This document shows, in pieces, positions 1 to 64,000 of a DNA stretch of 64,000 bases. The stretch lies in contig NZ_LMUE01000002.1 in NCBI RefSeq assembly GCF_009766065.1, positions 124,001 to 188,000 of the forward strand. Reading direction: 5' to 3'. The position numbers and the translations under genes are program-made. Under the pieces are notes generated by a model. The model made no database searches. It was not told the origin of the DNA and saw nothing but the letters and a program-made list of their open reading frames with translations. This DNA is from Dyella sp. S184 (GTDB lineage Bacteria > Pseudomonadota > Gammaproteobacteria > Xanthomonadales > Rhodanobacteraceae). The first letter of the stretch is position 1. Each line of letters starts with the position of its first letter.

Positions 1-468
1 CGGCAGGTCGGCCAGCTCGTGGGTGATCTGCCAGTCGTCGATCATCCCGCACAGTTCTTCCACCGGGCCATCGAGGAAAGCTTGCTCCTCCACGCTCAGT
101 TCGGGCTTGGGCTGCTTCAGCAGTTCGTGCCAGTCCGGCTTGCCGGAGAACAGCTCGCCTTCGAAACCGACCGTGCCCGCTTCCAGCGCTGTCTGCTCGG
201 TCTCGGACAGTTTCGGCGTGACTTTCGCGAACAGCTTCAGCAGTGGCGCGCTGATCTGGAGACGACGGAAATCCACCAGCAGCAGCGGCACGGCGATCGC
301 CGCCTCGATGATCAACAGGATCACCATCGTCCACGGCGCATGCACGATAAGGCCGACCACCAGCGTGGTGGCCAGCGTGGCGATCGCCCAGGTGCGCAGG
401 CTGCTGCGGTGGTAGGCACAGGCGCCGGAGGCAATCAACGCCGCCAGCAGGGTCAGTATCACAGACAT
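1..468 (-). CDS. fadE: Acyl-CoA dehydrogenase FadE, N-terminal part (cut by window edge)
   Basis: This is the first 156 residues of a membrane-associated acyl-CoA dehydrogenase for the first oxidation step of fatty-acid beta-oxidation. The ATG at 468 is preceded by a GAGGT ribosome site. The N-terminus has two hydrophobic segments (about residues 2-20 and 28-60), as in long FadE proteins. Downstream come FEGELFSGKPDW and EEQAFLDGPVEELC and then ITHELADLP, which match E. coli FadE closely as I recall it. The catalytic dehydrogenase domain lies off the window. It starts 12 bases after the hydrolase gene, so the two probably form an operon. Confidence 0.9.
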   Translation of the reverse strand, partial: MSVILTLLAALIASGACAYHRSSLRTWAIATLATTLVVGLIVHAPWTMVILLIIEAAIAVPLLLVDFRRLQISAPLLKLFAKVTPKLSETEQTALEAGTVGFEGELFSGKPDWHELLKQPKPELSVEEQAFLDGPVEELCGMIDDWQITHELADLP

Positions 469-480
469 CTCAGCACCTCA

Positions 481-1395
481 TCACGGTTGAACAGTGCCGG
501 CGCGCCGCCGGTCAGCTGATGGATCAAGACTCTGCACGAAGCGCACCACTTCGCGCGTGAACGCATCGTTCGCGTCACCCGCCACCATATGCGTGGCATG
601 CGACAGTTCCACATGCTGCGCATGCGGTACCAGTTGCAGGAATTCATCGACGGTGGTGCGCGACACCACATCGCTGCGTGCACCCGACAGTAGCAACACG
701 GGTATATCGATCTTCGCCGCGGCAGCCTGCAGGCGGGGCTGGTAACGCTCGCTTTCCTGCACCAGGCTGCCGGCCAGCAAGGCCGGATCCCAGTGCCAGC
801 GCAGCCGGCCGTCGGCGCCTTCGCGCAGCAGCGGGCGCAGTTGTTCCTCGCTCTTGCGCTCGCGTCGCTGCGGCAGATAGCCGGCGATCTGCTCGGATGC
901 CTCGGCGTAATCGGCAAAGCCGTCCGGGTGTGCCTGCATGAAGGCGAGGATGCGCTCGACCCCGGCGGTTTCCCAGCGCGGCGTGATATCGACCAGCACC
1001 AGCGCGCGGAACGGCGACGGATGCATCTCACCGGCAATCACGATCCCGAGCAGACCACCCATCGAGGCACCTACCAGGATCGGCGGCTGCGGCTGGGCCG
1101 CAGCAAGCCGCAGCAGATCGTCGGCGAATTGATCCATGTGGTAACCACCACCAGAATCCGCACCACCGGCCACGCGATCACTCTCGCCGTGGCCGCGACT
1201 GTCAAACGTCACGCAACGACAACCCGCTTCGGCCAGCGCCGCCGCCGCACCGTTCCAGGCGCCACGGGTCTGGCCAAAGCCGTGCGCGAACAACAGCGTC
1301 GGACTGCCGGCCGGATGACGCGTCTCCACCACCAGCGCCAGGTCGGCGACGGGGAATCGGCTGGGTTCAGCCTGAGTGTCAATCTCGGATACCAT
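481..1395 (-). CDS. Alpha/beta hydrolase
   Basis: A 304-residue alpha/beta-hydrolase. The nucleophile elbow GASMGG gives Ser111, the oxyanion HG is at 38-39, and the likely acid and histidine are Asp242 (SGARSD) and His269 (ATHM). There is no signal peptide, so it is cytoplasmic; the substrate is unknown. Esters, lactones and acyl thioesters are all possible, and the fadE neighbour favours a lipid-related role. The ATG at 1395 has no good ribosome site. A TTG at 1422 would add nine residues. The start codon lies inside an inverted repeat, CCATAC-N6-GTATGG, which may be an operator for the divergent TetR gene. Confidence 0.8.
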   Translation of the reverse strand: MVSEIDTQAEPSRFPVADLALVVETRHPAGSPTLLFAHGFGQTRGAWNGAAAALAEAGCRCVTFDSRGHGESDRVAGGADSGGGYHMDQFADDLLRLAAAQPQPPILVGASMGGLLGIVIAGEMHPSPFRALVLVDITPRWETAGVERILAFMQAHPDGFADYAEASEQIAGYLPQRRERKSEEQLRPLLREGADGRLRWHWDPALLAGSLVQESERYQPRLQAAAAKIDIPVLLLSGARSDVVSRTTVDEFLQLVPHAQHVELSHATHMVAGDANDAFTREVVRFVQSLDPSADRRRAGTVQP

Positions 1396-1409
1396 ACGGA
1401 TGAGTATGG
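1392..1409. promoter_or_regulatory. Inverted repeat overlapping the hydrolase start, candidate TetR operator
   Basis: CCATAC (1392-1397), six bases, then GTATGG (1404-1409) form a perfect inverted repeat across the hydrolase start codon. A second small palindrome, GGTA-tcgc-TACC (1517-1528), followed by another CCATAC (1527-1532), lies just before the TetR start. TetR regulators usually bind such palindromes in divergent promoters. That this pair is the operator is inference. Confidence 0.4.
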
Positions 1410-1536
1410 ATCGCCTCGGCAAGCGCCGTCAATACATGGCCACCGTCATCACCGCGGCAGCGGCAGATAGCCAAGTATTTCAACGACCTTGCACCCCGCA
1501 GATTACAAAGCTGCGGGGTATCGCTACCATACGCAC

Positions 1537-2115
1537 ATGAATGTCAGTAGCAAGCCAGAACGCACCCGCCTGTCTGCCGAAGATTGGGAACTCGCCGCCC
1601 TGCACCTGATCGCCGAACAAGGCGTCGGCGCCCTGGCCGTGGAGGCCTTGGCACGCCAACTGGGCGTGACCAAGGGCAGTTTCTACTGGCATTTCCGTAC
1701 CCGCGAAGCGTTGCTGAATGCCGCGCTGGAACGCTGGGAGCAATACGGCGAGCGCGAAGTACTCGGCCAGATCGAACAGATCGCCGATCCGCGCAAACGC
1801 CTGCCCGAATTGTTCCGCCGGGTCGCACACGAGCTGCAGCCGCACCGCGTCTACGCCGCACTGCTGAAGGCGCTGGATCATCCGCAGGTGGTGCCGGTGA
1901 TGGCACGGGTATCGCAGCGACGGATGGAGTTCCTGACCACCGCCTACCGCGAGGCCGGCCTGCCGGCGCCGCAGGCGCTGAATCGCGCGCGGCTGACCTA
2001 CGCCGCCTATGTCGGCTTCCTGCAACTGAACTTCACTCTGGGCTTGCCGCGAATCAATCATGAGGAATTCGACGCCTACGTCGAACACATGATCGCGACC
2101 CTGATTCCGGCCTGA
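1537..2115 (+). CDS. TetR/AcrR family transcriptional regulator
   Basis: A 192-residue one-component repressor. The N-terminal TetR helix-turn-helix (about residues 34-53) contains ARQLGVTKGSFYWHF, typical of the family. The C-terminal ligand domain is not diagnostic. I chose the ATG at 1537; an ORF from 1489 exists but would add a poorly conserved leader across the GGTA-tcgc-TACC palindrome. The gene diverges from the hydrolase-fadE pair, which suggests it controls that pair and itself, perhaps sensing a fatty acyl compound. The ligand is not inferable. Confidence 0.85.
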   Translation: MNVSSKPERTRLSAEDWELAALHLIAEQGVGALAVEALARQLGVTKGSFYWHFRTREALLNAALERWEQYGEREVLGQIEQIADPRKRLPELFRRVAHELQPHRVYAALLKALDHPQVVPVMARVSQRRMEFLTTAYREAGLPAPQALNRARLTYAAYVGFLQLNFTLGLPRINHEEFDAYVEHMIATLIPA

Positions 2116-2246
2116 GAACACCCGCCCGCTCGCCCGCTCGGCGCCATCTGGCGCCGTTTTTGCTGCATGTATCCTTGCAATACCAGTTGCTGCAAACTAC
2201 CGTTCCAGTTCCATTTTTCCCCAAGACCTTAGAGAAGAGAGACACG

Positions 2247-4031
2247 ATGGCGAGCAAGCTGGAAGCACTCGAGCAGTGGGTGAACGAGGTGGCCGCGCTG
2301 ACGCGCCCGGCCAAGATCCATTGGTGCGATGGCTCCGAGGCCGAATACCAGTCGCTCGTGCGGCACATGCTGGCCGACGGCACCCTGATCGAACTCAACC
2401 AGCAGACCCACCCGGGCTGCTATTTGCACCGATCCCACCCCACCGATGTGGCACGCGTCGAGCACCTCACCCTGGTCTGCCATCCGCACGAGGAAGACGC
2501 CGGCCCGAACAACCACTGGATGGACCCGGCCGAGGCGCACGCGAAGATCGATGCGCTGTTCGAAGGCAGCATGCAAGGCCGCACCATGTATGTGATCCCG
2601 TACTGCATGGGGCCGATCGACTCGCCGCTGGCCCGCTGCGGCGTGGAGATCACCGACAGTCCGTACGTGGTCGCCAACATGAAGATCATGACCCGCATGG
2701 GCACTGCGGCGCAGGTGCGCATCGAGCGCGAGGGACATTTCGTCAAGGGCCTGCATTGCACCGGCGAACTCGATCCGGAGCGCCGTTTCATCATGCATTT
2801 CCCGGCCGAGCTCTCGATCAAATCCTACGGCTCCGGTTACGGCGGCAACGCGCTGCTCGGCAAGAAGTGCCACGCGCTGCGCATCGCCAGCCAACAGGCC
2901 CGCAGCGAAGGCTGGCTGGCCGAACACATGCTGATCGTGGGCATCGAGAACCCGCAGGGCGAAACTCACTACGTCGCCGCTGCGTTCCCGTCGGCCTGCG
3001 GCAAGACCAACCTCGCCATGCTGATCCCGCCGGAAGGCTATCGCCAGGATGGCTGGAAGGTGTGGACGGTGGGCGACGACATCTGCTGGATGCGCCCGGG
3101 CGCGGATGGACGTCTGTATGCGATCAATCCAGAGGCGGGTTTCTTCGGCGTCGCACCCGGCACCAGCGATGCGACCAATCCCAACGCCCTCAAGAGCATC
3201 GCGCGCGACACCATCTTCACCAACGTCGCCGTTACCGCCGACAACCAGCCATGGTGGGACGGCTTGCCGGGCACACCGGTCACTGACTGGCAAGGACGCC
3301 CGTACGACCCCGCCAACGGGCCAGCTGCACACCCGAACTCACGCTTCACGGTAAGTGCCAGGCAATGCCCGACCTGGTCGGAACAGGCCGAGGCGCCGCA
3401 GGGCGTACCGATCAGCGCGATCGTGTTCGGCGGCCGTCGCCCGTCGCTGCTGCCCCTGGTGATGGAAGCACGCGACTGGAAGCATGGCGTGCTGATGGGT
3501 GCAGCGATGGGTTCTGAAACCACCGCTGCCGCCACTGGCGCGGTCGGCGTGCTACGCCGGGATTCGATGGCGATGAAGCCGTTCTGCGGCTATCACTCCG
3601 GCGACTACTTCGCGCACTGGCTGTCGTTCGACCAGCCCGGCGCGAAGCTGCCGAAAATCTTCCACGTCAACTGGTTCCGCAAGGGCGACGATGGCAAGTT
3701 CCTGTGGCCCGGCTTTGGCGACAACCTGCGCGTGCTGGAGTGGATGATCAACCGCGTCGAGGATCGCGTCGACGGTGTCGAAACCCCAATCGGCATCCTG
3801 CCGGGTGAGGGTGAGCTCAAGCTGGACGGACTCAAGCTCGACCGCGCCCAGCTCGATGAACTGCTCGATGTGGACAACGCCGGCTGGCAACGCGAACTCG
3901 CCGCCATTGGCGAGTACCTGCAGACCTTCGTACCACGTCTGCCGAAAACCCTGCACAACGAGCAACAGCGTGTGGCCAAGGCACTCGACGAAGCCATGGG
4001 CCAGCCGCATCGCGAAGCCGCTGCATCCTGA
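2247..4031 (+). CDS. pckG: Phosphoenolpyruvate carboxykinase (GTP)
   Basis: A 594-residue GTP-dependent PEPCK, which converts oxaloacetate and GTP to PEP, CO2 and GDP for gluconeogenesis. Length fits the GTP class (about 600) rather than the shorter ATP class. The nucleotide loop with the reactive cysteine is SACGKT at 249-254 (Cys251, Lys253). RCGVEITDSPYVV and FGGRRP are also typical of the GTP class. The ATG at 2247 follows a purine-rich AGAGAAGAGAGA stretch. It stands alone and ends in a strong hairpin. Confidence 0.96.
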   Translation: MASKLEALEQWVNEVAALTRPAKIHWCDGSEAEYQSLVRHMLADGTLIELNQQTHPGCYLHRSHPTDVARVEHLTLVCHPHEEDAGPNNHWMDPAEAHAKIDALFEGSMQGRTMYVIPYCMGPIDSPLARCGVEITDSPYVVANMKIMTRMGTAAQVRIEREGHFVKGLHCTGELDPERRFIMHFPAELSIKSYGSGYGGNALLGKKCHALRIASQQARSEGWLAEHMLIVGIENPQGETHYVAAAFPSACGKTNLAMLIPPEGYRQDGWKVWTVGDDICWMRPGADGRLYAINPEAGFFGVAPGTSDATNPNALKSIARDTIFTNVAVTADNQPWWDGLPGTPVTDWQGRPYDPANGPAAHPNSRFTVSARQCPTWSEQAEAPQGVPISAIVFGGRRPSLLPLVMEARDWKHGVLMGAAMGSETTAAATGAVGVLRRDSMAMKPFCGYHSGDYFAHWLSFDQPGAKLPKIFHVNWFRKGDDGKFLWPGFGDNLRVLEWMINRVEDRVDGVETPIGILPGEGELKLDGLKLDRAQLDELLDVDNAGWQRELAAIGEYLQTFVPRLPKTLHNEQQRVAKALDEAMGQPHREAAAS

Positions 4032-4035
4032 TCGA

Positions 4036-4076
4036 AGTCATGCCCGGGCGGCGGCCGCCCGGGCATGACTCGACTT
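4036..4076 (+). terminator. Intrinsic terminator after pckG
   Basis: A perfect 17-base inverted repeat (4036-4052 with 4054-4070, one base at the centre) begins five bases after the pckG stop and is followed by a short ACTTT tract. The long GC-rich stem supports termination, but the weak U-run makes the efficiency uncertain. Confidence 0.7.
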
Positions 4077-4163
4077 TGCAGCAGCAGCGGTACAAACCCT
4101 TTCGCGCGACGACGCATCCAAGCTGGCAAGATGATCGCCGCCTGCCCTGCCATTGGAAGTTCC

Positions 4164-4709
4164 ATGTCGACTGCCCCCGCGGGAGCCAACGACACCGATG
4201 ACGTGCGCGCCGCGGCTGCCGGCGACCGTCATGCGTTCCAGCGGCTGTACCAGCTACACGTAGGCCGCGTGCACGGTGCGGTCTACCGGCTCGCCGGTTA
4301 CGACCACGCCCGCGCCGAGGATCTGACCCAGGACGCCTTCATCCGCGCCTGGCAGAAGCTGCCCGGGTTCCGGCATGAGAGCGCGTTTGGTACCTGGCTG
4401 TACCGCCTCGCCGTGAACGTGGCACTGATGGATATTCGCGCCCGCGGCGCCGACCCGGTCAGCATGCTGGACGACGACCATTTGCCGGACACCGGCGAAA
4501 CGCCGTTCTGTGCCGCCGAACGCAAGGAGCTGGAGCACGCGATCAGCCGGTTGCCGCCACGCGCCCGTGCAGTGCTGGTCCTGCACGACATCGAAGGCTG
4601 GCGGCACGAGGAGATTGGCAACGAGCTGGGCATGGCAGTCGGCACGTCGAAAGCGCAACTGCATCGCGCGCGCGGTCTGCTGCGCAAGGTATTGGGAGAA
4701 AGATCATGA
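4164..4709 (+). CDS. ECF-type RNA polymerase sigma factor
   Basis: A 181-residue group 4 sigma factor. Region 2 includes RAEDLTQDAFIRAW and region 4 includes LPPRARAVLVLHDIEG followed by HEEIGNELGMAVGTSK, both standard for RpoE-like sigma factors. The ATG at 4164 has GGAAG upstream; an upstream in-frame ATG at 4065 falls inside the pckG terminator and is unlikely. The stop overlaps the next start (ATGA), so it is co-translated with the probable anti-sigma gene, as is usual for ECF pairs. Confidence 0.92.
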   Translation: MSTAPAGANDTDDVRAAAAGDRHAFQRLYQLHVGRVHGAVYRLAGYDHARAEDLTQDAFIRAWQKLPGFRHESAFGTWLYRLAVNVALMDIRARGADPVSMLDDDHLPDTGETPFCAAERKELEHAISRLPPRARAVLVLHDIEGWRHEEIGNELGMAVGTSKAQLHRARGLLRKVLGERS

Positions 4710-5155
4710 ACGAATTCGAATGGCGTCGGCAAATGCGCGACCTGCGTCAGCCACGCACACCGCCACGTGATCTGTGGGCCTCGATCGACGCTGCGCTGGA
4801 CGACGTCGAGCTCACTCGCGCGCCCACGGCCCAGGCAGCGCTCGCCCAACCGCCAGCGCACCGGCGACGCTGGCTGGTCGCCGCCGCCCTTGCCGCATCG
4901 GTGCTGCTGGCCTGTGGCATCGGCTGGAACCTGCAACATGCGCCGGCCACGACAACACTGGCCAGCACCGCAACGCCACCTTGGAAACCGGCCGACCCGC
5001 GTCTGGCCGGCGCCGCGATCGAACTGGATGCCGCACGCATGGAGTTGCAGATGGCGCTCCAGCAATCACCCGATTCGCCTGTACTGCAGCGCCTGCTCAA
5101 TCGTACCGAACATCAGCAAACCCAATTGCACCAGCTGGCCGGCCAGGCCGGTTGA
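4706..5155 (+). CDS. Probable anti-sigma factor, single-pass membrane protein
   Basis: A 149-residue protein with a cytoplasmic N-terminus (about 55 residues, containing the DLWASIDAAL helix), one transmembrane helix at about 57-75, and a short periplasmic coiled-coil-like tail. No zinc-binding HxxxCxxC is present, so it is not a ZAS-type anti-sigma. The role comes from its translational coupling to the ECF sigma gene and its topology; sequence similarity alone would not show it. Confidence 0.7.
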   Translation: MNEFEWRRQMRDLRQPRTPPRDLWASIDAALDDVELTRAPTAQAALAQPPAHRRRWLVAAALAASVLLACGIGWNLQHAPATTTLASTATPPWKPADPRLAGAAIELDAARMELQMALQQSPDSPVLQRLLNRTEHQQTQLHQLAGQAG

Positions 5156-5171
5156 GAACCCAGGAATGATC

Positions 5172-6077
5172 ATGAGAACCACCCGCTACGTTCCCCTGCT
5201 GCTCTGTCTGTGCGTTGGCCACGCCTTGGCCAGCACACCGATCCAGCTGAGCCACGACGCCACGCCAACGACCCATATCAGCATCAGCAACATTTCAGGC
5301 ACGGTGACTGTGACCGCGTGGGATCGCAACGAGGTGCAGGTCAGCGGGCAGCTTGGCGAAGGCGCCAAGCCACTGGCCATCACCGGCAACAGCAGCGACC
5401 TGGTAATCAAGGTGGAGCCGCAAGGTGGCTCTGGCGGTTGGTTCAACTGGAACAGCGCCAACAGGATGTCGTCCACCACGCTGGAACTGCACGTGCCCAA
5501 GGCTGCCTCGCTAGACATCGGCGTGGTCAGCGCGCCGCTGGTGATCGACGGCATCGACGGCGGCAACATCGCGGTCAACACGGTCAGCGGCAGGGCGCGC
5601 ATCAATGCGCGCACGCCGATGCTGAAAGTGGAAAGCGTAAGCGGTGGCATCGAGCTGGCCGGGCATGCCGAACAGGCCGACCTGCAAACCGTGAGTGGCG
5701 ACATCCTTGCCCCCGCGCTCGGCAGCGACGTGAAGCTGCAGACCATCTCCGGCCGCATCCAGGCCGATGGCGGCCCATGGAAGAAGCTGACACTCAGCAC
5801 GGTATCCGGCGACGTGCAGCTGGGCGGGGCGCTGGCTTCCGGCGGCAAGCTCGGCATCGACAGCATGAGCGGCAATGTACAGCTGCAACTGCCCGCGAAC
5901 ACGTCCGGCACATTGCACGCCAGCAGCTTCAGCGGCGATCTGCGCAGCGATTTCGGCACGCCGCAAAAACCCGAACACGGCCCCGGCAGCAGCCTGGATG
6001 CCAAGCTCGGCGATGGCCAGGGCACGATCAACGTCGAAACCTTCAGTGGCGATCTGCGCGTCCGCAAGCAGAATTAG
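5172..6077 (+). CDS. Exported DUF4097-type beta-repeat protein
   Basis: A 301-residue protein with a Sec signal peptide (about 1-21, ending GHALAS) and repeated short strands of the pattern T/V-x-S-G-D/R-I (for example NISGTVTV, TVSGRARI, TVSGDIL, TISGRI, TVSGDVQL, SMSGNVQL). These fit a DUF4097/adhesin-like beta-solenoid. The ATG at 5172 is preceded by AGGA; another ATG at 5166 would leave almost no spacing. It is 16 bases after the anti-sigma gene, so it is probably the third gene of the ECF operon and an envelope-stress output or sensor. Its molecular function is unknown. Confidence 0.75.
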   Translation: MRTTRYVPLLLCLCVGHALASTPIQLSHDATPTTHISISNISGTVTVTAWDRNEVQVSGQLGEGAKPLAITGNSSDLVIKVEPQGGSGGWFNWNSANRMSSTTLELHVPKAASLDIGVVSAPLVIDGIDGGNIAVNTVSGRARINARTPMLKVESVSGGIELAGHAEQADLQTVSGDILAPALGSDVKLQTISGRIQADGGPWKKLTLSTVSGDVQLGGALASGGKLGIDSMSGNVQLQLPANTSGTLHASSFSGDLRSDFGTPQKPEHGPGSSLDAKLGDGQGTINVETFSGDLRVRKQN

Positions 6078-6102
6078 GCGCAGGTCTCCGCCATTGCAAA
6101 CA

Positions 6103-6132
6103 AAAACGCCGGCGCATGAGCGACGGCGTTTT
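6103..6132. terminator. Bidirectional intrinsic terminator
   Basis: AAAACGCCG (6103-6111) and CGGCGTTTT (6124-6132) pair perfectly around a 12-base loop. It lies between two convergent genes, and the A and T tracts on either side allow it to serve both. Confidence 0.8.
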
Positions 6133-6152
6133 CGCAATAGATAACGTACGAC

Positions 6153-7067
6153 TCAGAGATCTTGGTGATACTGCACGTACGGCGTACGCGACTGATCCGG
6201 CTCCGGGCCTGCCGGCGTATTCGCAGGGGTACCGGAAGACCACAGGTTCTGTGCGCCGACACTCAGCGAGCCGCGCCACGGCAGGCGCCAGGTCACACCC
6301 AGGTCAATGCTGTTCCAGCGCCGATCCGGACTCATTCCACCCGGAATGCCCGCATCTGGCTCCATGCTGCGACCAATCAGGACGCCGCTCAACGAACCGT
6401 GATCGATGCCAAAGCTCAGCGCCTTCTGCTGCAATGTGTTGACCCCGAGCAGATTGCCCGGCAACAGGTAGATACGTCCTACGCTGGCACCCAGATCGAT
6501 ACCGCTCTGGCTACCCAGTGCAAGTCGGCCGCGCGCATTGAACTGCGCACTGCTGTCAAAACTGGACAGACCGTCGATGCCCGGAGCAGTGCCCGGCAGC
6601 ACTCGTGGCAATAACGTGTTGCTGTTATCGGGCACGCTGTTGGCGCCGACGCTCAAACCGAGACTGTAGCGCCCGCTCGCGTAGGTAGCCCCCACTTCGC
6701 TGCCGATGACCCGCAACGGCTGGTTGACCCACGACTGCTGACTTACGTCTGCATGCGCCTGCAGGTTGGGCCCCATTCCATATTGCAGGCCAGTCGTCAT
6801 CAGGTTGGTCGCATCAACCACATGTAGCGCCGGCAGTGCATTCTGGCGCAACGCATCAATGCCGTTGCTGCTATCCGCCTTGAGTGCCAGCAGACGACCA
6901 TCGGTGCCGCGCCACAAGGGCACCATTACACCGGGCTGGACTTCCGTCATCTGGGCGGGCGGCTGCGCCAGCAAATGCTCGGCCTGGGTGCTATCGCCAC
7001 TCACAGACTGCCCGGCCGCGGTGAGCGGCAGCAGGAAGACCAACAACAGGGCAGACAGGCGACGCAT
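6153..7067 (-). CDS. Exported protein, probable outer-membrane beta-barrel
   Basis: A 304-residue protein starting at the ATG at 7067, with a clear signal peptide (RRLSALLLVFLLPLTAAG). The rest is rich in alternating hydrophobic segments bounded by aromatic residues and glycine, such as SLGLSVGAN, IDLGASVGRIYLL and IDLGVTWRLPW, as in a small outer-membrane barrel. The last residue is Leu and not the usual Phe. I do not recognise the family and assign no function. It is divergent from the GGDEF-EAL gene and is separated from the DUF4097 gene by a terminator. Confidence 0.65.
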   Translation of the reverse strand: MRRLSALLLVFLLPLTAAGQSVSGDSTQAEHLLAQPPAQMTEVQPGVMVPLWRGTDGRLLALKADSSNGIDALRQNALPALHVVDATNLMTTGLQYGMGPNLQAHADVSQQSWVNQPLRVIGSEVGATYASGRYSLGLSVGANSVPDNSNTLLPRVLPGTAPGIDGLSSFDSSAQFNARGRLALGSQSGIDLGASVGRIYLLPGNLLGVNTLQQKALSFGIDHGSLSGVLIGRSMEPDAGIPGGMSPDRRWNSIDLGVTWRLPWRGSLSVGAQNLWSSGTPANTPAGPEPDQSRTPYVQYHQDL

Positions 7068-7309
7068 GGCTTGAGCAAAGCACTCGTAAGTATACGGAAT
7101 ACGCGGCAAAGCATATCTTGTTTTACATTTTACTAACACCCCTAAACCGGCCCCTGCGCACAAAAAACGGCGTAGCCTGTGCCATTCTTCGACTAGCTAG
7201 GCCGTACGCAGGTTCCCGGCGCAGGAATGCTGGCGACAAGGCCAAGTTACACGATATAAAGGCGTTCGACGTAGATCCCACCGGATCGTCCCGGAACCGA
7301 ACACATCTA

Positions 7310-10213
7310 ATGAGTGCCACGCCCACGATCCGTTCATCCCGACCGCTCTCCGTGGCGCAGGATCTTGCGGCTTTGCACGAGGCAGTCGAACGCTTGTTCG
7401 AGGCAGCCGACGCTGCCAGCGTGATGGAAATCTGCGAGCTCATACTGGGCAATTTCGGCATCGATGGGCGGCTTCGCTGGCGCCGCATGGACGAGCAGCC
7501 GCATCAGCTGCCGACGGGTCAACTCGACTTGGCAGAGGACCCGCAGGGTTCGCGAATACTCACGCTCGAAGCGAGCGATCTGCCGTTACCCGAGGATGTG
7601 CGTGACTCACTGTCCTGGCTGGGGCGGCTGGCGGATACCCGGCTGCACCAGCTGGCCGAAACCAGTCGTCTGTATGAGGCCATTTCGCGCTTGGCGCTGG
7701 CCGAGCGGCTGCAGCGCGCACTCTACGCGATCGCCGAACAGGCCGGCGCCGGGCAGGAGATGCCCGAGATGATGCGCTCGCTGCACTCCATCGTCAGCAG
7801 CCTGATGTACGCGGAAAATTTCTACATCGTGCTGTATGACGTCGCCAGCGATACCGTCCGTTTTCCTTATTACGTCGACATTGCCGACACCGACCCGCCC
7901 CCGCCCGATCAGGACCTGCCACTGCATGACATGCTGCACAGCCTGACCTGGAACCTGCTGCAGGAAGGGCGCCCGTTGATGGGTTCGGTCGATGAGCTGA
8001 GGCAACAGCTGGGCGACCGCTTTGTCGTGGTCGGCCCAAGTTGCGAACACTTGCTGGGCGTCCCGTTGCTGCGCGGCGGTCATGTGGTGGGCGGCATCGT
8101 GATGCAGAGCTATCGCGCCGACACCCATTATTCGCAAAATGATCTGGAGCTGCTGAGCTATGTGGCCCAGCATGTGCAGACGGCGCTGGAACGGCGCGAA
8201 GCGCATATCGAGCTGGGCCGCCGGGTGACCGATCGCACCGCCGCGTTGCGCGAGGCCAACCGTGTGCTGCGCCAGCAGGTGCTGCAACGTCAGCGCGGCG
8301 AACGCCTGCAGGCTGCACTGTTCCGCATCGCCGAACTGGCCAACACTTCGGAGAGCCTGGAAAAATTCTACGCGGCCATGCACCAGGTGATCAGCGGCCT
8401 GCTGTATGCGCGCAACTTCTACATCGCACTGATCGATGAGGAGAACGGGCACCTGACCTTTCCCTACTCGGTAGACGAGGTCGACAATGTGCGGCCACCG
8501 CGCGCGCATGGTCGCGGCGTCACCGAATATGTGCTGCGCCATGCCAAGCCACTGCTGGCCGACATGCGGGAAATCGAACGCCTCGTTTCGATTGGCGAAA
8601 TCAGCCACTTCGGTTCGCGCTCGATATGCTGGCTCGGCGTTCCACTGGTATGGGGCGGCAAGGCGATGGGCGTGCTTGCACTGCAAAGCTACTCGTCCGA
8701 ACACACTTACAACGAACGCGACCAGGAGTTGCTGACCTTCGTCAGCTACCACATTGCGAACGCGCTGCAACGCAAGCAGGCGGCGGCATCGCTGAAGCAG
8801 GCCTATGCCGGGCTGGAACGCCGCGTCACCGAGCGTACCCGCGCACTGGCGCTGGCCAACCGCGACCTGCGCGAACAGATTGCCGAGCGCGAACGGGTCG
8901 AGCGCCGCCTCAAATACGAAACGCTGCACGATTCACTGACCGGGCTGCCCAACCGTACCTTGCTGTTGCAGCGGCTGGAACAATCGATGCAGCGCTGCGC
9001 CGCAAATCCGAACGAGCAGTTCGCCGTACTCTTCATCGACTTGGATCGCTTCAAGGTGATCAACGATTCGGTCGGCCACCTGGTCGGTGACGACCTGCTG
9101 TTCCAGGTCGGCGGCCGTATCCGCGCCTGCCTGAAAACCCGCGACGTCGTCGCGCGCCTGGGTGGCGACGAGTTTGCGGTACTGTTGGAGGGCATCAGCG
9201 ACACCGGCAAGGCTTCGCTGATTGCCGAACGCATCATCAGCGAGCTGCATACGCCCTTCCGACTCGGCACCAAGGAGATCTTCACTTCCGCCTCGATCGG
9301 CATTGCGCTGTCCAGCCCGCACTACCGGCAGCCGGAGGAACTGTTACGCGACGCCGACGCGGCGATGTACAACGCGAAGGATGGCGGGCGCCATCGCGCT
9401 GCGCTGTTCGACGACCGCCTGCGCCGCGAAGCACTGTCACTGCTGGACATGGAGAGCGACCTGCGCCATGCGCTCAGCCGCAACGAATTCGAGCCGTTCT
9501 ACCAGCCGATCGTAGAGCTCGCCGATGGTCGCGTTATCGGTTACGAGGCACTGCTGCGCTGGCATCATCCCGAGCGTGGCCTGCTGGCACCGCATGATTT
9601 TCTGTTGATCGCCGAGGAGTGCGGCTGTGCGGAGGCGATCGACTGGCAGATCTTCGAACAGGTCTGCACCCAGGCCGTACGCCTGATCGGCACCGAAGGC
9701 TTCATCAGCATCAACGTTTCCGGTCGGCATTTCCGCTCCGCCGACCTCGACCAGCGGCTGCTTGCGCTGTTCGAGCAGTATGCCGTGCCGACCCGCTGCA
9801 TCCGGATCGAGGTCACCGAGCACGCGCTGCTGGAGAATCCGACCCAGGTCAAGCAGATGCTGAAGAACCTGCGCAGCCGTGGCGTCGGCATCGCGCTTGA
9901 CGATTTCGGCACCGGCTACTCCTCGCTCAGCTACCTGCACCAATATCCGTTCGAGACGTTGAAGATTGATCGCTCCTTCATCACCGAGCTGCCGCGCGGC
10001 GACGAAGAGAGCCAGGGTCTGGCGCTGGTACGCGCTATCCAGGTGCTGGCCGATTCGCTGCAGATGAAAGTGATTGCCGAAGGCATCGAGGAAGAGTCGC
10101 AGCGGCAGGCCCTGATCAGGGTCGGCTGCCGCTATGGCCAGGGCTTCCTGTTCGCCATGCCACAGCCGGCCAAAACCTGGCTGAGTGCGAACAAACCGTC
10201 AATAACGGCCTGA
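7310..10213 (+). CDS. GAF-GAF-GGDEF-EAL cyclic-di-GMP protein
   Basis: A 967-residue cytoplasmic signalling protein. Two GAF-like domains (about 135-290 and 333-485) are each followed by a coiled coil that starts with RRVT(D/E)RT. Then come a diguanylate cyclase with intact GGDEF (618-622) and a phosphodiesterase with intact EAL (746-748). Other EAL catalytic segments are present: NVSGRHF, EVTEHALLEN and DDFGTGYSSLSYL. The product-inhibition site is KTRD where RxxD is usual, so feedback inhibition may be weak. Both catalytic halves look active. The ATG at 7310 lacks a strong ribosome site; the frame is open back to 7118. Confidence 0.93.
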   Translation: MSATPTIRSSRPLSVAQDLAALHEAVERLFEAADAASVMEICELILGNFGIDGRLRWRRMDEQPHQLPTGQLDLAEDPQGSRILTLEASDLPLPEDVRDSLSWLGRLADTRLHQLAETSRLYEAISRLALAERLQRALYAIAEQAGAGQEMPEMMRSLHSIVSSLMYAENFYIVLYDVASDTVRFPYYVDIADTDPPPPDQDLPLHDMLHSLTWNLLQEGRPLMGSVDELRQQLGDRFVVVGPSCEHLLGVPLLRGGHVVGGIVMQSYRADTHYSQNDLELLSYVAQHVQTALERREAHIELGRRVTDRTAALREANRVLRQQVLQRQRGERLQAALFRIAELANTSESLEKFYAAMHQVISGLLYARNFYIALIDEENGHLTFPYSVDEVDNVRPPRAHGRGVTEYVLRHAKPLLADMREIERLVSIGEISHFGSRSICWLGVPLVWGGKAMGVLALQSYSSEHTYNERDQELLTFVSYHIANALQRKQAAASLKQAYAGLERRVTERTRALALANRDLREQIAERERVERRLKYETLHDSLTGLPNRTLLLQRLEQSMQRCAANPNEQFAVLFIDLDRFKVINDSVGHLVGDDLLFQVGGRIRACLKTRDVVARLGGDEFAVLLEGISDTGKASLIAERIISELHTPFRLGTKEIFTSASIGIALSSPHYRQPEELLRDADAAMYNAKDGGRHRAALFDDRLRREALSLLDMESDLRHALSRNEFEPFYQPIVELADGRVIGYEALLRWHHPERGLLAPHDFLLIAEECGCAEAIDWQIFEQVCTQAVRLIGTEGFISINVSGRHFRSADLDQRLLALFEQYAVPTRCIRIEVTEHALLENPTQVKQMLKNLRSRGVGIALDDFGTGYSSLSYLHQYPFETLKIDRSFITELPRGDEESQGLALVRAIQVLADSLQMKVIAEGIEEESQRQALIRVGCRYGQGFLFAMPQPAKTWLSANKPSITA

Positions 10214-10248
10214 GGGCGGCGAATCCCGTCACCCGGAGCCGCCCGGAT

Positions 10249-11148
10249 TCATTGCGGGGTATCCGGCGCAGCAGGCGCCACGCTGCTGTTGAGCAGAACT
10301 TCCGCGTCGATGCGATCGAAGTGATAACGCTGCGCGCAGAATTCGCAGATCACCTCGATCTCGTCACCCCGTGCGGTGAGTGCCGCCTCGACTTCATCGC
10401 GCCCGAGCGAGCGCAGCATCCCGGTCACCCGTTCACGGCTGCAGCTGCAGCCGAAGGCCAGCGAGCGCGGCTCGAACAGACGCACCGACTCCTCGTGGTA
10501 AAGCCGGTACAGCAGTTGCTCCGGTGCGGTATCCAGCAACTCCGCCGCTCCCAGGGTGGCTGTAATGTGCACGATGCGGCTCCACGCATCATCATCCTGC
10601 GCGGCATGGTGACCGCCCTCGTCCGGCATCTTCTGCAACATCAGCCCGACCGCGTGCTGGTCGTTGGCCGCCAGCAGGATGCGCGCCGGCAGCTGTTCGG
10701 ACTGGATGAAGTAGTTCTCCAGCGACTCGGCCACACTCGCATGCTGCAGTTCGACCAGCCCCTGGTAACGCTGGCCGCGTTCCACGTTGCCGATGGTGAT
10801 TGCCATGCTCGCGTCGGGCAACGCATTCAGCGCCAGCGGCTCGGGCAACGGCTCATTCCAGCGCGCCAGACCACGCAAGCGGCCATGGTCAGTGCATTCG
10901 GCAAACAGCATGCGTAGCGCACCGCTGCTCTTCAGCTCGACCGACAGCGCTCCATCCAGCTTGATGTTGCCGGTCAGCAGCGCACTGGCTGCCAGTGCCT
11001 CGCCCAGCATCGCATGCAGCGCCGGCGGATAGTCAGCACGACCGGCAACCTCACGCCAGGCCGGCCCCAGCCGCACCAGCACCCCGCGCACACCAGCATG
11101 TTCCAGCAGAAATCGATGCAGCACATCGTCGACAGGCAGGTTTTCCAC
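10249..11148 (-). CDS. hslO: Redox-regulated chaperone Hsp33
   Basis: A 299-residue Hsp33. Under oxidative stress it loses zinc, forms disulfides and holds unfolding proteins in the cytoplasm. The C-terminal zinc switch is intact: CSC in FGCSCSRERV and CEFC in VICEFCAQ, giving CxC plus CxxC. The start is GTG at 11148 with GAGAG upstream. It is divergent from mtgA. Confidence 0.95.
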   Translation of the reverse strand: MENLPVDDVLHRFLLEHAGVRGVLVRLGPAWREVAGRADYPPALHAMLGEALAASALLTGNIKLDGALSVELKSSGALRMLFAECTDHGRLRGLARWNEPLPEPLALNALPDASMAITIGNVERGQRYQGLVELQHASVAESLENYFIQSEQLPARILLAANDQHAVGLMLQKMPDEGGHHAAQDDDAWSRIVHITATLGAAELLDTAPEQLLYRLYHEESVRLFEPRSLAFGCSCSRERVTGMLRSLGRDEVEAALTARGDEIEVICEFCAQRYHFDRIDAEVLLNSSVAPAAPDTPQ

Positions 11149-11246
11149 AACTCGTGCTCTCTTCGTAGGTCAAGCGCCACAGATGGGGGCGGCGCAGCGT
11201 CGGGACAACGCCCCTTATACTGCCCCATCTTCCTGCTCGCGCCGCC

Positions 11247-11987
11247 ATGCCTCCTGTGTTCCGCCGCCCCCTGCTGATCCGCCTGCTGCGCTCACTGGCG
11301 CTGCTCGTGCTGGCATGGCTGGCGCTGAGCTGGTTGCTGGTGCTGGTGCTGCGCTTCGTACCACCATGGACTTCGGCAGTGATGCTGGAACGTCAGCTTG
11401 GTGCGTGGGTACATGGCGAACAGGATTTCCAGCTGCGCCGGCACTGGGTACCGTGGAATCAGGTCTCGCCCTGGGTGCCACTGGCGATGGTGGCCGGCGA
11501 GGATCAGAAATTTCCGTACCATCACGGCTTCGACCTCGATTCCATCCACAACGCGATCGACGCGGCCGACGATGGCAGGCGCCTGCGCGGTGCCAGCACC
11601 ATCAGCCAGCAGACAGCCAAGAATCTGTTCCTGTGGAACGGGCGCAGCTTCGTGCGCAAGGGACTGGAGGCGTATTTCACCGTACTGATCGAGCTCACTT
11701 GGCCGAAACAGCGCATCCTCGAGGTGTACATGAACATCGCCGAGCTGGGCAATGGCATCTATGGCGTGGGAGCCGCCAGCGACACGTACTTCCACATGGC
11801 GCCGGCACGACTCAGCGCAGCGCAAGCCGCACAACTCGCCGCGGTACTGCCCAGCCCGCGCCGCCTGCATGTGGATCGACCGAGTGCTTATGTGCTGCGT
11901 CGCGCCGGCTGGATCCGGCAGCAGATGGATCAACTCGGCGGCCCAGCCTATATCGAAGGCCACGCGCCAGCACACCCCGCACATTGA
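11247..11987 (+). CDS. mtgA: Monofunctional peptidoglycan transglycosylase MtgA
   Basis: A 246-residue GT51 glycosyltransferase that polymerises lipid II glycan strands without a transpeptidase domain. It has one N-terminal transmembrane helix (about 12-36). The family motifs EDQKFPYHHGFD (with the catalytic Glu) and GASTISQQTAKNLFLW are intact, and WPKQRILEVYMN follows. Length matches E. coli MtgA (about 240). A GT2 gene starts 66 bases downstream on the same strand. Confidence 0.95.
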   Translation: MPPVFRRPLLIRLLRSLALLVLAWLALSWLLVLVLRFVPPWTSAVMLERQLGAWVHGEQDFQLRRHWVPWNQVSPWVPLAMVAGEDQKFPYHHGFDLDSIHNAIDAADDGRRLRGASTISQQTAKNLFLWNGRSFVRKGLEAYFTVLIELTWPKQRILEVYMNIAELGNGIYGVGAASDTYFHMAPARLSAAQAAQLAAVLPSPRRLHVDRPSAYVLRRAGWIRQQMDQLGGPAYIEGHAPAHPAH

Positions 11988-12053
11988 GCGAAACTCGCTC
12001 GCCCGAGCGCCACCAGTTGGTTAGCATGAACCTCTCTTCCGCTGGCCCCGCCC

Positions 12054-12992
12054 ATGCCGCAACTCACCATCGTCGTTCCTGCTTACAACGAATCAGCCGT
12101 GCTGGTCCTGTTCCATCAGCGACTGAGCAAAATGCTGGACGGTTTGCCGCTGGAATCCAGTGTGCTCTACGTCGACGACGGTAGCCGCGATGACACCTGG
12201 TCGATCATCGAATCGCTGATCGCCAGCGACTCACGCACCGGAGCACTCAAACTCTCGCGCAACTTTGGCAAGGAAGCGGCGCTGACAGCCGGCCTGGATG
12301 CCGTCATTACCGGTGCGGCTGTGGTAATCGATGCCGACCTGCAGGATCCGCCCGAACTGATTCCCGCCCTGGTCGAGCAATGGCAGGCTGGCTACGACGT
12401 GGTGTACGCCACGCGCAGCGCACGCGATGGCGAAAGCAGCTTCAAGCGGTTCACCGCAGCGGCGTTCTACCGCAGCATGGAGCGACTGTCCGATACGGCG
12501 ATCCCACGCGACACCGGCGATTTCCGATTGCTCTCGCGACGCGCACTGGATGCACTGGGGCAGCTGCGTGAACGCCAGCGCTTCATGAAAGGCCTGTTCA
12601 GCTGGATCGGCTACCGGCAGACTTCCGTGCACTACCTGCGCGAGCCACGCCAAGCCGGCACCACCAAGTGGAACTACTGGCGTCTAGCGCAACTGGCGAT
12701 CGAAGGCATCACTTCATTCTCCACCGCACCACTGCGACTGGCCACCTGGGTGGGACTGGCCTCGGCCGGACTAGCCTTCGTTTACGGGATGCTGGTACTG
12801 GTCAAATCGCTGTTCTATGGCGACCCAGTGCGCGGTTATCCAACGCTGATGCTGGTGATCCTGTTTCTCGGCGGCGTGCAGCTGCTGGCGCTTGGCGTAA
12901 TCGGCGAATACCTCGGCCGCAACTATGCCGAGAGCAAACAGCGGCCGCTGTATTTCATCGACGAACTACGGTTGCCGCACGACCTGCGTTGA
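12054..12992 (+). CDS. Membrane-anchored GT2 glycosyltransferase, DPM1/GtrB-like
   Basis: A 312-residue family 2 glycosyltransferase with catalytic DAD at 93-95 (VIDADLQDPPE) and VDDGSRDDT. Two C-terminal membrane helices (about 228-255 and 265-290) are followed by GEYLGRNYAE, the layout of enzymes that move a sugar from a nucleotide donor to polyprenyl phosphate (GtrB, ArnC or DPM1 type). The donor is unknown. No gtrA partner is adjacent here; a second, related protein at 31495 does have one. Confidence 0.85.
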   Translation: MPQLTIVVPAYNESAVLVLFHQRLSKMLDGLPLESSVLYVDDGSRDDTWSIIESLIASDSRTGALKLSRNFGKEAALTAGLDAVITGAAVVIDADLQDPPELIPALVEQWQAGYDVVYATRSARDGESSFKRFTAAAFYRSMERLSDTAIPRDTGDFRLLSRRALDALGQLRERQRFMKGLFSWIGYRQTSVHYLREPRQAGTTKWNYWRLAQLAIEGITSFSTAPLRLATWVGLASAGLAFVYGMLVLVKSLFYGDPVRGYPTLMLVILFLGGVQLLALGVIGEYLGRNYAESKQRPLYFIDELRLPHDLR

Positions 12993-13098
12993 TCAACCGG
13001 CCCGCTGTGCAGGCTTCACGACTCCACTACACGTCTGGCCGGTGCCGGCGTTAAACTCGCCGCATAAGGCCCGTCCGTGGCCCGTGGGAGACCCAAGC

Positions 13099-13527
13099 AT
13101 GAGCCAGGTCAAGCATCTGCTGGAAAGCAAGGGCAGCAAGATCTTCAGCATCACGCCGGATGCCCCGGTACTCGAAGCGATCAAGCATATGGCTGAGCAC
13201 CGCGTCGGCGCGTTGCTGGTGATGCGTGGCGAGAAGCTGGTGGGGGTGTTATCGGAGCGCGATTACGCGCGCAAGGTGATCCTGCAAGGCCGATCTTCGG
13301 CACAGACCGCAGTGTCCGACATCATGAGCAGTGAACCGCTCACCGTCGGCCCGGATACCGATGTATTCGACTGCATGCGCCTGTGTACCGACAGCCGCAT
13401 ACGTCACCTTCCGGTGGTGCAAGGTGACAAAGTCATCGGGGTCATTTCGATCGGCGATCTGGTCAAGGCGGTGATCGATGCACAGGCCGAACAGATCGAA
13501 CATCTGCAGCGTTACATCACGAGCTGA
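13099..13527 (+). CDS. CBS domain-pair protein
   Basis: A 142-residue protein of two CBS repeats (about 8-62 and 72-130): VGALLVM...GVLSERDY and RHLPVV...GVISIGDLV. Such stand-alone Bateman modules bind adenine nucleotides and modulate partner proteins; the partner is unknown. The ATG at 13099 is well placed after GGGAG. It lies convergent to the transporter gene. Confidence 0.9.
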   Translation: MSQVKHLLESKGSKIFSITPDAPVLEAIKHMAEHRVGALLVMRGEKLVGVLSERDYARKVILQGRSSAQTAVSDIMSSEPLTVGPDTDVFDCMRLCTDSRIRHLPVVQGDKVIGVISIGDLVKAVIDAQAEQIEHLQRYITS

Positions 13528-13582
13528 GCTGGGGCCTCGCAAGCAGCCTTCCTTAGGCCGTCGGGAAGTGGTGTCGAGCGGT

Positions 13583-14944
13583 TCAGGCTGACGATGCGCC
13601 ATCTTCACCGACCCGTGTATGTTCGTCCGGCGCCAGGTCGGGCGACCATCCGGCACGGCGGGCCACCACGGTGGCCAACGCTGCCACGCCAGCCCCCAGC
13701 AAGGCCAGTCCGCCAATGCCCCAACCCAGCATGCGCAGGCCGCTGACCGCGCTGGTCACCACCACATCGCCGAAGCGCCACACCGCGGTCTCAACGAAAT
13801 TCTTGCCCTTGTAACGCGTCTCGCGCGGCACCCGCGTATACAGCGCATCCACCGCAGGTTTGGTCATGCCATAGGCGAAGCCGCGTGTAATCACCAGCAT
13901 CACCGCCAGCAGCAGCGGCACGCTGTAGCCGAAGAACAGGACGTTGCCACCGCCGATCAACGCCACCATGGCCAGCAAGGCCAGATTCACCAGCGATGGC
14001 ACGACCAGCCCCCAGCCGGCGCCGCGACGCACCAGCAACCACGGCGTCACGCTCAGCTGCAGCGCTGCGCCGAGCAGGTTGGTAGCGAGATCCAGGTCGT
14101 TGTAGAACGAAGTGCGCGCGACCGTGCTGGCGAAATGCGCCTTGGCGTAATCGGCCACCAAGGCATACGCCAGCGTGCCGATGCCATCGCCGAACAACAT
14201 CAGCAGTGCCATGTAGCGCAGGAACGGGCGCGACCACAACTCCTTGACGCCCGCCCACAGCGAACCACCAATCGCTTCGTCGCCACGGCTGTCCGGTCGC
14301 CGGTCATGCTGCGCGGAGAGCCGCAGGAGCAGGACCAGCGACAGCGACAGCGACGACGCCGAAACCAGCAACAGCGGTGCCACGCCGATCAGCTGCACCA
14401 GCAACTTGGTCACCAGCGGACCGAAGATCGCCCCGGCCATGCCACCCAGTGCGATCAACGAAAATACCCGCCGGGCCTCGCTGCTCGAGAAGATGTCCGC
14501 CATGAAACTCCAGAACAGCGACACCACGAACAGATTGAACACGCTGACCCAGACAAAAAACACCACACCGAGCGAGCGAGCGCCGATGCGATCCTGCTCC
14601 ACAAACGCCGGCACGAACGCGAGCAGGCACAGGATGAAGAAGCTGTAGCTCCAGCCGAGCAGCCGCTTGCGTGGGAAACGCGCCACAAGCAGGCCGAATA
14701 CCGGCGTCAGCAGCAACATCACTGCGAAGACCGCACCGTAGAACAACGGCAAATACTCCGAGCCGACCGCACCGCTCAGTTGATCCCTGACTGGCCGCAC
14801 GATGTAGTACGAGGCCATCACGAAAAAGAACGCCAACGCGGACTGCATCGGCGCGGCGGCTTGTTCCACAACAGTCTGGCGGGGCAAACTCACGGGCACG
14901 TCCGGCGTGGGGCGCGGCAAGACTAGCATGCGTACGCGATGCAT
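13583..14944 (-). CDS. MFS/Tlc-like membrane transporter
   Basis: About 453 residues with roughly 12 hydrophobic helices. MASYYIVRPVRDQLSGAVG near the N-terminus and SLFWSFMADIFSSSEARRVF in the first half resemble proteins annotated as NTP/NDP exchange (Tlc) or MFS transporters in Xanthomonads. The substrate cannot be told from sequence; a nucleotide role is possible but many bacterial members are uncharacterised. The start is either the ATG at 14944 or the ATG at 14929. Confidence 0.75.
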   Translation of the reverse strand: MHRVRMLVLPRPTPDVPVSLPRQTVVEQAAAPMQSALAFFFVMASYYIVRPVRDQLSGAVGSEYLPLFYGAVFAVMLLLTPVFGLLVARFPRKRLLGWSYSFFILCLLAFVPAFVEQDRIGARSLGVVFFVWVSVFNLFVVSLFWSFMADIFSSSEARRVFSLIALGGMAGAIFGPLVTKLLVQLIGVAPLLLVSASSLSLSLVLLLRLSAQHDRRPDSRGDEAIGGSLWAGVKELWSRPFLRYMALLMLFGDGIGTLAYALVADYAKAHFASTVARTSFYNDLDLATNLLGAALQLSVTPWLLVRRGAGWGLVVPSLVNLALLAMVALIGGGNVLFFGYSVPLLLAVMLVITRGFAYGMTKPAVDALYTRVPRETRYKGKNFVETAVWRFGDVVVTSAVSGLRMLGWGIGGLALLGAGVAALATVVARRAGWSPDLAPDEHTRVGEDGASSA

Positions 14945-15044
14945 CCCCCCAAGTCGGGAATTCCCCGAACAGCTATGACTCCCACGCGCTGGCCATCATG
15001 CCGCCGAACGATCCGGCGCACTGATCCTTGGCCACGCTTTAGTT

Positions 15045-16970
15045 CTAGTTATCCTGAATGCCGAACTGCGGCGGCAGCGGGCAGTGCAGGCTGGCGCAGA
15101 TCACCCGCAGCAACTCGATTTCTGCGGCGTTGATCACGCCATCGGCCCGGATCGCACTGAGCAGGCTAAGTATCACGATCTCTTTTGCGGCAGGCATCAA
15201 GCCATCGAGATCATCCAGCGCTCGCTCAAATGGCTGCTGCCAATCCAGCGATAACGTTTGCCAGGTGGGCGCCACGCCTGGAAAAGCCTGATCCATCGCC
15301 AGCAGCCATGCGCGCCTTGCGGCGGCATCATCAGCGCTGCCGTACGCGGCAACCACGCCGCAGACCAACATGACGCTGTCGCGGCAGGCGGGCAACTTCT
15401 TCTGACCGTCCACCGGTGCCCGACGTGGCCGCATCGCCTCCAGCAACTGCACGCGCAGCAAGCGGGCAAGACAGTACTCGTCCAGGTCGACCTTGCTGTC
15501 CAAGCCGACCAGCTGTTCGAGTGTGCCCAACAGGGTCTGTTGACGCCCTTCCGACAGCTGCTTGAGTGCTGGAAAGGAAAGTGCGACCAGCGGCATACGC
15601 ACGACGGGCGACAGCGCCTCCACTTGGCCGGCAAGGGCCGTCACGGCGTATTGCAGATCGTCGCCGAACGCATTGGCAATGATTCGCCGTTGTGGTGCCT
15701 GCAGATCATCATGTGCCGACATGGCCAGCGCGAGCACCAGCGGCAAGGCGGACTCCGGCTGCTGCGCCGCGCTCGTCAGCGTGGCCGGGATGCTCTGCTG
15801 CAAGGCAGCCGCATGCTCGAAACTCCCCGCAGCGGCCTGACTCGGCTGCACTGATGCGGCCGGTGTGCCGATCGCGCTGGCTGGCTGAAGCAGAGCTGCT
15901 CCGGACGTGGCCGGCATCGGCGCGACGCGGGTGTCGGTACTCACGGCCTCGCGAGCTGCTGGCACGTTTCTCAGGGACTCCGCCAACTGCACCAGTTCCT
16001 CATTCTGGAAACCGGGCTCCAATATCAGGATGCGCTCACGCACCGGCGGATGGGTGGCATACCACGGGTCGTACAGGTCATCGGCCTCGCCGAACAGCAT
16101 GTGCGCCACTTCGTGCCGGTTGCCCACCTGCAGTGCGGAGCCATCGTCGAGAACCGCGATTTTTTTCAGCGCACCAGCAATGCCTGCGGTCTGGCGGGTG
16201 AACTGTACTGCCGAAGCATCGGCCAGCGATTCGCGTGAACGCGCCACGCCCGCCTGGATCAGCCGCCCGAAGAAGAAGCCGGTGTAACCGATCCCGAGCA
16301 GCGCCAGTGCGATCAGCCCCTGCCTGCCGTCACCGCCGCTCAGGCGGCCACTGCGACTACCACCGACCCACATCATCTGGCGGCCGATGATCGCCAGCAC
16401 CATGATGCCAAACAGCAAGCCCATCAGACGGATATTGAGCCGCATGTCGCCATTCAGCACGTGGCTGAATTCGTGCGCGATCACCCCCTGCAGCTCGTCA
16501 CGATTCAGCTGGTCGATGCAGCCCTGGGTCACGCATATCGCTGCGTCGGACGGTGAATACCCCGCAGCGAATGCATTGATGCCACGCTCGTCTTGCATCA
16601 GGTAGATATCCGGCACCGGCAGGCCGGAGGCAATCGCCACTTCCTCGATCACGTTGCGCAACTGGCGCAGCTGCGGATCGCTGGTATCCGGGGATACCGG
16701 CACGGCACCGACGCTTTCGGCCACCGACCTGCCTCCATCTGACAGGCTCTGGATGCGGTACATCGAGCACAGCGCGATGAAGCCCACGACCACGATGCTG
16801 CTGATGACCCAGACCGACGGACCCAAATGATGTTGATGCCCCCAGATGAACCATGTCATCACCACGAGCACATCAGTCGCTGCGACGATAAAGAGCACCG
16901 CCAGCACGAACAACAGCACCAGAAACCGGGTACTGCGGCGCACGTGCGCCTGTTGGGCAAAAAAATCCAT
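15045..16970 (-). CDS. M48 family membrane metalloprotease with long C-terminal extension
   Basis: A 641-residue protein. Two N-terminal membrane helices (about 15-40 and 52-72) precede an M48/HtpX-type zinc protease domain with HEFSH at 166-170 and a later ESLADASAVQFTR segment carrying the third zinc ligand. Further helices follow the active site. Residues about 300-641 are an extension not found in HtpX (about 290 residues): a low-complexity Ala/Ser/Gln linker, then a helical domain of unknown role. It starts 50 bases after lemA, and LemA-M48 pairs are common, so a joint role in envelope quality control is likely. Confidence 0.88.
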   Translation of the reverse strand: MDFFAQQAHVRRSTRFLVLLFVLAVLFIVAATDVLVVMTWFIWGHQHHLGPSVWVISSIVVVGFIALCSMYRIQSLSDGGRSVAESVGAVPVSPDTSDPQLRQLRNVIEEVAIASGLPVPDIYLMQDERGINAFAAGYSPSDAAICVTQGCIDQLNRDELQGVIAHEFSHVLNGDMRLNIRLMGLLFGIMVLAIIGRQMMWVGGSRSGRLSGGDGRQGLIALALLGIGYTGFFFGRLIQAGVARSRESLADASAVQFTRQTAGIAGALKKIAVLDDGSALQVGNRHEVAHMLFGEADDLYDPWYATHPPVRERILILEPGFQNEELVQLAESLRNVPAAREAVSTDTRVAPMPATSGAALLQPASAIGTPAASVQPSQAAAGSFEHAAALQQSIPATLTSAAQQPESALPLVLALAMSAHDDLQAPQRRIIANAFGDDLQYAVTALAGQVEALSPVVRMPLVALSFPALKQLSEGRQQTLLGTLEQLVGLDSKVDLDEYCLARLLRVQLLEAMRPRRAPVDGQKKLPACRDSVMLVCGVVAAYGSADDAAARRAWLLAMDQAFPGVAPTWQTLSLDWQQPFERALDDLDGLMPAAKEIVILSLLSAIRADGVINAAEIELLRVICASLHCPLPPQFGIQDN

Positions 16971-17020
16971 CGAATCTCCCCCTGGAGACCGCACAACCTA
17001 CATCGTGATGATGCGGGTGA

Positions 17021-17608
17021 TCAGCTGAAGGAAACCTTCGGCACGTCGCGTACGGCCGGATCCTCGACCTTCAACGGCTCCGCGGCGGCGAAGCCATAGC
17101 TGTTCGCCACGAACGACGCCGGAAACACTTCGCGACTGTTGTTGTAGGTCAGCACGGAGTCGTTATAGGCCTGTCGTGCGAACGCGACCCGGTTCTCGGT
17201 CGAGGTCAGTTCCTCGGAGAGCTGCATCATGGTCTGGTTGGCCTTCAGATCCGGATAGGCCTCGCTGAGCGCGAACAAACGCCCCAGACTCTGGGTCAAA
17301 GCATTTTCGCTGCCGGCAAGCTGCTGCATGGCGCCCGGATCGCCGGGGTTGGCCTTGGCACCTGCCAGGCCGCTGACTGCCGCGTTGCGGGCCTGTATGA
17401 CTTCCTCGAGGGTGCCGCGTTCATGCGCGAGGTAACCCTTGGCGGTTTCCACCAGGTTGGGAATCAGGTCATGCCGGCGGGTCAGCTGCACATCGATCTG
17501 TGCGAAAGCGTTCTTGTAACCATTCCGCGAAGTGACCAGTCCGTTGTAGATCGACACGAAGTACAAGACAATCAAAATGACAACAATCAGAACAATGATC
17601 AGCCCCAT
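17021..17608 (-). CDS. lemA: LemA family protein
   Basis: A 195-residue membrane-anchored protein: an N-terminal hydrophobic helix (about 2-20), then the conserved YNGLVTSRNGYKNAFAQIDV and LTRRHDLIPNLVETAKGY signatures and a helical bundle. The exact biochemical role of LemA is not established. The ATG at 17608 has a GGAG site; the frame extends to 17665 but that part would cross the divergent promoter. It is first in an operon with the M48 protease. Confidence 0.93.
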   Translation of the reverse strand: MGLIIVLIVVILIVLYFVSIYNGLVTSRNGYKNAFAQIDVQLTRRHDLIPNLVETAKGYLAHERGTLEEVIQARNAAVSGLAGAKANPGDPGAMQQLAGSENALTQSLGRLFALSEAYPDLKANQTMMQLSEELTSTENRVAFARQAYNDSVLTYNNSREVFPASFVANSYGFAAAEPLKVEDPAVRDVPKVSFS

Positions 17609-17663
17609 CGGTACATTCTCCACCCTGCGGCGCATCCCCACGCCGGAATCACGCCAGATTACC

Positions 17664-18965
17664 ATGCAGTGTCACAAGTTTTTCCTTCTGATCGCGGGTG
17701 CGCTGGGGCTGACTTGCACGCCGGTCTGGGCGAGCGTCGTCGACGCAACGCCCCAGGCAGCAGTCAACGTTCACGATGCGACGCAGCTACTGCCACCGGC
17801 GCGCGTCCAGAGCACCCTAGCCGACTATCAGCACTGGCTGGACCGGTTGGCCGAGCGCAATGCCGTTGCCGGCCTGGCGACGGCCGTGGTGATCGACAAC
17901 AAGGTGGTCTTCGAACGCACCGTCGGTTACGCCGATGCAGCGTCCGGAGAAGCTGTCACCCCGGACACCGTGTTCCGACTCGCCTCGCTGTCCAAGGCCT
18001 TTGCCACTGCGATCACCGGCCTGCTGGTGGATGATGGAAAACTCAGCTGGGACACCAAGCTGGTCGATGTGCTGCCGTACTTCAAGCTCAAGGACATGCA
18101 GTCCGCTTCGGAAGCCACGGTGAGCGACATCCTGGGGCAACGCCTGGGCCTGCCACCCAACACCTACGACAACATGCTCGAAGGCGACATTCCCTACGAG
18201 GAACTGGTGCGCAAGCTGGACGAGGTCGACCTGGTCTGTGGCGTCGGCCAGTGTTATGGCTACCAGAATGTCGCATTCGGCATGATCGGCGACGTGGTTC
18301 TCGCCCGTACCGGCGACTTCTTCTACCGCCTGGTCGACAAGCGGATTTTCTATCCGCTGGGCATGACCACCGCGAGCTACGGCCGCGCAGCACTCGAGTC
18401 GAGCCAAAGCTGGGCACGTCCGCATTCGGCGTCCAGTCATGGCTGGGTGCCATTCGAGCCGAGCGAGACCTATTACCGGGTGGCCCCGGCAGCCGGCGTC
18501 AACGCCAGCCTGCACGACATGGAAAAATGGCTGATCGCGCAGATGGGCGGACGCCCGGACGTGCTGCCAACTTCACTGCTGGATGTGCTGCATGCACCGG
18601 GCATCACCACGCCCAGCGAACTGCACGCCACACCATGGCGCCGGGCAAGGCTGACCGACGCGCACTATGCGCTGGGCTGGCGGGTGTATGAATACGGCGG
18701 CGAAACCCTGATCTTTCACGCGGGCGCCGTGGCCGGCTACCGCACCATGATCGGCTTCTTCCCGAAGTACCACGTCGGCGTGGTCACCTTGTGGAACTCG
18801 ACGGGCCCGACCCCGAGTGGACTGATGCCGATGGTGTTCGACGGCATGCTTGGCCTGCCCCATGTGGACTGGGCCGGCATCGAAAGCGATGCCCCGCCTC
18901 GCACGGTTGCCCCGAAGAAGAAGCGCAAGGGCAAAACACGCCGTCAGACAGATAACCAGAACTGA
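17664..18965 (+). CDS. Exported serine beta-lactamase-like hydrolase (class C/esterase family)
   Basis: A 433-residue protein with a Sec signal peptide (about 1-23, ending PVWAS). The SxxK motif is Ser108-Leu-Ser-Lys111 and the second motif is the YQN in CYGYQNVAF. It belongs to the beta-lactamase/PBP4* superfamily. Such proteins may be esterases, D-aminopeptidases or beta-lactamases; there is not enough here to call an AmpC. The C-terminus ends in a basic Lys/Arg run. The gene starts at 17664, 55 bases from lemA on the opposite strand. Confidence 0.85.
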   Translation: MQCHKFFLLIAGALGLTCTPVWASVVDATPQAAVNVHDATQLLPPARVQSTLADYQHWLDRLAERNAVAGLATAVVIDNKVVFERTVGYADAASGEAVTPDTVFRLASLSKAFATAITGLLVDDGKLSWDTKLVDVLPYFKLKDMQSASEATVSDILGQRLGLPPNTYDNMLEGDIPYEELVRKLDEVDLVCGVGQCYGYQNVAFGMIGDVVLARTGDFFYRLVDKRIFYPLGMTTASYGRAALESSQSWARPHSASSHGWVPFEPSETYYRVAPAAGVNASLHDMEKWLIAQMGGRPDVLPTSLLDVLHAPGITTPSELHATPWRRARLTDAHYALGWRVYEYGGETLIFHAGAVAGYRTMIGFFPKYHVGVVTLWNSTGPTPSGLMPMVFDGMLGLPHVDWAGIESDAPPRTVAPKKKRKGKTRRQTDNQN

Positions 18966-19004
18966 AGCGCTTTAATCGGGCGCGACATCATCAGCGATCC
19001 CGTG

Positions 19005-19039
19005 AAAAGAAACGGCGCATAAATGCGCCGTTTCTTTTT
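19005..19039. terminator. Bidirectional intrinsic terminator
   Basis: A perfect 16-base inverted repeat (19005-19020 with 19023-19038) ends in TTTCTTTTT on the plus strand and has AAAAGAAA on the other side. It lies between the beta-lactamase-like gene and the convergent TonB-domain gene. Confidence 0.88.
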
Positions 19040-19063
19040 AGCCATTGTTATTTGGCTCTCGGA

Positions 19064-20089
19064 TCAGAGATTGAACTCGACCTTCAGCTGCCGCGTGGTG
19101 GACACTGCAACGCCATCCTTCATCGCCGGTTTGTAAAGGTAACGGTTTACAGCTTCTATAGCTGCACGATCAAACACGTGCTTGGGCTGTGCATCGACCA
19201 CATGCACGTCGGCGGTTCGGCCGTCCGTCCCGACCGAGTACGCCACCACCACCCAGCCACTCTGCTGCGAGCGCAGCGCTGTCGATGGGTAAGTCGGGGC
19301 AGCGCTCTTCAGGAGTACCGCATCGCTGGTCTCGCCACCGGTGGCAGCACCTGCATTGGCTGTCGCTTCAGTCGCTGCGGGCTGGGCCACAGGCTTCGGC
19401 TGCTCGGCGGTGTGCGACTGTTTCACCTTTTGCTGTTCGGTCAGCTGGGCCTTCTGCTGCTCGGCCAGTTGATCCGCCGCCTGCTTCTCCGTCGCCACCT
19501 TCTGCGCTGCCAGCTGCTGCGCCTTCTGCTGATCAAGCGCATCCTGCTGCTGCTTGTCCAGCGTCTTGCGCTGGGCATCCAGCTTGGAGCGCAGGATGGT
19601 CAAGGTGAAATTGGTCGGGTCAGCCTTGGCCAGAAGATCGATCTGGCGCTGCGCTTCGTTGAAGTCACGCGAGTTGATCGCCTGCTCGGCCGAGGGCGCT
19701 GCGAACGGGAACGTCTCGCGCAACGCGTCGGAGGCCACCTTGTTGCCGGGATCCTTCTCCAGCACCCGCAGATAGAACTCGAAGGCATTGTTGCCGGCCG
19801 GTGCCAGGTAGCGCTGCTCGTTCATCGCTGTGCGCGCTTCGGCCAGCAGCTGGTTGACGTCCATCGCTGCGACGTTCGCCGGTGGCGGCGGCGCCGCTCG
19901 CGTTGAAGCAGACACCGGTGTGGACGGATGACCACCCGCGTCCGCCATGACCAGATCCTGATGCGGCTTGATGATCAGGAACCAGGCACCCACGGCAAGC
20001 AGCGCGATGACGGCAATGATGGCAATGACCAAGGGCCTGATGGCCCCGCGCGCATGCCGGCGCGTATCAAGTATGTATCGGGTATCCAT
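19064..20089 (-). CDS. TonB C-terminal domain protein
   Basis: A 341-residue inner-membrane-anchored protein. There is a cytoplasmic N-terminus, one transmembrane helix at about 18-41, an acidic/helical middle and a Gln/Lys/Ala-rich coiled-coil stretch (about 170-245). A TonB-like C-terminal domain (about 258-341) has PTYPSTALRSQQSGWVVV and ends in KVEFNL. The middle is longer and less proline-rich than in classical TonB, and no exbBD lies nearby, so it may be a periplasm-spanning linker without an energy-transducing role. An AGAGA site precedes the ATG. Confidence 0.8.
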   Translation of the reverse strand: MDTRYILDTRRHARGAIRPLVIAIIAVIALLAVGAWFLIIKPHQDLVMADAGGHPSTPVSASTRAAPPPPANVAAMDVNQLLAEARTAMNEQRYLAPAGNNAFEFYLRVLEKDPGNKVASDALRETFPFAAPSAEQAINSRDFNEAQRQIDLLAKADPTNFTLTILRSKLDAQRKTLDKQQQDALDQQKAQQLAAQKVATEKQAADQLAEQQKAQLTEQQKVKQSHTAEQPKPVAQPAATEATANAGAATGGETSDAVLLKSAAPTYPSTALRSQQSGWVVVAYSVGTDGRTADVHVVDAQPKHVFDRAAIEAVNRYLYKPAMKDGVAVSTTRQLKVEFNL

Positions 20090-20468
20090 GGTCTCTCACT
20101 GAGTGTCGATAGATACCCGCGCTTTTTCCCCCTGTAGGAGCGATGAGTCCCCCGGACTCACCGCGGCGCGGATGTGCAAAAGGTAACCCCAATGACGCAG
20201 CACGGCAAATCGTGCGTCATTTCACGGCAAAGCGCTGGAAATTGCCACAGGCCTCGACAGGGCACGCCGGACTGAAACCGGCGCGGACGATCAACAAAGC
20301 CGGCCCTGGAGTGGCACGCCATGCTGGCGACAGGATTTTGTGACCCCGGAAACGAAGCGTCCCGGCCAGGCCGGGACGAAGGCTTCTCGAAGGACTCTCC
20401 CCGCGCTGGGCACCGCGGGGAGAGAAGTCGATTACTTTTCTTGTTGGGTATTGCGTCTTGCTTGTTGC
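20090..20468. other. Intergenic region with hairpins and a possible REP-like unit
   Basis: No gene is seen. At 20131-20166, GTAGGAGCG is followed by a perfect TGAGTCC-CCC-GGACTCA hairpin and CCGCGG. This resembles the dispersed GTAGGAGCG-type palindromic repeats known in Xanthomonads, but only one copy is present. Two further perfect hairpins, at 20359-20377 (9-base arms) and 20395-20424 (11-base arms), lie downstream of the metJ-like gene and may end its transcript. Neither has a convincing U-run. Confidence 0.5.
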
Positions 20469-20990
20469 TTACTTCTTCGCTTTGGAGGTCTTGGTGGCTT
20501 TCACCACCTTGGCGGCCGCCGGCTTCTTGGCAGCAGCTTTCTTGGCTGCCGGCTTCTTGGCAACCTTCTTCACAGCAGCTTTCTTGGCAGCCGCCGGCTT
20601 CTTGGCAGCTTTCTTGGCTGCCGGCTTCTTGGCAACCTTCTTCACGGCAGCTTTCTTGGCGGCCGGCTTCTTGGCGGCAACCTTCTTCACGGTGGATTTC
20701 TTGGCGGCCTTCTTGGCGGCCGGTTTCTTTGCAGCGGATTTCTTGGCAGTGGCCATAGTTCGTCTCAGCTCCTCATCAGTTGGCAGTGGTTGCCCAGTAA
20801 AAGCGTGCAGGAACGCCTCAACCAACAAATCGCTGTTGGTGGCGTGCCGAAGATTGTTCACTTGACGGTGGGTGCGCAAATCGGAAAGCCGCCGCAAAAC
20901 ATGCAGCGGAATCGAGACGGTGATCTTGCGAACTGCATTGGCCTTTTCACCGTGCTCGACGTAAGGCTTGATGAATTTTGCTGTTGCCAT
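20469..20990 (-). CDS. metJ: MetJ repressor domain fused to a histone H1-like Lys/Ala tail
   Basis: A 173-residue protein. Residues 1-78 are plainly MetJ: RKITVSIP (the DNA-contacting ribbon strand, 21-28), [19 protein letters not shown] (42-60) and [10 protein letters not shown] (61-70), nearly identical to E. coli MetJ as I recall it. The EAFLHAF segment that lines the S-adenosylmethionine pocket is present. After residue 78 the usual MetJ C-terminus is replaced by about 95 residues of KKPAAKKAA-type repeats like eukaryotic H1 tails, AlgP or BpH1. The product should repress methionine genes with SAM as corepressor, with added nonspecific DNA binding. The ATG at 20990 has GGAA upstream. Tandem Met boxes lie about 155 bases upstream. 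Confidence 0.88.
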
Positions 20991-21047
20991 AACGCGCGTT
21001 CCAAGTGATCTGCTGCGAAAGCTATCCCTGAAGATTTCAACTGTCAA

Positions 21048-21640
21048 TTGATTTCAATCATGGAATCGACCAGACCCATCCACCCCCGGACCATCCCGAA
21101 CCCCGTCACAGCAACGCTTTCGGGCGGTTGATGCATATTTTATATAGATGTCTATACGTCTAAATGTAAATCTGTATAAAAACCATCAATGCTCGCAAAC
21201 CCTTGTGTACCAACGATTTCGATAGATTCGATATATATCCACACGAAAATATTCTCGCGATGCATGCTGTTCGATCGAGACAATTAACACACCTTAAAAA
21301 CCGCATTCGCCAGATGAACGGCAGGCGACTGGGACCGATTTATTTGCATGTCCGGGGACCGGCGAAAACTGCCGTTCGCCGGAGAGGAAGGCTGCATATC
21401 GGTACGCTGGCGAAGAAGACTTCCAGGACCAGGGCATCTCGTTCGAAGGAAAAATGACGCGAATATTTTCTTCGCGGATGCCTCAATGACGACGCGAGTG
21501 CTGCGTGAAAACATCAGTGCTGTCACGTGTGACGACTGTCATCACACGCAAAATCGATCGACCCTGATCGCGACGCAGGCGACTTCGGAATACGCATCGA
21601 ATCAAAGCGACTGCCAGCTGCATGAATGACGATGCGCACC
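21048..21640. other. AT-rich intergenic region upstream of the metJ-like gene
   Basis: This stretch contains the Met boxes (21146-21177). The remainder up to the gcvH terminator has clearly higher AT content than its flanks and only short arginine/lysine-rich open frames (for example 21203-21457) with no recognisable domain. I see no RNA gene. It may be a long regulatory leader or a decayed gene. Confidence 0.4.
21141..21177 (-). promoter_or_regulatory. Tandem Met boxes and overlapping promoter of the metJ-like gene
   Basis: Four contiguous 8-mers fit the MetJ operator AGACGTCT: AGATGTCT (21146-21153, 7 of 8), ATACGTCT (21154-21161, 7 of 8), AAATGTAA (21162-21169, 4 of 8) and ATCTGTAT (21170-21177, 4 of 8). 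On the minus strand a -35-like TTTACA (21170-21165) and a -10-like TATATA (21146-21141), 18 bases apart, overlap them. MetJ binds two or more adjacent boxes as dimers, so autoregulation is the simplest reading. Confidence 0.75.
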
Positions 21641-21642
21641 CC

Positions 21643-21675
21643 AAAAACGACACCGGCCGCAGTGAGCGGCCGGTG
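21643..21675 (-). terminator. Intrinsic terminator after gcvH
   Basis: Perfect 10-base arms (21651-21660 and 21666-21675) with an AGTGA loop. Read on the minus strand they are followed by GTCGTTTTTGG, a good U-tract, starting 26 bases after the gcvH stop. Confidence 0.88.
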
Positions 21676-21700
21676 ATGTTGCTGGGCAGTAGCTGAAGGC

Positions 21701-22096
21701 TTAGTGGTCGTCGCTCTCGACCAGCTCTTCGTATTCGTTTGCGTCGAGCAACTCGTCGAGCTCCGCGCGATCACTCGGACGCACCAGGAATATCCAGCCG
21801 GCGCCGTAGGCATCTTCGTTGATGGTTTCCGGCTTGTCGTTGAGCAGCTCGTTGACCTCGACCACTTCGCCGGAAATCGGCGCGTAGATGTCCGAGGCGG
21901 CCTTCACCGACTCCACCACGGCGGCGCCGGTGCCCGCTTTCACGGCCGAGCCGATTTCCGGCAGCTCGACATAGACCAAGTCTCCGAGCTGGCCTTGTGC
22001 ATGGTCGGAAATACCCACGCGAACCAGGCCGTCGTCTTCGGCACGGGCCCACTCGTGGGACTTCAGGAATTTCAGATCGCCAGGAATCTCGCTCAT
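21701..22096 (-). CDS. gcvH: Glycine cleavage system H protein
   Basis: A 131-residue lipoyl carrier of the glycine cleavage system, which shuttles the aminomethyl group between the P, T and L proteins. The lipoylated lysine is Lys65 in VESVKAASD, and KSHEWAR and AYGAGWIF are typical. It lies 94 bases downstream of gcvT and ends in an intrinsic terminator, so gcvTH form one unit. No gcvP is in the window. Confidence 0.96.
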
Positions 22097-22190
22097 GATC
22101 GGGTCCAGTCGTTGTGTTCAGGTAAGGGTGCAAGCGGCGATTCTAGCCACATTCACCGTGTAGAAAACGTGCCACTGCCGGTCGGGGCGT

Positions 22191-23291
22191 TCAGATCCCT
22201 TCGCAGGGCTTGCCGTCGCGCACGAACGGGTACTTGACCAGCCGCACCGGCACTTCGCGGCCACGGATGTCGACCCGCATGTCACCAGTCGTGCCCGCCG
22301 GAATGCGTGCGAACGCCACCGCCTTGTCGAGGGTTGGTGCAAAGCTGCCGGAGAGGATCTCGCCATCGCCGTTCGCGGTGAGCACCTTCTGGCCATGCCG
22401 CAGCACGCCCTTGTCGTCCAGCACCAGCCCAACCATCACGCGTGGCACCCCGGCAGCCTTCTGCTGTTCCAGTGCGGCACGGCCGATGAACGCACGGCCT
22501 TCGTCCAGCGCGATGGTCCAGCCCAGGTTCGCCTCCCAGGGAGAAACGGTCTCGTCCATATCCTGGCCGTACAGATTCATGCCCGCCTCCAGCCGCAACG
22601 TGTCGCGCGCGCCGAGGCCAGCCGGCGCGACGCCGGCGGCAGCCAGTGCTTCCCACAGCGCGATGGCGTGTTCGGCCGGCACGATGATCTCGAACCCGTC
22701 CTCACCGGTATAACCGGTGCGTGCCACGAACAGTGGCATCCCGTGCGGCCCCTGCGCCGCGGCGGCGGCGAACTTGCCAAGCTTCTCGATGCGTGGGCGA
22801 TCGACCTCATGCAGCAGGCCCAGCACCTTCGCGCGCGCATGCGGACCCTGCACCGCGATCATCGCGAATTCCGGGCGCTCCTTGACCTGCACGCCGAACG
22901 CGGCAGCCTGCTGTTCGATCCAGGCCAGATCCTTGGCGCGGGTACCGGCGTTGACCACCAGCCGAAAATGTTCCTCGCCCAGGTAGTACACAATCAGGTC
23001 ATCGATCACGCCGCCCTGCTCGTTCAACATGCAGGAGTACAACGCCTTGCCGATCACCTTCAGCTTGTCGATGCTGTTGGCCAGCAGGTGGCGCAGGAAG
23101 TCGCGCGTGCGTGCACCGTGCAGGTCGATCACCGTCATGTGCGAGACGTCGAACATGCCGGCACCGCGGCGCACCGCATGATGTTCCTCGATCTGCGAGC
23201 CGTAATTGATCGGCATGTCCCAGCCGCCGAAGTCCACCATGCGCGCGCCGAGCGCGCGATGGGTGGCATTGAGTACGGTCTTCTCGGTCAT
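22191..23291 (-). CDS. gcvT: Aminomethyltransferase (glycine cleavage T protein)
   Basis: A 366-residue T protein that transfers the one-carbon unit from the aminomethyl-lipoyl H protein to tetrahydrofolate and releases ammonia. [19 protein letters not shown] and GMFDVSHMT are diagnostic N-terminal segments, and [11 protein letters not shown] is the family signature further on. The ATG at 23291 is about 30 bases from a good sigma70 promoter. An in-frame extension to 23504 runs into the amidase gene and is not real. No glycine riboswitch is evident in the short leader. Confidence 0.96.
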
Positions 23292-23321
23292 CGCGGGACT
23301 GCCTTGCGGGGAAAGACGTGC

Positions 23322-23350
23322 ATTATCGCCGCCGGCCCGAGGCAATCCAA
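23322..23350 (-). promoter_or_regulatory. Sigma70 promoter of gcvTH
   Basis: On the minus strand TTGGAT (23350-23345) and GATAAT (23327-23322) are separated by exactly 17 bases. The -10 is about 30 bases before the gcvT start codon. Confidence 0.65.
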
Positions 23351-23382
23351 GCGATACCGGCCGCGCGAGGTATACCCTCCGA

Positions 23383-24780
23383 TCAGGCAAGCACCGGATA
23401 GGTCGGCTCGACATCCAGCGTCGCGGCACATACCGATGCCAGTTCGAGCAGGCGCAGATCGGAGCCACGTGCACCCACCAGCTGCAGGCCGATCGGCAAG
23501 CCATTCGGTAGCGTGCCCATCGGCAGACTGACCGCCGGACAGCCGGCCAGGCTGGCGAAGCTGGTCAGGTCGGCCTGCGAATCGGGCGCCGGACCATCCA
23601 GAGCAAACGCACCCTGTGGTGTGGTCGGCAACACCAGCACGTCGACCTGGGCGAACAGCCGGCGCATCTTCAGGGTGGCCGCATCGAGTACCTGATCGGC
23701 CACGGCGTAGTCGGCGGCCGTCTTGCTCGCCGCAAAACCCAGCAACTGGCGGAAGCGTGCAGACACTGGGCGTTCGGTGTTGGCCAGATCGGCGGCGAAA
23801 GTGCCAAGCATCTCGGCCTCCATCAACAGCAGGCCGGCGCGCCGGGTACGCGCAAAATCCCAGTCGGCAAAATCCACCGTACGCCGATCGCCCAACGCAT
23901 GCGGCAACTTGGCCAGCGCCGCCTCGAACACCTCGATCACTTCCGGCTGCACACCGATTACCGCCAGATCCGGCAACAGGCCGGTGCGCAGATTGCCCGG
24001 CTCCCAGTCCGGCAACGCAAACGCTACCCGGCGCCGACGCGAACGCGCGTCGTCGGCGTCGTAGCCAGCCAGCACCTGCAGCAACACGGTGAGGTCGTCC
24101 GCGCTGCGCGCCAGCAGACCGACGGCATCGAGTCGTCGCGCTGCCGGCACCAGGCCACGCGCGGAGATCTCGCCATGCGTAGGCTTCAATGCATAGACAC
24201 CGCAATAACTGGCCGGAATGCGGATCGAGCCGAGACTGTCCGAACCGACCGCCGCCACTGCCAGACCCGCTGCCACCGCTGCCGCCGCACCGCCGGAAGA
24301 GCCACCGGCGCTGTAGCCGTGCCGATGCGGATTGTGAGTGGCGCCAAAGTGCGGGTTGTCGGTCGACGCGCCCAGCGCACCCTCGTCCATATTGGTCTTG
24401 CCGACCAGCACCGCGCCGGAGGCACGCAGCCGCGCCACCACATGCGCGTCGTCCTGCACCGGGCGCTCGCGACCCGGCAGGCCGGCACGGGTCGGCCAAC
24501 CGGCCATGTCGAAATTATCCTTCAACGCCAGCGGGATCCCGTCGAGCCGTCCGATCACGCCGTCACGGCGGCGGCGATCGGCCATATGCGCCTGCTCCTG
24601 TAGCAAGCCAGAGCGCTGGTCCACATAAGCATTGAGTTCAGGATTGAGCCGTTCGATCGCGTGCTGATAGACGTCAGCCAGCGCCTGCGGCTGCACCCGC
24701 CCCACCGCCAGCCAGTGCAGCAGCTGGCACAGCGAGGCGCGACGCAGGTCGAGATCGGCGATCGGCGGCATCGAATTCAT
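23383..24780 (-). CDS. Amidase signature family hydrolase
   Basis: A 465-residue amidase. The catalytic Ser-cisSer-Lys fold is indicated by PLALKDNFD (Lys), then [18 protein letters not shown] (Ser loop) and [13 protein letters not shown] (nucleophile region). It resembles GatA and AtzF-type enzymes; without gatB or gatC beside it a free amidase, perhaps allophanate- or amide-hydrolysing, is more likely. The ATG at 24780 has an AAGGAG site seven bases upstream. It is on the same strand as gcvT, but gcvT has its own promoter. Confidence 0.88.
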
Positions 24781-24950
24781 GGAAGCTCCTTGCAAGTTCC
24801 GGCGATTATCACCGCCTCAGGTAAAACTATTGCAAGCGGTGGCGCAGCACGCGTTGCCGCATGACACGCGAAACCGGACAATGGCGGCCTGAACCATACC
24901 GCCACGCACGGCGCACACCTGCATCTGCCCACAGCACCACGGAGTCCGCC

Positions 24951-26552
24951 ATGAGCGAACGCGAAACCATGGAATACGACGTTGTCGTCGTCGGCGCCGG
25001 CCCGGCCGGCCTGTCGTTCGCGATCCGCCTCAAGCAGCTGAAGCCCGAGGTCAGCGTGTGCGTGATCGAGAAGGCCTCGACCATCGGCGCACAGATCCTG
25101 TCCGGCGCGGTGATCGAACCGCAGCCGCTGGATTCACTGCTGCCGGGCTGGCGCGACAACCCGCCGCCGATCTGCGTACCGGCCGGCGAGGACGAATTCT
25201 GGCTGCTCAGCAAAGACAGCGGCCGCAAGCTACCCGTACCGCCAGGGATGAAGAATCACGGCAATTTCATTGTCTCGCTCGGCGCGATGTGCGCGTGGCT
25301 GGCGCCGCAGGCCGAAGCACTGGGGGTGGACGTATTCCCCGGCTTTGCCGCCGCCGACACCATATATAACGAGGATGGCTCGGTCGCCGGTGTGCGCATC
25401 GGTGACATGGGCGTGGCGAAGGACGGCACGCACAAGCCCGGCTATACCGAAGGCATCGACATCAAGGCCAAGGTCACCGTCCTCGCCGAAGGCGCGCGCG
25501 GCAGCCTGACCAAGCAGCTGATCAAACGCTTCAAGCTGGACCAGGACAGCGATCCGCAGGGTTACTCGATCGGCATCAAGGAACTGTGGCAGCTGCCAGT
25601 TGGGCGCGTGACGCCGGGCAAGATCGTGCACAGCTTCGGCTGGCCGGCGGACAGCCACACCTATGGCGGCAGCTTCCTGTATCACCTTGACAAGGATCGC
25701 GTGGCGCTCGGCTATGTCAGCGGGCTCGACTACAGCGATCCGAACTACCAGCCGTGGGAGGCCTTCCAGCAGTGGAAGAACCACCCGATGATGAAGTCGT
25801 TGCTGGACGGCGGCACGATCCTTTCCGCCGGCGCACGCGCCATCGTCACCGGCGGCTATCAGTCGCTGCCCAAAGTGGAAATGCCCGGTGCGTTGCTGAT
25901 CGGCGATACCGCCGGCCTGCTCAACGTGCCAAAGGTAAAGGGTACGCATCAGGCGATCAAAAGCGGCATGCTTGCTGCCGAACATCTGGTCGCGAACGAG
26001 CTGACATCTGCGGGCTTCGACGCGAAGCTGCGCGGTTCTGACGTGATGGCGGAGTTGAAGAAAGTCCGCAACATCAAGCCCGCGTTCAAGAAGGGCCTGT
26101 GGTTTGGCATGCTCAATGCCGCATGGGAAACCGTCACCGGCGGTGCCTCACCGTGGACACTGAAGAACAAGGCCGACTGGTCATCGCTGCACAAGCTCGG
26201 TGCGCAGGAAGAGCCGAAGCGCGACTACGTGCAGCGCACGCTTGCTCCACGCGATCGCCTCGCCGGCGTCTACTTCGCCGCCACCGAACACGATGAGGAT
26301 CAGCCGATCCACCTGCACGTGGCCGACACCTCGATATGCGTGACTAAGTGTGCCGAGGAATACGGCAATCCGTGCACCCGCTTCTGCCCGGCTAATGTCT
26401 ACGAAATCGTCGACGACGAGGCTGGGAAGCGGCTGCAGATCAATGCCGCCAACTGCGTGCACTGCAAGACCTGCGACATCAAGGATCCCTACGAAATCAT
26501 CACCTGGGTCACACCGGAAGGCGGATCGGGTCCGAATTACCAGAACCTGTAG
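24951..26552 (+). CDS. Electron transfer flavoprotein-ubiquinone oxidoreductase
   Basis: A 533-residue ETF-QO, the membrane-bound FAD and [4Fe-4S] enzyme that passes electrons from ETF to ubiquinone. The FAD-binding VVVGAGPAGLSFA is near the N-terminus. The C-terminal cluster domain carries its cysteines in CVTKCAEEYGNPCTRFCP and NCVHCKTCDIKDP. The ATG at 24951 follows CGGAG. It completes the route with etfBA downstream and fadE at the window start. The symbol varies between databases, so none is given. Confidence 0.95.
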   Translation: MSERETMEYDVVVVGAGPAGLSFAIRLKQLKPEVSVCVIEKASTIGAQILSGAVIEPQPLDSLLPGWRDNPPPICVPAGEDEFWLLSKDSGRKLPVPPGMKNHGNFIVSLGAMCAWLAPQAEALGVDVFPGFAAADTIYNEDGSVAGVRIGDMGVAKDGTHKPGYTEGIDIKAKVTVLAEGARGSLTKQLIKRFKLDQDSDPQGYSIGIKELWQLPVGRVTPGKIVHSFGWPADSHTYGGSFLYHLDKDRVALGYVSGLDYSDPNYQPWEAFQQWKNHPMMKSLLDGGTILSAGARAIVTGGYQSLPKVEMPGALLIGDTAGLLNVPKVKGTHQAIKSGMLAAEHLVANELTSAGFDAKLRGSDVMAELKKVRNIKPAFKKGLWFGMLNAAWETVTGGASPWTLKNKADWSSLHKLGAQEEPKRDYVQRTLAPRDRLAGVYFAATEHDEDQPIHLHVADTSICVTKCAEEYGNPCTRFCPANVYEIVDDEAGKRLQINAANCVHCKTCDIKDPYEIITWVTPEGGSGPNYQNL

Positions 26553-26567
26553 GTATTCGATGCCCGC

Positions 26568-27512
26568 TCATCCGGGCTCGCGTTTCGGCAACAGCTCGGC
26601 CGGGCATGCACCGCGGCGGCCACGCAGGCCATCCCACAGGCCACGCAGCATGCAGCGCAGGTTGCGCGGCCGCGGCCCGATCAGCACGCCAAACAGGAGC
26701 AGCTTGGCCAGCACGCGCGGCAGGTCCTGGGCAATCCACACCGGCGGCGTGTGCGGCATCCGGTACAGCAAGACCCGGTTGCGCATCATGTAATACAGCC
26801 GCAGTGACCCATGCACTACGACCTGTCCACCCAAAGGCAGCGCACGACGGGCATCGCCCAGCCGGTGATGCATCGTCGCCGCGCACACCCCGTACAGTGC
26901 GTAGCCCTGTGCCCGTGCCCGGAAACCCCATTCCAGATCGACGTTGTCGATGAACAACCCCGCGTCCATCGGGCCAACCTGATCGAGCACGGCCAGCGGA
27001 ATCAGTGCGCCCGAGCTGATCAGGAAATCGCAGGCGATGTGCTGCGTGTCGGTCGCGCACCAGAGCTTGCGATTCAACGGAAAGCCGACGCGCACGAACG
27101 GCGCATCACGATCTTCACGCACGTCATGGAAACGCGGCCCCACTGCGGCCATCCGGTTCGTAAGCACAAGCGTTTGCAGTGCCTGGAGGAGTGACGCCAC
27201 CATGCCTTCGCCCGGTTCGCTGTCCTGATCCAGCAGCAGTACATAGCGGTACCCATTTGCTCGCGCCCACTCGATCCCGATGTTCTGTGCGGCGGCCAAG
27301 CCAAGGTTGTGCGGCTGGCCCAGCAGCGCCCCGCCTCGGGCCGACAATGTCTCAGCCAGCACGAGCTGCCAGTCGCCACCGCTGGCGTTGTCGACGAGCA
27401 CCACGGCACCGACCTGCCGCGCCATCCCGTCGGCCAGACCCAGGATCGCGGCCGGCTCAGGGTGATAACTCACGATCACCGCGCAGACATCGGTTGGGGG
27501 AAACTCAGTCAT
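26568..27512 (-). CDS. GT2 glycosyltransferase, rhamnosyltransferase-like
   Basis: A 314-residue family 2 glycosyltransferase. The nucleotide-binding region is VIVSYHP...LVDNAS and the metal motif is DQD at 95-97 in LLLDQDSEP. FIDNVDLEWGFRARAQGY and the order of motifs resemble RfbF-type rhamnosyltransferases. The acceptor is unknown. The start at 27512 overlaps the end of the upstream GT2 gene by eight bases, so the two are translationally coupled. It converges on the ETF-QO gene with only 15 bases between. Confidence 0.85.
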   Translation of the reverse strand: MTEFPPTDVCAVIVSYHPEPAAILGLADGMARQVGAVVLVDNASGGDWQLVLAETLSARGGALLGQPHNLGLAAAQNIGIEWARANGYRYVLLLDQDSEPGEGMVASLLQALQTLVLTNRMAAVGPRFHDVREDRDAPFVRVGFPLNRKLWCATDTQHIACDFLISSGALIPLAVLDQVGPMDAGLFIDNVDLEWGFRARAQGYALYGVCAATMHHRLGDARRALPLGGQVVVHGSLRLYYMMRNRVLLYRMPHTPPVWIAQDLPRVLAKLLLFGVLIGPRPRNLRCMLRGLWDGLRGRRGACPAELLPKREPG

Positions 27513-28491
27513 GCCGCAGCAGATCCCGCAGCATCGACCGCCCACCTGTACCGTACCGCCGATAACAACCCTCGCGAGCCTCATGCAGGATCGGCAGCAA
27601 ACGCCGCCAGCGTGGCAACCGGCCGATCGCCACACGTCGCTCGAAATGGGTGCGTTTGTGCCGGATCTGTGCAGCGCGGTCAGCGCCACCGAGGAACTCC
27701 GCCTGCATGAAAAAATCCTCCAGATGCTGCAACCGCCCCGCCTCGTCAGCCAGAAGACTGCTACGCGGAAGCAGCAGATCCTGCCACTTCATCGCCAATG
27801 TGCGCCGGCGCATGCCGATCTGATTGGCGCCATGCTGGCGGTAATCGATCAGCGGTTCGTCGATGAAATCGATCCGGCCAGCCGCCGCCGCAACTGCAGC
27901 CAGCCATTCGTCGTGAATCCAGTCCGGCGCCACCGGCAACGCCAGTTCGACCAGGTCACGCCGCAGCGCAGCCGTGGCCCCAGTGACAAAACTGCGACGC
28001 AGAACCACCTCGAATGCGCGGCCCGCATGGATAGCCTGCTTCTCCTGTGGCGTCATCTGCAACGCATCGAACAGCGAACACTGCAGGGACTCGCCGGCGG
28101 CATCCACCAGCCGCGCGTCACTATGCAGCAACAGCAACTGCGGATCATCGTTGAAGCGAGCCTCGATCCTGGCCAGCTTGTCGGGGCGCCACACATCGTC
28201 CTGGTCACACAGGAACAACACCTCTCCGCTAGCCTGGCGCAGCCCCGCGGAAAAATTCCCGACGTAGCCAAGATTGACCGGGTTGCGTCGAAGTCGCACC
28301 TCGATGCCGGCGCGCAGCGCCTGCTCGGCAAACACCTGAAGAATGTCCAGCGTGGCGTCGGTCGAGCCGTCATCGCCGATCACGATCTCGTCGGGCAGGC
28401 GGGTCTGCGCCAACAGGCTGTCCAGCTGTGGCTGCAGGTAGGCGGCCCCATTGAAGGTGCAGATCACGATGGAAAGACGGGATTGCGTCAT
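27505..28491 (-). CDS. GT2 glycosyltransferase
   Basis: A 328-residue family 2 glycosyltransferase with SIVICTFNGAAYL, IGDDGSTD at 39-46 and the metal motif DQDD at 96-99 (LCDQDDVW). It probably adds a sugar to a cell-surface glycan; donor and acceptor are unknown. It is the first gene of a two-gene unit with the rhamnosyltransferase-like gene, next to etfB, on the outer flank of the polysaccharide locus. The ATG at 28491 is the start; the longer frame to 28620 is unsupported. Confidence 0.85.
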   Translation of the reverse strand: MTQSRLSIVICTFNGAAYLQPQLDSLLAQTRLPDEIVIGDDGSTDATLDILQVFAEQALRAGIEVRLRRNPVNLGYVGNFSAGLRQASGEVLFLCDQDDVWRPDKLARIEARFNDDPQLLLLHSDARLVDAAGESLQCSLFDALQMTPQEKQAIHAGRAFEVVLRRSFVTGATAALRRDLVELALPVAPDWIHDEWLAAVAAAAGRIDFIDEPLIDYRQHGANQIGMRRRTLAMKWQDLLLPRSSLLADEAGRLQHLEDFFMQAEFLGGADRAAQIRHKRTHFERRVAIGRLPRWRRLLPILHEAREGCYRRYGTGGRSMLRDLLRHD

Positions 28492-28791
28492 GGTCGCTCG
28501 TTGCCGCGGCTGACAATGCCAAAACCCGGCCATTGCGGGGACGCCCCCGATATCGAAACATGCCGACCGCTGCCGGCGACTGCCGTGATCCGGTTCATGG
28601 AGTGAACCCTCATGCCCCACTCCATGCCAGATGACTGCGCATCATACCGAAATGACCGCCGCGCCAGCCCGCTACTGCATCCCCGGCAAAGAATCCGGGC
28701 CATCCCCGAGCCGTGACGCCGGCTCGGGTTAGAATAGTCCATTGTTTCATTCCCGCATGCGCCCCACGGGCGCCCGTAGAAGGAATCCCTG
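28492..28791. other. Divergent intergenic region before etfB
   Basis: No gene is seen. It carries a perfect CCCGAGCC-N8-GGCTCGGG hairpin (28705-28728) directly followed by TAGAAT (28730-28735), a plausible -10 for etfBA about 60 bases before the etfB start. No good -35 is visible, so the hairpin may mark a regulated promoter. Confidence 0.4.
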
Positions 28792-29538
28792 ATGAAAATT
28801 CTGGTCGGCTACAAGCGCGTGGTGGATTACAACGTGCGCATCCAGGTCAAACCCGACGGCACAGGCGTGGTCACCGATGGCGTCAAGCTGTCCGCCAACC
28901 CGTTCGACGATATCGCGCTGGAAGAGGCGCTGCGTCTGCGCGAGAAAGGCGTCGCCACGGAAGTCATCGTGGTCGCTATCGGTCCGGCCGATCTCACCGC
29001 GCACCTGCGTAACGGTCTGGCGATGGGCGCCAACCGCGCGATCCACGTCGTTACCGCGGAAGCCGTGCAGCCGCTGACCGCGGCGCGCGTGTTCCTCAAG
29101 CTGATCGAGAAGGAACAGCCCGGCCTGGTGATCCTCGGCAAGCAGGCCATCGACGATGACGCCAACCAAACCGGCCAGATGCTGGCCGCGCTGTGGGATC
29201 GCCCGCAGGCCACGTTTGCCAGCCAAGTCGAGATCGCCGACGGCAAGGCCAAGGTGACCCGTGAAGTCGACGCCGGCCTGGAGGTGATCGAGGCGGAACT
29301 GCCGGCGGTGATCACCACCGACCTCCGCCTCAACGAGCCACGCTTCATCAAGCTGCCAGACATCATGAAGGCCAAGGCCAAACCGATCGATACGATCGAA
29401 TTCGGCTCGCTCGGCGTCGAGGCGCACGATCATCTCAAGACCACGCACTACGCAGCACCGGCCAAGCGCAGCAAGGGCGTGATGGTGAAGGATGCCGCCG
29501 AACTGGTCGCAGCGCTGAAGCAGAAAGGCCTGCTCTAA
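28792..29538 (+). CDS. etfB: Electron transfer flavoprotein beta subunit
   Basis: A 248-residue ETF beta subunit, which with EtfA carries electrons from acyl-CoA dehydrogenases to ETF-QO. It starts MKILVGYKRVVDYN; NPFDDIALEEALRL and the AMP-site region GKQAIDDDANQTGQ are conserved. AAGGA precedes the ATG. etfBA is the conserved left border of the LPS locus in Xanthomonas. Confidence 0.97.
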   Translation: MKILVGYKRVVDYNVRIQVKPDGTGVVTDGVKLSANPFDDIALEEALRLREKGVATEVIVVAIGPADLTAHLRNGLAMGANRAIHVVTAEAVQPLTAARVFLKLIEKEQPGLVILGKQAIDDDANQTGQMLAALWDRPQATFASQVEIADGKAKVTREVDAGLEVIEAELPAVITTDLRLNEPRFIKLPDIMKAKAKPIDTIEFGSLGVEAHDHLKTTHYAAPAKRSKGVMVKDAAELVAALKQKGLL

Positions 29539-29576
29539 GCAGCCCTGACATTAATCAGAAATCCTGGAGATTTCAC

Positions 29577-30518
29577 ATGAGCAAGATTCTGGTCATCGCC
29601 GAACATCTGGGCGGCAAACTCAACTCTTCCACTGCGCGCGCCGTGAGCGCGGCCGCTGCCGTCAAAGCCGAAGCCATCGACGTGCTGGTCCTGTCCGACG
29701 CTCCCGACGCGATCGCCGCCGAAGCAGCGAAGATCGACGGCGTGAGCCGCGTACTCACCGTCGCCAGGCCCGAAAACGCGCATCCACTGGCCGCCGTGCT
29801 CGCACCGCAGATCGCAAAGGCCGCCGCCGGCTACAGCCACCTGTTCGTGCCGTCCACCACGTTCGGCAAGGACGTCGCCCCGCGTGTCGCCGCCCTGCTC
29901 GGCGTGGCCCAGGTCAGCGACGTGATGAGCGTGGAAGCCGCACACACCTTCAAGCGCCCGATCTACGCCGGCAACGCGATCATCACCGTCGAGGCTGACG
30001 CCAATCACCCCGTGGTCGCCACGATCCGCTCCGCCTCGTGGGCCGCCGCGGGCAATGGCGCCGATAGCGCGCCGATCGAAGCACTGACCATCGACGCGGC
30101 ACTGCCCACGCATACCCGCTTCGTCGAACTCAAGCAGGGCAGCAGCGATCGCCCGGACCTGCAGAGCGCGAGCAAGGTCGTCTCCGGCGGTCGCGGCGTC
30201 GGCTCGAAGGAAAACTTCGACATCATCTATAAATTCGCCGACCGGATCGGTGCCGCCGTGGGTGCCTCGCGCGCCGCGGTCGACGCTGGTTACGTGCCCA
30301 GCGAGATGCAGGTCGGCCAGACCGGCAAGATCATCGCCCCGGAGCTGTACATGGCGATCGGCATCTCCGGCGCGATCCAGCACCTCACCGGCATCAAGGA
30401 CGCCGGCACCATCGTCGCGATCAACAAGGACGGCGAAGCACCGATCTTCGAGATTGCCGATCTCGGCCTGGTAGGCGACCTGTTCAAGCTGATACCAGAG
30501 TTGGAACAGGCACTCTGA
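29577..30518 (+). CDS. etfA: Electron transfer flavoprotein alpha subunit
   Basis: A 313-residue FAD-carrying ETF alpha subunit. The C-terminal FAD site is conserved ([38 protein letters not shown]). It starts 38 bases after etfB after a GGAGA site. Right after it the sequence becomes more AT-rich and the polysaccharide genes begin. Confidence 0.97.
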
Positions 30519-30756
30519 CCGGCAAATACCGGATGCTTCCTCGTGGTTCCGACTTCAACCATGAAGCTTGCGCGACGCCAGGCGCGTGCCAGGCTGTTTC
30601 CATACACTCAAACGGTGCGCCGACCAAATCGATTCGCCACATGGATAAAACGCTGGTCATGATTTTTGGCAATAGATTCAACGACGCAAAATCATCAAGT
30701 CGGGGTCGCCCTGTAATAGTCGCCATGGTGCTCCGTACCTTCGCTGGAAATTGGCC

Positions 30757-31452
30757 GTGATCATTGGAAAGGGACTTTTGGCCCGTGCCTTCGAACCACA
30801 TTTCGGCAAAGATCCCGAAACGATCATATTCGCCTCCGGTGTGTCCAATTCTCTCGAGACGCGCGGCAGCGAGTTTGCACGGGAGCATTCACTTTTGCGC
30901 CAGTTGCAAGCTGATGCAACGAAGCGGCTTGTATATTTCGGTAGCTGCGGCGTCACCGTTGAAGAGGGTGAGCTAACGCCCTACATGAAGCACAAGAAAC
31001 TGATGGAATCGCTGGTGCTCTCATCCGCTGGTGGCTTGGTTCTCCGTTTGCCTCAAGTGGTGGGGGCAATGGGAAATCCAAATACGCTGAGCAACTTTAT
31101 CCATGACAGGATCGTATCTGGTGAACACTTCACCGTATGGGCGCATGCCGAACGCAATTTGATCGACATCGACGACCTAGTGGCTATCGGAACAATCCTG
31201 ATCACGGAAATGGATGATCGCAGTGCCTCCGTGGTCTCCATTGCAGCCCGGAAATCCATGCTCATGACCGAAATCGTGAAAATATTCGAGCGCGTGCATG
31301 GGAAAACCGCCAATTATTCCATCGTGGAAAAAGGTGACCCACTGAAAATCGATACCAAAAAGGCGGCTGAAATCGGCGCTCATTTGGGCATCGACCTCGG
31401 TGCTGGCTACATCGAACGTGTCATCAGGAAGTACTACGCGCCAAAGCGATAG
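30757..31452 (+). CDS. NAD(P)-binding epimerase/dehydratase-like protein (short SDR)
   Basis: A 231-residue protein with an N-terminal dinucleotide-binding IIGKGLLARAF, a YFGSCGV strand and a YMKHK segment that gives a Y76-x3-K80 catalytic pair, the pattern of extended SDR sugar-nucleotide epimerases. It is about 80 residues shorter than typical GalE/RmlD-like enzymes. The start is GTG at 30757 with GGAAA upstream; a TTG at 30751 is the alternative. It is the first gene of the AT-rich island and is followed by the GtrB/GtrA-like pair, so a role in making the donor sugar is plausible but unproved. Confidence 0.65.
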   Translation: MIIGKGLLARAFEPHFGKDPETIIFASGVSNSLETRGSEFAREHSLLRQLQADATKRLVYFGSCGVTVEEGELTPYMKHKKLMESLVLSSAGGLVLRLPQVVGAMGNPNTLSNFIHDRIVSGEHFTVWAHAERNLIDIDDLVAIGTILITEMDDRSASVVSIAARKSMLMTEIVKIFERVHGKTANYSIVEKGDPLKIDTKKAAEIGAHLGIDLGAGYIERVIRKYYAPKR

Positions 31453-31494
31453 CTCTCAAGTCGGCGACGATTTCTCGCGGCTTTTAGGCGTCGA

Positions 31495-32505
31495 ATGCAC
31501 AGCACCAACATGAGTGAGAGCCATATGCCAAATACTGCTGCTGATTATCTCGTGGATGTCACGATTGTTGTTCCGGTTTACGGCGGCAGCTCTGCTCTTC
31601 CAGAGCTCTGCAGTCGAGTAGCCGCAACCATGCAATCGGCAGGGCTCAGCCATGAGGTGATCTTGGTCGATGACCGAGGCCAAGCGGATGCATGGGGGGT
31701 CATTGGTTCGATTGCCGGGGGTCACACGGACGTCGTGGGACTGCGTCTGGGAAGGAATTTTGGTCAGCACGCGGCAACCATCTGCGGAATTGCCAACGCG
31801 CGCGGTAAATGGATTGTCACCATGGATGATGACCTGGAGCACCCACCGGAAGCGATCCCGTCCATGCTCGCAGCCGGTGACGACAATCATCCACTGGTTT
31901 ATGGCATCTTCGAAAAGCGTACTCACGCCGCATATCGCAATTTGAGCTCCGAATTGATGCGGCGCATGCTCAAGCGTGCATTTCCTGACCTCAATGAAGA
32001 CTATTGCTCCTTTCGCGCGATCCATTCACCACTGGCCAAGCAGCTCGATCGCTTCGGCTTGAACCGTCCCTACATCGATGGGATGTTGTCATGGATGACG
32101 TCATCGGCCCGTACAGTGCGGGTGCCGCACGGGCAGCGGCAACACGGAAAAAGCACCTATACCTTGCGCAAGCTTTTATCTCACGCGGCCAATATCTTCA
32201 TCACGTTCTCCCATTTGCCGCTGCGCCTTGCCACCTACGGTGGTGCCGCGCTGGCGGCTGTCAGCTTCTTCTATCTTATCTACGTAGTCTGTGGAAGGTT
32301 GACCGGAAGCATTACCGATCCGGGTTATGCATCGCTCATGTCCGTGGTGTTGTGCGCCTGCGGCATCCAGCTGCTGATTCTTGGCGTGGTTGGCGAATAC
32401 ATCGGGAGATTGATGGGCGCCACCTTTCGTCGACCGGTTTATCTGGTTGAAAACCAGGTCGGAGGACAAGTGGCCGGCACGACGACCTCCCTCAGCCCAC
32501 CATGA
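31495..32505 (+). CDS. Polyprenyl-phosphate GT2 glycosyltransferase, GtrB-like
   Basis: A 336-residue membrane-anchored family 2 glycosyltransferase. VTIVVPVYGGSS and MDDDLEHPPE (metal motif at 111-113) fit GtrB/DPM1 enzymes, and two C-terminal helices (about 240-268 and 280-300) end in GEYIGRLMG. It likely loads a sugar on undecaprenyl phosphate on the cytoplasmic face. In-frame ATGs at 31510 and 31525 are alternative starts. GtrA follows by 12 bases, so this is a gtrBA-type pair for side-chain modification. Confidence 0.85.
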   Translation: MHSTNMSESHMPNTAADYLVDVTIVVPVYGGSSALPELCSRVAATMQSAGLSHEVILVDDRGQADAWGVIGSIAGGHTDVVGLRLGRNFGQHAATICGIANARGKWIVTMDDDLEHPPEAIPSMLAAGDDNHPLVYGIFEKRTHAAYRNLSSELMRRMLKRAFPDLNEDYCSFRAIHSPLAKQLDRFGLNRPYIDGMLSWMTSSARTVRVPHGQRQHGKSTYTLRKLLSHAANIFITFSHLPLRLATYGGAALAAVSFFYLIYVVCGRLTGSITDPGYASLMSVVLCACGIQLLILGVVGEYIGRLMGATFRRPVYLVENQVGGQVAGTTTSLSPP

Positions 32506-32517
32506 CAGTAACTTGAG

Positions 32518-32943
32518 ATGCGACTTCGACTATCCAGAATAATAGGAGCGGGCTCGCGGCTTGGCTCGATGGCTCCGGCCTGGACTGGAGAGGTTTTTCG
32601 CTTCCTGATAGGAGGGGTACTTAACACTGTCGTGGGCTACAGTGTGTACCTGTTGCTATTTCACTGGTTGCGCTACGAGATAGCGTACGCCATCGCCTAT
32701 ATCGTCAGCATCGCCGTGTCCTACGTGTTCAATGCGATGTTCGTGTTCCGCCAACCACTTCGGGCACGCTCCGCGTTGTATTACCCGCTGGTTTATCTCG
32801 CACAGTTCCTGCTGGGCCTGCTCATGCTGAAAGTGCTGATTGGCGTAGTGCATGTCTCGGCATGGCTGGCGCCATTGCTGGTGAGTGTGCTCACGATACC
32901 AATGACTTTCCTTCTCTCGCGAATCATCGTGCGAGCGCAGTGA
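32518..32943 (+). CDS. GtrA-like flippase family protein
   Basis: A 141-residue protein with four hydrophobic helices, the usual layout and length of GtrA, which is thought to flip the polyprenyl-linked sugar made by GtrB. FRFLIGGVLNTVVGYSVYLLL and SYVFNAMFVF are characteristic. It lies right after the GtrB-like gene; together with the polytopic protein at 33812 it may form a three-part glycosylation system. Confidence 0.85.
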   Translation: MRLRLSRIIGAGSRLGSMAPAWTGEVFRFLIGGVLNTVVGYSVYLLLFHWLRYEIAYAIAYIVSIAVSYVFNAMFVFRQPLRARSALYYPLVYLAQFLLGLLMLKVLIGVVHVSAWLAPLLVSVLTIPMTFLLSRIIVRAQ

Positions 32944-33009
32944 TCGCCGTAGTGGAGGTGGCCCGACGCGTGCCGTCGAAGTTCTTTCGTTGCAGGGTGC
33001 AGGCCAGCC

Positions 33010-33714
33010 TCAAGACGAGGCTTGAAGAACGTATTGGGCGCCGAGTGGGAGCCACCCCATGAAGGATTCCAGCGGACGCAATGCGGCCAACGCGTGAGGG
33101 AAAAACACCACATAACGCACGCGGATGTCACCGAATCCGGTATCGCGAGCGAGTTTTAGCAGTTCAGCTCTGGGCAGGAGAATTGCGTCTTCATCAAATG
33201 GACATTCGTTGACGGCTTTTACCGTCAGCGGATTCAGTACATTGTGTTCGAACACGAAAATCTGCGCACCAGGCTTCATGACACGCCGAAGCTCGCCCAT
33301 CCAGTACAACCTGACGTCGGGTGGGATGTGGTGAAAAACACATGCAACAAGCACGGCATCGAAGCTATCGCTCGCATAGGGTAACCCCGATTCCGGGACG
33401 ACCTGGAACGACGCTTCGCGGGACAGGGTTTCCTGCGCAAGCTTGATACTTTCACCTGAAGGATCCGCGCCAAACAGCTCGGCCTCTGGAAAAGCCTGGC
33501 GCAGATGCGGTATGGAGTTTCCTATGCCGCAACCGAAATCCAGGATCGATAGCGGTTGCCCCGAAGGATTCGGAAGAACCCGGGCAGCCATGTACTTTGC
33601 CTTGTAGGCCGAGAAAAAAGAGGGCTCTTCTCCGCTTGCAACAATGCTGGCCTGATGCAGCTCGGTGTATTTGTCCGCGTAACGATCAAACTCAGGTTTT
33701 TCCGAATTGCTCAT
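33010..33714 (-). CDS. Class I SAM-dependent methyltransferase
   Basis: A 234-residue methyltransferase. The SAM loop is LDFGCGIGNS (58-67), with the acidic strand end in LFGADPSGES and post-motifs VACVFHHIP and MKPGAQIFVFEHN. The substrate is unknown; O-methylation of a glycan or of its lipid intermediate is plausible from the location. The ATG at 33714 is the most likely start. It converges on the gtrA-like gene and lies 97 bases after the polytopic protein gene, probably in the same leftward unit. Confidence 0.85.
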   Translation of the reverse strand: MSNSEKPEFDRYADKYTELHQASIVASGEEPSFFSAYKAKYMAARVLPNPSGQPLSILDFGCGIGNSIPHLRQAFPEAELFGADPSGESIKLAQETLSREASFQVVPESGLPYASDSFDAVLVACVFHHIPPDVRLYWMGELRRVMKPGAQIFVFEHNVLNPLTVKAVNECPFDEDAILLPRAELLKLARDTGFGDIRVRYVVFFPHALAALRPLESFMGWLPLGAQYVLQASS

Positions 33715-33811
33715 GCCGGTTTCCGCATATCTTATGGTTTGTCGATGAAACAAGTAGCGCCGATCAGTACAAGAAGCCTCAAGTCAACCCGCAGCGCACC
33801 TGCATCTCAAT

Positions 33812-35410
33812 TCACTGTGCTTGCGTGTTCATCGATTCGGCAGGTATTGGAGACAACGGCGGCAGGTAATGATGTCGTCGCTGCACTTGCGGCGAGAAAA
33901 TGTTGAGACGGTTCACACTCAACAATTGAATCAATTGTAGACGTTTGCCTGGCGCCAAGTTGCAGATACTATGTTCTTCTGGAAGGCAATCGGTTACTTG
34001 GGAAGGATCTCTGACAATTTGGTCGATCTGCCTGGCCATCAAAGCATCGTAAGCCCACTGGTAAGGCTGTTTGTGCCAGGCATCGATTGACAGGGGTATT
34101 TGCACCAGCAGCAGAATCAGACACGCCGACGCCGGCACCCATATGCCCATCACGTATCGCCATTTCGAGGGTTGGAGCGTCGCTTGTGGAGGCTCGGCCC
34201 ACATGAGCAACAGTGCAATCAAGTGTCCTGCATACAGCAATATGTAGCGCGGCTGATTCACATAATCGTTGCCAAAAGTGGCGACGCGTCCAAGGATAAT
34301 ACCGGCCACCCATCCGTACGAAACTACCATCAGACTTATGGCAACGAAGATTGCCAGATTGTATTTGCTGCGGAACGCCTTCCGCCAAAACAAGAAGTGT
34401 GCAACAAGCAGAAGCGTAGCGATGATTATCTGAAGAACCATCCAGATTTCTGCTTGAGTGAACCGAAGCGGGATTTGGTAGGACACCGGGATTACCAGTG
34501 GCAACACTATCCACTTCCACCATCCATTCTCCCGAAAACGATCAAGCAATGGCCCCCAATTGGATGAAATCGGCGTTGACCGCTGCCCACCAAAAATCGG
34601 GGCATAGGCATATCCAATCCGCACGAACACCATGCACACGCCAATCACGGCAAGTATCTTCCACGTGGACGGGTGTCGCTGTGCCGGATCGCAGAGCTGC
34701 GCCAGCAGCAAGGCAAATACCACGGCTATTACAGCAACCAAGGCGCTATCGTCACACGTGATACCCAGCAACAAGGTAGCCATCGCCAGCGCCAAATAGC
34801 GCTTACTTCGATGGGCATGCCATACCACCAACATAAACACGAGAATGATCAGGGTGGTGACGTTTTCGAGGGCAACCAACGGCCACGTCCAGGTTGCCCC
34901 TGTTCCATTCAGCGAAAAGAGCACCGCACAAATACTGGCCCAGGCGAGGCAACGGGCGATATCACCACGATCCTGATGTCGCTCCGCGACGCTGATCCGA
35001 TAGAAAATGACAGCACAAGCCGCGGCTGCGATCACGCCTATGACAGCCCCGACCACGAAATCAAGATCGAAATAACGCCATTCCAGAAGCATCTCTAGCT
35101 TGAACAACGGCTGCGCGTGATCGGCACCCACACGCTTGATGAAAAAGTCGCCCAAACTGAGGCCACCGTTGATCGCCTTGCGCAGGAATACGTCAAGAAA
35201 GTACCAGGCGTCCGCTTGAATCACCGGGGAGGAAACCCGCAGTACAAAATAGAGGGCATTGAGCATAGTCACAGCGGCCACCAGCCACGCCAGCGCCCGG
35301 GCGACGTACTGTGCTGACGACAACGTCGCCAAGCGACGATCGTTTTGTTGTATTAACGCCACTGAGTTCATCACCTTGGAGTTGTCGACCGATCGATCAC
35401 TGACATACAA
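33812..35410 (-). CDS. Polytopic membrane protein, possible GT-C glycosyltransferase (GtrC-like)
   Basis: A 532-residue protein with about 10-12 transmembrane helices. An acidic loop after the first helix, DAWYFLDVFLRKAINGG followed by RVGADHAQPLFKLEML, is the kind of Asp/His-rich periplasmic loop found in GT-C transferases. I infer it is the sugar transferase that uses the polyprenyl donor made by the nearby GtrBA-like pair. The family is not recognised by name. The start is ATG 35410, or ATG 35371. Its codon and base use is more AT-rich than the flanking housekeeping genes. Confidence 0.65.
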   Translation of the reverse strand: MYVSDRSVDNSKVMNSVALIQQNDRRLATLSSAQYVARALAWLVAAVTMLNALYFVLRVSSPVIQADAWYFLDVFLRKAINGGLSLGDFFIKRVGADHAQPLFKLEMLLEWRYFDLDFVVGAVIGVIAAAACAVIFYRISVAERHQDRGDIARCLAWASICAVLFSLNGTGATWTWPLVALENVTTLIILVFMLVVWHAHRSKRYLALAMATLLLGITCDDSALVAVIAVVFALLLAQLCDPAQRHPSTWKILAVIGVCMVFVRIGYAYAPIFGGQRSTPISSNWGPLLDRFRENGWWKWIVLPLVIPVSYQIPLRFTQAEIWMVLQIIIATLLLVAHFLFWRKAFRSKYNLAIFVAISLMVVSYGWVAGIILGRVATFGNDYVNQPRYILLYAGHLIALLLMWAEPPQATLQPSKWRYVMGIWVPASACLILLLVQIPLSIDAWHKQPYQWAYDALMARQIDQIVRDPSQVTDCLPEEHSICNLAPGKRLQLIQLLSVNRLNIFSPQVQRRHHYLPPLSPIPAESMNTQAQ

Positions 35411-35807
35411 GTCAATGCATTATTGTAGCCACTCTAAGTGCCTTCAGAGACTTCGACGCCACCCCAAACCTGAATAGCACAAGCCTTGCCGTGAATTGAA
35501 GAAACGGAGCGTAAAGAGGTGGCTTTCGGAAGAACAGACATTGGCTTCCTGCGGGAAGATCCGCGGGCTCGGCGGCGAAAAAGCTGCTCAGGCAACACAG
35601 CTTCTCTGGGGCGAGCTACCACCTATGCGCAGCAGCCTCTGTGGCATGACGGCACCTGAAGCCAAGACCGCCGGCGCGTTGCGCACGCGACTTAGAGAAG
35701 CTGCCTGGCCGGCTCTATGTTCTTCTATAGCATCGTAGCTCGTGGGGGATGTCAGGCCGCCGACTCTTCCAGCCGGAGTTCGGCGCCCACCAGGTTCGCC
35801 CATGAAT
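35411..35807. other. 397-base non-coding stretch inside the leftward unit
   Basis: I see no credible gene. Short open frames on both strands (such as 35588-35833 minus) have no recognisable motif. On the minus strand AAGCTG...CAGCTTTTT (35603-35577) forms a weak terminator-like hairpin after gmhB. GGTGGTAGCTC (35627-35617 minus) resembles the RfaH ops element GGCGGTAGCGT at 8 of 11 positions. It may be a long leader of the polytopic-protein gene or the scar of a lost gene. Confidence 0.35.
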
Positions 35808-36362
35808 TCAGTTTTCGATACCGTCCAGTGCACTCAACAGACGATTCATGACATGTTCGTCGAATGCCACATGCCCTGAATCCGCAAGTCTGGTGGCCGT
35901 AACCATGAAACAGCTACCAACCCCAACAGCCTGCCCCGCTTCGATGTCGGATGACTTGTCCCCGACGAGCAAGCAGCACTCCAGATCGAGGTCGAGGTCG
36001 CGCTGCGCCAAGCGGATCATGCCCGGCTCCGGCTTTCTGCATTCGCAGAACTGCAGATAGTCACCGATGCCATCGGTCGGGTGATGCGGGCAGTAATACA
36101 CGGCATCCAGCGGCGCCCCCTGCTCCACGAAGACACCGCGCATCCAGTCCATATAGGCAATGAAATCCTGCTCACTATAGTAACCGCGCGCAATACCCGC
36201 CTGGTTTGTAACCACGACAATCAGATAGCCGCGCTGCTTGGCCGCGCGACAAAGGTCGAAGATCCCATCGATGAAATCAGTGCGCTCAGGCGTGCAAACG
36301 TAGCCGTGGTCGACATTGATCACTCCATCCCGGTCGAGAAAAAGTGCTTTGCGCATCAACAT
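35808..36362 (-). CDS. gmhB: D-glycero-D-manno-heptose 1,7-bisphosphate 7-phosphatase
   Basis: A 184-residue HAD phosphatase of the GmhB/HisB type. The catalytic aspartates are Asp10 and Asp12 in LFLDRDGVIN, the second motif is VTNQAGIARG, and a CPHH...CEC zinc loop (YYCPHHP and QFCECRKPEP) marks GmhB. It removes the 7-phosphate from heptose bisphosphate. It is last in the run hddA-gmhA-methyltransferase-hddC-gmhB, and its start overlaps the hddC stop by one base. Confidence 0.92.
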   Translation of the reverse strand: MLMRKALFLDRDGVINVDHGYVCTPERTDFIDGIFDLCRAAKQRGYLIVVVTNQAGIARGYYSEQDFIAYMDWMRGVFVEQGAPLDAVYYCPHHPTDGIGDYLQFCECRKPEPGMIRLAQRDLDLDLECCLLVGDKSSDIEAGQAVGVGSCFMVTATRLADSGHVAFDEHVMNRLLSALDGIEN

Positions 36363-37078
36363 TACGCCGGACCTTGCCTGGCAGCGAATTCTACCTGTGC
36401 GCGCAGGTAGTCCTGCGGAACGCCAATATCGATAAACGCCTTGGTATGCGTATAAGCGGACACTGGCTCATGCGCCACCAAGGGAACAAGTACTTCCGTT
36501 TCGAATGAAAAATTGGACGCTGCGGGAAATTCCGCCAGGAGCGTACGATCCACTCGATAGACACCGGCATTTATGTATCCGGGCCCCACGTGCCCCTTCT
36601 CGATGAACCCGACGATCCGGCGATCTTGTTCAACGCGTACAGCGCCGTAACGCGACACATCGGGTACGCTCGCCAGCGCCATGCCAAGGCGAGCACCGAG
36701 AGCGCACACTTGTCTGTCAAATGCCGAGTAGTCGAGAGCGAGCCAGGTATCCCCATTGAGAGCGAAGAACGCATCGCCCTGCAGTCGTTGGGCAGCCTGC
36801 ACGATTGCTCCGCCCGTTCCCAGTGGCTGTTCTTCCCGCGAATACTCCAGGCTCATGCCGCGCCAATGTGTACCCAGCACGCCGGCCACCTTTTCTCCCA
36901 TGTAGCCAGTAGCAAGGATCGTCCGGCGCATACCCTGATCGGCCAGCGAATCGAGCAGCCAGGCGAGGAAAGGGCGATTACCGACGGGAGCCAGCGGCTT
37001 GGGCACATCGCTAACAAGGCTCTTGAGTCGCGTGCCAAAGCCACCTGCCAGAATAATGGCTTCGTCAATGTTTGCCAT
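36362..37078 (-). CDS. hddC: D-glycero-alpha-D-manno-heptose 1-phosphate guanylyltransferase
   Basis: A 238-residue sugar nucleotidyltransferase. The N-terminal LAGGFGTRLKSLVSDVPKPL is the nucleotide-binding signature, and LGTGGAIVQA and FIEKGHVGPGYINAGVYR are typical of the HddC/GmhD group. With GmhA, HddA and GmhB present the GDP-heptose assignment is much stronger than a generic one. The ATG at 37078 overlaps the upstream methyltransferase gene by 14 bases; the longer frame to 37261 lies inside that gene. Confidence 0.88.
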   Translation of the reverse strand: MANIDEAIILAGGFGTRLKSLVSDVPKPLAPVGNRPFLAWLLDSLADQGMRRTILATGYMGEKVAGVLGTHWRGMSLEYSREEQPLGTGGAIVQAAQRLQGDAFFALNGDTWLALDYSAFDRQVCALGARLGMALASVPDVSRYGAVRVEQDRRIVGFIEKGHVGPGYINAGVYRVDRTLLAEFPAASNFSFETEVLVPLVAHEPVSAYTHTKAFIDIGVPQDYLRAQVEFAARQGPA

Positions 37079-38126
37079 TGGGTGCGGGTCTCTTTCTATC
37101 CGTCTGAAGTGCCTGCCAACTGTGACGCAGACGGCGTGCTGCTGCCTGCGCTGACGGTGGCAATTTCCTGAACCACTGCTTGAACATCGACTCGCGTTCA
37201 CGCTGCAATTCCAGTGCCCAACGGGTTCTGGCCAAATACTGTTCATAGAAGAAGGATGCACGCGCCGATTCGGCGGCGGCCTGGTACATCAATCCCGACT
37301 CATCCAGCAGCGCCTTGTTTTCGGGCAGTGGATGATAAATGCGGTACTCGAAGTCCGGCGCATCGTCGGTCGGTTGAAACTCCGCAACGAAAGCATAATT
37401 TTTACCGGGCACTGCGGAGATTCGAAAACCATGCGGTTCGAAAATATGTACCAGGCCTTTTAGCCCATAAGAAACGATATGGCCACGATGCAATGGATCG
37501 AGATAGCCAGGATCCTGATTGAGGACCAAATCAGGCATGCCGGTATTGAACAGCCATAATGCCCCTGGCGCACTTACCTTCGCCAGACCACGCGCCAACC
37601 CATTCAACATGCGCGGAGTGAGATGCTCCACCACTTCGATGCATACACCAGCATCAAAAAGATCCTGCAGATCACTGATTTCACCCACATGGTAATTGGG
37701 GTGCTGGCTATGCTCACCGGGTGGAAACAATTCGACACCATGAAACATGTCTGCGTGCCGAGGAAACTGCTTCGCAAGTTGGTCTAGCAGATAGCCCGGG
37801 CCTGTTCCAATGTCCAGAAAGCGCCGTACCGGCCGCCTTGCGTAGAAAATTGCCTCGCCGGAACGCACCAGCGATTCGCCGCCGGAGCGGTCGGCAGCCG
37901 AGCGCAGCTCTTCGCGCCAATAGGCCTCGTCGTAAAGCCGGGGACTCTTGCCAGCATCGATTTCATCCAGGATAGGGCGGTCGATATGCAAAGAGCCGCA
38001 TGTGCTGCATTGCATATAGTCGTAACCGTCGATTTTCGCGAAGAACGACGATTCGCCGAGCACACATACCGGGCAGGTCATGTCCACTTTGTCACTCGCT
38101 GAAGAATTCTTCATTAAAACCGTCAT
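37065..38126 (-). CDS. Zinc-ribbon class I methyltransferase
   Basis: A 353-residue protein. The N-terminal zinc-ribbon has Cys18, Cys21, Cys40 and Cys43 (CPVC...CSTC), a feature of many sugar C- or O-methyltransferases. The SAM loop is FLDIGTGPGYLL (103-114) and CIEVVEHLTPRM follows. A helical basic tail ends the protein. Between gmhA and hddC in the heptose cluster, it may modify the heptose or a neighbouring residue; the position is unknown. The start is ATG 38126, or ATG 38114. Confidence 0.82.
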   Translation of the reverse strand: MTVLMKNSSASDKVDMTCPVCVLGESSFFAKIDGYDYMQCSTCGSLHIDRPILDEIDAGKSPRLYDEAYWREELRSAADRSGGESLVRSGEAIFYARRPVRRFLDIGTGPGYLLDQLAKQFPRHADMFHGVELFPPGEHSQHPNYHVGEISDLQDLFDAGVCIEVVEHLTPRMLNGLARGLAKVSAPGALWLFNTGMPDLVLNQDPGYLDPLHRGHIVSYGLKGLVHIFEPHGFRISAVPGKNYAFVAEFQPTDDAPDFEYRIYHPLPENKALLDESGLMYQAAAESARASFFYEQYLARTRWALELQRERESMFKQWFRKLPPSAQAAARRLRHSWQALQTDRKRPAPNGKH

Positions 38127-38224
38127 CTACTGACGGAGCCGAGATGCAGTTCACGACTTGTCCGGTAGACAAGCCAAGCAAGCGCTATATCCCGGCCGCC
38201 ATGACGACCGCGCCATCCATGAGC

Positions 38225-38827
38225 TTACCGGCCGCTCGGGGACTCAAACATCTCTCGTTCGATCAGACCACAGATGAGATGGCCAAGGAACTCATGCCCC
38301 TCCTGAACCTTCGGCGTTTCGGTGGTGGGCATATTCAGACAGATATCGCATAGCTCGGCCATCGCGCCACCGGTCTGTCCGGTGAAGCCAATAACGCCGA
38401 TACCGCTGTCACGCGCGGCGTGAATCGCACGCACAATGTTCTTTGAATTGCCGGATGTGGATATGGCAAACAGCACATCTCCCTTGCGGCCAAGCGCTTC
38501 GACCTGACGCGCGAAGACGTAGTCATAGCCATAGTCGTTGCCGATGGCGGTGAGGATGCTGGTATCCGTGGTCAAGGCAATGCCCGCCAAACCCGGGCGG
38601 TCAAAGTTGAAGCGACTGACCAGCTCGCCTGCCCAGTGCTGTGCGTCTGCGGCGCTGCCGCCATTGCCGGCGAATAGCAGTTTGTTGCCGCGCTTCAATG
38701 CATCTACCGACAACGCCACCGCGCGCAGGGTCAATTCGCGCAGCGCCACGTCTACCGACATGGTGTTGAGTAGCTTGATGGACTTGTCGAATTCGCTGTC
38801 CATGTACGACGTCAGGTGATGCGCCAT
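38225..38827 (-). CDS. gmhA: Sedoheptulose 7-phosphate isomerase
   Basis: A 200-residue SIS-domain isomerase. GNGGSAADA (54-62) and STSGNS (123-128) form the phosphosugar site, and HWAGELVSRFNFDRPGL and GHEFLGHLICGLIE are GmhA-specific. It converts sedoheptulose 7-phosphate to D-glycero-D-manno-heptose 7-phosphate, the first step of the heptose route. It overlaps the hddA stop by 16 bases. Its presence in the island suggests a dedicated copy for O-antigen rather than for the LPS core. Confidence 0.93.
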   Translation of the reverse strand: MAHHLTSYMDSEFDKSIKLLNTMSVDVALRELTLRAVALSVDALKRGNKLLFAGNGGSAADAQHWAGELVSRFNFDRPGLAGIALTTDTSILTAIGNDYGYDYVFARQVEALGRKGDVLFAISTSGNSKNIVRAIHAARDSGIGVIGFTGQTGGAMAELCDICLNMPTTETPKVQEGHEFLGHLICGLIEREMFESPSGR

Positions 38828-39840
38828 GAGGTCGCTCCTTGTTGGGTAAAATGAAAATCCAGGATGCTTCCGCCGTTTTCAAGCAATGCACGAATCAGGC
38901 CGATGCGGTCTTCTGGACTGCAGAGAAACATCATGAAGCCGCCGCCACCTGCACCTGACACCTTGGCCGCGCGCGCGCCATGAGCGAATGCCGTCCGTTC
39001 AACCTGCTCGATCAGCGGATTACTGATACTGGTGGCGGTTTTCTTCTTTGCCTCCCAGCCAGCCTGCAGCGTCGACTCGAGCCCACGAAGATCACCCTTG
39101 AGGATGCATTCCTTCATCTGAACCGCTTCCTGCCGCAACTGGTGCATGGCATCGATGGAAGCCTGATTCTTGTCGCCGATATTGCGCGACTGCTGGTCGA
39201 TGATATCTGCCGAAGCACGTGATACCCCCGTGAAATACAACACCAGCGAGGCCTCCAGTTCGGCCCACACCCAGTCCTTGATACGCAGCGGATTGACGAT
39301 CACGCGATCATCCGCATAGAACTCCATGAAGTTGAAGCCGCCAAAGGTCGCGGCGTACTGGTCCTGCTTGCCACCGGCCAGCTTCAAATCCTTGCGCTCG
39401 ATGTCATAGGCAAGCTGGGCCACTTCGTACTCGCCCAGCGGCAGCGAGAAATATTCGACGAACGCCTGCACCAGTGCCACGACCATCGCCGAGGACGAAC
39501 CCAGACCTGAACCCGGCGGCGCATCGGAAAAGGTTTTTACCGTAAGCGCCGGACTCGCGCCATCAAGAAAATCGCGCGACACCCGCGCATATACGCCCTT
39601 GAGCAATTGCAGCGGGCCGCTGCAATCAACAGCGGCATTACACGAATGGCTTTCCTTGTGGCCAACGTCAAGCGCATGAAAGCAGGATTCCCGCCCTTCG
39701 CCTGGTCCGACGATCGCATACGCATAGCGATCGATGGTGACGTTCATGACATGGCCGCCATAGACGTCGCAATAGGGTGATACGTCAGTGCCGCCGCCGG
39801 CTAGACCGAGCCTCAGCGGCGCGCGCGCGCGCACGATCAT
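38812..39840 (-). CDS. hddA: D-glycero-alpha-D-manno-heptose 7-phosphate kinase
   Basis: A 342-residue GHMP kinase. [18 protein letters not shown] at the N-terminus, the ATP loop [11 protein letters not shown] (109-119) and C-terminal [14 protein letters not shown] are intact. HddA makes the alpha-anomer 1,7-bisphosphate that leads to the GDP-activated heptose, unlike the RfaE/HldE route to ADP-heptose. The start overlaps the preceding glycosyltransferase stop by four bases (ATGA). Confidence 0.93.
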
Positions 39841-42800
39841 GACCTGTGCTCCAAGCCGCCGACCTTGTTCGACGCATCAACCTCGGGCATGAATGCACGC
39901 CATTGCGCCTCCTCGGTGAAATGGGCACGTACATAGGCCTGGCCGGCAGCGGACACTTTGCGCCAAGCGGCATCATCATCGAGATAAGCAAGCACGTGTT
40001 CAGCAAACGTTGCTGGATCATCCGCCGTGGCGAGAAATTCATCGATCTGTGCGAGCCCCTGCGCACCGGCAGATGTCGTCACGCAGGGTACGCCGAAGTA
40101 CATCGCCTCTATCACCTTGCCTTTCACGCCAGCACCGTAGCGCAATGGCGCAACGACAACCCGGGCAGTCGCGTAACGTACGGCCAGTTCTTCATCGGTG
40201 ACGAAGCCCGTGACGGTGACGCTGCCACCGTGCAACGCCTTGACTGCGTCGGACGGACTGGAACCCACCAGATCGAGATGGATATGCGGATATCGCTCGC
40301 GGATCAGCGGGAACACATCATGCACAAACCACGCCGCCGCGTCTGCATTCGGTGAGTGGGCAAAGCCTGCGACGAAGATCAGGTCATGTCGCCCGAACAG
40401 ATTTTCGTCGGGATGTTGCGGGAATTCTTCGTAGGCGTAGGCCGGCACGGTATATGACCTGACCGTCGGGGCGTATCGATCGAGCCATTCGCGCACATGC
40501 CGGGTCTCGCTTTCAGACGGGTAATACACCGCATCCACGAGCTTCCATATTTTGTGCTCTAGCTTTCTTTGCATCTCGCATGATGCACGCAACGTCTTGT
40601 CCGTCGGCTGCAGGCGCAGCTGGTCCTCAAGGCGCAAATAGTGCACATCATGACCGTAGTAAAGCAAAGGCGCCTGCGTGTACTTGCGCAGTGCATCGAT
40701 GAAGCCAATGGAGATATGCGGCCGACTCAACAGCACGCAGTCGAGATCTATCCCGTGTTGTCGCACCCACTTCTCGAAACCCTTGTGATACTCGACGCCG
40801 TAGATGACCTCGACACCGAACTGCTGCAGCAACGGCGCATAGACGGGATCGTTATGCAGGTTGTCCGACCAGAATTTCACCGAGAAGCCGCGGTGCACGA
40901 ACATGCGGATGAATTGCCACATCGTACGCGAACCCGCGTCGCGGTCGGGTTGGGGAACGTAATGGTCGATGATGAGCAGCGTCTTCGCCGAGCCGGTCCG
41001 GCCCCGTGCACGAAACACGTTCTCGCCGTTGGAGAAGTGTTCACGCTCCAGCACGTCGCGCCAGCGCTCGAAAAAGTGTCGCTGATTCTCGACCTGGTAG
41101 GCCTTGATACCGGCATTCACATCGGTGCCGTGCGAGATACCTTCGTGGTGGATCACAACCGAGCGCGGCTGGTAGTACACCTTCAAGCCGGCCTCGCGAA
41201 CCTTGAAGGCAAGATCCGAGTCCTCGCAGTAGGCAGGTACATAGCGTTCATCGAAACGGCCTAGGCGCTCAAACAGCTCGGTGGAAATCAGCAGCGAGGC
41301 ACCGGAACAGTAATCGGTCTCGCGCACATAGTTGTAGATGCTCCGCGAAGGATCGTCCATACGCCCGTAGTTCCAGGCACTGCCGTCCTTCCACAGGATA
41401 CCGCCGGCTTCTTGCAGACGGCCGTCCGGATAGACCAGTTTGGAGCCGACCATGCCGCAATCGGGAAACCGTTCGAATATTTCCAGCATGGCGTCCAGCC
41501 AGCCTTCGGTAACCTCGGTATCGTTGTTGAGAAAATACAGATATTGCCCGCGGGCCAAGGCGGCGACTTGATTGCACGATTTCAGAAAGCCGAGGTTCTG
41601 CGGATTGACCACAAAACGCAGACCGGACACACCTGCCAGCAGATGAATATCGGCATCGCCTGAAGCATCCTCAGCCACAAGCACTTCAAAGGGTACTTTA
41701 GGCGGGTGGGCAGCGATCGAGCACAGGCACGCCAAGGTGATATCGAGATTGCCATAGGCCGCAATCAAGATGCTGACCACTGGCTCGTGGTAGGACGGGA
41801 GAGTCAATTCAGCAATGCTTTGCAAAGCCGATGCAGACGGCCCCGACGAACGGTCGACGAGCGGACGCGATGAGATATCCGAAGCCGCGCCAGGTTGTGG
41901 CAATGGGGTGACTGTTCGCCTTCCACGCGCAGGAGCCATCGCGCGCATCGCATCCAGATCACCGCGCAGAAACAGTTTCATTGCACGCAATGGTCGCGTC
42001 AGTTTCCAGGAGCTCGAGCTCAATACCTGTTCATGCTGATCGCGCAGCGTCGCGAGCTCTCTATTCAGCATTTCCACGCGCGCGCCGAGCTTCGCCTGCT
42101 CCTTCTGCAATGACGCCAGCAGGGTATTGCGGTCGGCCAATTCGCATTCCAGCGATCTTGCCCACGTGGCCACTTCCTCGTGTTCCCGCTGCAACGAACC
42201 CAGCATGTCATTACGCTCGGTCAACTCACCGTCTAGCGATTTCCCCCAGGCAGCCACCTCTCCATGCTCACGCTGCAACGAGGCCAATGCGAGATTGCGC
42301 TCAGTCAGCTCGGTATCGAGCGACTTCGCCGCGATCGCCATTTCCTCACAAAACGCTGTGGCAAGCAGTCCGTGCCGGAAATCTGCACCAAGGATACGGA
42401 TATCGTAAATTTCCCTGGCAGGCACAGGATAGCGCGCCGCAATGCGGCCGCTATCTCTATCAACTACAACAACCTCTGCAGCTTCAACGCCGTCACCGGC
42501 TCCCGCATCGACATTGCGCGAGATACTGACTCCCACGTAGAAATGATCCCTACCAATCGCCAAGCCCCGAACATATCCGCCGATTTCAATGCGACGGATA
42601 CAGACGGCATCTCTGTAGACGAGGACTTCACCGGACGCGGAATTGCACAGCATCAGGTCATCGCCAACGACGCATAACGTATGCGGCTGCGACAATCCGG
42701 AAATGATCACCTGTCCCGTGATGACATCACGCACTTCGCCACGCCCGGCTGAATTACCCTTGTAGCCGCGATGAACGGAGAAGTCTCCGAACGTCGAAGC

Positions 42801-43193
42801 GAGCAGCCTCCCCTTGTAGATGCACAGACAGTTCAGATGAATAGAGTCTGGTTCGCCAGGAAAGATCCAGCGATTTGTCTCGTTGAAGTCGTCATCCAGT
42901 TCAATGACGCCGTTCAACTCCGTGCAGGCGACAAAAATCTTTCCATCCAGGTACAGAAGGTCATGAATGTCCAACGACTCAATGGCCAATTGGATACGGT
43001 CGAAGCCATGCTCGCCAAATATGCCAATGGAACTGGCGCCATCCGCCTGCAGCGCGCGTAAGACCTTGCCCGAGGCCTGCACAAGGCCGGTACCGTCCGA
43101 AAACGAAAGTTGAATCAACCTGCCATCAGCAAACGCGAACAGGCCGCCCTTGTTGGGCGAGGAAACGAGCAGCTGATCAGGCAATATATTCAC
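39837..43193 (-). CDS. Multidomain protein: N-terminal beta-propeller-like, coiled coil, GT2, GT4
   Basis: A 1118-residue protein. Residues 1-285 look like a beta-propeller (repeated short strands with D-G-x-L/I turns), similar to DUF4915-type sensors. Residues 290-373 are three 28-residue coiled-coil repeats ([33 protein letters not shown]) ending near [18 protein letters not shown]2 domain (about 473-710) has NND at 557-559 and [17 protein letters not shown]4/GT-B domain (about 737-1095) has HSPNADA and the [19 protein letters not shown] donor site. It could make two linkages of one repeat unit. The propeller and repeats may set chain length or anchor it to the exporter. Wzt1 ends five bases upstream. 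Confidence 0.82.
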
Positions 43194-43198
43194 TTGAA

Positions 43199-44596
43199 TT
43201 AGTTACCCGAAACAACGTCAGTTTCCAAGGTGATTTTCGAATCCATTTCCATATCCGCCAAGCCGTTGGTGTGCCGCATATCCCCAATGACTGTCATGAT
43301 GATCGAATCAACCCGTCGATCGAACGCACCGATATCTACCCCGCTTTCATCGAATTGGGAGACGCCTACGGTGATGAAATATTGTCCCGGAAGCAGCGAA
43401 TTCCTCATATTGAACTCGCTGATAACGACGTCTCCAGCCGCATAGCCATACAGCTTGTTTTCGACGGTGAAGGTATTCGCGCTGTAGACGACCAGGCCCT
43501 CGCGCGTGCGTATCTGAATTCCAAAGATAACGCGCTCTGCCGGCCTGTTGAATACGTATTTCATCATCAAGCAGAATTTATCGCCCGAATTTACGATTGG
43601 CGAATCACCCCGCTGGCCCTTGACGAGAAAATCAAGCACCGTGGCGGTGCCATCTCCAAGTCGCACCTCACCTCGGTTGTAACCGGGGCGTGAAGCGAAT
43701 AGCTCCTGCCGCCCACCGGCAGCGAGATGCAAATGATCATCCTCCTCCGCCGCACCCTCGACCCGATGGATGCCTGCCCCACTCGGCGCCGAATCGTCGA
43801 TGATATTGATGCGCGTACCGAAAACGCGTCGCAGATATTCTGCCACTGCCGGCTTGGTCGGCCCATCGAATACCAGCCTGCCCGCGTCCAGCACAATGCC
43901 ACGGTCACAAAGCTGGAGCAGGGTATCGGAAGAGTGAGTTACAAACAGAAGCGTGCAACCCGACTCACGCAATTCATCAATCCGGCGAAAGCATTTGCGC
44001 TGAAAATAGACATCCCCAACCGACAAGGCTTCGTCGACCACCAGTATTTCAGGGTCGCTGAATGAGGCGACGGCAAATGCCAGTCGCACATACATGCCGC
44101 TTGAGTAGGTCTTGACAGGCTGATCAATGTGATCGCCTATTTCAGCAAAATCAACGATATCCTGATAACGGCTTTTCAATACGTCCTCAGGAATGCCATA
44201 GACCAATCCACTGAGGAAGATATTTTCCTTGCCCGTGAACTCCGGATTGAACCCGGCGCCCAGCTCGAGCAATGCGGCGATACGCCCAGGCGATCGCACA
44301 CTCCCCGTCGTTGGCGTCAAAATGCCGCAAATCATTTGCAACAGCGTCGATTTTCCTGACCCGTTACGGCCAATGATTCCGACAGCTTCGCCACGTTTCA
44401 CACTGAAAGTGACATCGCGCAGCGCCCAGAAATCCCTGTAGTAACGGGCAGACTTGTCGCCAATGAGGCTCCGCAGCTTCGGCAGAAACATTTGTTTCAG
44501 GCGATCCTGCGGCTGCGCATAGATTTCATAGCGCTTCGTCAGGCCCTCTACAGCAATGGCGACATCGCTCGACAATTCGTCATGCTCAGAGGACAT
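43199..44596 (-). CDS. wzt: O-antigen ABC transporter ATP-binding protein with C-terminal glycan-binding domain
   Basis: A 465-residue Wzt. The ATPase domain (about 15-250) has Walker A GRNGSGKS (76-83), signature SSGM (165-168), Walker B ILVVDE (184-189) and H-loop His221. The C-terminal 200 residues form a beta-sandwich-like domain, as in Wzt proteins that recognise the finished O-antigen. Its C-terminal part differs from that of the second Wzt, which fits two distinct glycans. The ATG at 44596 overlaps the wzm1 stop by 11 bases. Confidence 0.93.
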
Positions 44597-45410
44597 CGGC
44601 AAATCCCTTGCGTGAGCGCTCAAACCAGACGAAGGCGAACCATGCAAACAGACATGACGCCAGCGCATACGCGCCCAGAGCCAGCCAGTTTGGCATTAGC
44701 CCCCAGACGAGCACATTCCGTGACTCTTCGACGATCACCGTAAGTGGATTGAGGTAAAGCAGATCACGATATGGCATCGGAATCTGCTCCAACGGATAGA
44801 AGATGGGCGCCAGGAACATCAGCGCCACGGTAATCACGCCGATGACTTGCTTGAGATCGCGCAGAAATACTCCGAGCGAGGCCAGCAGCCAAACCGTACC
44901 TGCCACGAATGGAAGAAACACGGCGACGACAACTGGGAACAACACAACTGTCCACGGTATGCTTTTTTGTACGATCAGCGCGAATACCAGCAACACGACG
45001 GTCGAGACCAGCAGATGAAACAGTGCGGATCCAAGCGTGCTCCACGACAAGGTCTCCAGCGGGAATACGACCTTTTTCACAAAGTTCGTGTTGTCGATGA
45101 TCAATGCGGGCGCCCGATTGGCACATTCGCTGAACATCGAGTTGATATTAAGACCGGCAAACATGATCACCGCAAAGCTCACATGCTCCGCACCTTGGCC
45201 GGTCCAGTGTGATTTGAAAATCACGCCGAAAACAAATGTGTAGATGGCCAACATCAGCAACGGGTTGAAGAACGACCATAGCAAGCCGATGAACGACCCC
45301 CGATAGCGGCCAACGACATCCCGACGCGTCATTTGCTGGATCAGCGCGAAATGACGCCGCAATGCCCGATAAGGCACCAAGGGATCAGCAAGCCGATAGG
45401 CTGAAATCAT
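44586..45410 (-). CDS. wzm: O-antigen ABC transporter permease
   Basis: A 274-residue permease with about six helices of the ABC-2 type. RRDVVGRYRGSFIGLLWSFFNPLLMLAIYT is the hallmark segment (read in two parts: RRDVVGRYRG and SFIGLLWSFFNPLLML). It exports polyprenyl-linked polysaccharide with Wzt. GGAG precedes the ATG at 45410. It is the first gene of the leftward O-antigen unit, 116 bases from metB. The C-terminus ends FADVL, with the wzt start overlapping. Confidence 0.94.
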   Translation of the reverse strand: MISAYRLADPLVPYRALRRHFALIQQMTRRDVVGRYRGSFIGLLWSFFNPLLMLAIYTFVFGVIFKSHWTGQGAEHVSFAVIMFAGLNINSMFSECANRAPALIIDNTNFVKKVVFPLETLSWSTLGSALFHLLVSTVVLLVFALIVQKSIPWTVVLFPVVVAVFLPFVAGTVWLLASLGVFLRDLKQVIGVITVALMFLAPIFYPLEQIPMPYRDLLYLNPLTVIVEESRNVLVWGLMPNWLALGAYALASCLFAWFAFVWFERSRKGFADVL

Positions 45411-45525
45411 GATTGCTCCAACATTTTTTGCAATTAATTACCCCGGGCAACATCGCGTTGGGGCTGGCACCCGAACAGGGTGACCTTTTTTGACGAACGA
45501 CAAAAGCAACGCTACTGGAACTCCC
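45411..45525. promoter_or_regulatory. metB-wzm1 intergenic leader with hairpin and GTAGCGT
   Basis: On the plus strand GG-CACCC-gaaca-GGGTG-a-CC (45466-45485) precedes six T (45486-45491), a terminator-like hairpin facing right. On the minus strand GTAGCGT (45515-45509), the core of an RfaH ops element, lies about 100 bases before wzm1. Both are single weak signals; a full JUMPstart is not seen. Confidence 0.35.
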
Positions 45526-46701
45526 TCAGTGCAGTGCCTCGGCCAGTTCGCTGCGCAGATCAGCCACATCTTCCACGCCTACTGACAGCCGGATCAAACC
45601 GTCGCTGATGCCCAGTCGCTTGCGATTGGCCGCCGGCACCGAGGCATGGGTCATGATCGCCGGGTGCTCGATCAGGCTCTCGACACCACCGAGCGACTCG
45701 GCCAGCGCGAACAGCTCGCAGCGCTCCAGCATGCGTCGGGCCTTTTTCAGACCGCCTTTCACCTCGATGGTGATGATGCCGCCGAAACCGTCCATCTGAC
45801 GCCTGGCCAGCGCATGTTGTGGATGGCTCTTGAGGCCCGGGTAGATCACACGTTCCACGGCCGCATGCTTCTCCAGCCATTTCGCCAGTTCCAACGCGCT
45901 CTCGCAATGCGCTTTCATGCGCAGATGCAGGGTCTTCAGGCCACGCATGGCGAGGAACGAATCGAACGGACCCGCCACCGCGCCGACCGAGTTCTGCAGG
46001 AAACCCATCTGCTCGGCGAGCTCCTTGCCACCGGCAACCACGATGCCACCGACCATGTCGGAATGGCCGTTGAGGTACTTGGTCGCCGAATGCAGTACCA
46101 GATCCGCACCGTATTCCAGCGGGCGCTGGATCATCGGCGAGCAGAACGTGTTGTCGACCACCAGGATCAGGCCATGTTTCTTGGCGAACGCCGCGACCTT
46201 GGCCAGATCGACCAGCTTGAGCATGGGGTTGGTTGGCGTCTCCGCCCAGATCATCCGCGTGTTCGGCTTCAATGCCGCCTTGAGCGCTGCACCATCGTTC
46301 AAGTCGATGAAGCTGAAGTCGAGCCCTGCCGAACGCCGGCGCACCTTTTCGAACAGGCGATAGGTGCCGCCATACAGGTCGTCCATCGCGATCACGTGGC
46401 TACCCGAATCAAGCAGATCCAGCACGGTCGCGGCGGCGGCCAGGCCGGAGGCAAACGCAAAACCGGCTGCACCTCCCTCCAGATCCGCCACGCAGCGTTC
46501 ATATGCCATCCGGGTGGGATTCTGCGTGCGTGAGTACTCATAACCCTTGTGCTTGCCCGGACTCTCCTGCACATAGGTCGAGGTGGCATAGATCGGCGTC
46601 ATGATCGCGCCAGTGCTGGGGTCAGGGTGCTGGCCGGCGTGGATGGCGCGGGTGCCCAGACCGAGTGCATCAGGCTTGCTGCGGTTTTTCATGGCTGTCA
46701 T
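45526..46701 (-). CDS. metB: Cystathionine gamma-synthase/lyase family PLP enzyme
   Basis: A 391-residue Cys/Met metabolism PLP enzyme. The substrate/PLP segments YSRTQNPTR, GSHVIAMDDLYGGTYRLF and the Schiff-base lysine in LHSATKYLNGHSD are intact. In Xanthomonas this gene is called metB and marks the right border of the O-antigen locus; from sequence alone, synthase and lyase activities are hard to separate. The ATG at 46701 is supported by a GGA upstream. No clear Met box was seen in its upstream region. Confidence 0.93.
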   Translation of the reverse strand: MTAMKNRSKPDALGLGTRAIHAGQHPDPSTGAIMTPIYATSTYVQESPGKHKGYEYSRTQNPTRMAYERCVADLEGGAAGFAFASGLAAAATVLDLLDSGSHVIAMDDLYGGTYRLFEKVRRRSAGLDFSFIDLNDGAALKAALKPNTRMIWAETPTNPMLKLVDLAKVAAFAKKHGLILVVDNTFCSPMIQRPLEYGADLVLHSATKYLNGHSDMVGGIVVAGGKELAEQMGFLQNSVGAVAGPFDSFLAMRGLKTLHLRMKAHCESALELAKWLEKHAAVERVIYPGLKSHPQHALARRQMDGFGGIITIEVKGGLKKARRMLERCELFALAESLGGVESLIEHPAIMTHASVPAANRKRLGISDGLIRLSVGVEDVADLRSELAEALH

Positions 46702-46976
46702 GGCATCCGGTGAAAGGGGGCGCGGGGGCAAAGCGCCTATCTTACTAGCCATGCATGCCTTTGCTGAACCGCGGCCAGTGCATCCATTCATTCAGGCACA
46801 CCCTTCAGGCCTGAAACTGCAGCATTTCGCACACATCGCGCCGCGCGATCTACCCCGTACATGCGCTGGCGTATTGCACATCACATCCGAAAACGCGATC
46901 TTTAGCGCTTCCCGCAGTGCGCGCGACATGCCCACGGCACTCTGTCAGCCCGGCTGTCGACCAGCGAGATATGTTC

Positions 46977-49382
46977 ATGAGCCCTACCCAGCGCAATCCC
47001 ATACCATCCACCGCAATAGAAGGTGTCGTGGACGGTTTGAGGGGCAACCAACTGCACGGCTGGGCATGGGATACCCGAGCGGAGCAGCCGCATTTGCGGA
47101 TCGAGGTTCGTGCAGATGGCGTGCTGCTTGGAAGCACTGACGCGGCAATATTCCGCGCCGACCTGGCCATGGCCGGCAAACGTAACGGCCACTGTGCCTT
47201 CGCCATCGCACTCGACCCACTGCCTGCACCGGGCACCGTCCTCACGGTTGCCGCCGCCGGCGGAGGCATGGGACGGGAACTCACGGGCAGTCCGTTCACG
47301 GTTCCCGCACCGCTGGTGCCGGGTTGCGCAGACCAGGTCACCGATGTCCTGCCCTTGCCGATTGGCACCCCGCGCCTGCATGGCTCACTGGATCAATGCG
47401 GACCCACTCGTATCCGCGGATGGGTCCGCTGGCTCGATGGGACCGGTCGGTCACCGACCCTGTCCCTGCATGAAGGTGATCGCGAGCTGCTGCGCTTCGA
47501 AGCCAATCAATGGCGTGCCGACATCGCCGAACTGCAGCAGGATGACGGTTGCTGTGGGTTCGACCTGCCGTTGCCGGAAGCACTCGGCGACGGTCTGCTG
47601 CATGTGCTGGAGCTTCGCATGGCAGATAGCGGTGTGGCAGTGCTGCAATCCCCGTTCCGTATCCGCGGGGCAGCAGCACTCACTGCACCGCGAACACGTG
47701 GTGTCTCGCCGTTGCAGCGTAAAGCGGTGGCCGACACGGTGGACCTTTCGGTAATCGTCAACTTCTACAATATGCGGCGCGAGGCGGAACGCACACTGAC
47801 CTCACTCAGTCGGGATTATCAGCACGATGCTGGTGATCTCAGTTACGAGGTGCTGTGCATCGACAACGGCTCCAATCCGCCGCTGGACCCGGGCTGGATC
47901 GCCAGCTTCGGCCCCCAGTTCCGGCTGGTGCGCCCCAGCCGTCAGCTGACCTCGCCATGCGCCGCGCTGAATGAGGCGGCGCTGCAAGCACGCGGCAAGT
48001 ATCTGGCGCTGATGATCGACGGCGCCCACCTGCTCACCCCCGGCGTGTTCCACGAAGCACGGCGCGCATGGCAGGAACATCCTGACGCGGTGGTCGCCGT
48101 ACGGCACTGGTTCATCGGTGGCGACCAGCGCTGGCTGGCCATGGCCGGCTACACCCGCGAGCAGGAGGACCGGCTATTCGAGCGGATCCGCTGGCCGGCC
48201 AACGGCTACGAGCTGTTCCGCATCGGTGCTCCGATTGGCGAAAATCCCGAACCCTGGTTCGACGGTCTCAGCGAAAGCAATTGCCTGATGCTGCCGACCG
48301 CGCTCTACGATCGCATCGGTGGCTTCGACGAGGCATTCGACCAGGCCGGTGGTGGCTTCGCCAACCTCGATCTGTGGCGACGCGCCAGTGATGCCACCAA
48401 CGGCCCGCTGGTTTCGCTGCTGGGTGAAGCAAGCTTCCACCAGTTCCATGGCGGCACCACCACCAATGTGGACGACGCCGAGAAGGATTCACGCGTGCGC
48501 GCGTATGCCAACGCCTATCGCGCGCTTCGCGGCGAAGACTTTGCCGGCGTGCACCGTTCCCGCCTGAGCTTTCGCGGCCGCATGCCATCGGAATTCGCCA
48601 CCGGCGTGCGGCAGCGCACACTGTTGCCGATGCACCTGGGTATCACCGAACAGGTTCGGTCCGGGCAGCTGGCCCTGCATTTCGACGAGGGTGCGCAAGC
48701 CCATTTGCAATCGGTATACGCTGAATGCGCCTTGCAGCGCGAGGTCAGATGGCTGGGCCAGCCGGTCGGTGTGGCGCCTGCCGACCTGGTCAGTCTGCAG
48801 GAAATCATTCAGCAGGTTCGTCCCGACGCCGTCATCGTCGTAGGTGCGGAGGCCGGGCTGGTTGCCTTCATCGACAACATGTTGAGCATGATCGACGGTG
48901 CAGCGTCGCGGATTCTGCATGTGAACCCGCCTTCGGCCATGTCGGCATGGCCAGCGCGCGTCACCGCGCTGCAGGGCTTGCCAGGCGATCCACACGTCCT
49001 CGCCACAGTGCGCCAATGGGTCGGCAGTGCCGAAGCCGTACTGGCGCTGCAAGCCACAGGCGCGACCGAGACCTTTTCGCTGTCGACGCTGCAGGATTAC
49101 GGCGCGCTCGTCTCATACCGTTCCTACCTGATCTGCCTGGGCACCCTGTTCGGGCAGCCATGGCTCGGCTATTCGAGCCACCAGTATCTGCACACCATTC
49201 GCGAATTCACCGGCACCCATTCGCCGTTCGTAATCGACCGCAGCTGGAATCGACAATTGATCAGTACCTGCCCGTCCGGCTTCCTGCGCAAGGTCGGTGG
49301 CCTTTGCACCGCCGCCAACTACGATGCTTCACTGGACACGATCGCGCCGGACCAGCCGTCGCTCATGGAGAACCAGCAATGA
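46977..49382 (+). CDS. Large glycosyltransferase-like fusion: two N-terminal sandwich repeats, GT2, CmcI-like domain
   Basis: An 801-residue protein. Residues about 14-110 and 132-230 are related beta-rich repeats (LHGWAWD...IEVRADGVLLG and IRGWVRWLDG...LSLHEGDREL, each followed by an FRADLA- or WRADIA-like segment). A GT2 fold spans about 256-500, but the metal motif reads IDGA rather than DxD. Residues about 620-795 resemble cephalosporin-hydroxylase/rhamnosyl-O-methyltransferase (SLQEIIQQVRPDAVIVVG, CLGTLFG, STCPSGFLRKV), with the usual E-x-G-T and E-D-T changed. Both catalytic halves may thus be altered. Start at ATG 46977, divergent from metB; it overlaps the next gene by four bases. Confidence 0.75.
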   Translation: MSPTQRNPIPSTAIEGVVDGLRGNQLHGWAWDTRAEQPHLRIEVRADGVLLGSTDAAIFRADLAMAGKRNGHCAFAIALDPLPAPGTVLTVAAAGGGMGRELTGSPFTVPAPLVPGCADQVTDVLPLPIGTPRLHGSLDQCGPTRIRGWVRWLDGTGRSPTLSLHEGDRELLRFEANQWRADIAELQQDDGCCGFDLPLPEALGDGLLHVLELRMADSGVAVLQSPFRIRGAAALTAPRTRGVSPLQRKAVADTVDLSVIVNFYNMRREAERTLTSLSRDYQHDAGDLSYEVLCIDNGSNPPLDPGWIASFGPQFRLVRPSRQLTSPCAALNEAALQARGKYLALMIDGAHLLTPGVFHEARRAWQEHPDAVVAVRHWFIGGDQRWLAMAGYTREQEDRLFERIRWPANGYELFRIGAPIGENPEPWFDGLSESNCLMLPTALYDRIGGFDEAFDQAGGGFANLDLWRRASDATNGPLVSLLGEASFHQFHGGTTTNVDDAEKDSRVRAYANAYRALRGEDFAGVHRSRLSFRGRMPSEFATGVRQRTLLPMHLGITEQVRSGQLALHFDEGAQAHLQSVYAECALQREVRWLGQPVGVAPADLVSLQEIIQQVRPDAVIVVGAEAGLVAFIDNMLSMIDGAASRILHVNPPSAMSAWPARVTALQGLPGDPHVLATVRQWVGSAEAVLALQATGATETFSLSTLQDYGALVSYRSYLICLGTLFGQPWLGYSSHQYLHTIREFTGTHSPFVIDRSWNRQLISTCPSGFLRKVGGLCTAANYDASLDTIAPDQPSLMENQQ

Positions 49383-50269
49383 ACCGCTTCTGGCAACGCT
49401 ACATCCATCCGCTGATTGAAACCGCGCAACCGCGAAGAATCATGGAAATCGGCGCGGATCGTGGCTGGAACACCAGCAACATCCTCGCCTACTGCCGTGC
49501 CACCGGCGCACATGCCGACATCATCGATCCGGCACCGCGGGCCAGCCTGCATGAGGTACTGGCTCAGTTCGGGCCCGCCGAATACCGCTACCTCCCGCTG
49601 AAGAGTGTGGCGGCGATCCCGCAACTGGAAACACCGGATGTCGCGCTGATCGATGGCGATCACAACTGGGCCACTGTCTACAGCGAACTGAATCAACTGC
49701 ATGCGCGTGCCGAGCAGACCGGCCACGCGCCACCGATCGTGATCTCGCATGATGTCGCATGGCCTTATGCCAGGCGCGACATGTACTACAACCCGGACGA
49801 TCTGGAAGCCTCGCAGAAACATCCTTACGCATATCGCGGCATGCTGCCTGGCGTGCCCGAACTGGTCGAACATGGCATGAATGGGGTGCTGGCCAATGCG
49901 CTGCAGGAAGGTGGCCCACGCAATGGCGTGCTCACCGCGATCGAGGATTACATCGCCAGCGCAGACACCGAATTCACCTTCCGCAAGCTGCCGTTCTTCA
50001 ACGGACTCGGCATCCTCGTGCCAGCAGCGCGGATGACCCCTGCACTGCAGGCCTTGATCGACAGCTTCTTCAGCGCCAGCAGCATGCTCGAGGCTTGTCT
50101 GGCATTGGAGGCCGATGGCATGCACCTGCGCGCCATCCTCACCCAGACCGAGACTTGCCTCAGCCGGCGTACCGATGCGCTGCAGCGCGCCCGTGAGGTG
50201 ATCGAGGCGCAACGGCAACGACTGGAAGAGCTGGAACTGTTGAACCGGAACCACGCAGCGACAGCATGA
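49379..50269 (+). CDS. Class I methyltransferase with coiled-coil C-terminus
   Basis: A 296-residue protein. The SAM motif is IMEIGADRGWNTSNIL (21-36), then LIDGDHNWATVYSEL and ISHDVAWPYARRDMYY, which fit methyltransferase family 24 and its metal-binding DGDH site. The last 40 residues are a charged coiled coil (LQRAREVIEAQRQRLEELE). The target is probably a glycan hydroxyl. Coupled to the preceding fusion gene by ATGA and converging on the PhyH gene with 21 bases between. Confidence 0.82.
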   Translation: MNRFWQRYIHPLIETAQPRRIMEIGADRGWNTSNILAYCRATGAHADIIDPAPRASLHEVLAQFGPAEYRYLPLKSVAAIPQLETPDVALIDGDHNWATVYSELNQLHARAEQTGHAPPIVISHDVAWPYARRDMYYNPDDLEASQKHPYAYRGMLPGVPELVEHGMNGVLANALQEGGPRNGVLTAIEDYIASADTEFTFRKLPFFNGLGILVPAARMTPALQALIDSFFSASSMLEACLALEADGMHLRAILTQTETCLSRRTDALQRAREVIEAQRQRLEELELLNRNHAATA

Positions 50270-50290
50270 CGCGCCACCACAGCCTGTCAC

Positions 50291-51325
50291 TCAGAGCCAC
50301 AACGGAACCTGCTGGGCCGGATACGCCGAAGGTGCAAAGAACCATGATTCGATGGCGTAACGGTCCTTTGCGATCGCCGCCGGTATACCAGTACGGTGCA
50401 GAAAGAAGTGGTCGAACAACAATGCATCGCCCGGCGCGAATATCGGGCTGACCGTTGCGATGCCTTCGGCAGCCTCTTCGACCATGCCCGGCCCGACTGA
50501 CCAGTCGAAATATGCGCCATGGCTACCGGTCGGCAGCACCCGTGACAGTCGCCGTGGCAGGATCTCCAGTCCCGAGGCGTCCTCACCGCAATGCGAAAGG
50601 CTGAGCCAGACGTTCACGCTGCGGATGTCGCTGCCCATGAATGCCCCGTCCTGATGCCAATCAGCCGTGCGGATCGTGCTGGGCACGCGGCGCAGGGTCG
50701 ATTTGCCCACCGACAGCATCGGCCGCTCGCCGAAGTAACCGGCGATAGCCGCGGCCGCTCCGCTCGAAGCGAACAGTTCGGTAAGTTCGAACAACATGCG
50801 CGGCGAATCGACCGTCCACACGCCATTCGCCTCTTCTACCCAGATGCGGGCCGGCTCGATCTCGCAGTCATCGGGTAATGCCAGCCGTGAATACCACGGC
50901 GAGTCGGATGGACCCATGCCATTGCGATGCCATGCTGTGCAGGTCTCCAGCGCCTGCTGCACACCGGTTGCCAGTTGCAATGCCTTCGGCTCCTGCAACA
51001 AACCACGCACCAGCAACGCACCATGGCAGCGAATGCCGGCTGTGAGTGTGATGGCATTGAGCTGACTGGCTTCAATCTCCGGCACGCCATGAATATCGGC
51101 AAAAGGATCGGCCACCGGCAACGGCCACGGCCCCTTCACGGTGGATTGCGGTGGCCGAATCAGATACGCCTTGTAGCGGCACTCTGCCAGCAGCCTTTCG
51201 TAACGCGCATCCGGTTGCTGCCGATGGCAGGCACTCAACCATGCGACTGCCTCGACGAACTGCCGCCGCCGCATCAGTTCCTGCGCGCGCGTGAATCCGT
51301 CCTCCAGCCGGTCATGCTCGATCAT
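50291..51325 (-). CDS. PhyH-family Fe(II)/2-oxoglutarate dioxygenase
   Basis: A 344-residue protein with the 2-His-1-Asp facial triad of the phytanoyl-CoA dioxygenase family: His224 and Asp226 in WHQDGAF and distal His310 (FFLHRTG), with Arg322 as the likely oxoglutarate anchor. The ATG at 51325 overlaps the GSCFA gene by 14 bases. As the last gene of the second ABC-polysaccharide operon it may hydroxylate or otherwise oxidise a sugar or a lipid/amino-acid substituent. Substrate unknown. No membrane helix is seen. Confidence 0.85.
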   Translation of the reverse strand: MIEHDRLEDGFTRAQELMRRRQFVEAVAWLSACHRQQPDARYERLLAECRYKAYLIRPPQSTVKGPWPLPVADPFADIHGVPEIEASQLNAITLTAGIRCHGALLVRGLLQEPKALQLATGVQQALETCTAWHRNGMGPSDSPWYSRLALPDDCEIEPARIWVEEANGVWTVDSPRMLFELTELFASSGAAAAIAGYFGERPMLSVGKSTLRRVPSTIRTADWHQDGAFMGSDIRSVNVWLSLSHCGEDASGLEILPRRLSRVLPTGSHGAYFDWSVGPGMVEEAAEGIATVSPIFAPGDALLFDHFFLHRTGIPAAIAKDRYAIESWFFAPSAYPAQQVPLWL

Positions 51326-52397
51326 CGCTACTCTCCCGCCATCCCGGATCACCTTGCGGCGGGTCCAGTCGTTGTTCATCGCACAGCGTATCGACGATGG
51401 CCTTCCCCCGCTGCACGAAATCTTCGTACGATGCCACGACCGGTGTCGACGAAGATACCTCCAGCACATGCCGGGAAAACAGCGACATCACATGGCGTAC
51501 GCCATGCTCGAGTACCGTGCGGCGATCCTCGGCGAAGTACCCCGGACCTGCCGCACTGACGATTTCGTAGGCCGGAAAGTAATACACGTCCGGCAACCGG
51601 CACAGTTGCTCCGCAGCCACCCGCAACACCGCCTTGGAATACGTGGTGGCGGCCAGCACGTGCCGTGGCTCGGCCGTGGCCGCAAGCGGCACCGGCGACA
51701 CGGTCAGGATCATTCGCATATGCGGATTCACCTGGCGCACCTCGTCAATGAAGGCACGCAGATCGGCCACCACTTCGTCGACCGAAAAATTGAGCAGGAC
51801 GTGCCGGCCAGCGTCGTAATCGCCAGCGGCCACACCGGGACACAACGGATAGACGGCACCGTCCTCACGTGAGGCCCAGCACTCGGTGAGCCCAAGTGTG
51901 AACACGAACACGTCCATCTCGCCAAAGGCCCGACGCACCGCGGCGAAATGCTGGCGACGATCCTCCTGATATTCGCGTGCCGAGCTGAACCCGCCGGGCT
52001 GGATGCCCGGACGGAAAGGATCGTACCAGCCGTCCGCCCCTTCCCAGATGTCGTCCACCGGCACGAATATCCCCGTCGCACGCCGCCATAACTGAAGCAG
52101 TTGGCGCGTGGTGTAGATGTTGCCGTAACGCGCCGAATAGATGCCGTAATTGAAGGCTTCCGCCAACGCTGGAGTGAGCAACGGATGGGCTGGTTCGGTT
52201 TCGAAACAGGCATGCCCCTGCTCGCGCAGATGGCGCGCTACGTGCTGTGCGAAGCAGCTACCCGCAGTAACTACCCGACTGCCGACCCCAATCCTGAATG
52301 GTGGCGAAGAAACGGGATCGATAGCCTCGTTGGTGCGCCCAGCCATGGCCCGGCTCCACCGCTGCGCATCGGGAATATCCAGGTAGGGATGGCTCAT
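51312..52397 (-). CDS. GSCFA domain protein
   Basis: A 361-residue protein with the defining GSCFA motif at residues 46-50 (TAGSCFAQH). The fold is probably SGNH/GDSL-hydrolase-like, with FTLGLTECWASREDGAVYPLCPG in the middle and no signal peptide or membrane helix. Biochemical function of GSCFA proteins is, to my knowledge, not established. It overlaps the SGNH-like gene by four bases and the PhyH gene by 14, so three enzymes of unknown substrate are co-translated here. Confidence 0.88.
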   Translation of the reverse strand: MSHPYLDIPDAQRWSRAMAGRTNEAIDPVSSPPFRIGVGSRVVTAGSCFAQHVARHLREQGHACFETEPAHPLLTPALAEAFNYGIYSARYGNIYTTRQLLQLWRRATGIFVPVDDIWEGADGWYDPFRPGIQPGGFSSAREYQEDRRQHFAAVRRAFGEMDVFVFTLGLTECWASREDGAVYPLCPGVAAGDYDAGRHVLLNFSVDEVVADLRAFIDEVRQVNPHMRMILTVSPVPLAATAEPRHVLAATTYSKAVLRVAAEQLCRLPDVYYFPAYEIVSAAGPGYFAEDRRTVLEHGVRHVMSLFSRHVLEVSSSTPVVASYEDFVQRGKAIVDTLCDEQRLDPPQGDPGWRESSDDRA

Positions 52398-53128
52398 GCC
52401 AGCCGCCTCATCTGCTCCAGCACCAGCTCGCCATAGGCCGCATTGGCATGAGCACCGTCGCCATAATACGACTCGCGCATGAAGCCGCTTTCGTCAACCG
52501 ACTGCGGCGGGCAAGGCACCAACGTTGCCCCGGCCCCGGCGCACCAGTCGCTCACGATCTGCGAATGCAGGCGCCACAGTTTGTAGCGGAAATATGCCGG
52601 TGAAATCTCGTGACGCATGCCTGGATACATGTCCCATGGAATATCCGCCTGCATGCGCTGGGCATCGGCAAATGGCGGCGGTGATTCGAGATGAAACAGC
52701 CGACCGTTGCAAAGCCGCTGAACCTGCGACATCAAGGCAAGATAATCCATCATCAGCGACTCCAGCACGCGCCGTACTGCGAGTGCCGGCAGCACCTCGG
52801 CAGCGGGGTCCAGCGGCAATGCCGGTTGTGCAGGCAACACAAAATCAAAACGCCGCGGATGCACCAGCATGCCAAGCACACCATGCGCCGCGCCGCCGAT
52901 CATTGAAAATACCGGCCCCTCATGTTGCCTCAACTGTTGCTCAAGCGCCGACGACAACCGCGACACGCCATCGTCTTGCTCGATCGCGCCGGGCATCCCC
53001 CAGAAATTCAATGCCTGCAACGGCGTACCCGTGATTTCAGCGGCTCGCGCCACGCAGGTTACGTGGCTGTGCCCAATGCACCACAGGGGATCGGGCATGG
53101 CTGCGCGCCGGTTCGTCAGCCAGGACAT
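52394..53128 (-). CDS. SGNH-hydrolase-like protein
   Basis: A 244-residue protein. IGHSHVTC near the N-terminus (Ser21, with GHSH in place of the usual GDS) and DGAH near the C-terminus (224-227, block V Asp/His) form the frame of an SGNH esterase or acyltransferase. A YYGDGAHANAAYGELVLE tail is typical. It may be a distant relative of the GSCFA protein next to it. The ATG at 53128 overlaps the glycosyltransferase stop by one base (TGATG). No signal peptide, so it likely acts on a cytoplasmic intermediate. Confidence 0.7.
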   Translation of the reverse strand: MSWLTNRRAAMPDPLWCIGHSHVTCVARAAEITGTPLQALNFWGMPGAIEQDDGVSRLSSALEQQLRQHEGPVFSMIGGAAHGVLGMLVHPRRFDFVLPAQPALPLDPAAEVLPALAVRRVLESLMMDYLALMSQVQRLCNGRLFHLESPPPFADAQRMQADIPWDMYPGMRHEISPAYFRYKLWRLHSQIVSDWCAGAGATLVPCPPQSVDESGFMRESYYGDGAHANAAYGELVLEQMRRLA

Positions 53129-55506
53129 CAGCCTGCCAAGGTCCGCATTTGTCGCAAACCATCCGGCCTCTCGACATCCGGCATGACCGACCTTGCCGTC
53201 ATTTGCCGCCACTCCCGTGGCGGGAAGGCCAGCGAGAATGGTTCGCCGGAGAGCGTGAGATTGGGGTTGTAAGCGGGGTCGTACTCCAACTGGCTGCCCC
53301 ACCGGCTCTTCATGAATTCCACTTCGCGGATGAAGCGCGTCCGCTTCTCTACCGTGTTCTCGTGTCCCCGCGAGGCGGATTCGTGGTGGTAGAGCTCCGC
53401 AAACGGCGTCCACACGTTGGTATAGCCGTGTTGACGCAGCCGCAGGCAGAAGTCGACATCATTGAAAGCCACCCTCAATGAAGCATCCAGCCCGCCGACC
53501 TGCTGGTAGACCTCGCGCCGCACCATCAGGCAGGCTGCCGTGACCGCACTCATCGCCTGTGTCAACCGTGCACGCGCCATCTGCCCGCCATGCCCCCGCG
53601 GCATGCCGCAATAGGGATGCGCCGCCACCCCGTGCACCCCAGTCATCACTCCTGCATGCTGGATAGTGTCGTCTGGGTAGTAAAGCATCGCCCCCACCGC
53701 ACCCACGTGCGGACGCAACGCATGGCTGGCCAGCTCCTCCAACCAATCCGGCGTGATGACCTCGATATCGTTGTTGAGCAGGCAAACCAGTTCACCGCGA
53801 CAGGCTCGCACGGCTTCGTTGTTGATGACCGAATAATTGAACGGTTGGTCATGCCGCTGCACACGCACCCTGGCATGACCGGAAAAACCCGCCAGATAGG
53901 CCAGCGATTCCGGCTCCGCCGACTGGTTGTCCATCACCACGATCTCGTAGTTCGCGTACGTCGTCCGATCGAGAATCGTGCTTATGCATTGCCGCAGCAG
54001 ATCAATCCGGTCACGGGTAGGAATAATGATACTGATGAGTGGCAACTGATCGGATAACGGGCGACGTATCCGGAATGCACCCATCAACCCATCGATCTCC
54101 ATCACTTCAGCGACCTCGCCTCGCCGCGCAAGATGTTCGCGCAAGGCGCGTCGGCCGGCGTCGTGTGCATAGCTCTTCTGCTCCACGCCTTGCGCAGTCG
54201 ATCCGGCGATCGCCCGCCAGTGGTAAAGCACCATCGGTATGTGACCAATCTGCTCCGGCGTCAACCGTTCGCTGCAACGCAATGCCAGATCCCAGTCCTG
54301 GCTACCTTCAAGCCCTTGGCGAAAACCACCCACCGCATTCATCAGATCGCGTGAATAGATGCCCAGATGGCTGACGCAGTTCTGCCCGCACAGCAGATCC
54401 GGATTCCAGTCAGGCTTGAAATAAGGATCGTAGCGCTGGCCATCAGCGTCGATCTTGTCTTCGTCCGAATAGACGAATTGCCACTGCGGGTTTCGCTGCA
54501 ATGCCTCAATGACCGTGGCCAGCGCCTCAGGATGCAGCTCGTCATCGTGATCCAGCAATGCCACATGATCACCATGCGCCAGGGCCAGCGCACTATTGGA
54601 TGCGGCCGAGATATGACCGTTGTGCTCGCGCCAGAAAATCCTTATGCGAGGATCACGACCTGCGTACTCCTCCAGCACGGCGCGCACTTGCGGCTCGGTG
54701 GAGGCATCATCAGCCACGCACAATTCCCAATGCGGGTAGGTCTGCGCCAGCACGCTGTCCAGACAACGTCGCAGCCAGATCTCCGGCGTGTTGTAGGTAG
54801 GCAACAGAATCGATACCAGCCCATCACCACGGATTTGCGCTGGCGATGAAGGCTGATCGTAGAGTCTGAGCCAGCGATCATAGGTCGGCGCCTTGATACC
54901 TCGCCGAACATACAGCCCATGCAGCCATGACGCAAAAGCGTGCCTTCCACCAGGTTCTTGCAGCTTGTGCCATGCATCTAGCTTCAGAGCATGGGTATCA
55001 ACGCCAGCCGCATTCGCATCTCTCGCCACCTCACGCCACATGCGCCAACTAGCGCCAATTCGGCCCAGTCGCCTGATCGTGAGGTGCTGCGCGTGGAACG
55101 TACAAGCCATGCAAGTCGGATCAAACCGCAACCTCTGCACATCATGCAGGAGCAGCACTACCCCGGAATGACGTCTAATGCCGGGCCGAATGAAATTCAG
55201 ATGCCGCGACCACGACTCATGCATGCCGTGTCCGTAGTCGAAGTACAGCACTGGCTCCAGTCGATCGCCATCGAAATCCTGCAGCTCTATGGATAGTTGG
55301 TACCAACCCGCTTTCAGCGGAAAGCCGCTGCCCACGCAGTCAAACTTGGGGTCGTTTCCAAGGGAAGACCAGAGCCCCGGTTCACTGACCACCGGCTCCA
55401 GCTGATCGAGCGGTTGCAGCGTCAGTTTGCTGCCACCGAAACGCAAGTGCAGATACTGCGCGCCTTTGCGCAGATGGTGCCACAGTGATCGATAAGGAAA
55501 ATGCAT
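53128..55506 (-). CDS. Tandem GT2 glycosyltransferase
   Basis: A 792-residue protein. An N-terminal beta-rich domain (about 1-200, with FDYGHGMHESWSRHLNF) is followed by two GT2 domains: about 229-440 with SILLPTYNTPEIWLRRCLDS, a DHDD metal motif (LLDHDDE) and SDEDK, then about 500-740 with SIIIPTRDRIDLLRQCI and NNDIEV. The second ends in FNDVDFCLRLRQHGY, the acceptor-side motif. It could add two sugars of a repeat unit. It is one of seven genes that start with wzm2. Confidence 0.88.
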   Translation of the reverse strand: MHFPYRSLWHHLRKGAQYLHLRFGGSKLTLQPLDQLEPVVSEPGLWSSLGNDPKFDCVGSGFPLKAGWYQLSIELQDFDGDRLEPVLYFDYGHGMHESWSRHLNFIRPGIRRHSGVVLLLHDVQRLRFDPTCMACTFHAQHLTIRRLGRIGASWRMWREVARDANAAGVDTHALKLDAWHKLQEPGGRHAFASWLHGLYVRRGIKAPTYDRWLRLYDQPSSPAQIRGDGLVSILLPTYNTPEIWLRRCLDSVLAQTYPHWELCVADDASTEPQVRAVLEEYAGRDPRIRIFWREHNGHISAASNSALALAHGDHVALLDHDDELHPEALATVIEALQRNPQWQFVYSDEDKIDADGQRYDPYFKPDWNPDLLCGQNCVSHLGIYSRDLMNAVGGFRQGLEGSQDWDLALRCSERLTPEQIGHIPMVLYHWRAIAGSTAQGVEQKSYAHDAGRRALREHLARRGEVAEVMEIDGLMGAFRIRRPLSDQLPLISIIIPTRDRIDLLRQCISTILDRTTYANYEIVVMDNQSAEPESLAYLAGFSGHARVRVQRHDQPFNYSVINNEAVRACRGELVCLLNNDIEVITPDWLEELASHALRPHVGAVGAMLYYPDDTIQHAGVMTGVHGVAAHPYCGMPRGHGGQMARARLTQAMSAVTAACLMVRREVYQQVGGLDASLRVAFNDVDFCLRLRQHGYTNVWTPFAELYHHESASRGHENTVEKRTRFIREVEFMKSRWGSQLEYDPAYNPNLTLSGEPFSLAFPPREWRQMTARSVMPDVERPDGLRQMRTLAG

Positions 55507-55525
55507 GTTTCAGTGACCTTGCTCA

Positions 55526-56995
55526 CTAGCCTCGCTTGATGATTCGCCGGACCACCGACCACAAGCTGCGCTTTGCCAGCTGATCGATACCCTGCTCCAA
55601 TCGTTGCAGGCTCGCTTGCAGATTTTGCATCTCCCCTCGCTGCTGTTGGAATGCATGTGCCAAGCCCTGAACATCCGCTCGCTGTTGTTGGAATGCATGT
55701 GCCAAGCCCTGAACATCCGCTCGCTGTTGTTGGAATGCGCGTGCCAAGCCCTGCACATCCGCTCGCTCACCTGCGAGCCGGCGCATGTCGGTTAGTGATG
55801 TCCCCTGCTGTTGCAGCAAATGGTGCAACGAGGAATCTTGAATCACCAGCTCGTACTCAACCCGGACGGTTACCTCGAGCCAGCTATCACGATGTCCTTC
55901 GACAAGGCTGCTGCCGATCTCGAATTCGACGTTGGGATCGCCATCGAAGCTGATCAAGCGCACCGATTGCGTGCCGAAGGCCGGCAACAACTCACCGTTG
56001 ATATGACCCAATCGGTCAGGCAACCGATCCAGATTCCGGACTACTCCACCCGCTTGCTGCCGCACTACCACTCCACTCAATCCGTATACGCCCGGCAAGT
56101 CGGCCGGATCAAGTCGCAAGTAGTCCGGGCGAATGCCGGCCGGCAGCCGGAATTGCAGATCCAGCACGCCGTTTGTCGCATCGACTGGCTGTGAAATCAT
56201 GCGGCTTTCGTCGAAAGCCTCGTCACGATGGCGATAGAAGAGATGACAGACCACACGCTGCGGCTCGACCATGGCTGCCGCCATCGGTTGCTCATCGGCG
56301 TCGACCAGAGTGCCTGCCAAAGCTTCGAAGAAACCGCATACGCTATCGGGTGAAGCCTCGGCCTGTCGCATGAAGGCAACGAATGCTGCAGGCACTTCCG
56401 AACCCACAGCTACTACACCCAGGCCATGGCTATGCCGAAAACTGAAGCATGCATATTGTGCCGCCAGTTCATCGAGGAATTGCCCGACGCCAAACCCTCG
56501 TTCACGCACCGCGGTGTCGTGCAAGAGCACCACGGCGCGGCGGCTGAGCTTGGGCAGCCAGGTTTCGAAATCGTGGCGTACCGCTTCGTAGGTATGCAAT
56601 CCATCGATGTGCAGGAGGTCAATGCTGCCGTCTTCAAATTGGCCTGCTGCGTCATCGAAACGCGCACGCAGCAGTTGCGAGAAATTCTCGTATAGCGGGT
56701 CATGCCTGGCACGAAGTGACTGGTACACCTCGTCCCCGTAACGCAACGCATGCATATCACCCTGCCAGGTGTCCACAGCGGTACAGCGACAGGACAGATC
56801 CAGGGCATGCACCGCCTGGCAGAACGCCAGATAGGAGTTGCCCGAATGGGTGCCCAGCTCGACCAGGGTACGCGGCCGCAAGAGATCCACGGCGAGATAG
56901 GCGAACGGAATGTGTCCGACCCAACCGTAAGGCGGCACGATGCGTGGTTTCATCAGAACCAGCGGATGCTCTTCGAGGCGAAAATCAGGGCTCAT
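55526..56995 (-). CDS. Class I methyltransferase with 14-residue repeat coiled-coil tail
   Basis: A 489-residue protein. LVELGTHSGNSYLAF (44-58), IDLLHIDGLHTYEAV and VLLHDTAVRERGFGV fit family 24 methyltransferases. A middle beta-rich part (about 250-390) follows. Residues 411-452 are three copies of RADVQGLA(R/H)AFQQQ, then a degenerate fourth and a basic end (RRIIKRG). The repeats correspond to 42-base DNA units at 55640-55765. The coiled coil probably makes it oligomerise or bind the membrane. The ATG at 56995 overlaps the wzt2 stop by 11 bases. Confidence 0.85.
   Translation of the reverse strand: MSPDFRLEEHPLVLMKPRIVPPYGWVGHIPFAYLAVDLLRPRTLVELGTHSGNSYLAFCQAVHALDLSCRCTAVDTWQGDMHALRYGDEVYQSLRARHDPLYENFSQLLRARFDDAAGQFEDGSIDLLHIDGLHTYEAVRHDFETWLPKLSRRAVVLLHDTAVRERGFGVGQFLDELAAQYACFSFRHSHGLGVVAVGSEVPAAFVAFMRQAEASPDSVCGFFEALAGTLVDADEQPMAAAMVEPQRVVCHLFYRHRDEAFDESRMISQPVDATNGVLDLQFRLPAGIRPDYLRLDPADLPGVYGLSGVVVRQQAGGVVRNLDRLPDRLGHINGELLPAFGTQSVRLISFDGDPNVEFEIGSSLVEGHRDSWLEVTVRVEYELVIQDSSLHHLLQQQGTSLTDMRRLAGERADVQGLARAFQQQRADVQGLAHAFQQQRADVQGLAHAFQQQRGEMQNLQASLQRLEQGIDQLAKRSLWSVVRRIIKRG
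55640..55765 (-). repeat. Three tandem 42-base repeats inside the methyltransferase gene
   Basis: Three nearly identical 42-base units, each encoding RADVQGLA(R/H)AFQQQ. The unit is a multiple of three, so a change in copy number would change coiled-coil length without breaking the frame. Units two and three are almost the same at DNA level, which indicates recent duplication. Confidence 0.9.
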
Positions 56996-58355
56996 GGGTT
57001 ATTCGTTCCAATCGTACGTCGAGCATCGGTATGCCGATCAGCCCGGACGACAGCGTGCCGCCGGTAGCCATGAAGCGCAACGCCTCGTGCAGCCAGTGCT
57101 GGATCACATATTGCTCCTGGGTTCCCTCGGCCAAGCCCACGGTGATGAAGTATTCCCCCGGCACCAGCCGTGGCATCACGAAACGGAAGCTTGCATTGAA
57201 GGCCTGGCCGCCACTCACCGCGAAATCGCCTTCATGGCTGAGCACGGTGTTGTCACCGAACAGCAGCTGACCCAGTCGATCCTTTACATAGAAACCCACG
57301 ATCACGTTGTCGATCGCATTCTCTGCCAGCAGCCTGACCTCCAGCGTCACGGTTTCGCCAGCCACCACCATGGCCAGTACCTCATCAGCCTCGTTGCGGA
57401 ATGCGACATGGGCAATATGAGCCTTGCATTCCCCGAAACCCTCGGCATCCGGTTTGAAGGGGAAGATTTTCAGGTCATTGCGCAGGGTCGATCGATCCAT
57501 CAGCTCCTGTCGGAAATCGACCTGCTCCACCGGCGCAACGTATGCGTGGCCAGGTGGTCTGGAACTGCGCCCACCCGCTCCGCCCTGGCGCTCGACGATG
57601 GAGGCCTCGAGGTAGGCCTCCATGACCTTGCGGGCATCCCCGATGCGTTGTACGCGCCCATGCTCCAGCCAGATTGCGCGATCGCACAGGCTGGTCACCG
57701 CGCCGCCATCATGGCTGACGAACAACATCGTGCCGCGCTTGCGGAACTCACGCAGGTAGCGCATGCACTTCTGCATGAAGAAGGCATCCCCCACGGCCAA
57801 CGCCTCATCGATGATCAGGATGTCCGCATCCACATGCGTCACCACGGCGAACGCCAATCGCATCACCATGCCGGTGGAATAGTTGCGCACTGGTTGGTCG
57901 ACGAATTCGCCGATCTCGGCATAGGCCAGGATGTCATCGATCCGCGCATCGACTTCACTGCGACTCAACCCGAGGATAGATGCATTCAGATAAACATTCT
58001 GACGTCCAGTGAAGTCGGGATTGAAGCCGCTGCCCAGCTCCAGCAACGCCGCTACGCGACCGTGGATGGCGGCACTGCCCTCCGTTGGCTTGAGCGTGCT
58101 GGCGATCAGCTGCAGCAGGGTCGATTTCCCCGCGCCATTGCGCCCTATGATGCCGAGCGTCTCACCGCGCCGAACCTCGAAGTCGACCCCACGCAAAGCC
58201 CAGAACTCGCGATAGAACCGCTGCCTGCCGCCGATCAGGCTCTGCAGCATCCGGTGCACCGGCTTGTCGTAGAGCTGGTAGCACTTCCCGAGCGCCCGAA
58301 CCTCGATCACCACCTCATCGGATGGCTGTTGCGACAGGGCGGGCTCAGAGGACAT
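56985..58355 (-). CDS. wzt: Second O-antigen ABC transporter ATP-binding protein
   Basis: A 456-residue Wzt paralogue. Walker A is GRNGAGKS (71-78), then GRVAALLELGSGFNPDFTGRQN, signature YSTGM and Walker B ILIIDE. The C-terminal domain (about 265-456) is a carbohydrate-binding type, with VMPRLVPGEYFITVGLAEG as its best conserved part, also seen in the first Wzt. Most of the rest differs, which suggests a different polysaccharide. The ATG at 58355 overlaps wzm2 by 11 bases, exactly as in the first pair; ATG 58367 is an alternative. Confidence 0.93.
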   Translation of the reverse strand: MSSEPALSQQPSDEVVIEVRALGKCYQLYDKPVHRMLQSLIGGRQRFYREFWALRGVDFEVRRGETLGIIGRNGAGKSTLLQLIASTLKPTEGSAAIHGRVAALLELGSGFNPDFTGRQNVYLNASILGLSRSEVDARIDDILAYAEIGEFVDQPVRNYSTGMVMRLAFAVVTHVDADILIIDEALAVGDAFFMQKCMRYLREFRKRGTMLFVSHDGGAVTSLCDRAIWLEHGRVQRIGDARKVMEAYLEASIVERQGGAGGRSSRPPGHAYVAPVEQVDFRQELMDRSTLRNDLKIFPFKPDAEGFGECKAHIAHVAFRNEADEVLAMVVAGETVTLEVRLLAENAIDNVIVGFYVKDRLGQLLFGDNTVLSHEGDFAVSGGQAFNASFRFVMPRLVPGEYFITVGLAEGTQEQYVIQHWLHEALRFMATGGTLSSGLIGIPMLDVRLERITHEP

Positions 58356-59151
58356 CAGCGAACCCATCCCGCGTACGCTGAAACCAGACGTATCCGAACA
58401 GCAGCACAGCCACGGAAACCAGGGTATAGATCCCTAGTGCAGGCCAGTCGGGTGATTTTCCGAACAGTACCAGCTGTCGCGTCTGCTCGATCATCAAGGT
58501 CAGCGGGTTGAGGGTGATCCAGTCACGATAGGGCTCACGCAGGTTCGACGCGGGATAGAACACCGGGCTAAGGAACATCAGCATCGACGAAATCACGCCG
58601 GCAACCTGCGTCACGTCGCGGACAAATACGCCCAGCGATGCCATCAGCCAGCTCACCCCGCACAGCAGCAGCACATAAGGTGCATACAGAAGCGGCAGAT
58701 ACAGCAGCGTCGCATGCAGTGTGTGCTGCGAGATCAAGACGAAGATCAGCAGCACCAGCACGCTGAGGAGCGCATTGAACAGCGTCGAGGTCACCATGAC
58801 GCAAGGCAGGATCGCCAGTGGAAACACCACCCGCTTCACCAGGTTGCTCTGCGAGACGATAACCCCCGGCGCACGCGTGATGCATTCGGCCAGCAACGAA
58901 TGGACGATCATGCCGCAGAAGATCATCAACGAAAAATCGGCCCCCGACTCCATGTTCGGCCAGCGCATGCCGAGAAATACGCGAAAAGCCAGCGTATAGA
59001 CAGCCAACATCAACAGCGGATTGAAGAACGACCACAACAACCCCAGGAAGGATCCGCTGTAACGCCCTGCAATATCGCGTTTGGTGAGCTCCCAGAATAC
59101 GTCTCGTCTAGCCCAGACACGTCTTGACAGGGACATTTTTGCTATTTCCAT
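58345..59151 (-). CDS. wzm: Second O-antigen ABC transporter permease
   Basis: A 268-residue permease of the ABC-2 type with about six helices. KRDIAGRYSGSFLGLLWSFF is the Wzm signature, and the protein ends in GFADVL like Wzm1. The ATG at 59151 has a GGAGTGAGG site; ATG 59136 is possible. It heads the second polysaccharide operon and is divergent from rmlB. Confidence 0.93.
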   Translation of the reverse strand: MEIAKMSLSRRVWARRDVFWELTKRDIAGRYSGSFLGLLWSFFNPLLMLAVYTLAFRVFLGMRWPNMESGADFSLMIFCGMIVHSLLAECITRAPGVIVSQSNLVKRVVFPLAILPCVMVTSTLFNALLSVLVLLIFVLISQHTLHATLLYLPLLYAPYVLLLCGVSWLMASLGVFVRDVTQVAGVISSMLMFLSPVFYPASNLREPYRDWITLNPLTLMIEQTRQLVLFGKSPDWPALGIYTLVSVAVLLFGYVWFQRTRDGFADVL

Positions 59152-59246
59152 CCTCACTCCGTGCTTTGCCTGGATACCACCCGACGCTGAAGCGCCGCCA
59201 ACCACCTGCCACCTGCCATCAACGTGCGCCCCAATCCTCGTCGCCA

Positions 59247-59324
59247 ATCAATGGCAAACTATGCATTGATCCAACATGCGCATGCACTATCAGCCCCTTG
59301 GCACACCATATCAGCCACTGATAG
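59247..59324. promoter_or_regulatory. Inverted repeats in the wzm2-rmlB divergent region
   Basis: ATCAATG (59247-59253) and CATTGAT (59264-59270) are a perfect pair 10 bases apart. TATCAG occurs at 59288-59293 and 59309-59314, 21 bases apart, and the second pairs with CTGATA (59318-59323) across CCA. Such spacing on one DNA face is typical of an operator. The regulator is unknown. Confidence 0.4.
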
Positions 59325-59371
59325 ACCATTCGCAGCCGAATGTTCGCCCATATGACACCAAAGAAGGCTCG

Positions 59372-60442
59372 ATGAACAGTCCATCCGATCACATCCCATT
59401 GCTGCTCGTCACTGGCGGAGCAGGTTTTATCGGCGCCAACTTCGTGCTACAGGCCATTGCTGACGGCCTGCGGGTCGTCAATCTGGACAAGCTCACTTAC
59501 GCTGGCAACCCGGATACGCTGTCCTCACTGCAAGGCCACGACCGGCATGTGTTCGTGCAAGGCGATATCGGTGACCGGGCGCTGGTGGCGAAGCTGCTGG
59601 CCGAACATCGCCCCGATGCCATTGTCAATTTTGCTGCCGAGTCGCACGTCGACCGCTCGATCGACGGCCCCGCCGAATTCGTGCAGACCAACGTGGTCGG
59701 CACGCTGGGCCTGCTCGAATGCGCCCGCGACTACTGGCGCGGCCTCGAGGGCAGCGCGCGCGAGGCGTTCCGCTTCCTGCACGTATCGACCGACGAGGTC
59801 TACGGCTCGCTCGGTGCCGAGGGCAAGTTCACCGAGCAGACACCGTACGCGCCGAACTCGCCGTATTCCGCCTCGAAGGCGGCCTCCGATCACTTGGTCC
59901 GTGCGTTCCAGCACACCTACGGCCTGCCCACGCTGACCACCAACTGCTCGAACAACTACGGTCCCTTCCAGTTCCCGGAAAAACTCATCCCGCTGATCAT
60001 CCAGAAAGCGCTGGCCGGCGAACCGCTGCCGGTTTACGGCGACGGCCTGAACATCCGCGACTGGCTGTTCGTGGGCGACCACTGCAGCGCGATCCGCCGC
60101 GTGCTGGAAGCGGGCCGCGTCGGCGAGACCTACAACGTCGGCGGCAATGCCGAACGCGAGAACATCGCTGTGGTGAAGAGCATCTGCGCGTTGCTCGATC
60201 AGCGCCGGCCGCTGGACGATGGTCGCGTACGCGAATCGCTGATCACCTACGTCAAGGACCGCCCTGGGCACGATCGCCGCTATGCGATCGACTCCAGCAA
60301 GCTGCAGGACGAACTGGGCTGGCGGCCATCGCAAACCTTCGAAACCGGCATCGCGCAGACGGTGGACTGGTATCTTGCCAACCAGCCGTGGAGCCAGCGC
60401 GTGCTCGACGGCAGCTATCGCATGGAGCGCCTCGGCTCGTGA
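59372..60442 (+). CDS. rmlB: dTDP-glucose 4,6-dehydratase
   Basis: A 356-residue extended SDR that converts dTDP-glucose to dTDP-4-keto-6-deoxyglucose, the second step of dTDP-L-rhamnose synthesis. NAD loop TGGAGFIG (14-21), VSTDEVYGSL and the catalytic YSASK are intact. GAAGG lies upstream of the ATG at 59372. First gene of rmlBACD-xanB. Confidence 0.97.
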   Translation: MNSPSDHIPLLLVTGGAGFIGANFVLQAIADGLRVVNLDKLTYAGNPDTLSSLQGHDRHVFVQGDIGDRALVAKLLAEHRPDAIVNFAAESHVDRSIDGPAEFVQTNVVGTLGLLECARDYWRGLEGSAREAFRFLHVSTDEVYGSLGAEGKFTEQTPYAPNSPYSASKAASDHLVRAFQHTYGLPTLTTNCSNNYGPFQFPEKLIPLIIQKALAGEPLPVYGDGLNIRDWLFVGDHCSAIRRVLEAGRVGETYNVGGNAERENIAVVKSICALLDQRRPLDDGRVRESLITYVKDRPGHDRRYAIDSSKLQDELGWRPSQTFETGIAQTVDWYLANQPWSQRVLDGSYRMERLGS

Positions 60443-60468
60443 AAGCTGAGATCATCTAGGATTCGATC

Positions 60469-61359
60469 ATGAGCACGACGCAGAAAGGCATCATCCTCGC
60501 CGGCGGTTCCGGCACCCGGCTTTATCCGATCACCCGCGCGGTCAGCAAGCAGCTGCTGCCGGTGTACGACAAGCCGATGATCTATTACCCGCTGGCCACG
60601 CTGATGCTGGCCGGCATCCGCCAGGTGTTGATGATCAACACGCCGCATGAGCAGGAGATGTTCCAGCGCCTGCTCGGCGATGGCTCGCAGTGGGGCATCG
60701 ACATCCAGTACGCCGTGCAGCCCTCACCCGATGGCCTCGCGCAGGCGTTCACCATCGGTCGTGATTTCGTGGATGGCAAGCCTAGCTGTCTGGTGCTGGG
60801 CGACAACATCTTCTACGGCGTCGGCCTGACCGAGCGACTCAAGCGCGCGGCCTCGCGCGAACATGGCGCCACCGTGTTCGGTTACTGGGTCAAAGATCCC
60901 GAGCGCTATGGCGTGGCCGAATTCGACGCTGCCGGCCGGGTGATCGGACTGGAGGAAAAGCCGGCCCACCCCAAATCCCATTACGCGGTGACTGGCCTGT
61001 ACTTCTACGACGGTCGCGTTTGCGATTACGCCGCGGCACTGAAGCCATCATCGCGCGGCGAACTGGAAATCACCGACCTCAACCGCTTCTACCTCGACGA
61101 CGACTCGCTGCACCTGGAGCAGCTCGGGCGTGGTTTTGCGTGGCTCGACACCGGCACCCACGATTCGCTGATGGAGGCGGGCAACTACATCGAGACCATC
61201 GAGAACCGCCAAGGCCTCAAAGTTTGCTGCCCGGAGGAGATTGCCTACCTCAATGACTGGATCAACGCCGAACAACTACTGGCACTGGCCGCTCCACTGG
61301 CCAAGACCGGCTACGGCCAATACCTGCAGCAGCTGACTCGTCAAGGTCATGTTCGATGA
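60469..61359 (+). CDS. rmlA: Glucose-1-phosphate thymidylyltransferase
   Basis: A 296-residue enzyme for the first rhamnose step, joining dTTP and glucose 1-phosphate. The N-terminal [20 protein letters not shown] signature and GDNIFYG are intact, and length fits RmlA. AGGA precedes the ATG by eight bases. It overlaps rmlC by four bases. Confidence 0.97.
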
Positions 61360-61913
61360 AAGTGATTGAAACCGCGTTACCCGGCGCACTGATTCTCGAA
61401 CCACAAGTGTTCGGCGATGCCCGTGGCTTCTTCTACGAAAGCTACAACAAGGGCAAGTGGCAGGAAGCCGGCATCATGGCCGACTTCATCCAGACCAATG
61501 TTTCGCGCTCGGCCAAAGGCGTGCTGCGCGGGCTGCATTACCAGTGGCCAAATCCGCAAGGCAAGCTGGTCAGTGTGCTCGAAGGCGAGGTGTACGACGT
61601 AGCGGTGGATATCCGCCGCGGCTCGCCCACGTTCGGACAGTCGTTCGGCGTAATGCTGACCGCCGAAAATCATCGGCACTTCTGGGTCCCGGAAGGCTTT
61701 GCGCATGGTTTTTGCGTGCTGTCCGAGTTCGCCACCTTCACCTATCAGTGCACCGCGCTTTACGACGCCCAGGCCGACGCCGGCATCCGCTGGAACGATG
61801 CCGATCTCGGCATCGACTGGCCCTTGAGTACACCACTGCTGTCCGACAAGGACGGCAAGACGCCGCTGCTGAAAGACGTCGCGCCGGAACGGCTGCCGGT
61901 TTTCGCGTCGTGA
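61356..61913 (+). CDS. rmlC: dTDP-4-dehydrorhamnose 3,5-epimerase
   Basis: A 185-residue cupin epimerase for the third rhamnose step. [26 protein letters not shown] (with the active-site histidine) and [13 protein letters not shown] are typical. The start overlaps the rmlA stop (ATGA) and its stop overlaps the rmlD start. Confidence 0.97.
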
Positions 61914-62845
61914 AAACCCTGCTGTTTGGTGCCAACGGCCAGCTTGGCCGTACGTTTCTCGATCACGGTGGCCTGGTCACGCGCGGCGAGCTGATCGCCG
62001 CCAGTCGCGACGGTGTACTGGCGCAGGGCGGACACGGCGAGATCGCCGACCTGTCCATGCCGGAGTCTCTGGGTGCGCTGCTCGATCGCGTCCAGCCCGA
62101 TGTGATCGTCAATACTGCCGCCTATACGGCGGTCGATCGCGCTGAGCAGGAAGAAGCGCTGGCCACCCGCGTCAACGGCGAAGCTGTTGGGGTGATCGGT
62201 AGCTGGGCCGCAGCGCATGGCGCCCTGGTTATCCATTATTCGACCGACTACGTCTTCGACGGCCGCCAGTCGCAAGCGTATCCCGTCGATGCGACGACCG
62301 GCCCGTTGGGTGCCTACGGCCGCAGCAAGCTGGCCGGCGAACAGGCATTGCGCGCCAGCGGCGCCGATCACCTGACATTTCGCACGGCCTGGGTCTACGC
62401 CGCACACGGCCAGAACTTCCTGCGCACCATGCTGCGCCTGGGGGCCGAGCGCGATGAACTGCGCGTGGTGGACGACCAGCACGGTGCACCGACCGATACC
62501 AAGCTGATCGTCAATGCCAGCGTCGCCGCGCTCAATCGCTGGCAACACGCCGACACCGCGCAACGTCGGCTACTGAGCGGCACCCATCACCTGGTCGCCA
62601 GCGGCGCCACGACCTGGCGTGGCTTTGCCAGCGCGATCTTCGACCAGGCCGCCACCATGGGCGTGCTCGCGCGTCAACCACAGGTCATCCCGATCGGCAG
62701 TGCCGAGTTCCCCACACCTGCCGTGCGCCCGGCGTGGTCGTTGCTGGACAATACCGGCTTCCAGCGACACTTCGACTATCCGCTGCCTGACTGGCAACAA
62801 GGTTTGCACGAGGTCATGCATCAGCTCGCCGTACCCATTCACTGA
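61910..62845 (+). CDS. rmlD: dTDP-4-dehydrorhamnose reductase
   Basis: A 311-residue NADPH reductase completing dTDP-L-rhamnose. LLFGANGQLG is the dinucleotide loop, and STDYVFDG and YGRSKLAGE (catalytic Tyr-x3-Lys) follow. The start is GTG at 61910, overlapping the rmlC stop (GTGA). A longer frame back to 61457 is an out-of-frame shadow of rmlC. Confidence 0.95.
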   Translation: MKTLLFGANGQLGRTFLDHGGLVTRGELIAASRDGVLAQGGHGEIADLSMPESLGALLDRVQPDVIVNTAAYTAVDRAEQEEALATRVNGEAVGVIGSWAAAHGALVIHYSTDYVFDGRQSQAYPVDATTGPLGAYGRSKLAGEQALRASGADHLTFRTAWVYAAHGQNFLRTMLRLGAERDELRVVDDQHGAPTDTKLIVNASVAALNRWQHADTAQRRLLSGTHHLVASGATTWRGFASAIFDQAATMGVLARQPQVIPIGSAEFPTPAVRPAWSLLDNTGFQRHFDYPLPDWQQGLHEVMHQLAVPIH

Positions 62846-62862
62846 GCAAGGACATGGCGCCC

Positions 62863-64000
62863 ATGTTGATTCCTCTCATCCTCAGCGGCGGCAGTGGTAC
62901 CCGTCTGTGGCCGGTCTCGCGCAAGAATCTGCCCAAGCAGTTCCTCGCATTGGCCGGCAACGGCACGCTGTTCCAGCAGACCATTGCACGGACCCGGGAG
63001 CTGCCTGACGTAGCGGCCCCGATCGTGGTGGCCAGCGAAGATCACCGTTTCCTCGCCGCCGACCAGCTGCTGGAGGCCGGTATCAAAGGCGCCACCATCG
63101 TGCTGGAACCACTGGCGCGCAATACCGCACCGGCAATCGCACTAGGCGCGTTGCAGGCCTTGCAGCGCGATGCCGATGCCTTGCTGCTGGTGCTGCCGGC
63201 CGATCACCTGATCGGCGACACCGGCGCGTTTGTGGAGGCGGTGAAACAGGCCATGCCGCTGGCCACGCAGGACTGGCTGGTGACGTTCGGCATCCGCCCT
63301 GATCGTCCGGAAACCGGTTTCGGCTACATCCGCCGCGCCGAGGCAGTCGATGGCCATGGCTATCGCGTGGAACAGTTCGTCGAGAAGCCCGACCAGGCCA
63401 CCGCCGAGTCCTATCTCGCCGATGGCGACTACGACTGGAACTCGGGCATGTTCCTGTTCAAGGCCTCGCGCTATCTGGAAGAACTCGCCATGCACGCACC
63501 AGCGATGCTGGCGGCTGTGCGCAACGCGCATGCGAAGGCATCGGCCGATCTCGACTTCGTGCGGATCGATCGCGATGCGTTCGCCCTGGTGCCGGATAAC
63601 TCGATCGACTACGCGGTGATGGAAAAGACGCGCCAGGCAGCGGTGATCCCGGTCAGCTGCGCATGGAGCGACATCGGCTCGTGGTCAGCGCTGTGGCTGA
63701 CCGGTGACAAAGACGCAGAGGGCAACCTGCGCGAAGGCGACATACTCAGCATCGACACGCGCAATTCGCTGCTGCGCTCGCACGACCGCCACCTGCTTGC
63801 GACGGTTGGTGTCGACGACCTGATCGTGGTCACCACCCCGGATGCCACCCTGGTGGCACATCGCGATGCCGCGCAGGATGTGAAGAAAATCGTCGAACAA
63901 CTCAAGGCTGCCGGCCGCAGCGAACACTCATTGCATCGGGTGGTGCATCGACCGTGGGGCAGCTACGACTCGCTGGAGGCAGGCGAGCGCTTCCAGGTCA
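62863..64000 (+). CDS. xanB: Mannose-1-phosphate guanylyltransferase / mannose-6-phosphate isomerase (cut by window edge)
   Basis: The first 379 residues of a bifunctional enzyme of the ManC/XanB type. The N-terminal LSGGSGTRLWPVSRKNLPKQ is the GDP-mannose pyrophosphorylase signature, and FVEKPDQATAESYL and NSGMFLFKASRYLEEL follow; the isomerase cupin (starting at VVHRPWGSYDSLE) runs off the window. It supplies GDP-mannose. The ATG at 62863 has AAGGA about 10 bases upstream; ATG 62854 is too close to that site. It lies 17 bases after rmlD, as in Xanthomonas rmlBACD-xan loci. Confidence 0.93.
   Translation, partial: MLIPLILSGGSGTRLWPVSRKNLPKQFLALAGNGTLFQQTIARTRELPDVAAPIVVASEDHRFLAADQLLEAGIKGATIVLEPLARNTAPAIALGALQALQRDADALLLVLPADHLIGDTGAFVEAVKQAMPLATQDWLVTFGIRPDRPETGFGYIRRAEAVDGHGYRVEQFVEKPDQATAESYLADGDYDWNSGMFLFKASRYLEELAMHAPAMLAAVRNAHAKASADLDFVRIDRDAFALVPDNSIDYAVMEKTRQAAVIPVSCAWSDIGSWSALWLTGDKDAEGNLREGDILSIDTRNSLLRSHDRHLLATVGVDDLIVVTTPDATLVAHRDAAQDVKKIVEQLKAAGRSEHSLHRVVHRPWGSYDSLEAGERFQV

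Follow-up and report, generated by a model that had tools for sequence, protein, structure and literature searches.

A conserved SGNH-GSCFA protein pair in a Wzm-Wzt polysaccharide operon: a putative two-subunit O-acyltransferase accompanied by a PhyH-like dioxygenase

The SGNH-like and GSCFA proteins encoded in a polysaccharide operon of the window (the 64-kb stretch of DNA analyzed here) are a conserved two-gene unit found across Proteobacteria and make up the core of the system, to which the neighboring PhyH-like dioxygenase is an add-on. By analogy with the pip pathway of Pseudomonas entomophila, the pair may function as a two-subunit O-acyltransferase, with PhyH hydroxylating the acceptor and the modified residue being carried on a rhamnose-containing O-polysaccharide before its export by Wzm2-Wzt2. 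We favor this reading with somewhat better than even confidence.

The operon and its surroundings

The window contains a complete lipopolysaccharide-type locus, and its minus strand carries a seven-gene operon, wzm2-wzt2-methyltransferase-GT2-SGNH-GSCFA-PhyH, running from 59247 (wzm2) to 50291 (PhyH). The first gene encodes the ABC-2 permease Wzm2 (58345..59247; PF01061). It is followed by Wzt2 (56985..58367), an ABC ATPase (PF00005) with a Wzt_C carbohydrate-binding domain (PF14524, 105.9 bits), by a methyltransferase assigned to Methyltransf_24 by domain match and extended by a C-terminal repeat region (55526..56995), and by a tandem GT2 glycosyltransferase with two PF00535 stretches (53128..55506). 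The last three genes encode the SGNH-like protein (52394..53128, 244 aa), the GSCFA protein (51312..52397, 361 aa) and the PhyH-like Fe(II)/2-oxoglutarate dioxygenase (50291..51325, 344 aa). Overlaps of 23 nt (wzm2/wzt2), 11 nt (wzt2/methyltransferase), 1 nt (GT2/SGNH, TGATG), 4 nt (SGNH/GSCFA, ATGA) and 14 nt (GSCFA/PhyH) join the genes, the 19-nt gap between the methyltransferase and GT2 being the sole non-overlapping junction among the six. Spacings of this kind (-23, -11, +19, -1, -4 and -14 nt) imply that SGNH, GSCFA and PhyH are translationally coupled. An earlier note on this DNA had described three overlapping, co-translated genes placed after a tandem GT2 gene in an operon led by wzm2-wzt2, and the shared strand, the -4 and -14 nt spacings, the gene order and the two GT2 domains all bear this out. 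A sigma-70 promoter scan of the operon returned nothing above chance.

Two plus-strand genes adjoin the operon at its distal end: one for a class I methyltransferase (Methyltransf_24, hereafter MT24; 49379..50269), convergent with PhyH, and one for a GT2 domain fused to an RMNT_CmcI (rhamnosyl O-methyltransferase/CmcI) domain (46968..49382), whose start codon is uncertain, the ORF opening at 46917. Divergent from wzm2, also on the plus strand, lie the dTDP-rhamnose synthesis genes rmlB-rmlA-rmlC (59276..61913). Since the genes of interest lie between GT2 and the export system, with the rhamnosyl O-methyltransferase-like and dTDP-rhamnose genes adjacent, most likely the acceptor is one of the sugars in the polymer that Wzm2-Wzt2 exports. 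The Wzt_C domain of Wzt2 makes a terminal cap plausible.

In the C-terminal region of the operon methyltransferase gene, 55632-55767 consists of 3.2 copies of a 42-bp repeat (94% match) that encodes repeated RADVQGLAHAFQQQ units. The total length of this protein varies among relatives, and the repeat recalls the coiled-coil length ruler of WbdD. Elsewhere in the window, at 36362-45410, HddA, GmhA and HddC-like genes of the GDP-heptose type accompany another Wzm-Wzt pair and a gene for a large DUF4915-GT2-GT4 protein, which suggests that a second ABC-exported glycan may be made at the same locus.

The SGNH-GSCFA pair and its catalytic residues

A scan of GTDB genomes gave the 80 nearest GSCFA loci, a set biased towards near relatives, and in 76 GSCFA is either adjacent to SGNH or joined with it in a fusion. 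The exceptions are L046 and L080, where GSCFA comes close to a contig edge, L075, and L097, where WcbI is present. The two genes of same-strand pairs lie close together (70/74 within 30 nt, 51 overlapping by 1-20 nt), the distance matrices of the two proteins agree (Mantel r 0.69, 0/2000 permutations), and SGNH-GSCFA fusions occur in L083, L095 and L103. By the earlier note, a lack of recurring linkage in other genomes would have refuted the proposal; the linkage of SGNH with GSCFA is in fact near-universal in the clade, fusions included. Many pairs outside Rhodanobacteraceae adjoin housekeeping genes (glutamine synthetase, rimP-nusA), not glycan genes. Individual loci depart from the simple pair: an extra gene separates SGNH and GSCFA in L040 and L082, that of L082 weakly resembling a methyltransferase, and in L158 and L160 GSCFA is split into two frames beside SGNH-like genes, one with GSRFA for GSCFA, as in decaying pairs. 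On pSymB of Sinorhizobium meliloti Rm41 (L166), a GSCFA gene is followed by a GNSH-type SGNH partner; the replicon is well studied and would lend itself to laboratory work on the pair.

The SGNH-like protein matched no Pfam or NCBIfam model, and a narrow SGNH profile (A2) run over 185 genomes of the class matched the window's own gene only. The protein carries G19-H20-S21-H22 and D224-G-A-H227, keeping Ser21 and the D-x-x-H motif intact; among 86 aligned relatives, the block I serine is found in 83, Asp224 in 82 and His227 in all (97, 95 and 100%). The earlier note had pointed to GHSH in place of GDS. The substitution is there, but as His is the commonest residue of the family at the site of the GDS aspartate (47/86), GHSH is the normal state and no defect. 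The block III Asn of the SGNH clan (GxND) is absent from the window protein (GGA at 78-80) and present as N in 55/86 relatives.

The GSCFA protein matches PF08885 over the full profile (1-237) with 171.6 bits against a cut-off of 25, as the earlier family assignment would have it, and has the GSCFA motif at 46-50. Cys48 is invariant (100%) in an alignment of 95 sequences. The SGNH block V His is replaced (D291-R-R-T), and a His occurs there in only 4 of the 95. Profile-profile comparison of the SGNH and GSCFA families aligned no block I, and sequence leaves the block I nucleophile between Ser47 and Cys48. His52 was considered as an essential replacement catalytic base and rejected: it is variable (H 83, N 11 of 95; R, K, Y and E in the genome census described below), and its PipG equivalent, H51, was not among the residues marked as important (PMC12828459). 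GSCFA was an SGNH family without known function in a 2022 review (PMC9487903). That such proteins had no settled biochemistry, as the earlier note put it, was true until December 2025, when genetic work showed that an O-acetylation requires PipG (PMC12828459).

An AlphaFold model of the L083 fusion (pLDDT 81, pTM 0.57, no reliable interface) supports SGNH folds for both halves, like those of SGNH esterases and acetyltransferases: residues 1-268 (SGNH half) match 8ik1 with Z 12.7, and residues 299-593 (GSCFA half) match Ape1 (8gkd) with Z 12.0. For both window proteins the evidence for the fold is this model of a relative. Given the likeness of the two halves to the SGNH esterases EstL5 and Ape1, the pair might act as a de-acylase or editing esterase rather than a transferase. 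We consider this improbable, since an acetyl group is gained only with PipF-PipG, the sole characterized homologous pair (PMC12828459), and since in this clade the partner of GSCFA can instead be the CoA-binding WcbI (PMC4104973).

The loss of the block V His goes together with the presence of a partner. GSCFA was present in 33 of 398 evenly sampled Pseudomonadota genomes, and 44 GSCFA genes were typed. Of the 32 genes without the His, 25 (two of them broken) lie directly upstream or downstream of an SGNH-like gene, and WcbI adjoins six of the remaining seven; among the 12 that keep it (nine D-x-x-H, three with a shifted H), none has either neighbor. Fisher's test gives 6e-10 for genes that are not phylogenetically independent: all partnered GSCFA proteins fall on one side of one branch, so that a single evolutionary event is seen repeatedly rather than in independent trials. 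Where WcbI stands beside GSCFA without an SGNH neighbor, it is divergent in the census loci L126, L128, L133, L134, L146 and L151, and it lies upstream on the same strand in L015, L097 and L165; two of the proteins were identified as WcbI by Pfam (PF18588). The reverse link is partial, about 6/22 WcbI genes adjoining GSCFA. No WcbI-like ORF was found in the window (phmmer with two WcbI proteins) or in the genome (PF18588).

WcbI, a CoA-binding protein involved in capsule O-acetylation, reportedly needs a further partner (PMC4104973). It is unrelated to SGNH in sequence and missing from the window, yet shares the role in polysaccharide acetylation and replaces SGNH as the GSCFA neighbor in one sub-clade. 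GSCFA is a candidate for the further partner that WcbI needs. More broadly, we tentatively suggest that GSCFA proteins without the block V His may be the obligate half of a widespread two-subunit acyltransferase, completed by an SGNH/PipF-like protein or by WcbI, with GSCFA being the partner that WcbI lacks, at least where the two are adjacent; the window would contain a glycan version in which a dioxygenase, fused or co-translated, first makes the hydroxyl for the pair to acylate.

The dioxygenase and the recurring gene set

The window PhyH protein scores 18.2 bits against PF05721, below the cut-off of 22, and a 46%-identical homologue from L030 clears it with 30.4 bits. The facial triad (H224-x-D226, H310) and the 2-oxoglutarate Arg (R322) are invariant in ten homologues, in keeping with the intact triad described in the earlier note. 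The best PDB profile match was a weak one (E 0.084) to EvdO2, an oligosaccharide-tailoring oxygenase. GSCFA-PhyH fusions occur in three genomes: L019 and L021, each with a single open frame of 696 aa, and L032, a deltaproteobacterial MAG. An AlphaFold prediction for the L019 fusion was poor (pLDDT 61, 14 sequences) and supports no claim. PhyH was rejected as a general partner of GSCFA, being rare in 385 genomes of the alphaproteobacterial class (one distant match, outside any such cassette), and a search of plasmids found none.

Six other Rhodanobacteraceae genomes (L016, L019-L023) retain the whole cassette, in which Wzm2-Wzt2-MT-GT2-SGNH-GSCFA-PhyH converges on MT24 and GT2-CmcI. Five of its genes (SGNH, GSCFA, PhyH, MT24 and GT2-CmcI) recur together, with order and orientation changed, in a Hyphomicrobiales MAG of the Alphaproteobacteria (L029), where rmlBA lies directly downstream of GSCFA, and in a Caulobacter MAG (L030), where PhyH stands directly beside the pair; the set is partly present on the short contigs of L032 and L033. 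The GSCFA proteins of L029, L030 and the Rhodanobacteraceae cluster in the tree (support 93), a grouping that suggests movement of the five-gene set by transfer. The trio of SGNH, GSCFA and PhyH is not the natural unit: PhyH is added to an SGNH-GSCFA core, and the recurring set takes in the plus-strand genes at 46968-50269. A comparison of gene neighborhoods, which the earlier note had proposed, gives broad linkage for SGNH with GSCFA, but GSCFA is linked to PhyH and Wzm/Wzt only in Rhodanobacteraceae and a few MAGs.

One relative, L115, keeps PhyH and the rest of the cassette but has neither SGNH nor GSCFA, which makes PhyH independent of the pair. Taken with the housekeeping neighbors of pairs elsewhere, this absence could mean that the trio is a passenger and contributes nothing to the exported polysaccharide. 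Such an explanation is very improbable in our view: the cassette has intact active sites and overlapping genes in the window and in its six Rhodanobacteraceae counterparts (L016, L019-L023), and the same GT2-CmcI and MT24 partners recur in another class. A more serious, though still rather unlikely, alternative is that two independent modifications take place, the pair acylating a native sugar hydroxyl and PhyH oxidizing another substrate of the cassette, for example a methylated sugar produced by the CmcI and MT24 proteins. PhyH is missing from the surroundings of most pairs and may therefore act in a different step, and both L115 and the faint resemblance to EvdO2 fit such a division of labor. 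The GSCFA-PhyH fusions and the position of PhyH beside the pair in L030, on the other hand, suggest consecutive steps, as does the pip precedent (PMC12828459).

Proposed function and comparison with known systems

In the acyltransferase reading that we favor, the SGNH and GSCFA proteins would be subunits of a cytoplasmic O-acyltransferase of the PipF-PipG type, most likely transferring acetyl. SGNH would supply the Ser-Asp-His triad, and GSCFA, which has an invariant Cys and no SGNH histidine of its own, would be the obligate second half. PhyH would hydroxylate the acceptor, as PipE does, making or exposing a hydroxyl for the pair to acylate, and the GT2-CmcI and MT24 proteins would attach and methylate sugars belonging to this structure. 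Before Wzm2-Wzt2 export, the rhamnose-containing O-polysaccharide would carry a modified residue, probably as a cap at its non-reducing end. Within this scheme, we infer that the reaction is acyl transfer and not hydrolysis, that the group is acetyl and not some other acyl, that PhyH acts before the pair, and that the acceptor is a glycan, modified at the position given. The acyl or hydroxylated substituent that the earlier note had proposed to be installed before export fits the pip precedent, the conserved residues and the Wzm/Wzt operon; it fits less well with the narrow linkage of PhyH to Wzm/Wzt, with the pairless L115, and with the location of two genes of the set outside the stretch originally singled out.

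Methyl-capped, ABC-exported O-antigens, as in systems with WbdD or Geobacillus WsaE, combine terminal methylation with Wzm/Wzt transporters that have Wzt_C and with fused glycosyltransferases and methyltransferases. The present locus resembles them in its Wzt_C-bearing transporter and GT-methyltransferase fusion, and adds a dioxygenase and an SGNH-GSCFA pair, which these systems are not known to have. The SGNH-type O-acetyltransferases PatB and SGNH_AT3 share the SGNH fold, a Ser-Asp-His triad and a role in glycan O-acetylation, but are extracytoplasmic and use a membrane acyl donor protein, whereas the window pair has no membrane partner and includes a second SGNH-fold subunit with a Cys. The PhyH gene XAC3597 in the LPS cluster of Xanthomonas citri (PMC3130047) was considered as a possible functional analogue of the window gene.

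The closest parallel lies in the pip pathway of P. entomophila, reported in December 2025, where the dioxygenase PipE hydroxylates the proline ring of a peptide and PipD, PipF and the GSCFA protein PipG are all needed for the final O-acetylation (PMC12828459). PipF Ser18 and His211 and PipG Cys47 are required in vivo, pipG is complemented only by pipFG, and in P. viridiflava, which lacks pipDFG, the pathway ends at the hydroxylated compound (PMC12828459), a situation paralleled by L115. Similar to pip, the window has adjacent SGNH-like and GSCFA genes with a neighboring 2-oxoglutarate dioxygenase gene. PipF Ser18/His211 correspond to SGNH Ser21/His227 and PipG Cys47 to GSCFA Cys48, and the spacing is equal (C47/H51 and C48/H52; D208/H211 and D224/H227). 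The systems differ in that pip has a peptide acceptor and an NRPS cluster, and in that PipE is of the taurine dioxygenase type, not PhyH. Searched with phmmer using one Streptomyces candidate inferred by position, the window and fetched loci showed no homologue of PipD.

A Streptomyces plasmid (L168, NZ_CP108601.1) shares both subunits, and its NRPS-GSCFA-SGNH-like-TauD-hypothetical locus resembles detoxin/rimosamide clusters. The paper on miramides lists three consecutive genes, for GSCFA, a putative protein and a taurine dioxygenase (PMC9503745). By gene order in two papers (PMC12828459, PMC9503745), the GSCFA-adjacent protein of L168 would be the PipF equivalent. Comparison by hhalign (probability 94%, E 1.2e-7) makes it a homologue of the SGNH protein in the window, its GDSH and GDTIH aligning with GHSH and GDGAH of the latter, and the L168 GSCFA likewise lacks the SGNH block V histidine. 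PipDFG was called exclusive to rimosamide/detoxin-like clusters by its authors (PMC12828459). The SGNH-GSCFA unit is also present at many other loci across Proteobacteria, and the comparison yields a residue-level prediction (Ser21, His227 and Cys48). PipF-PipG is the best analogue of the window pair. The sole functional case of a GSCFA protein, PipG, is tied to a peptide antibiotic-modulator cluster, and here the same two-protein unit is found in surface-glycan operons.
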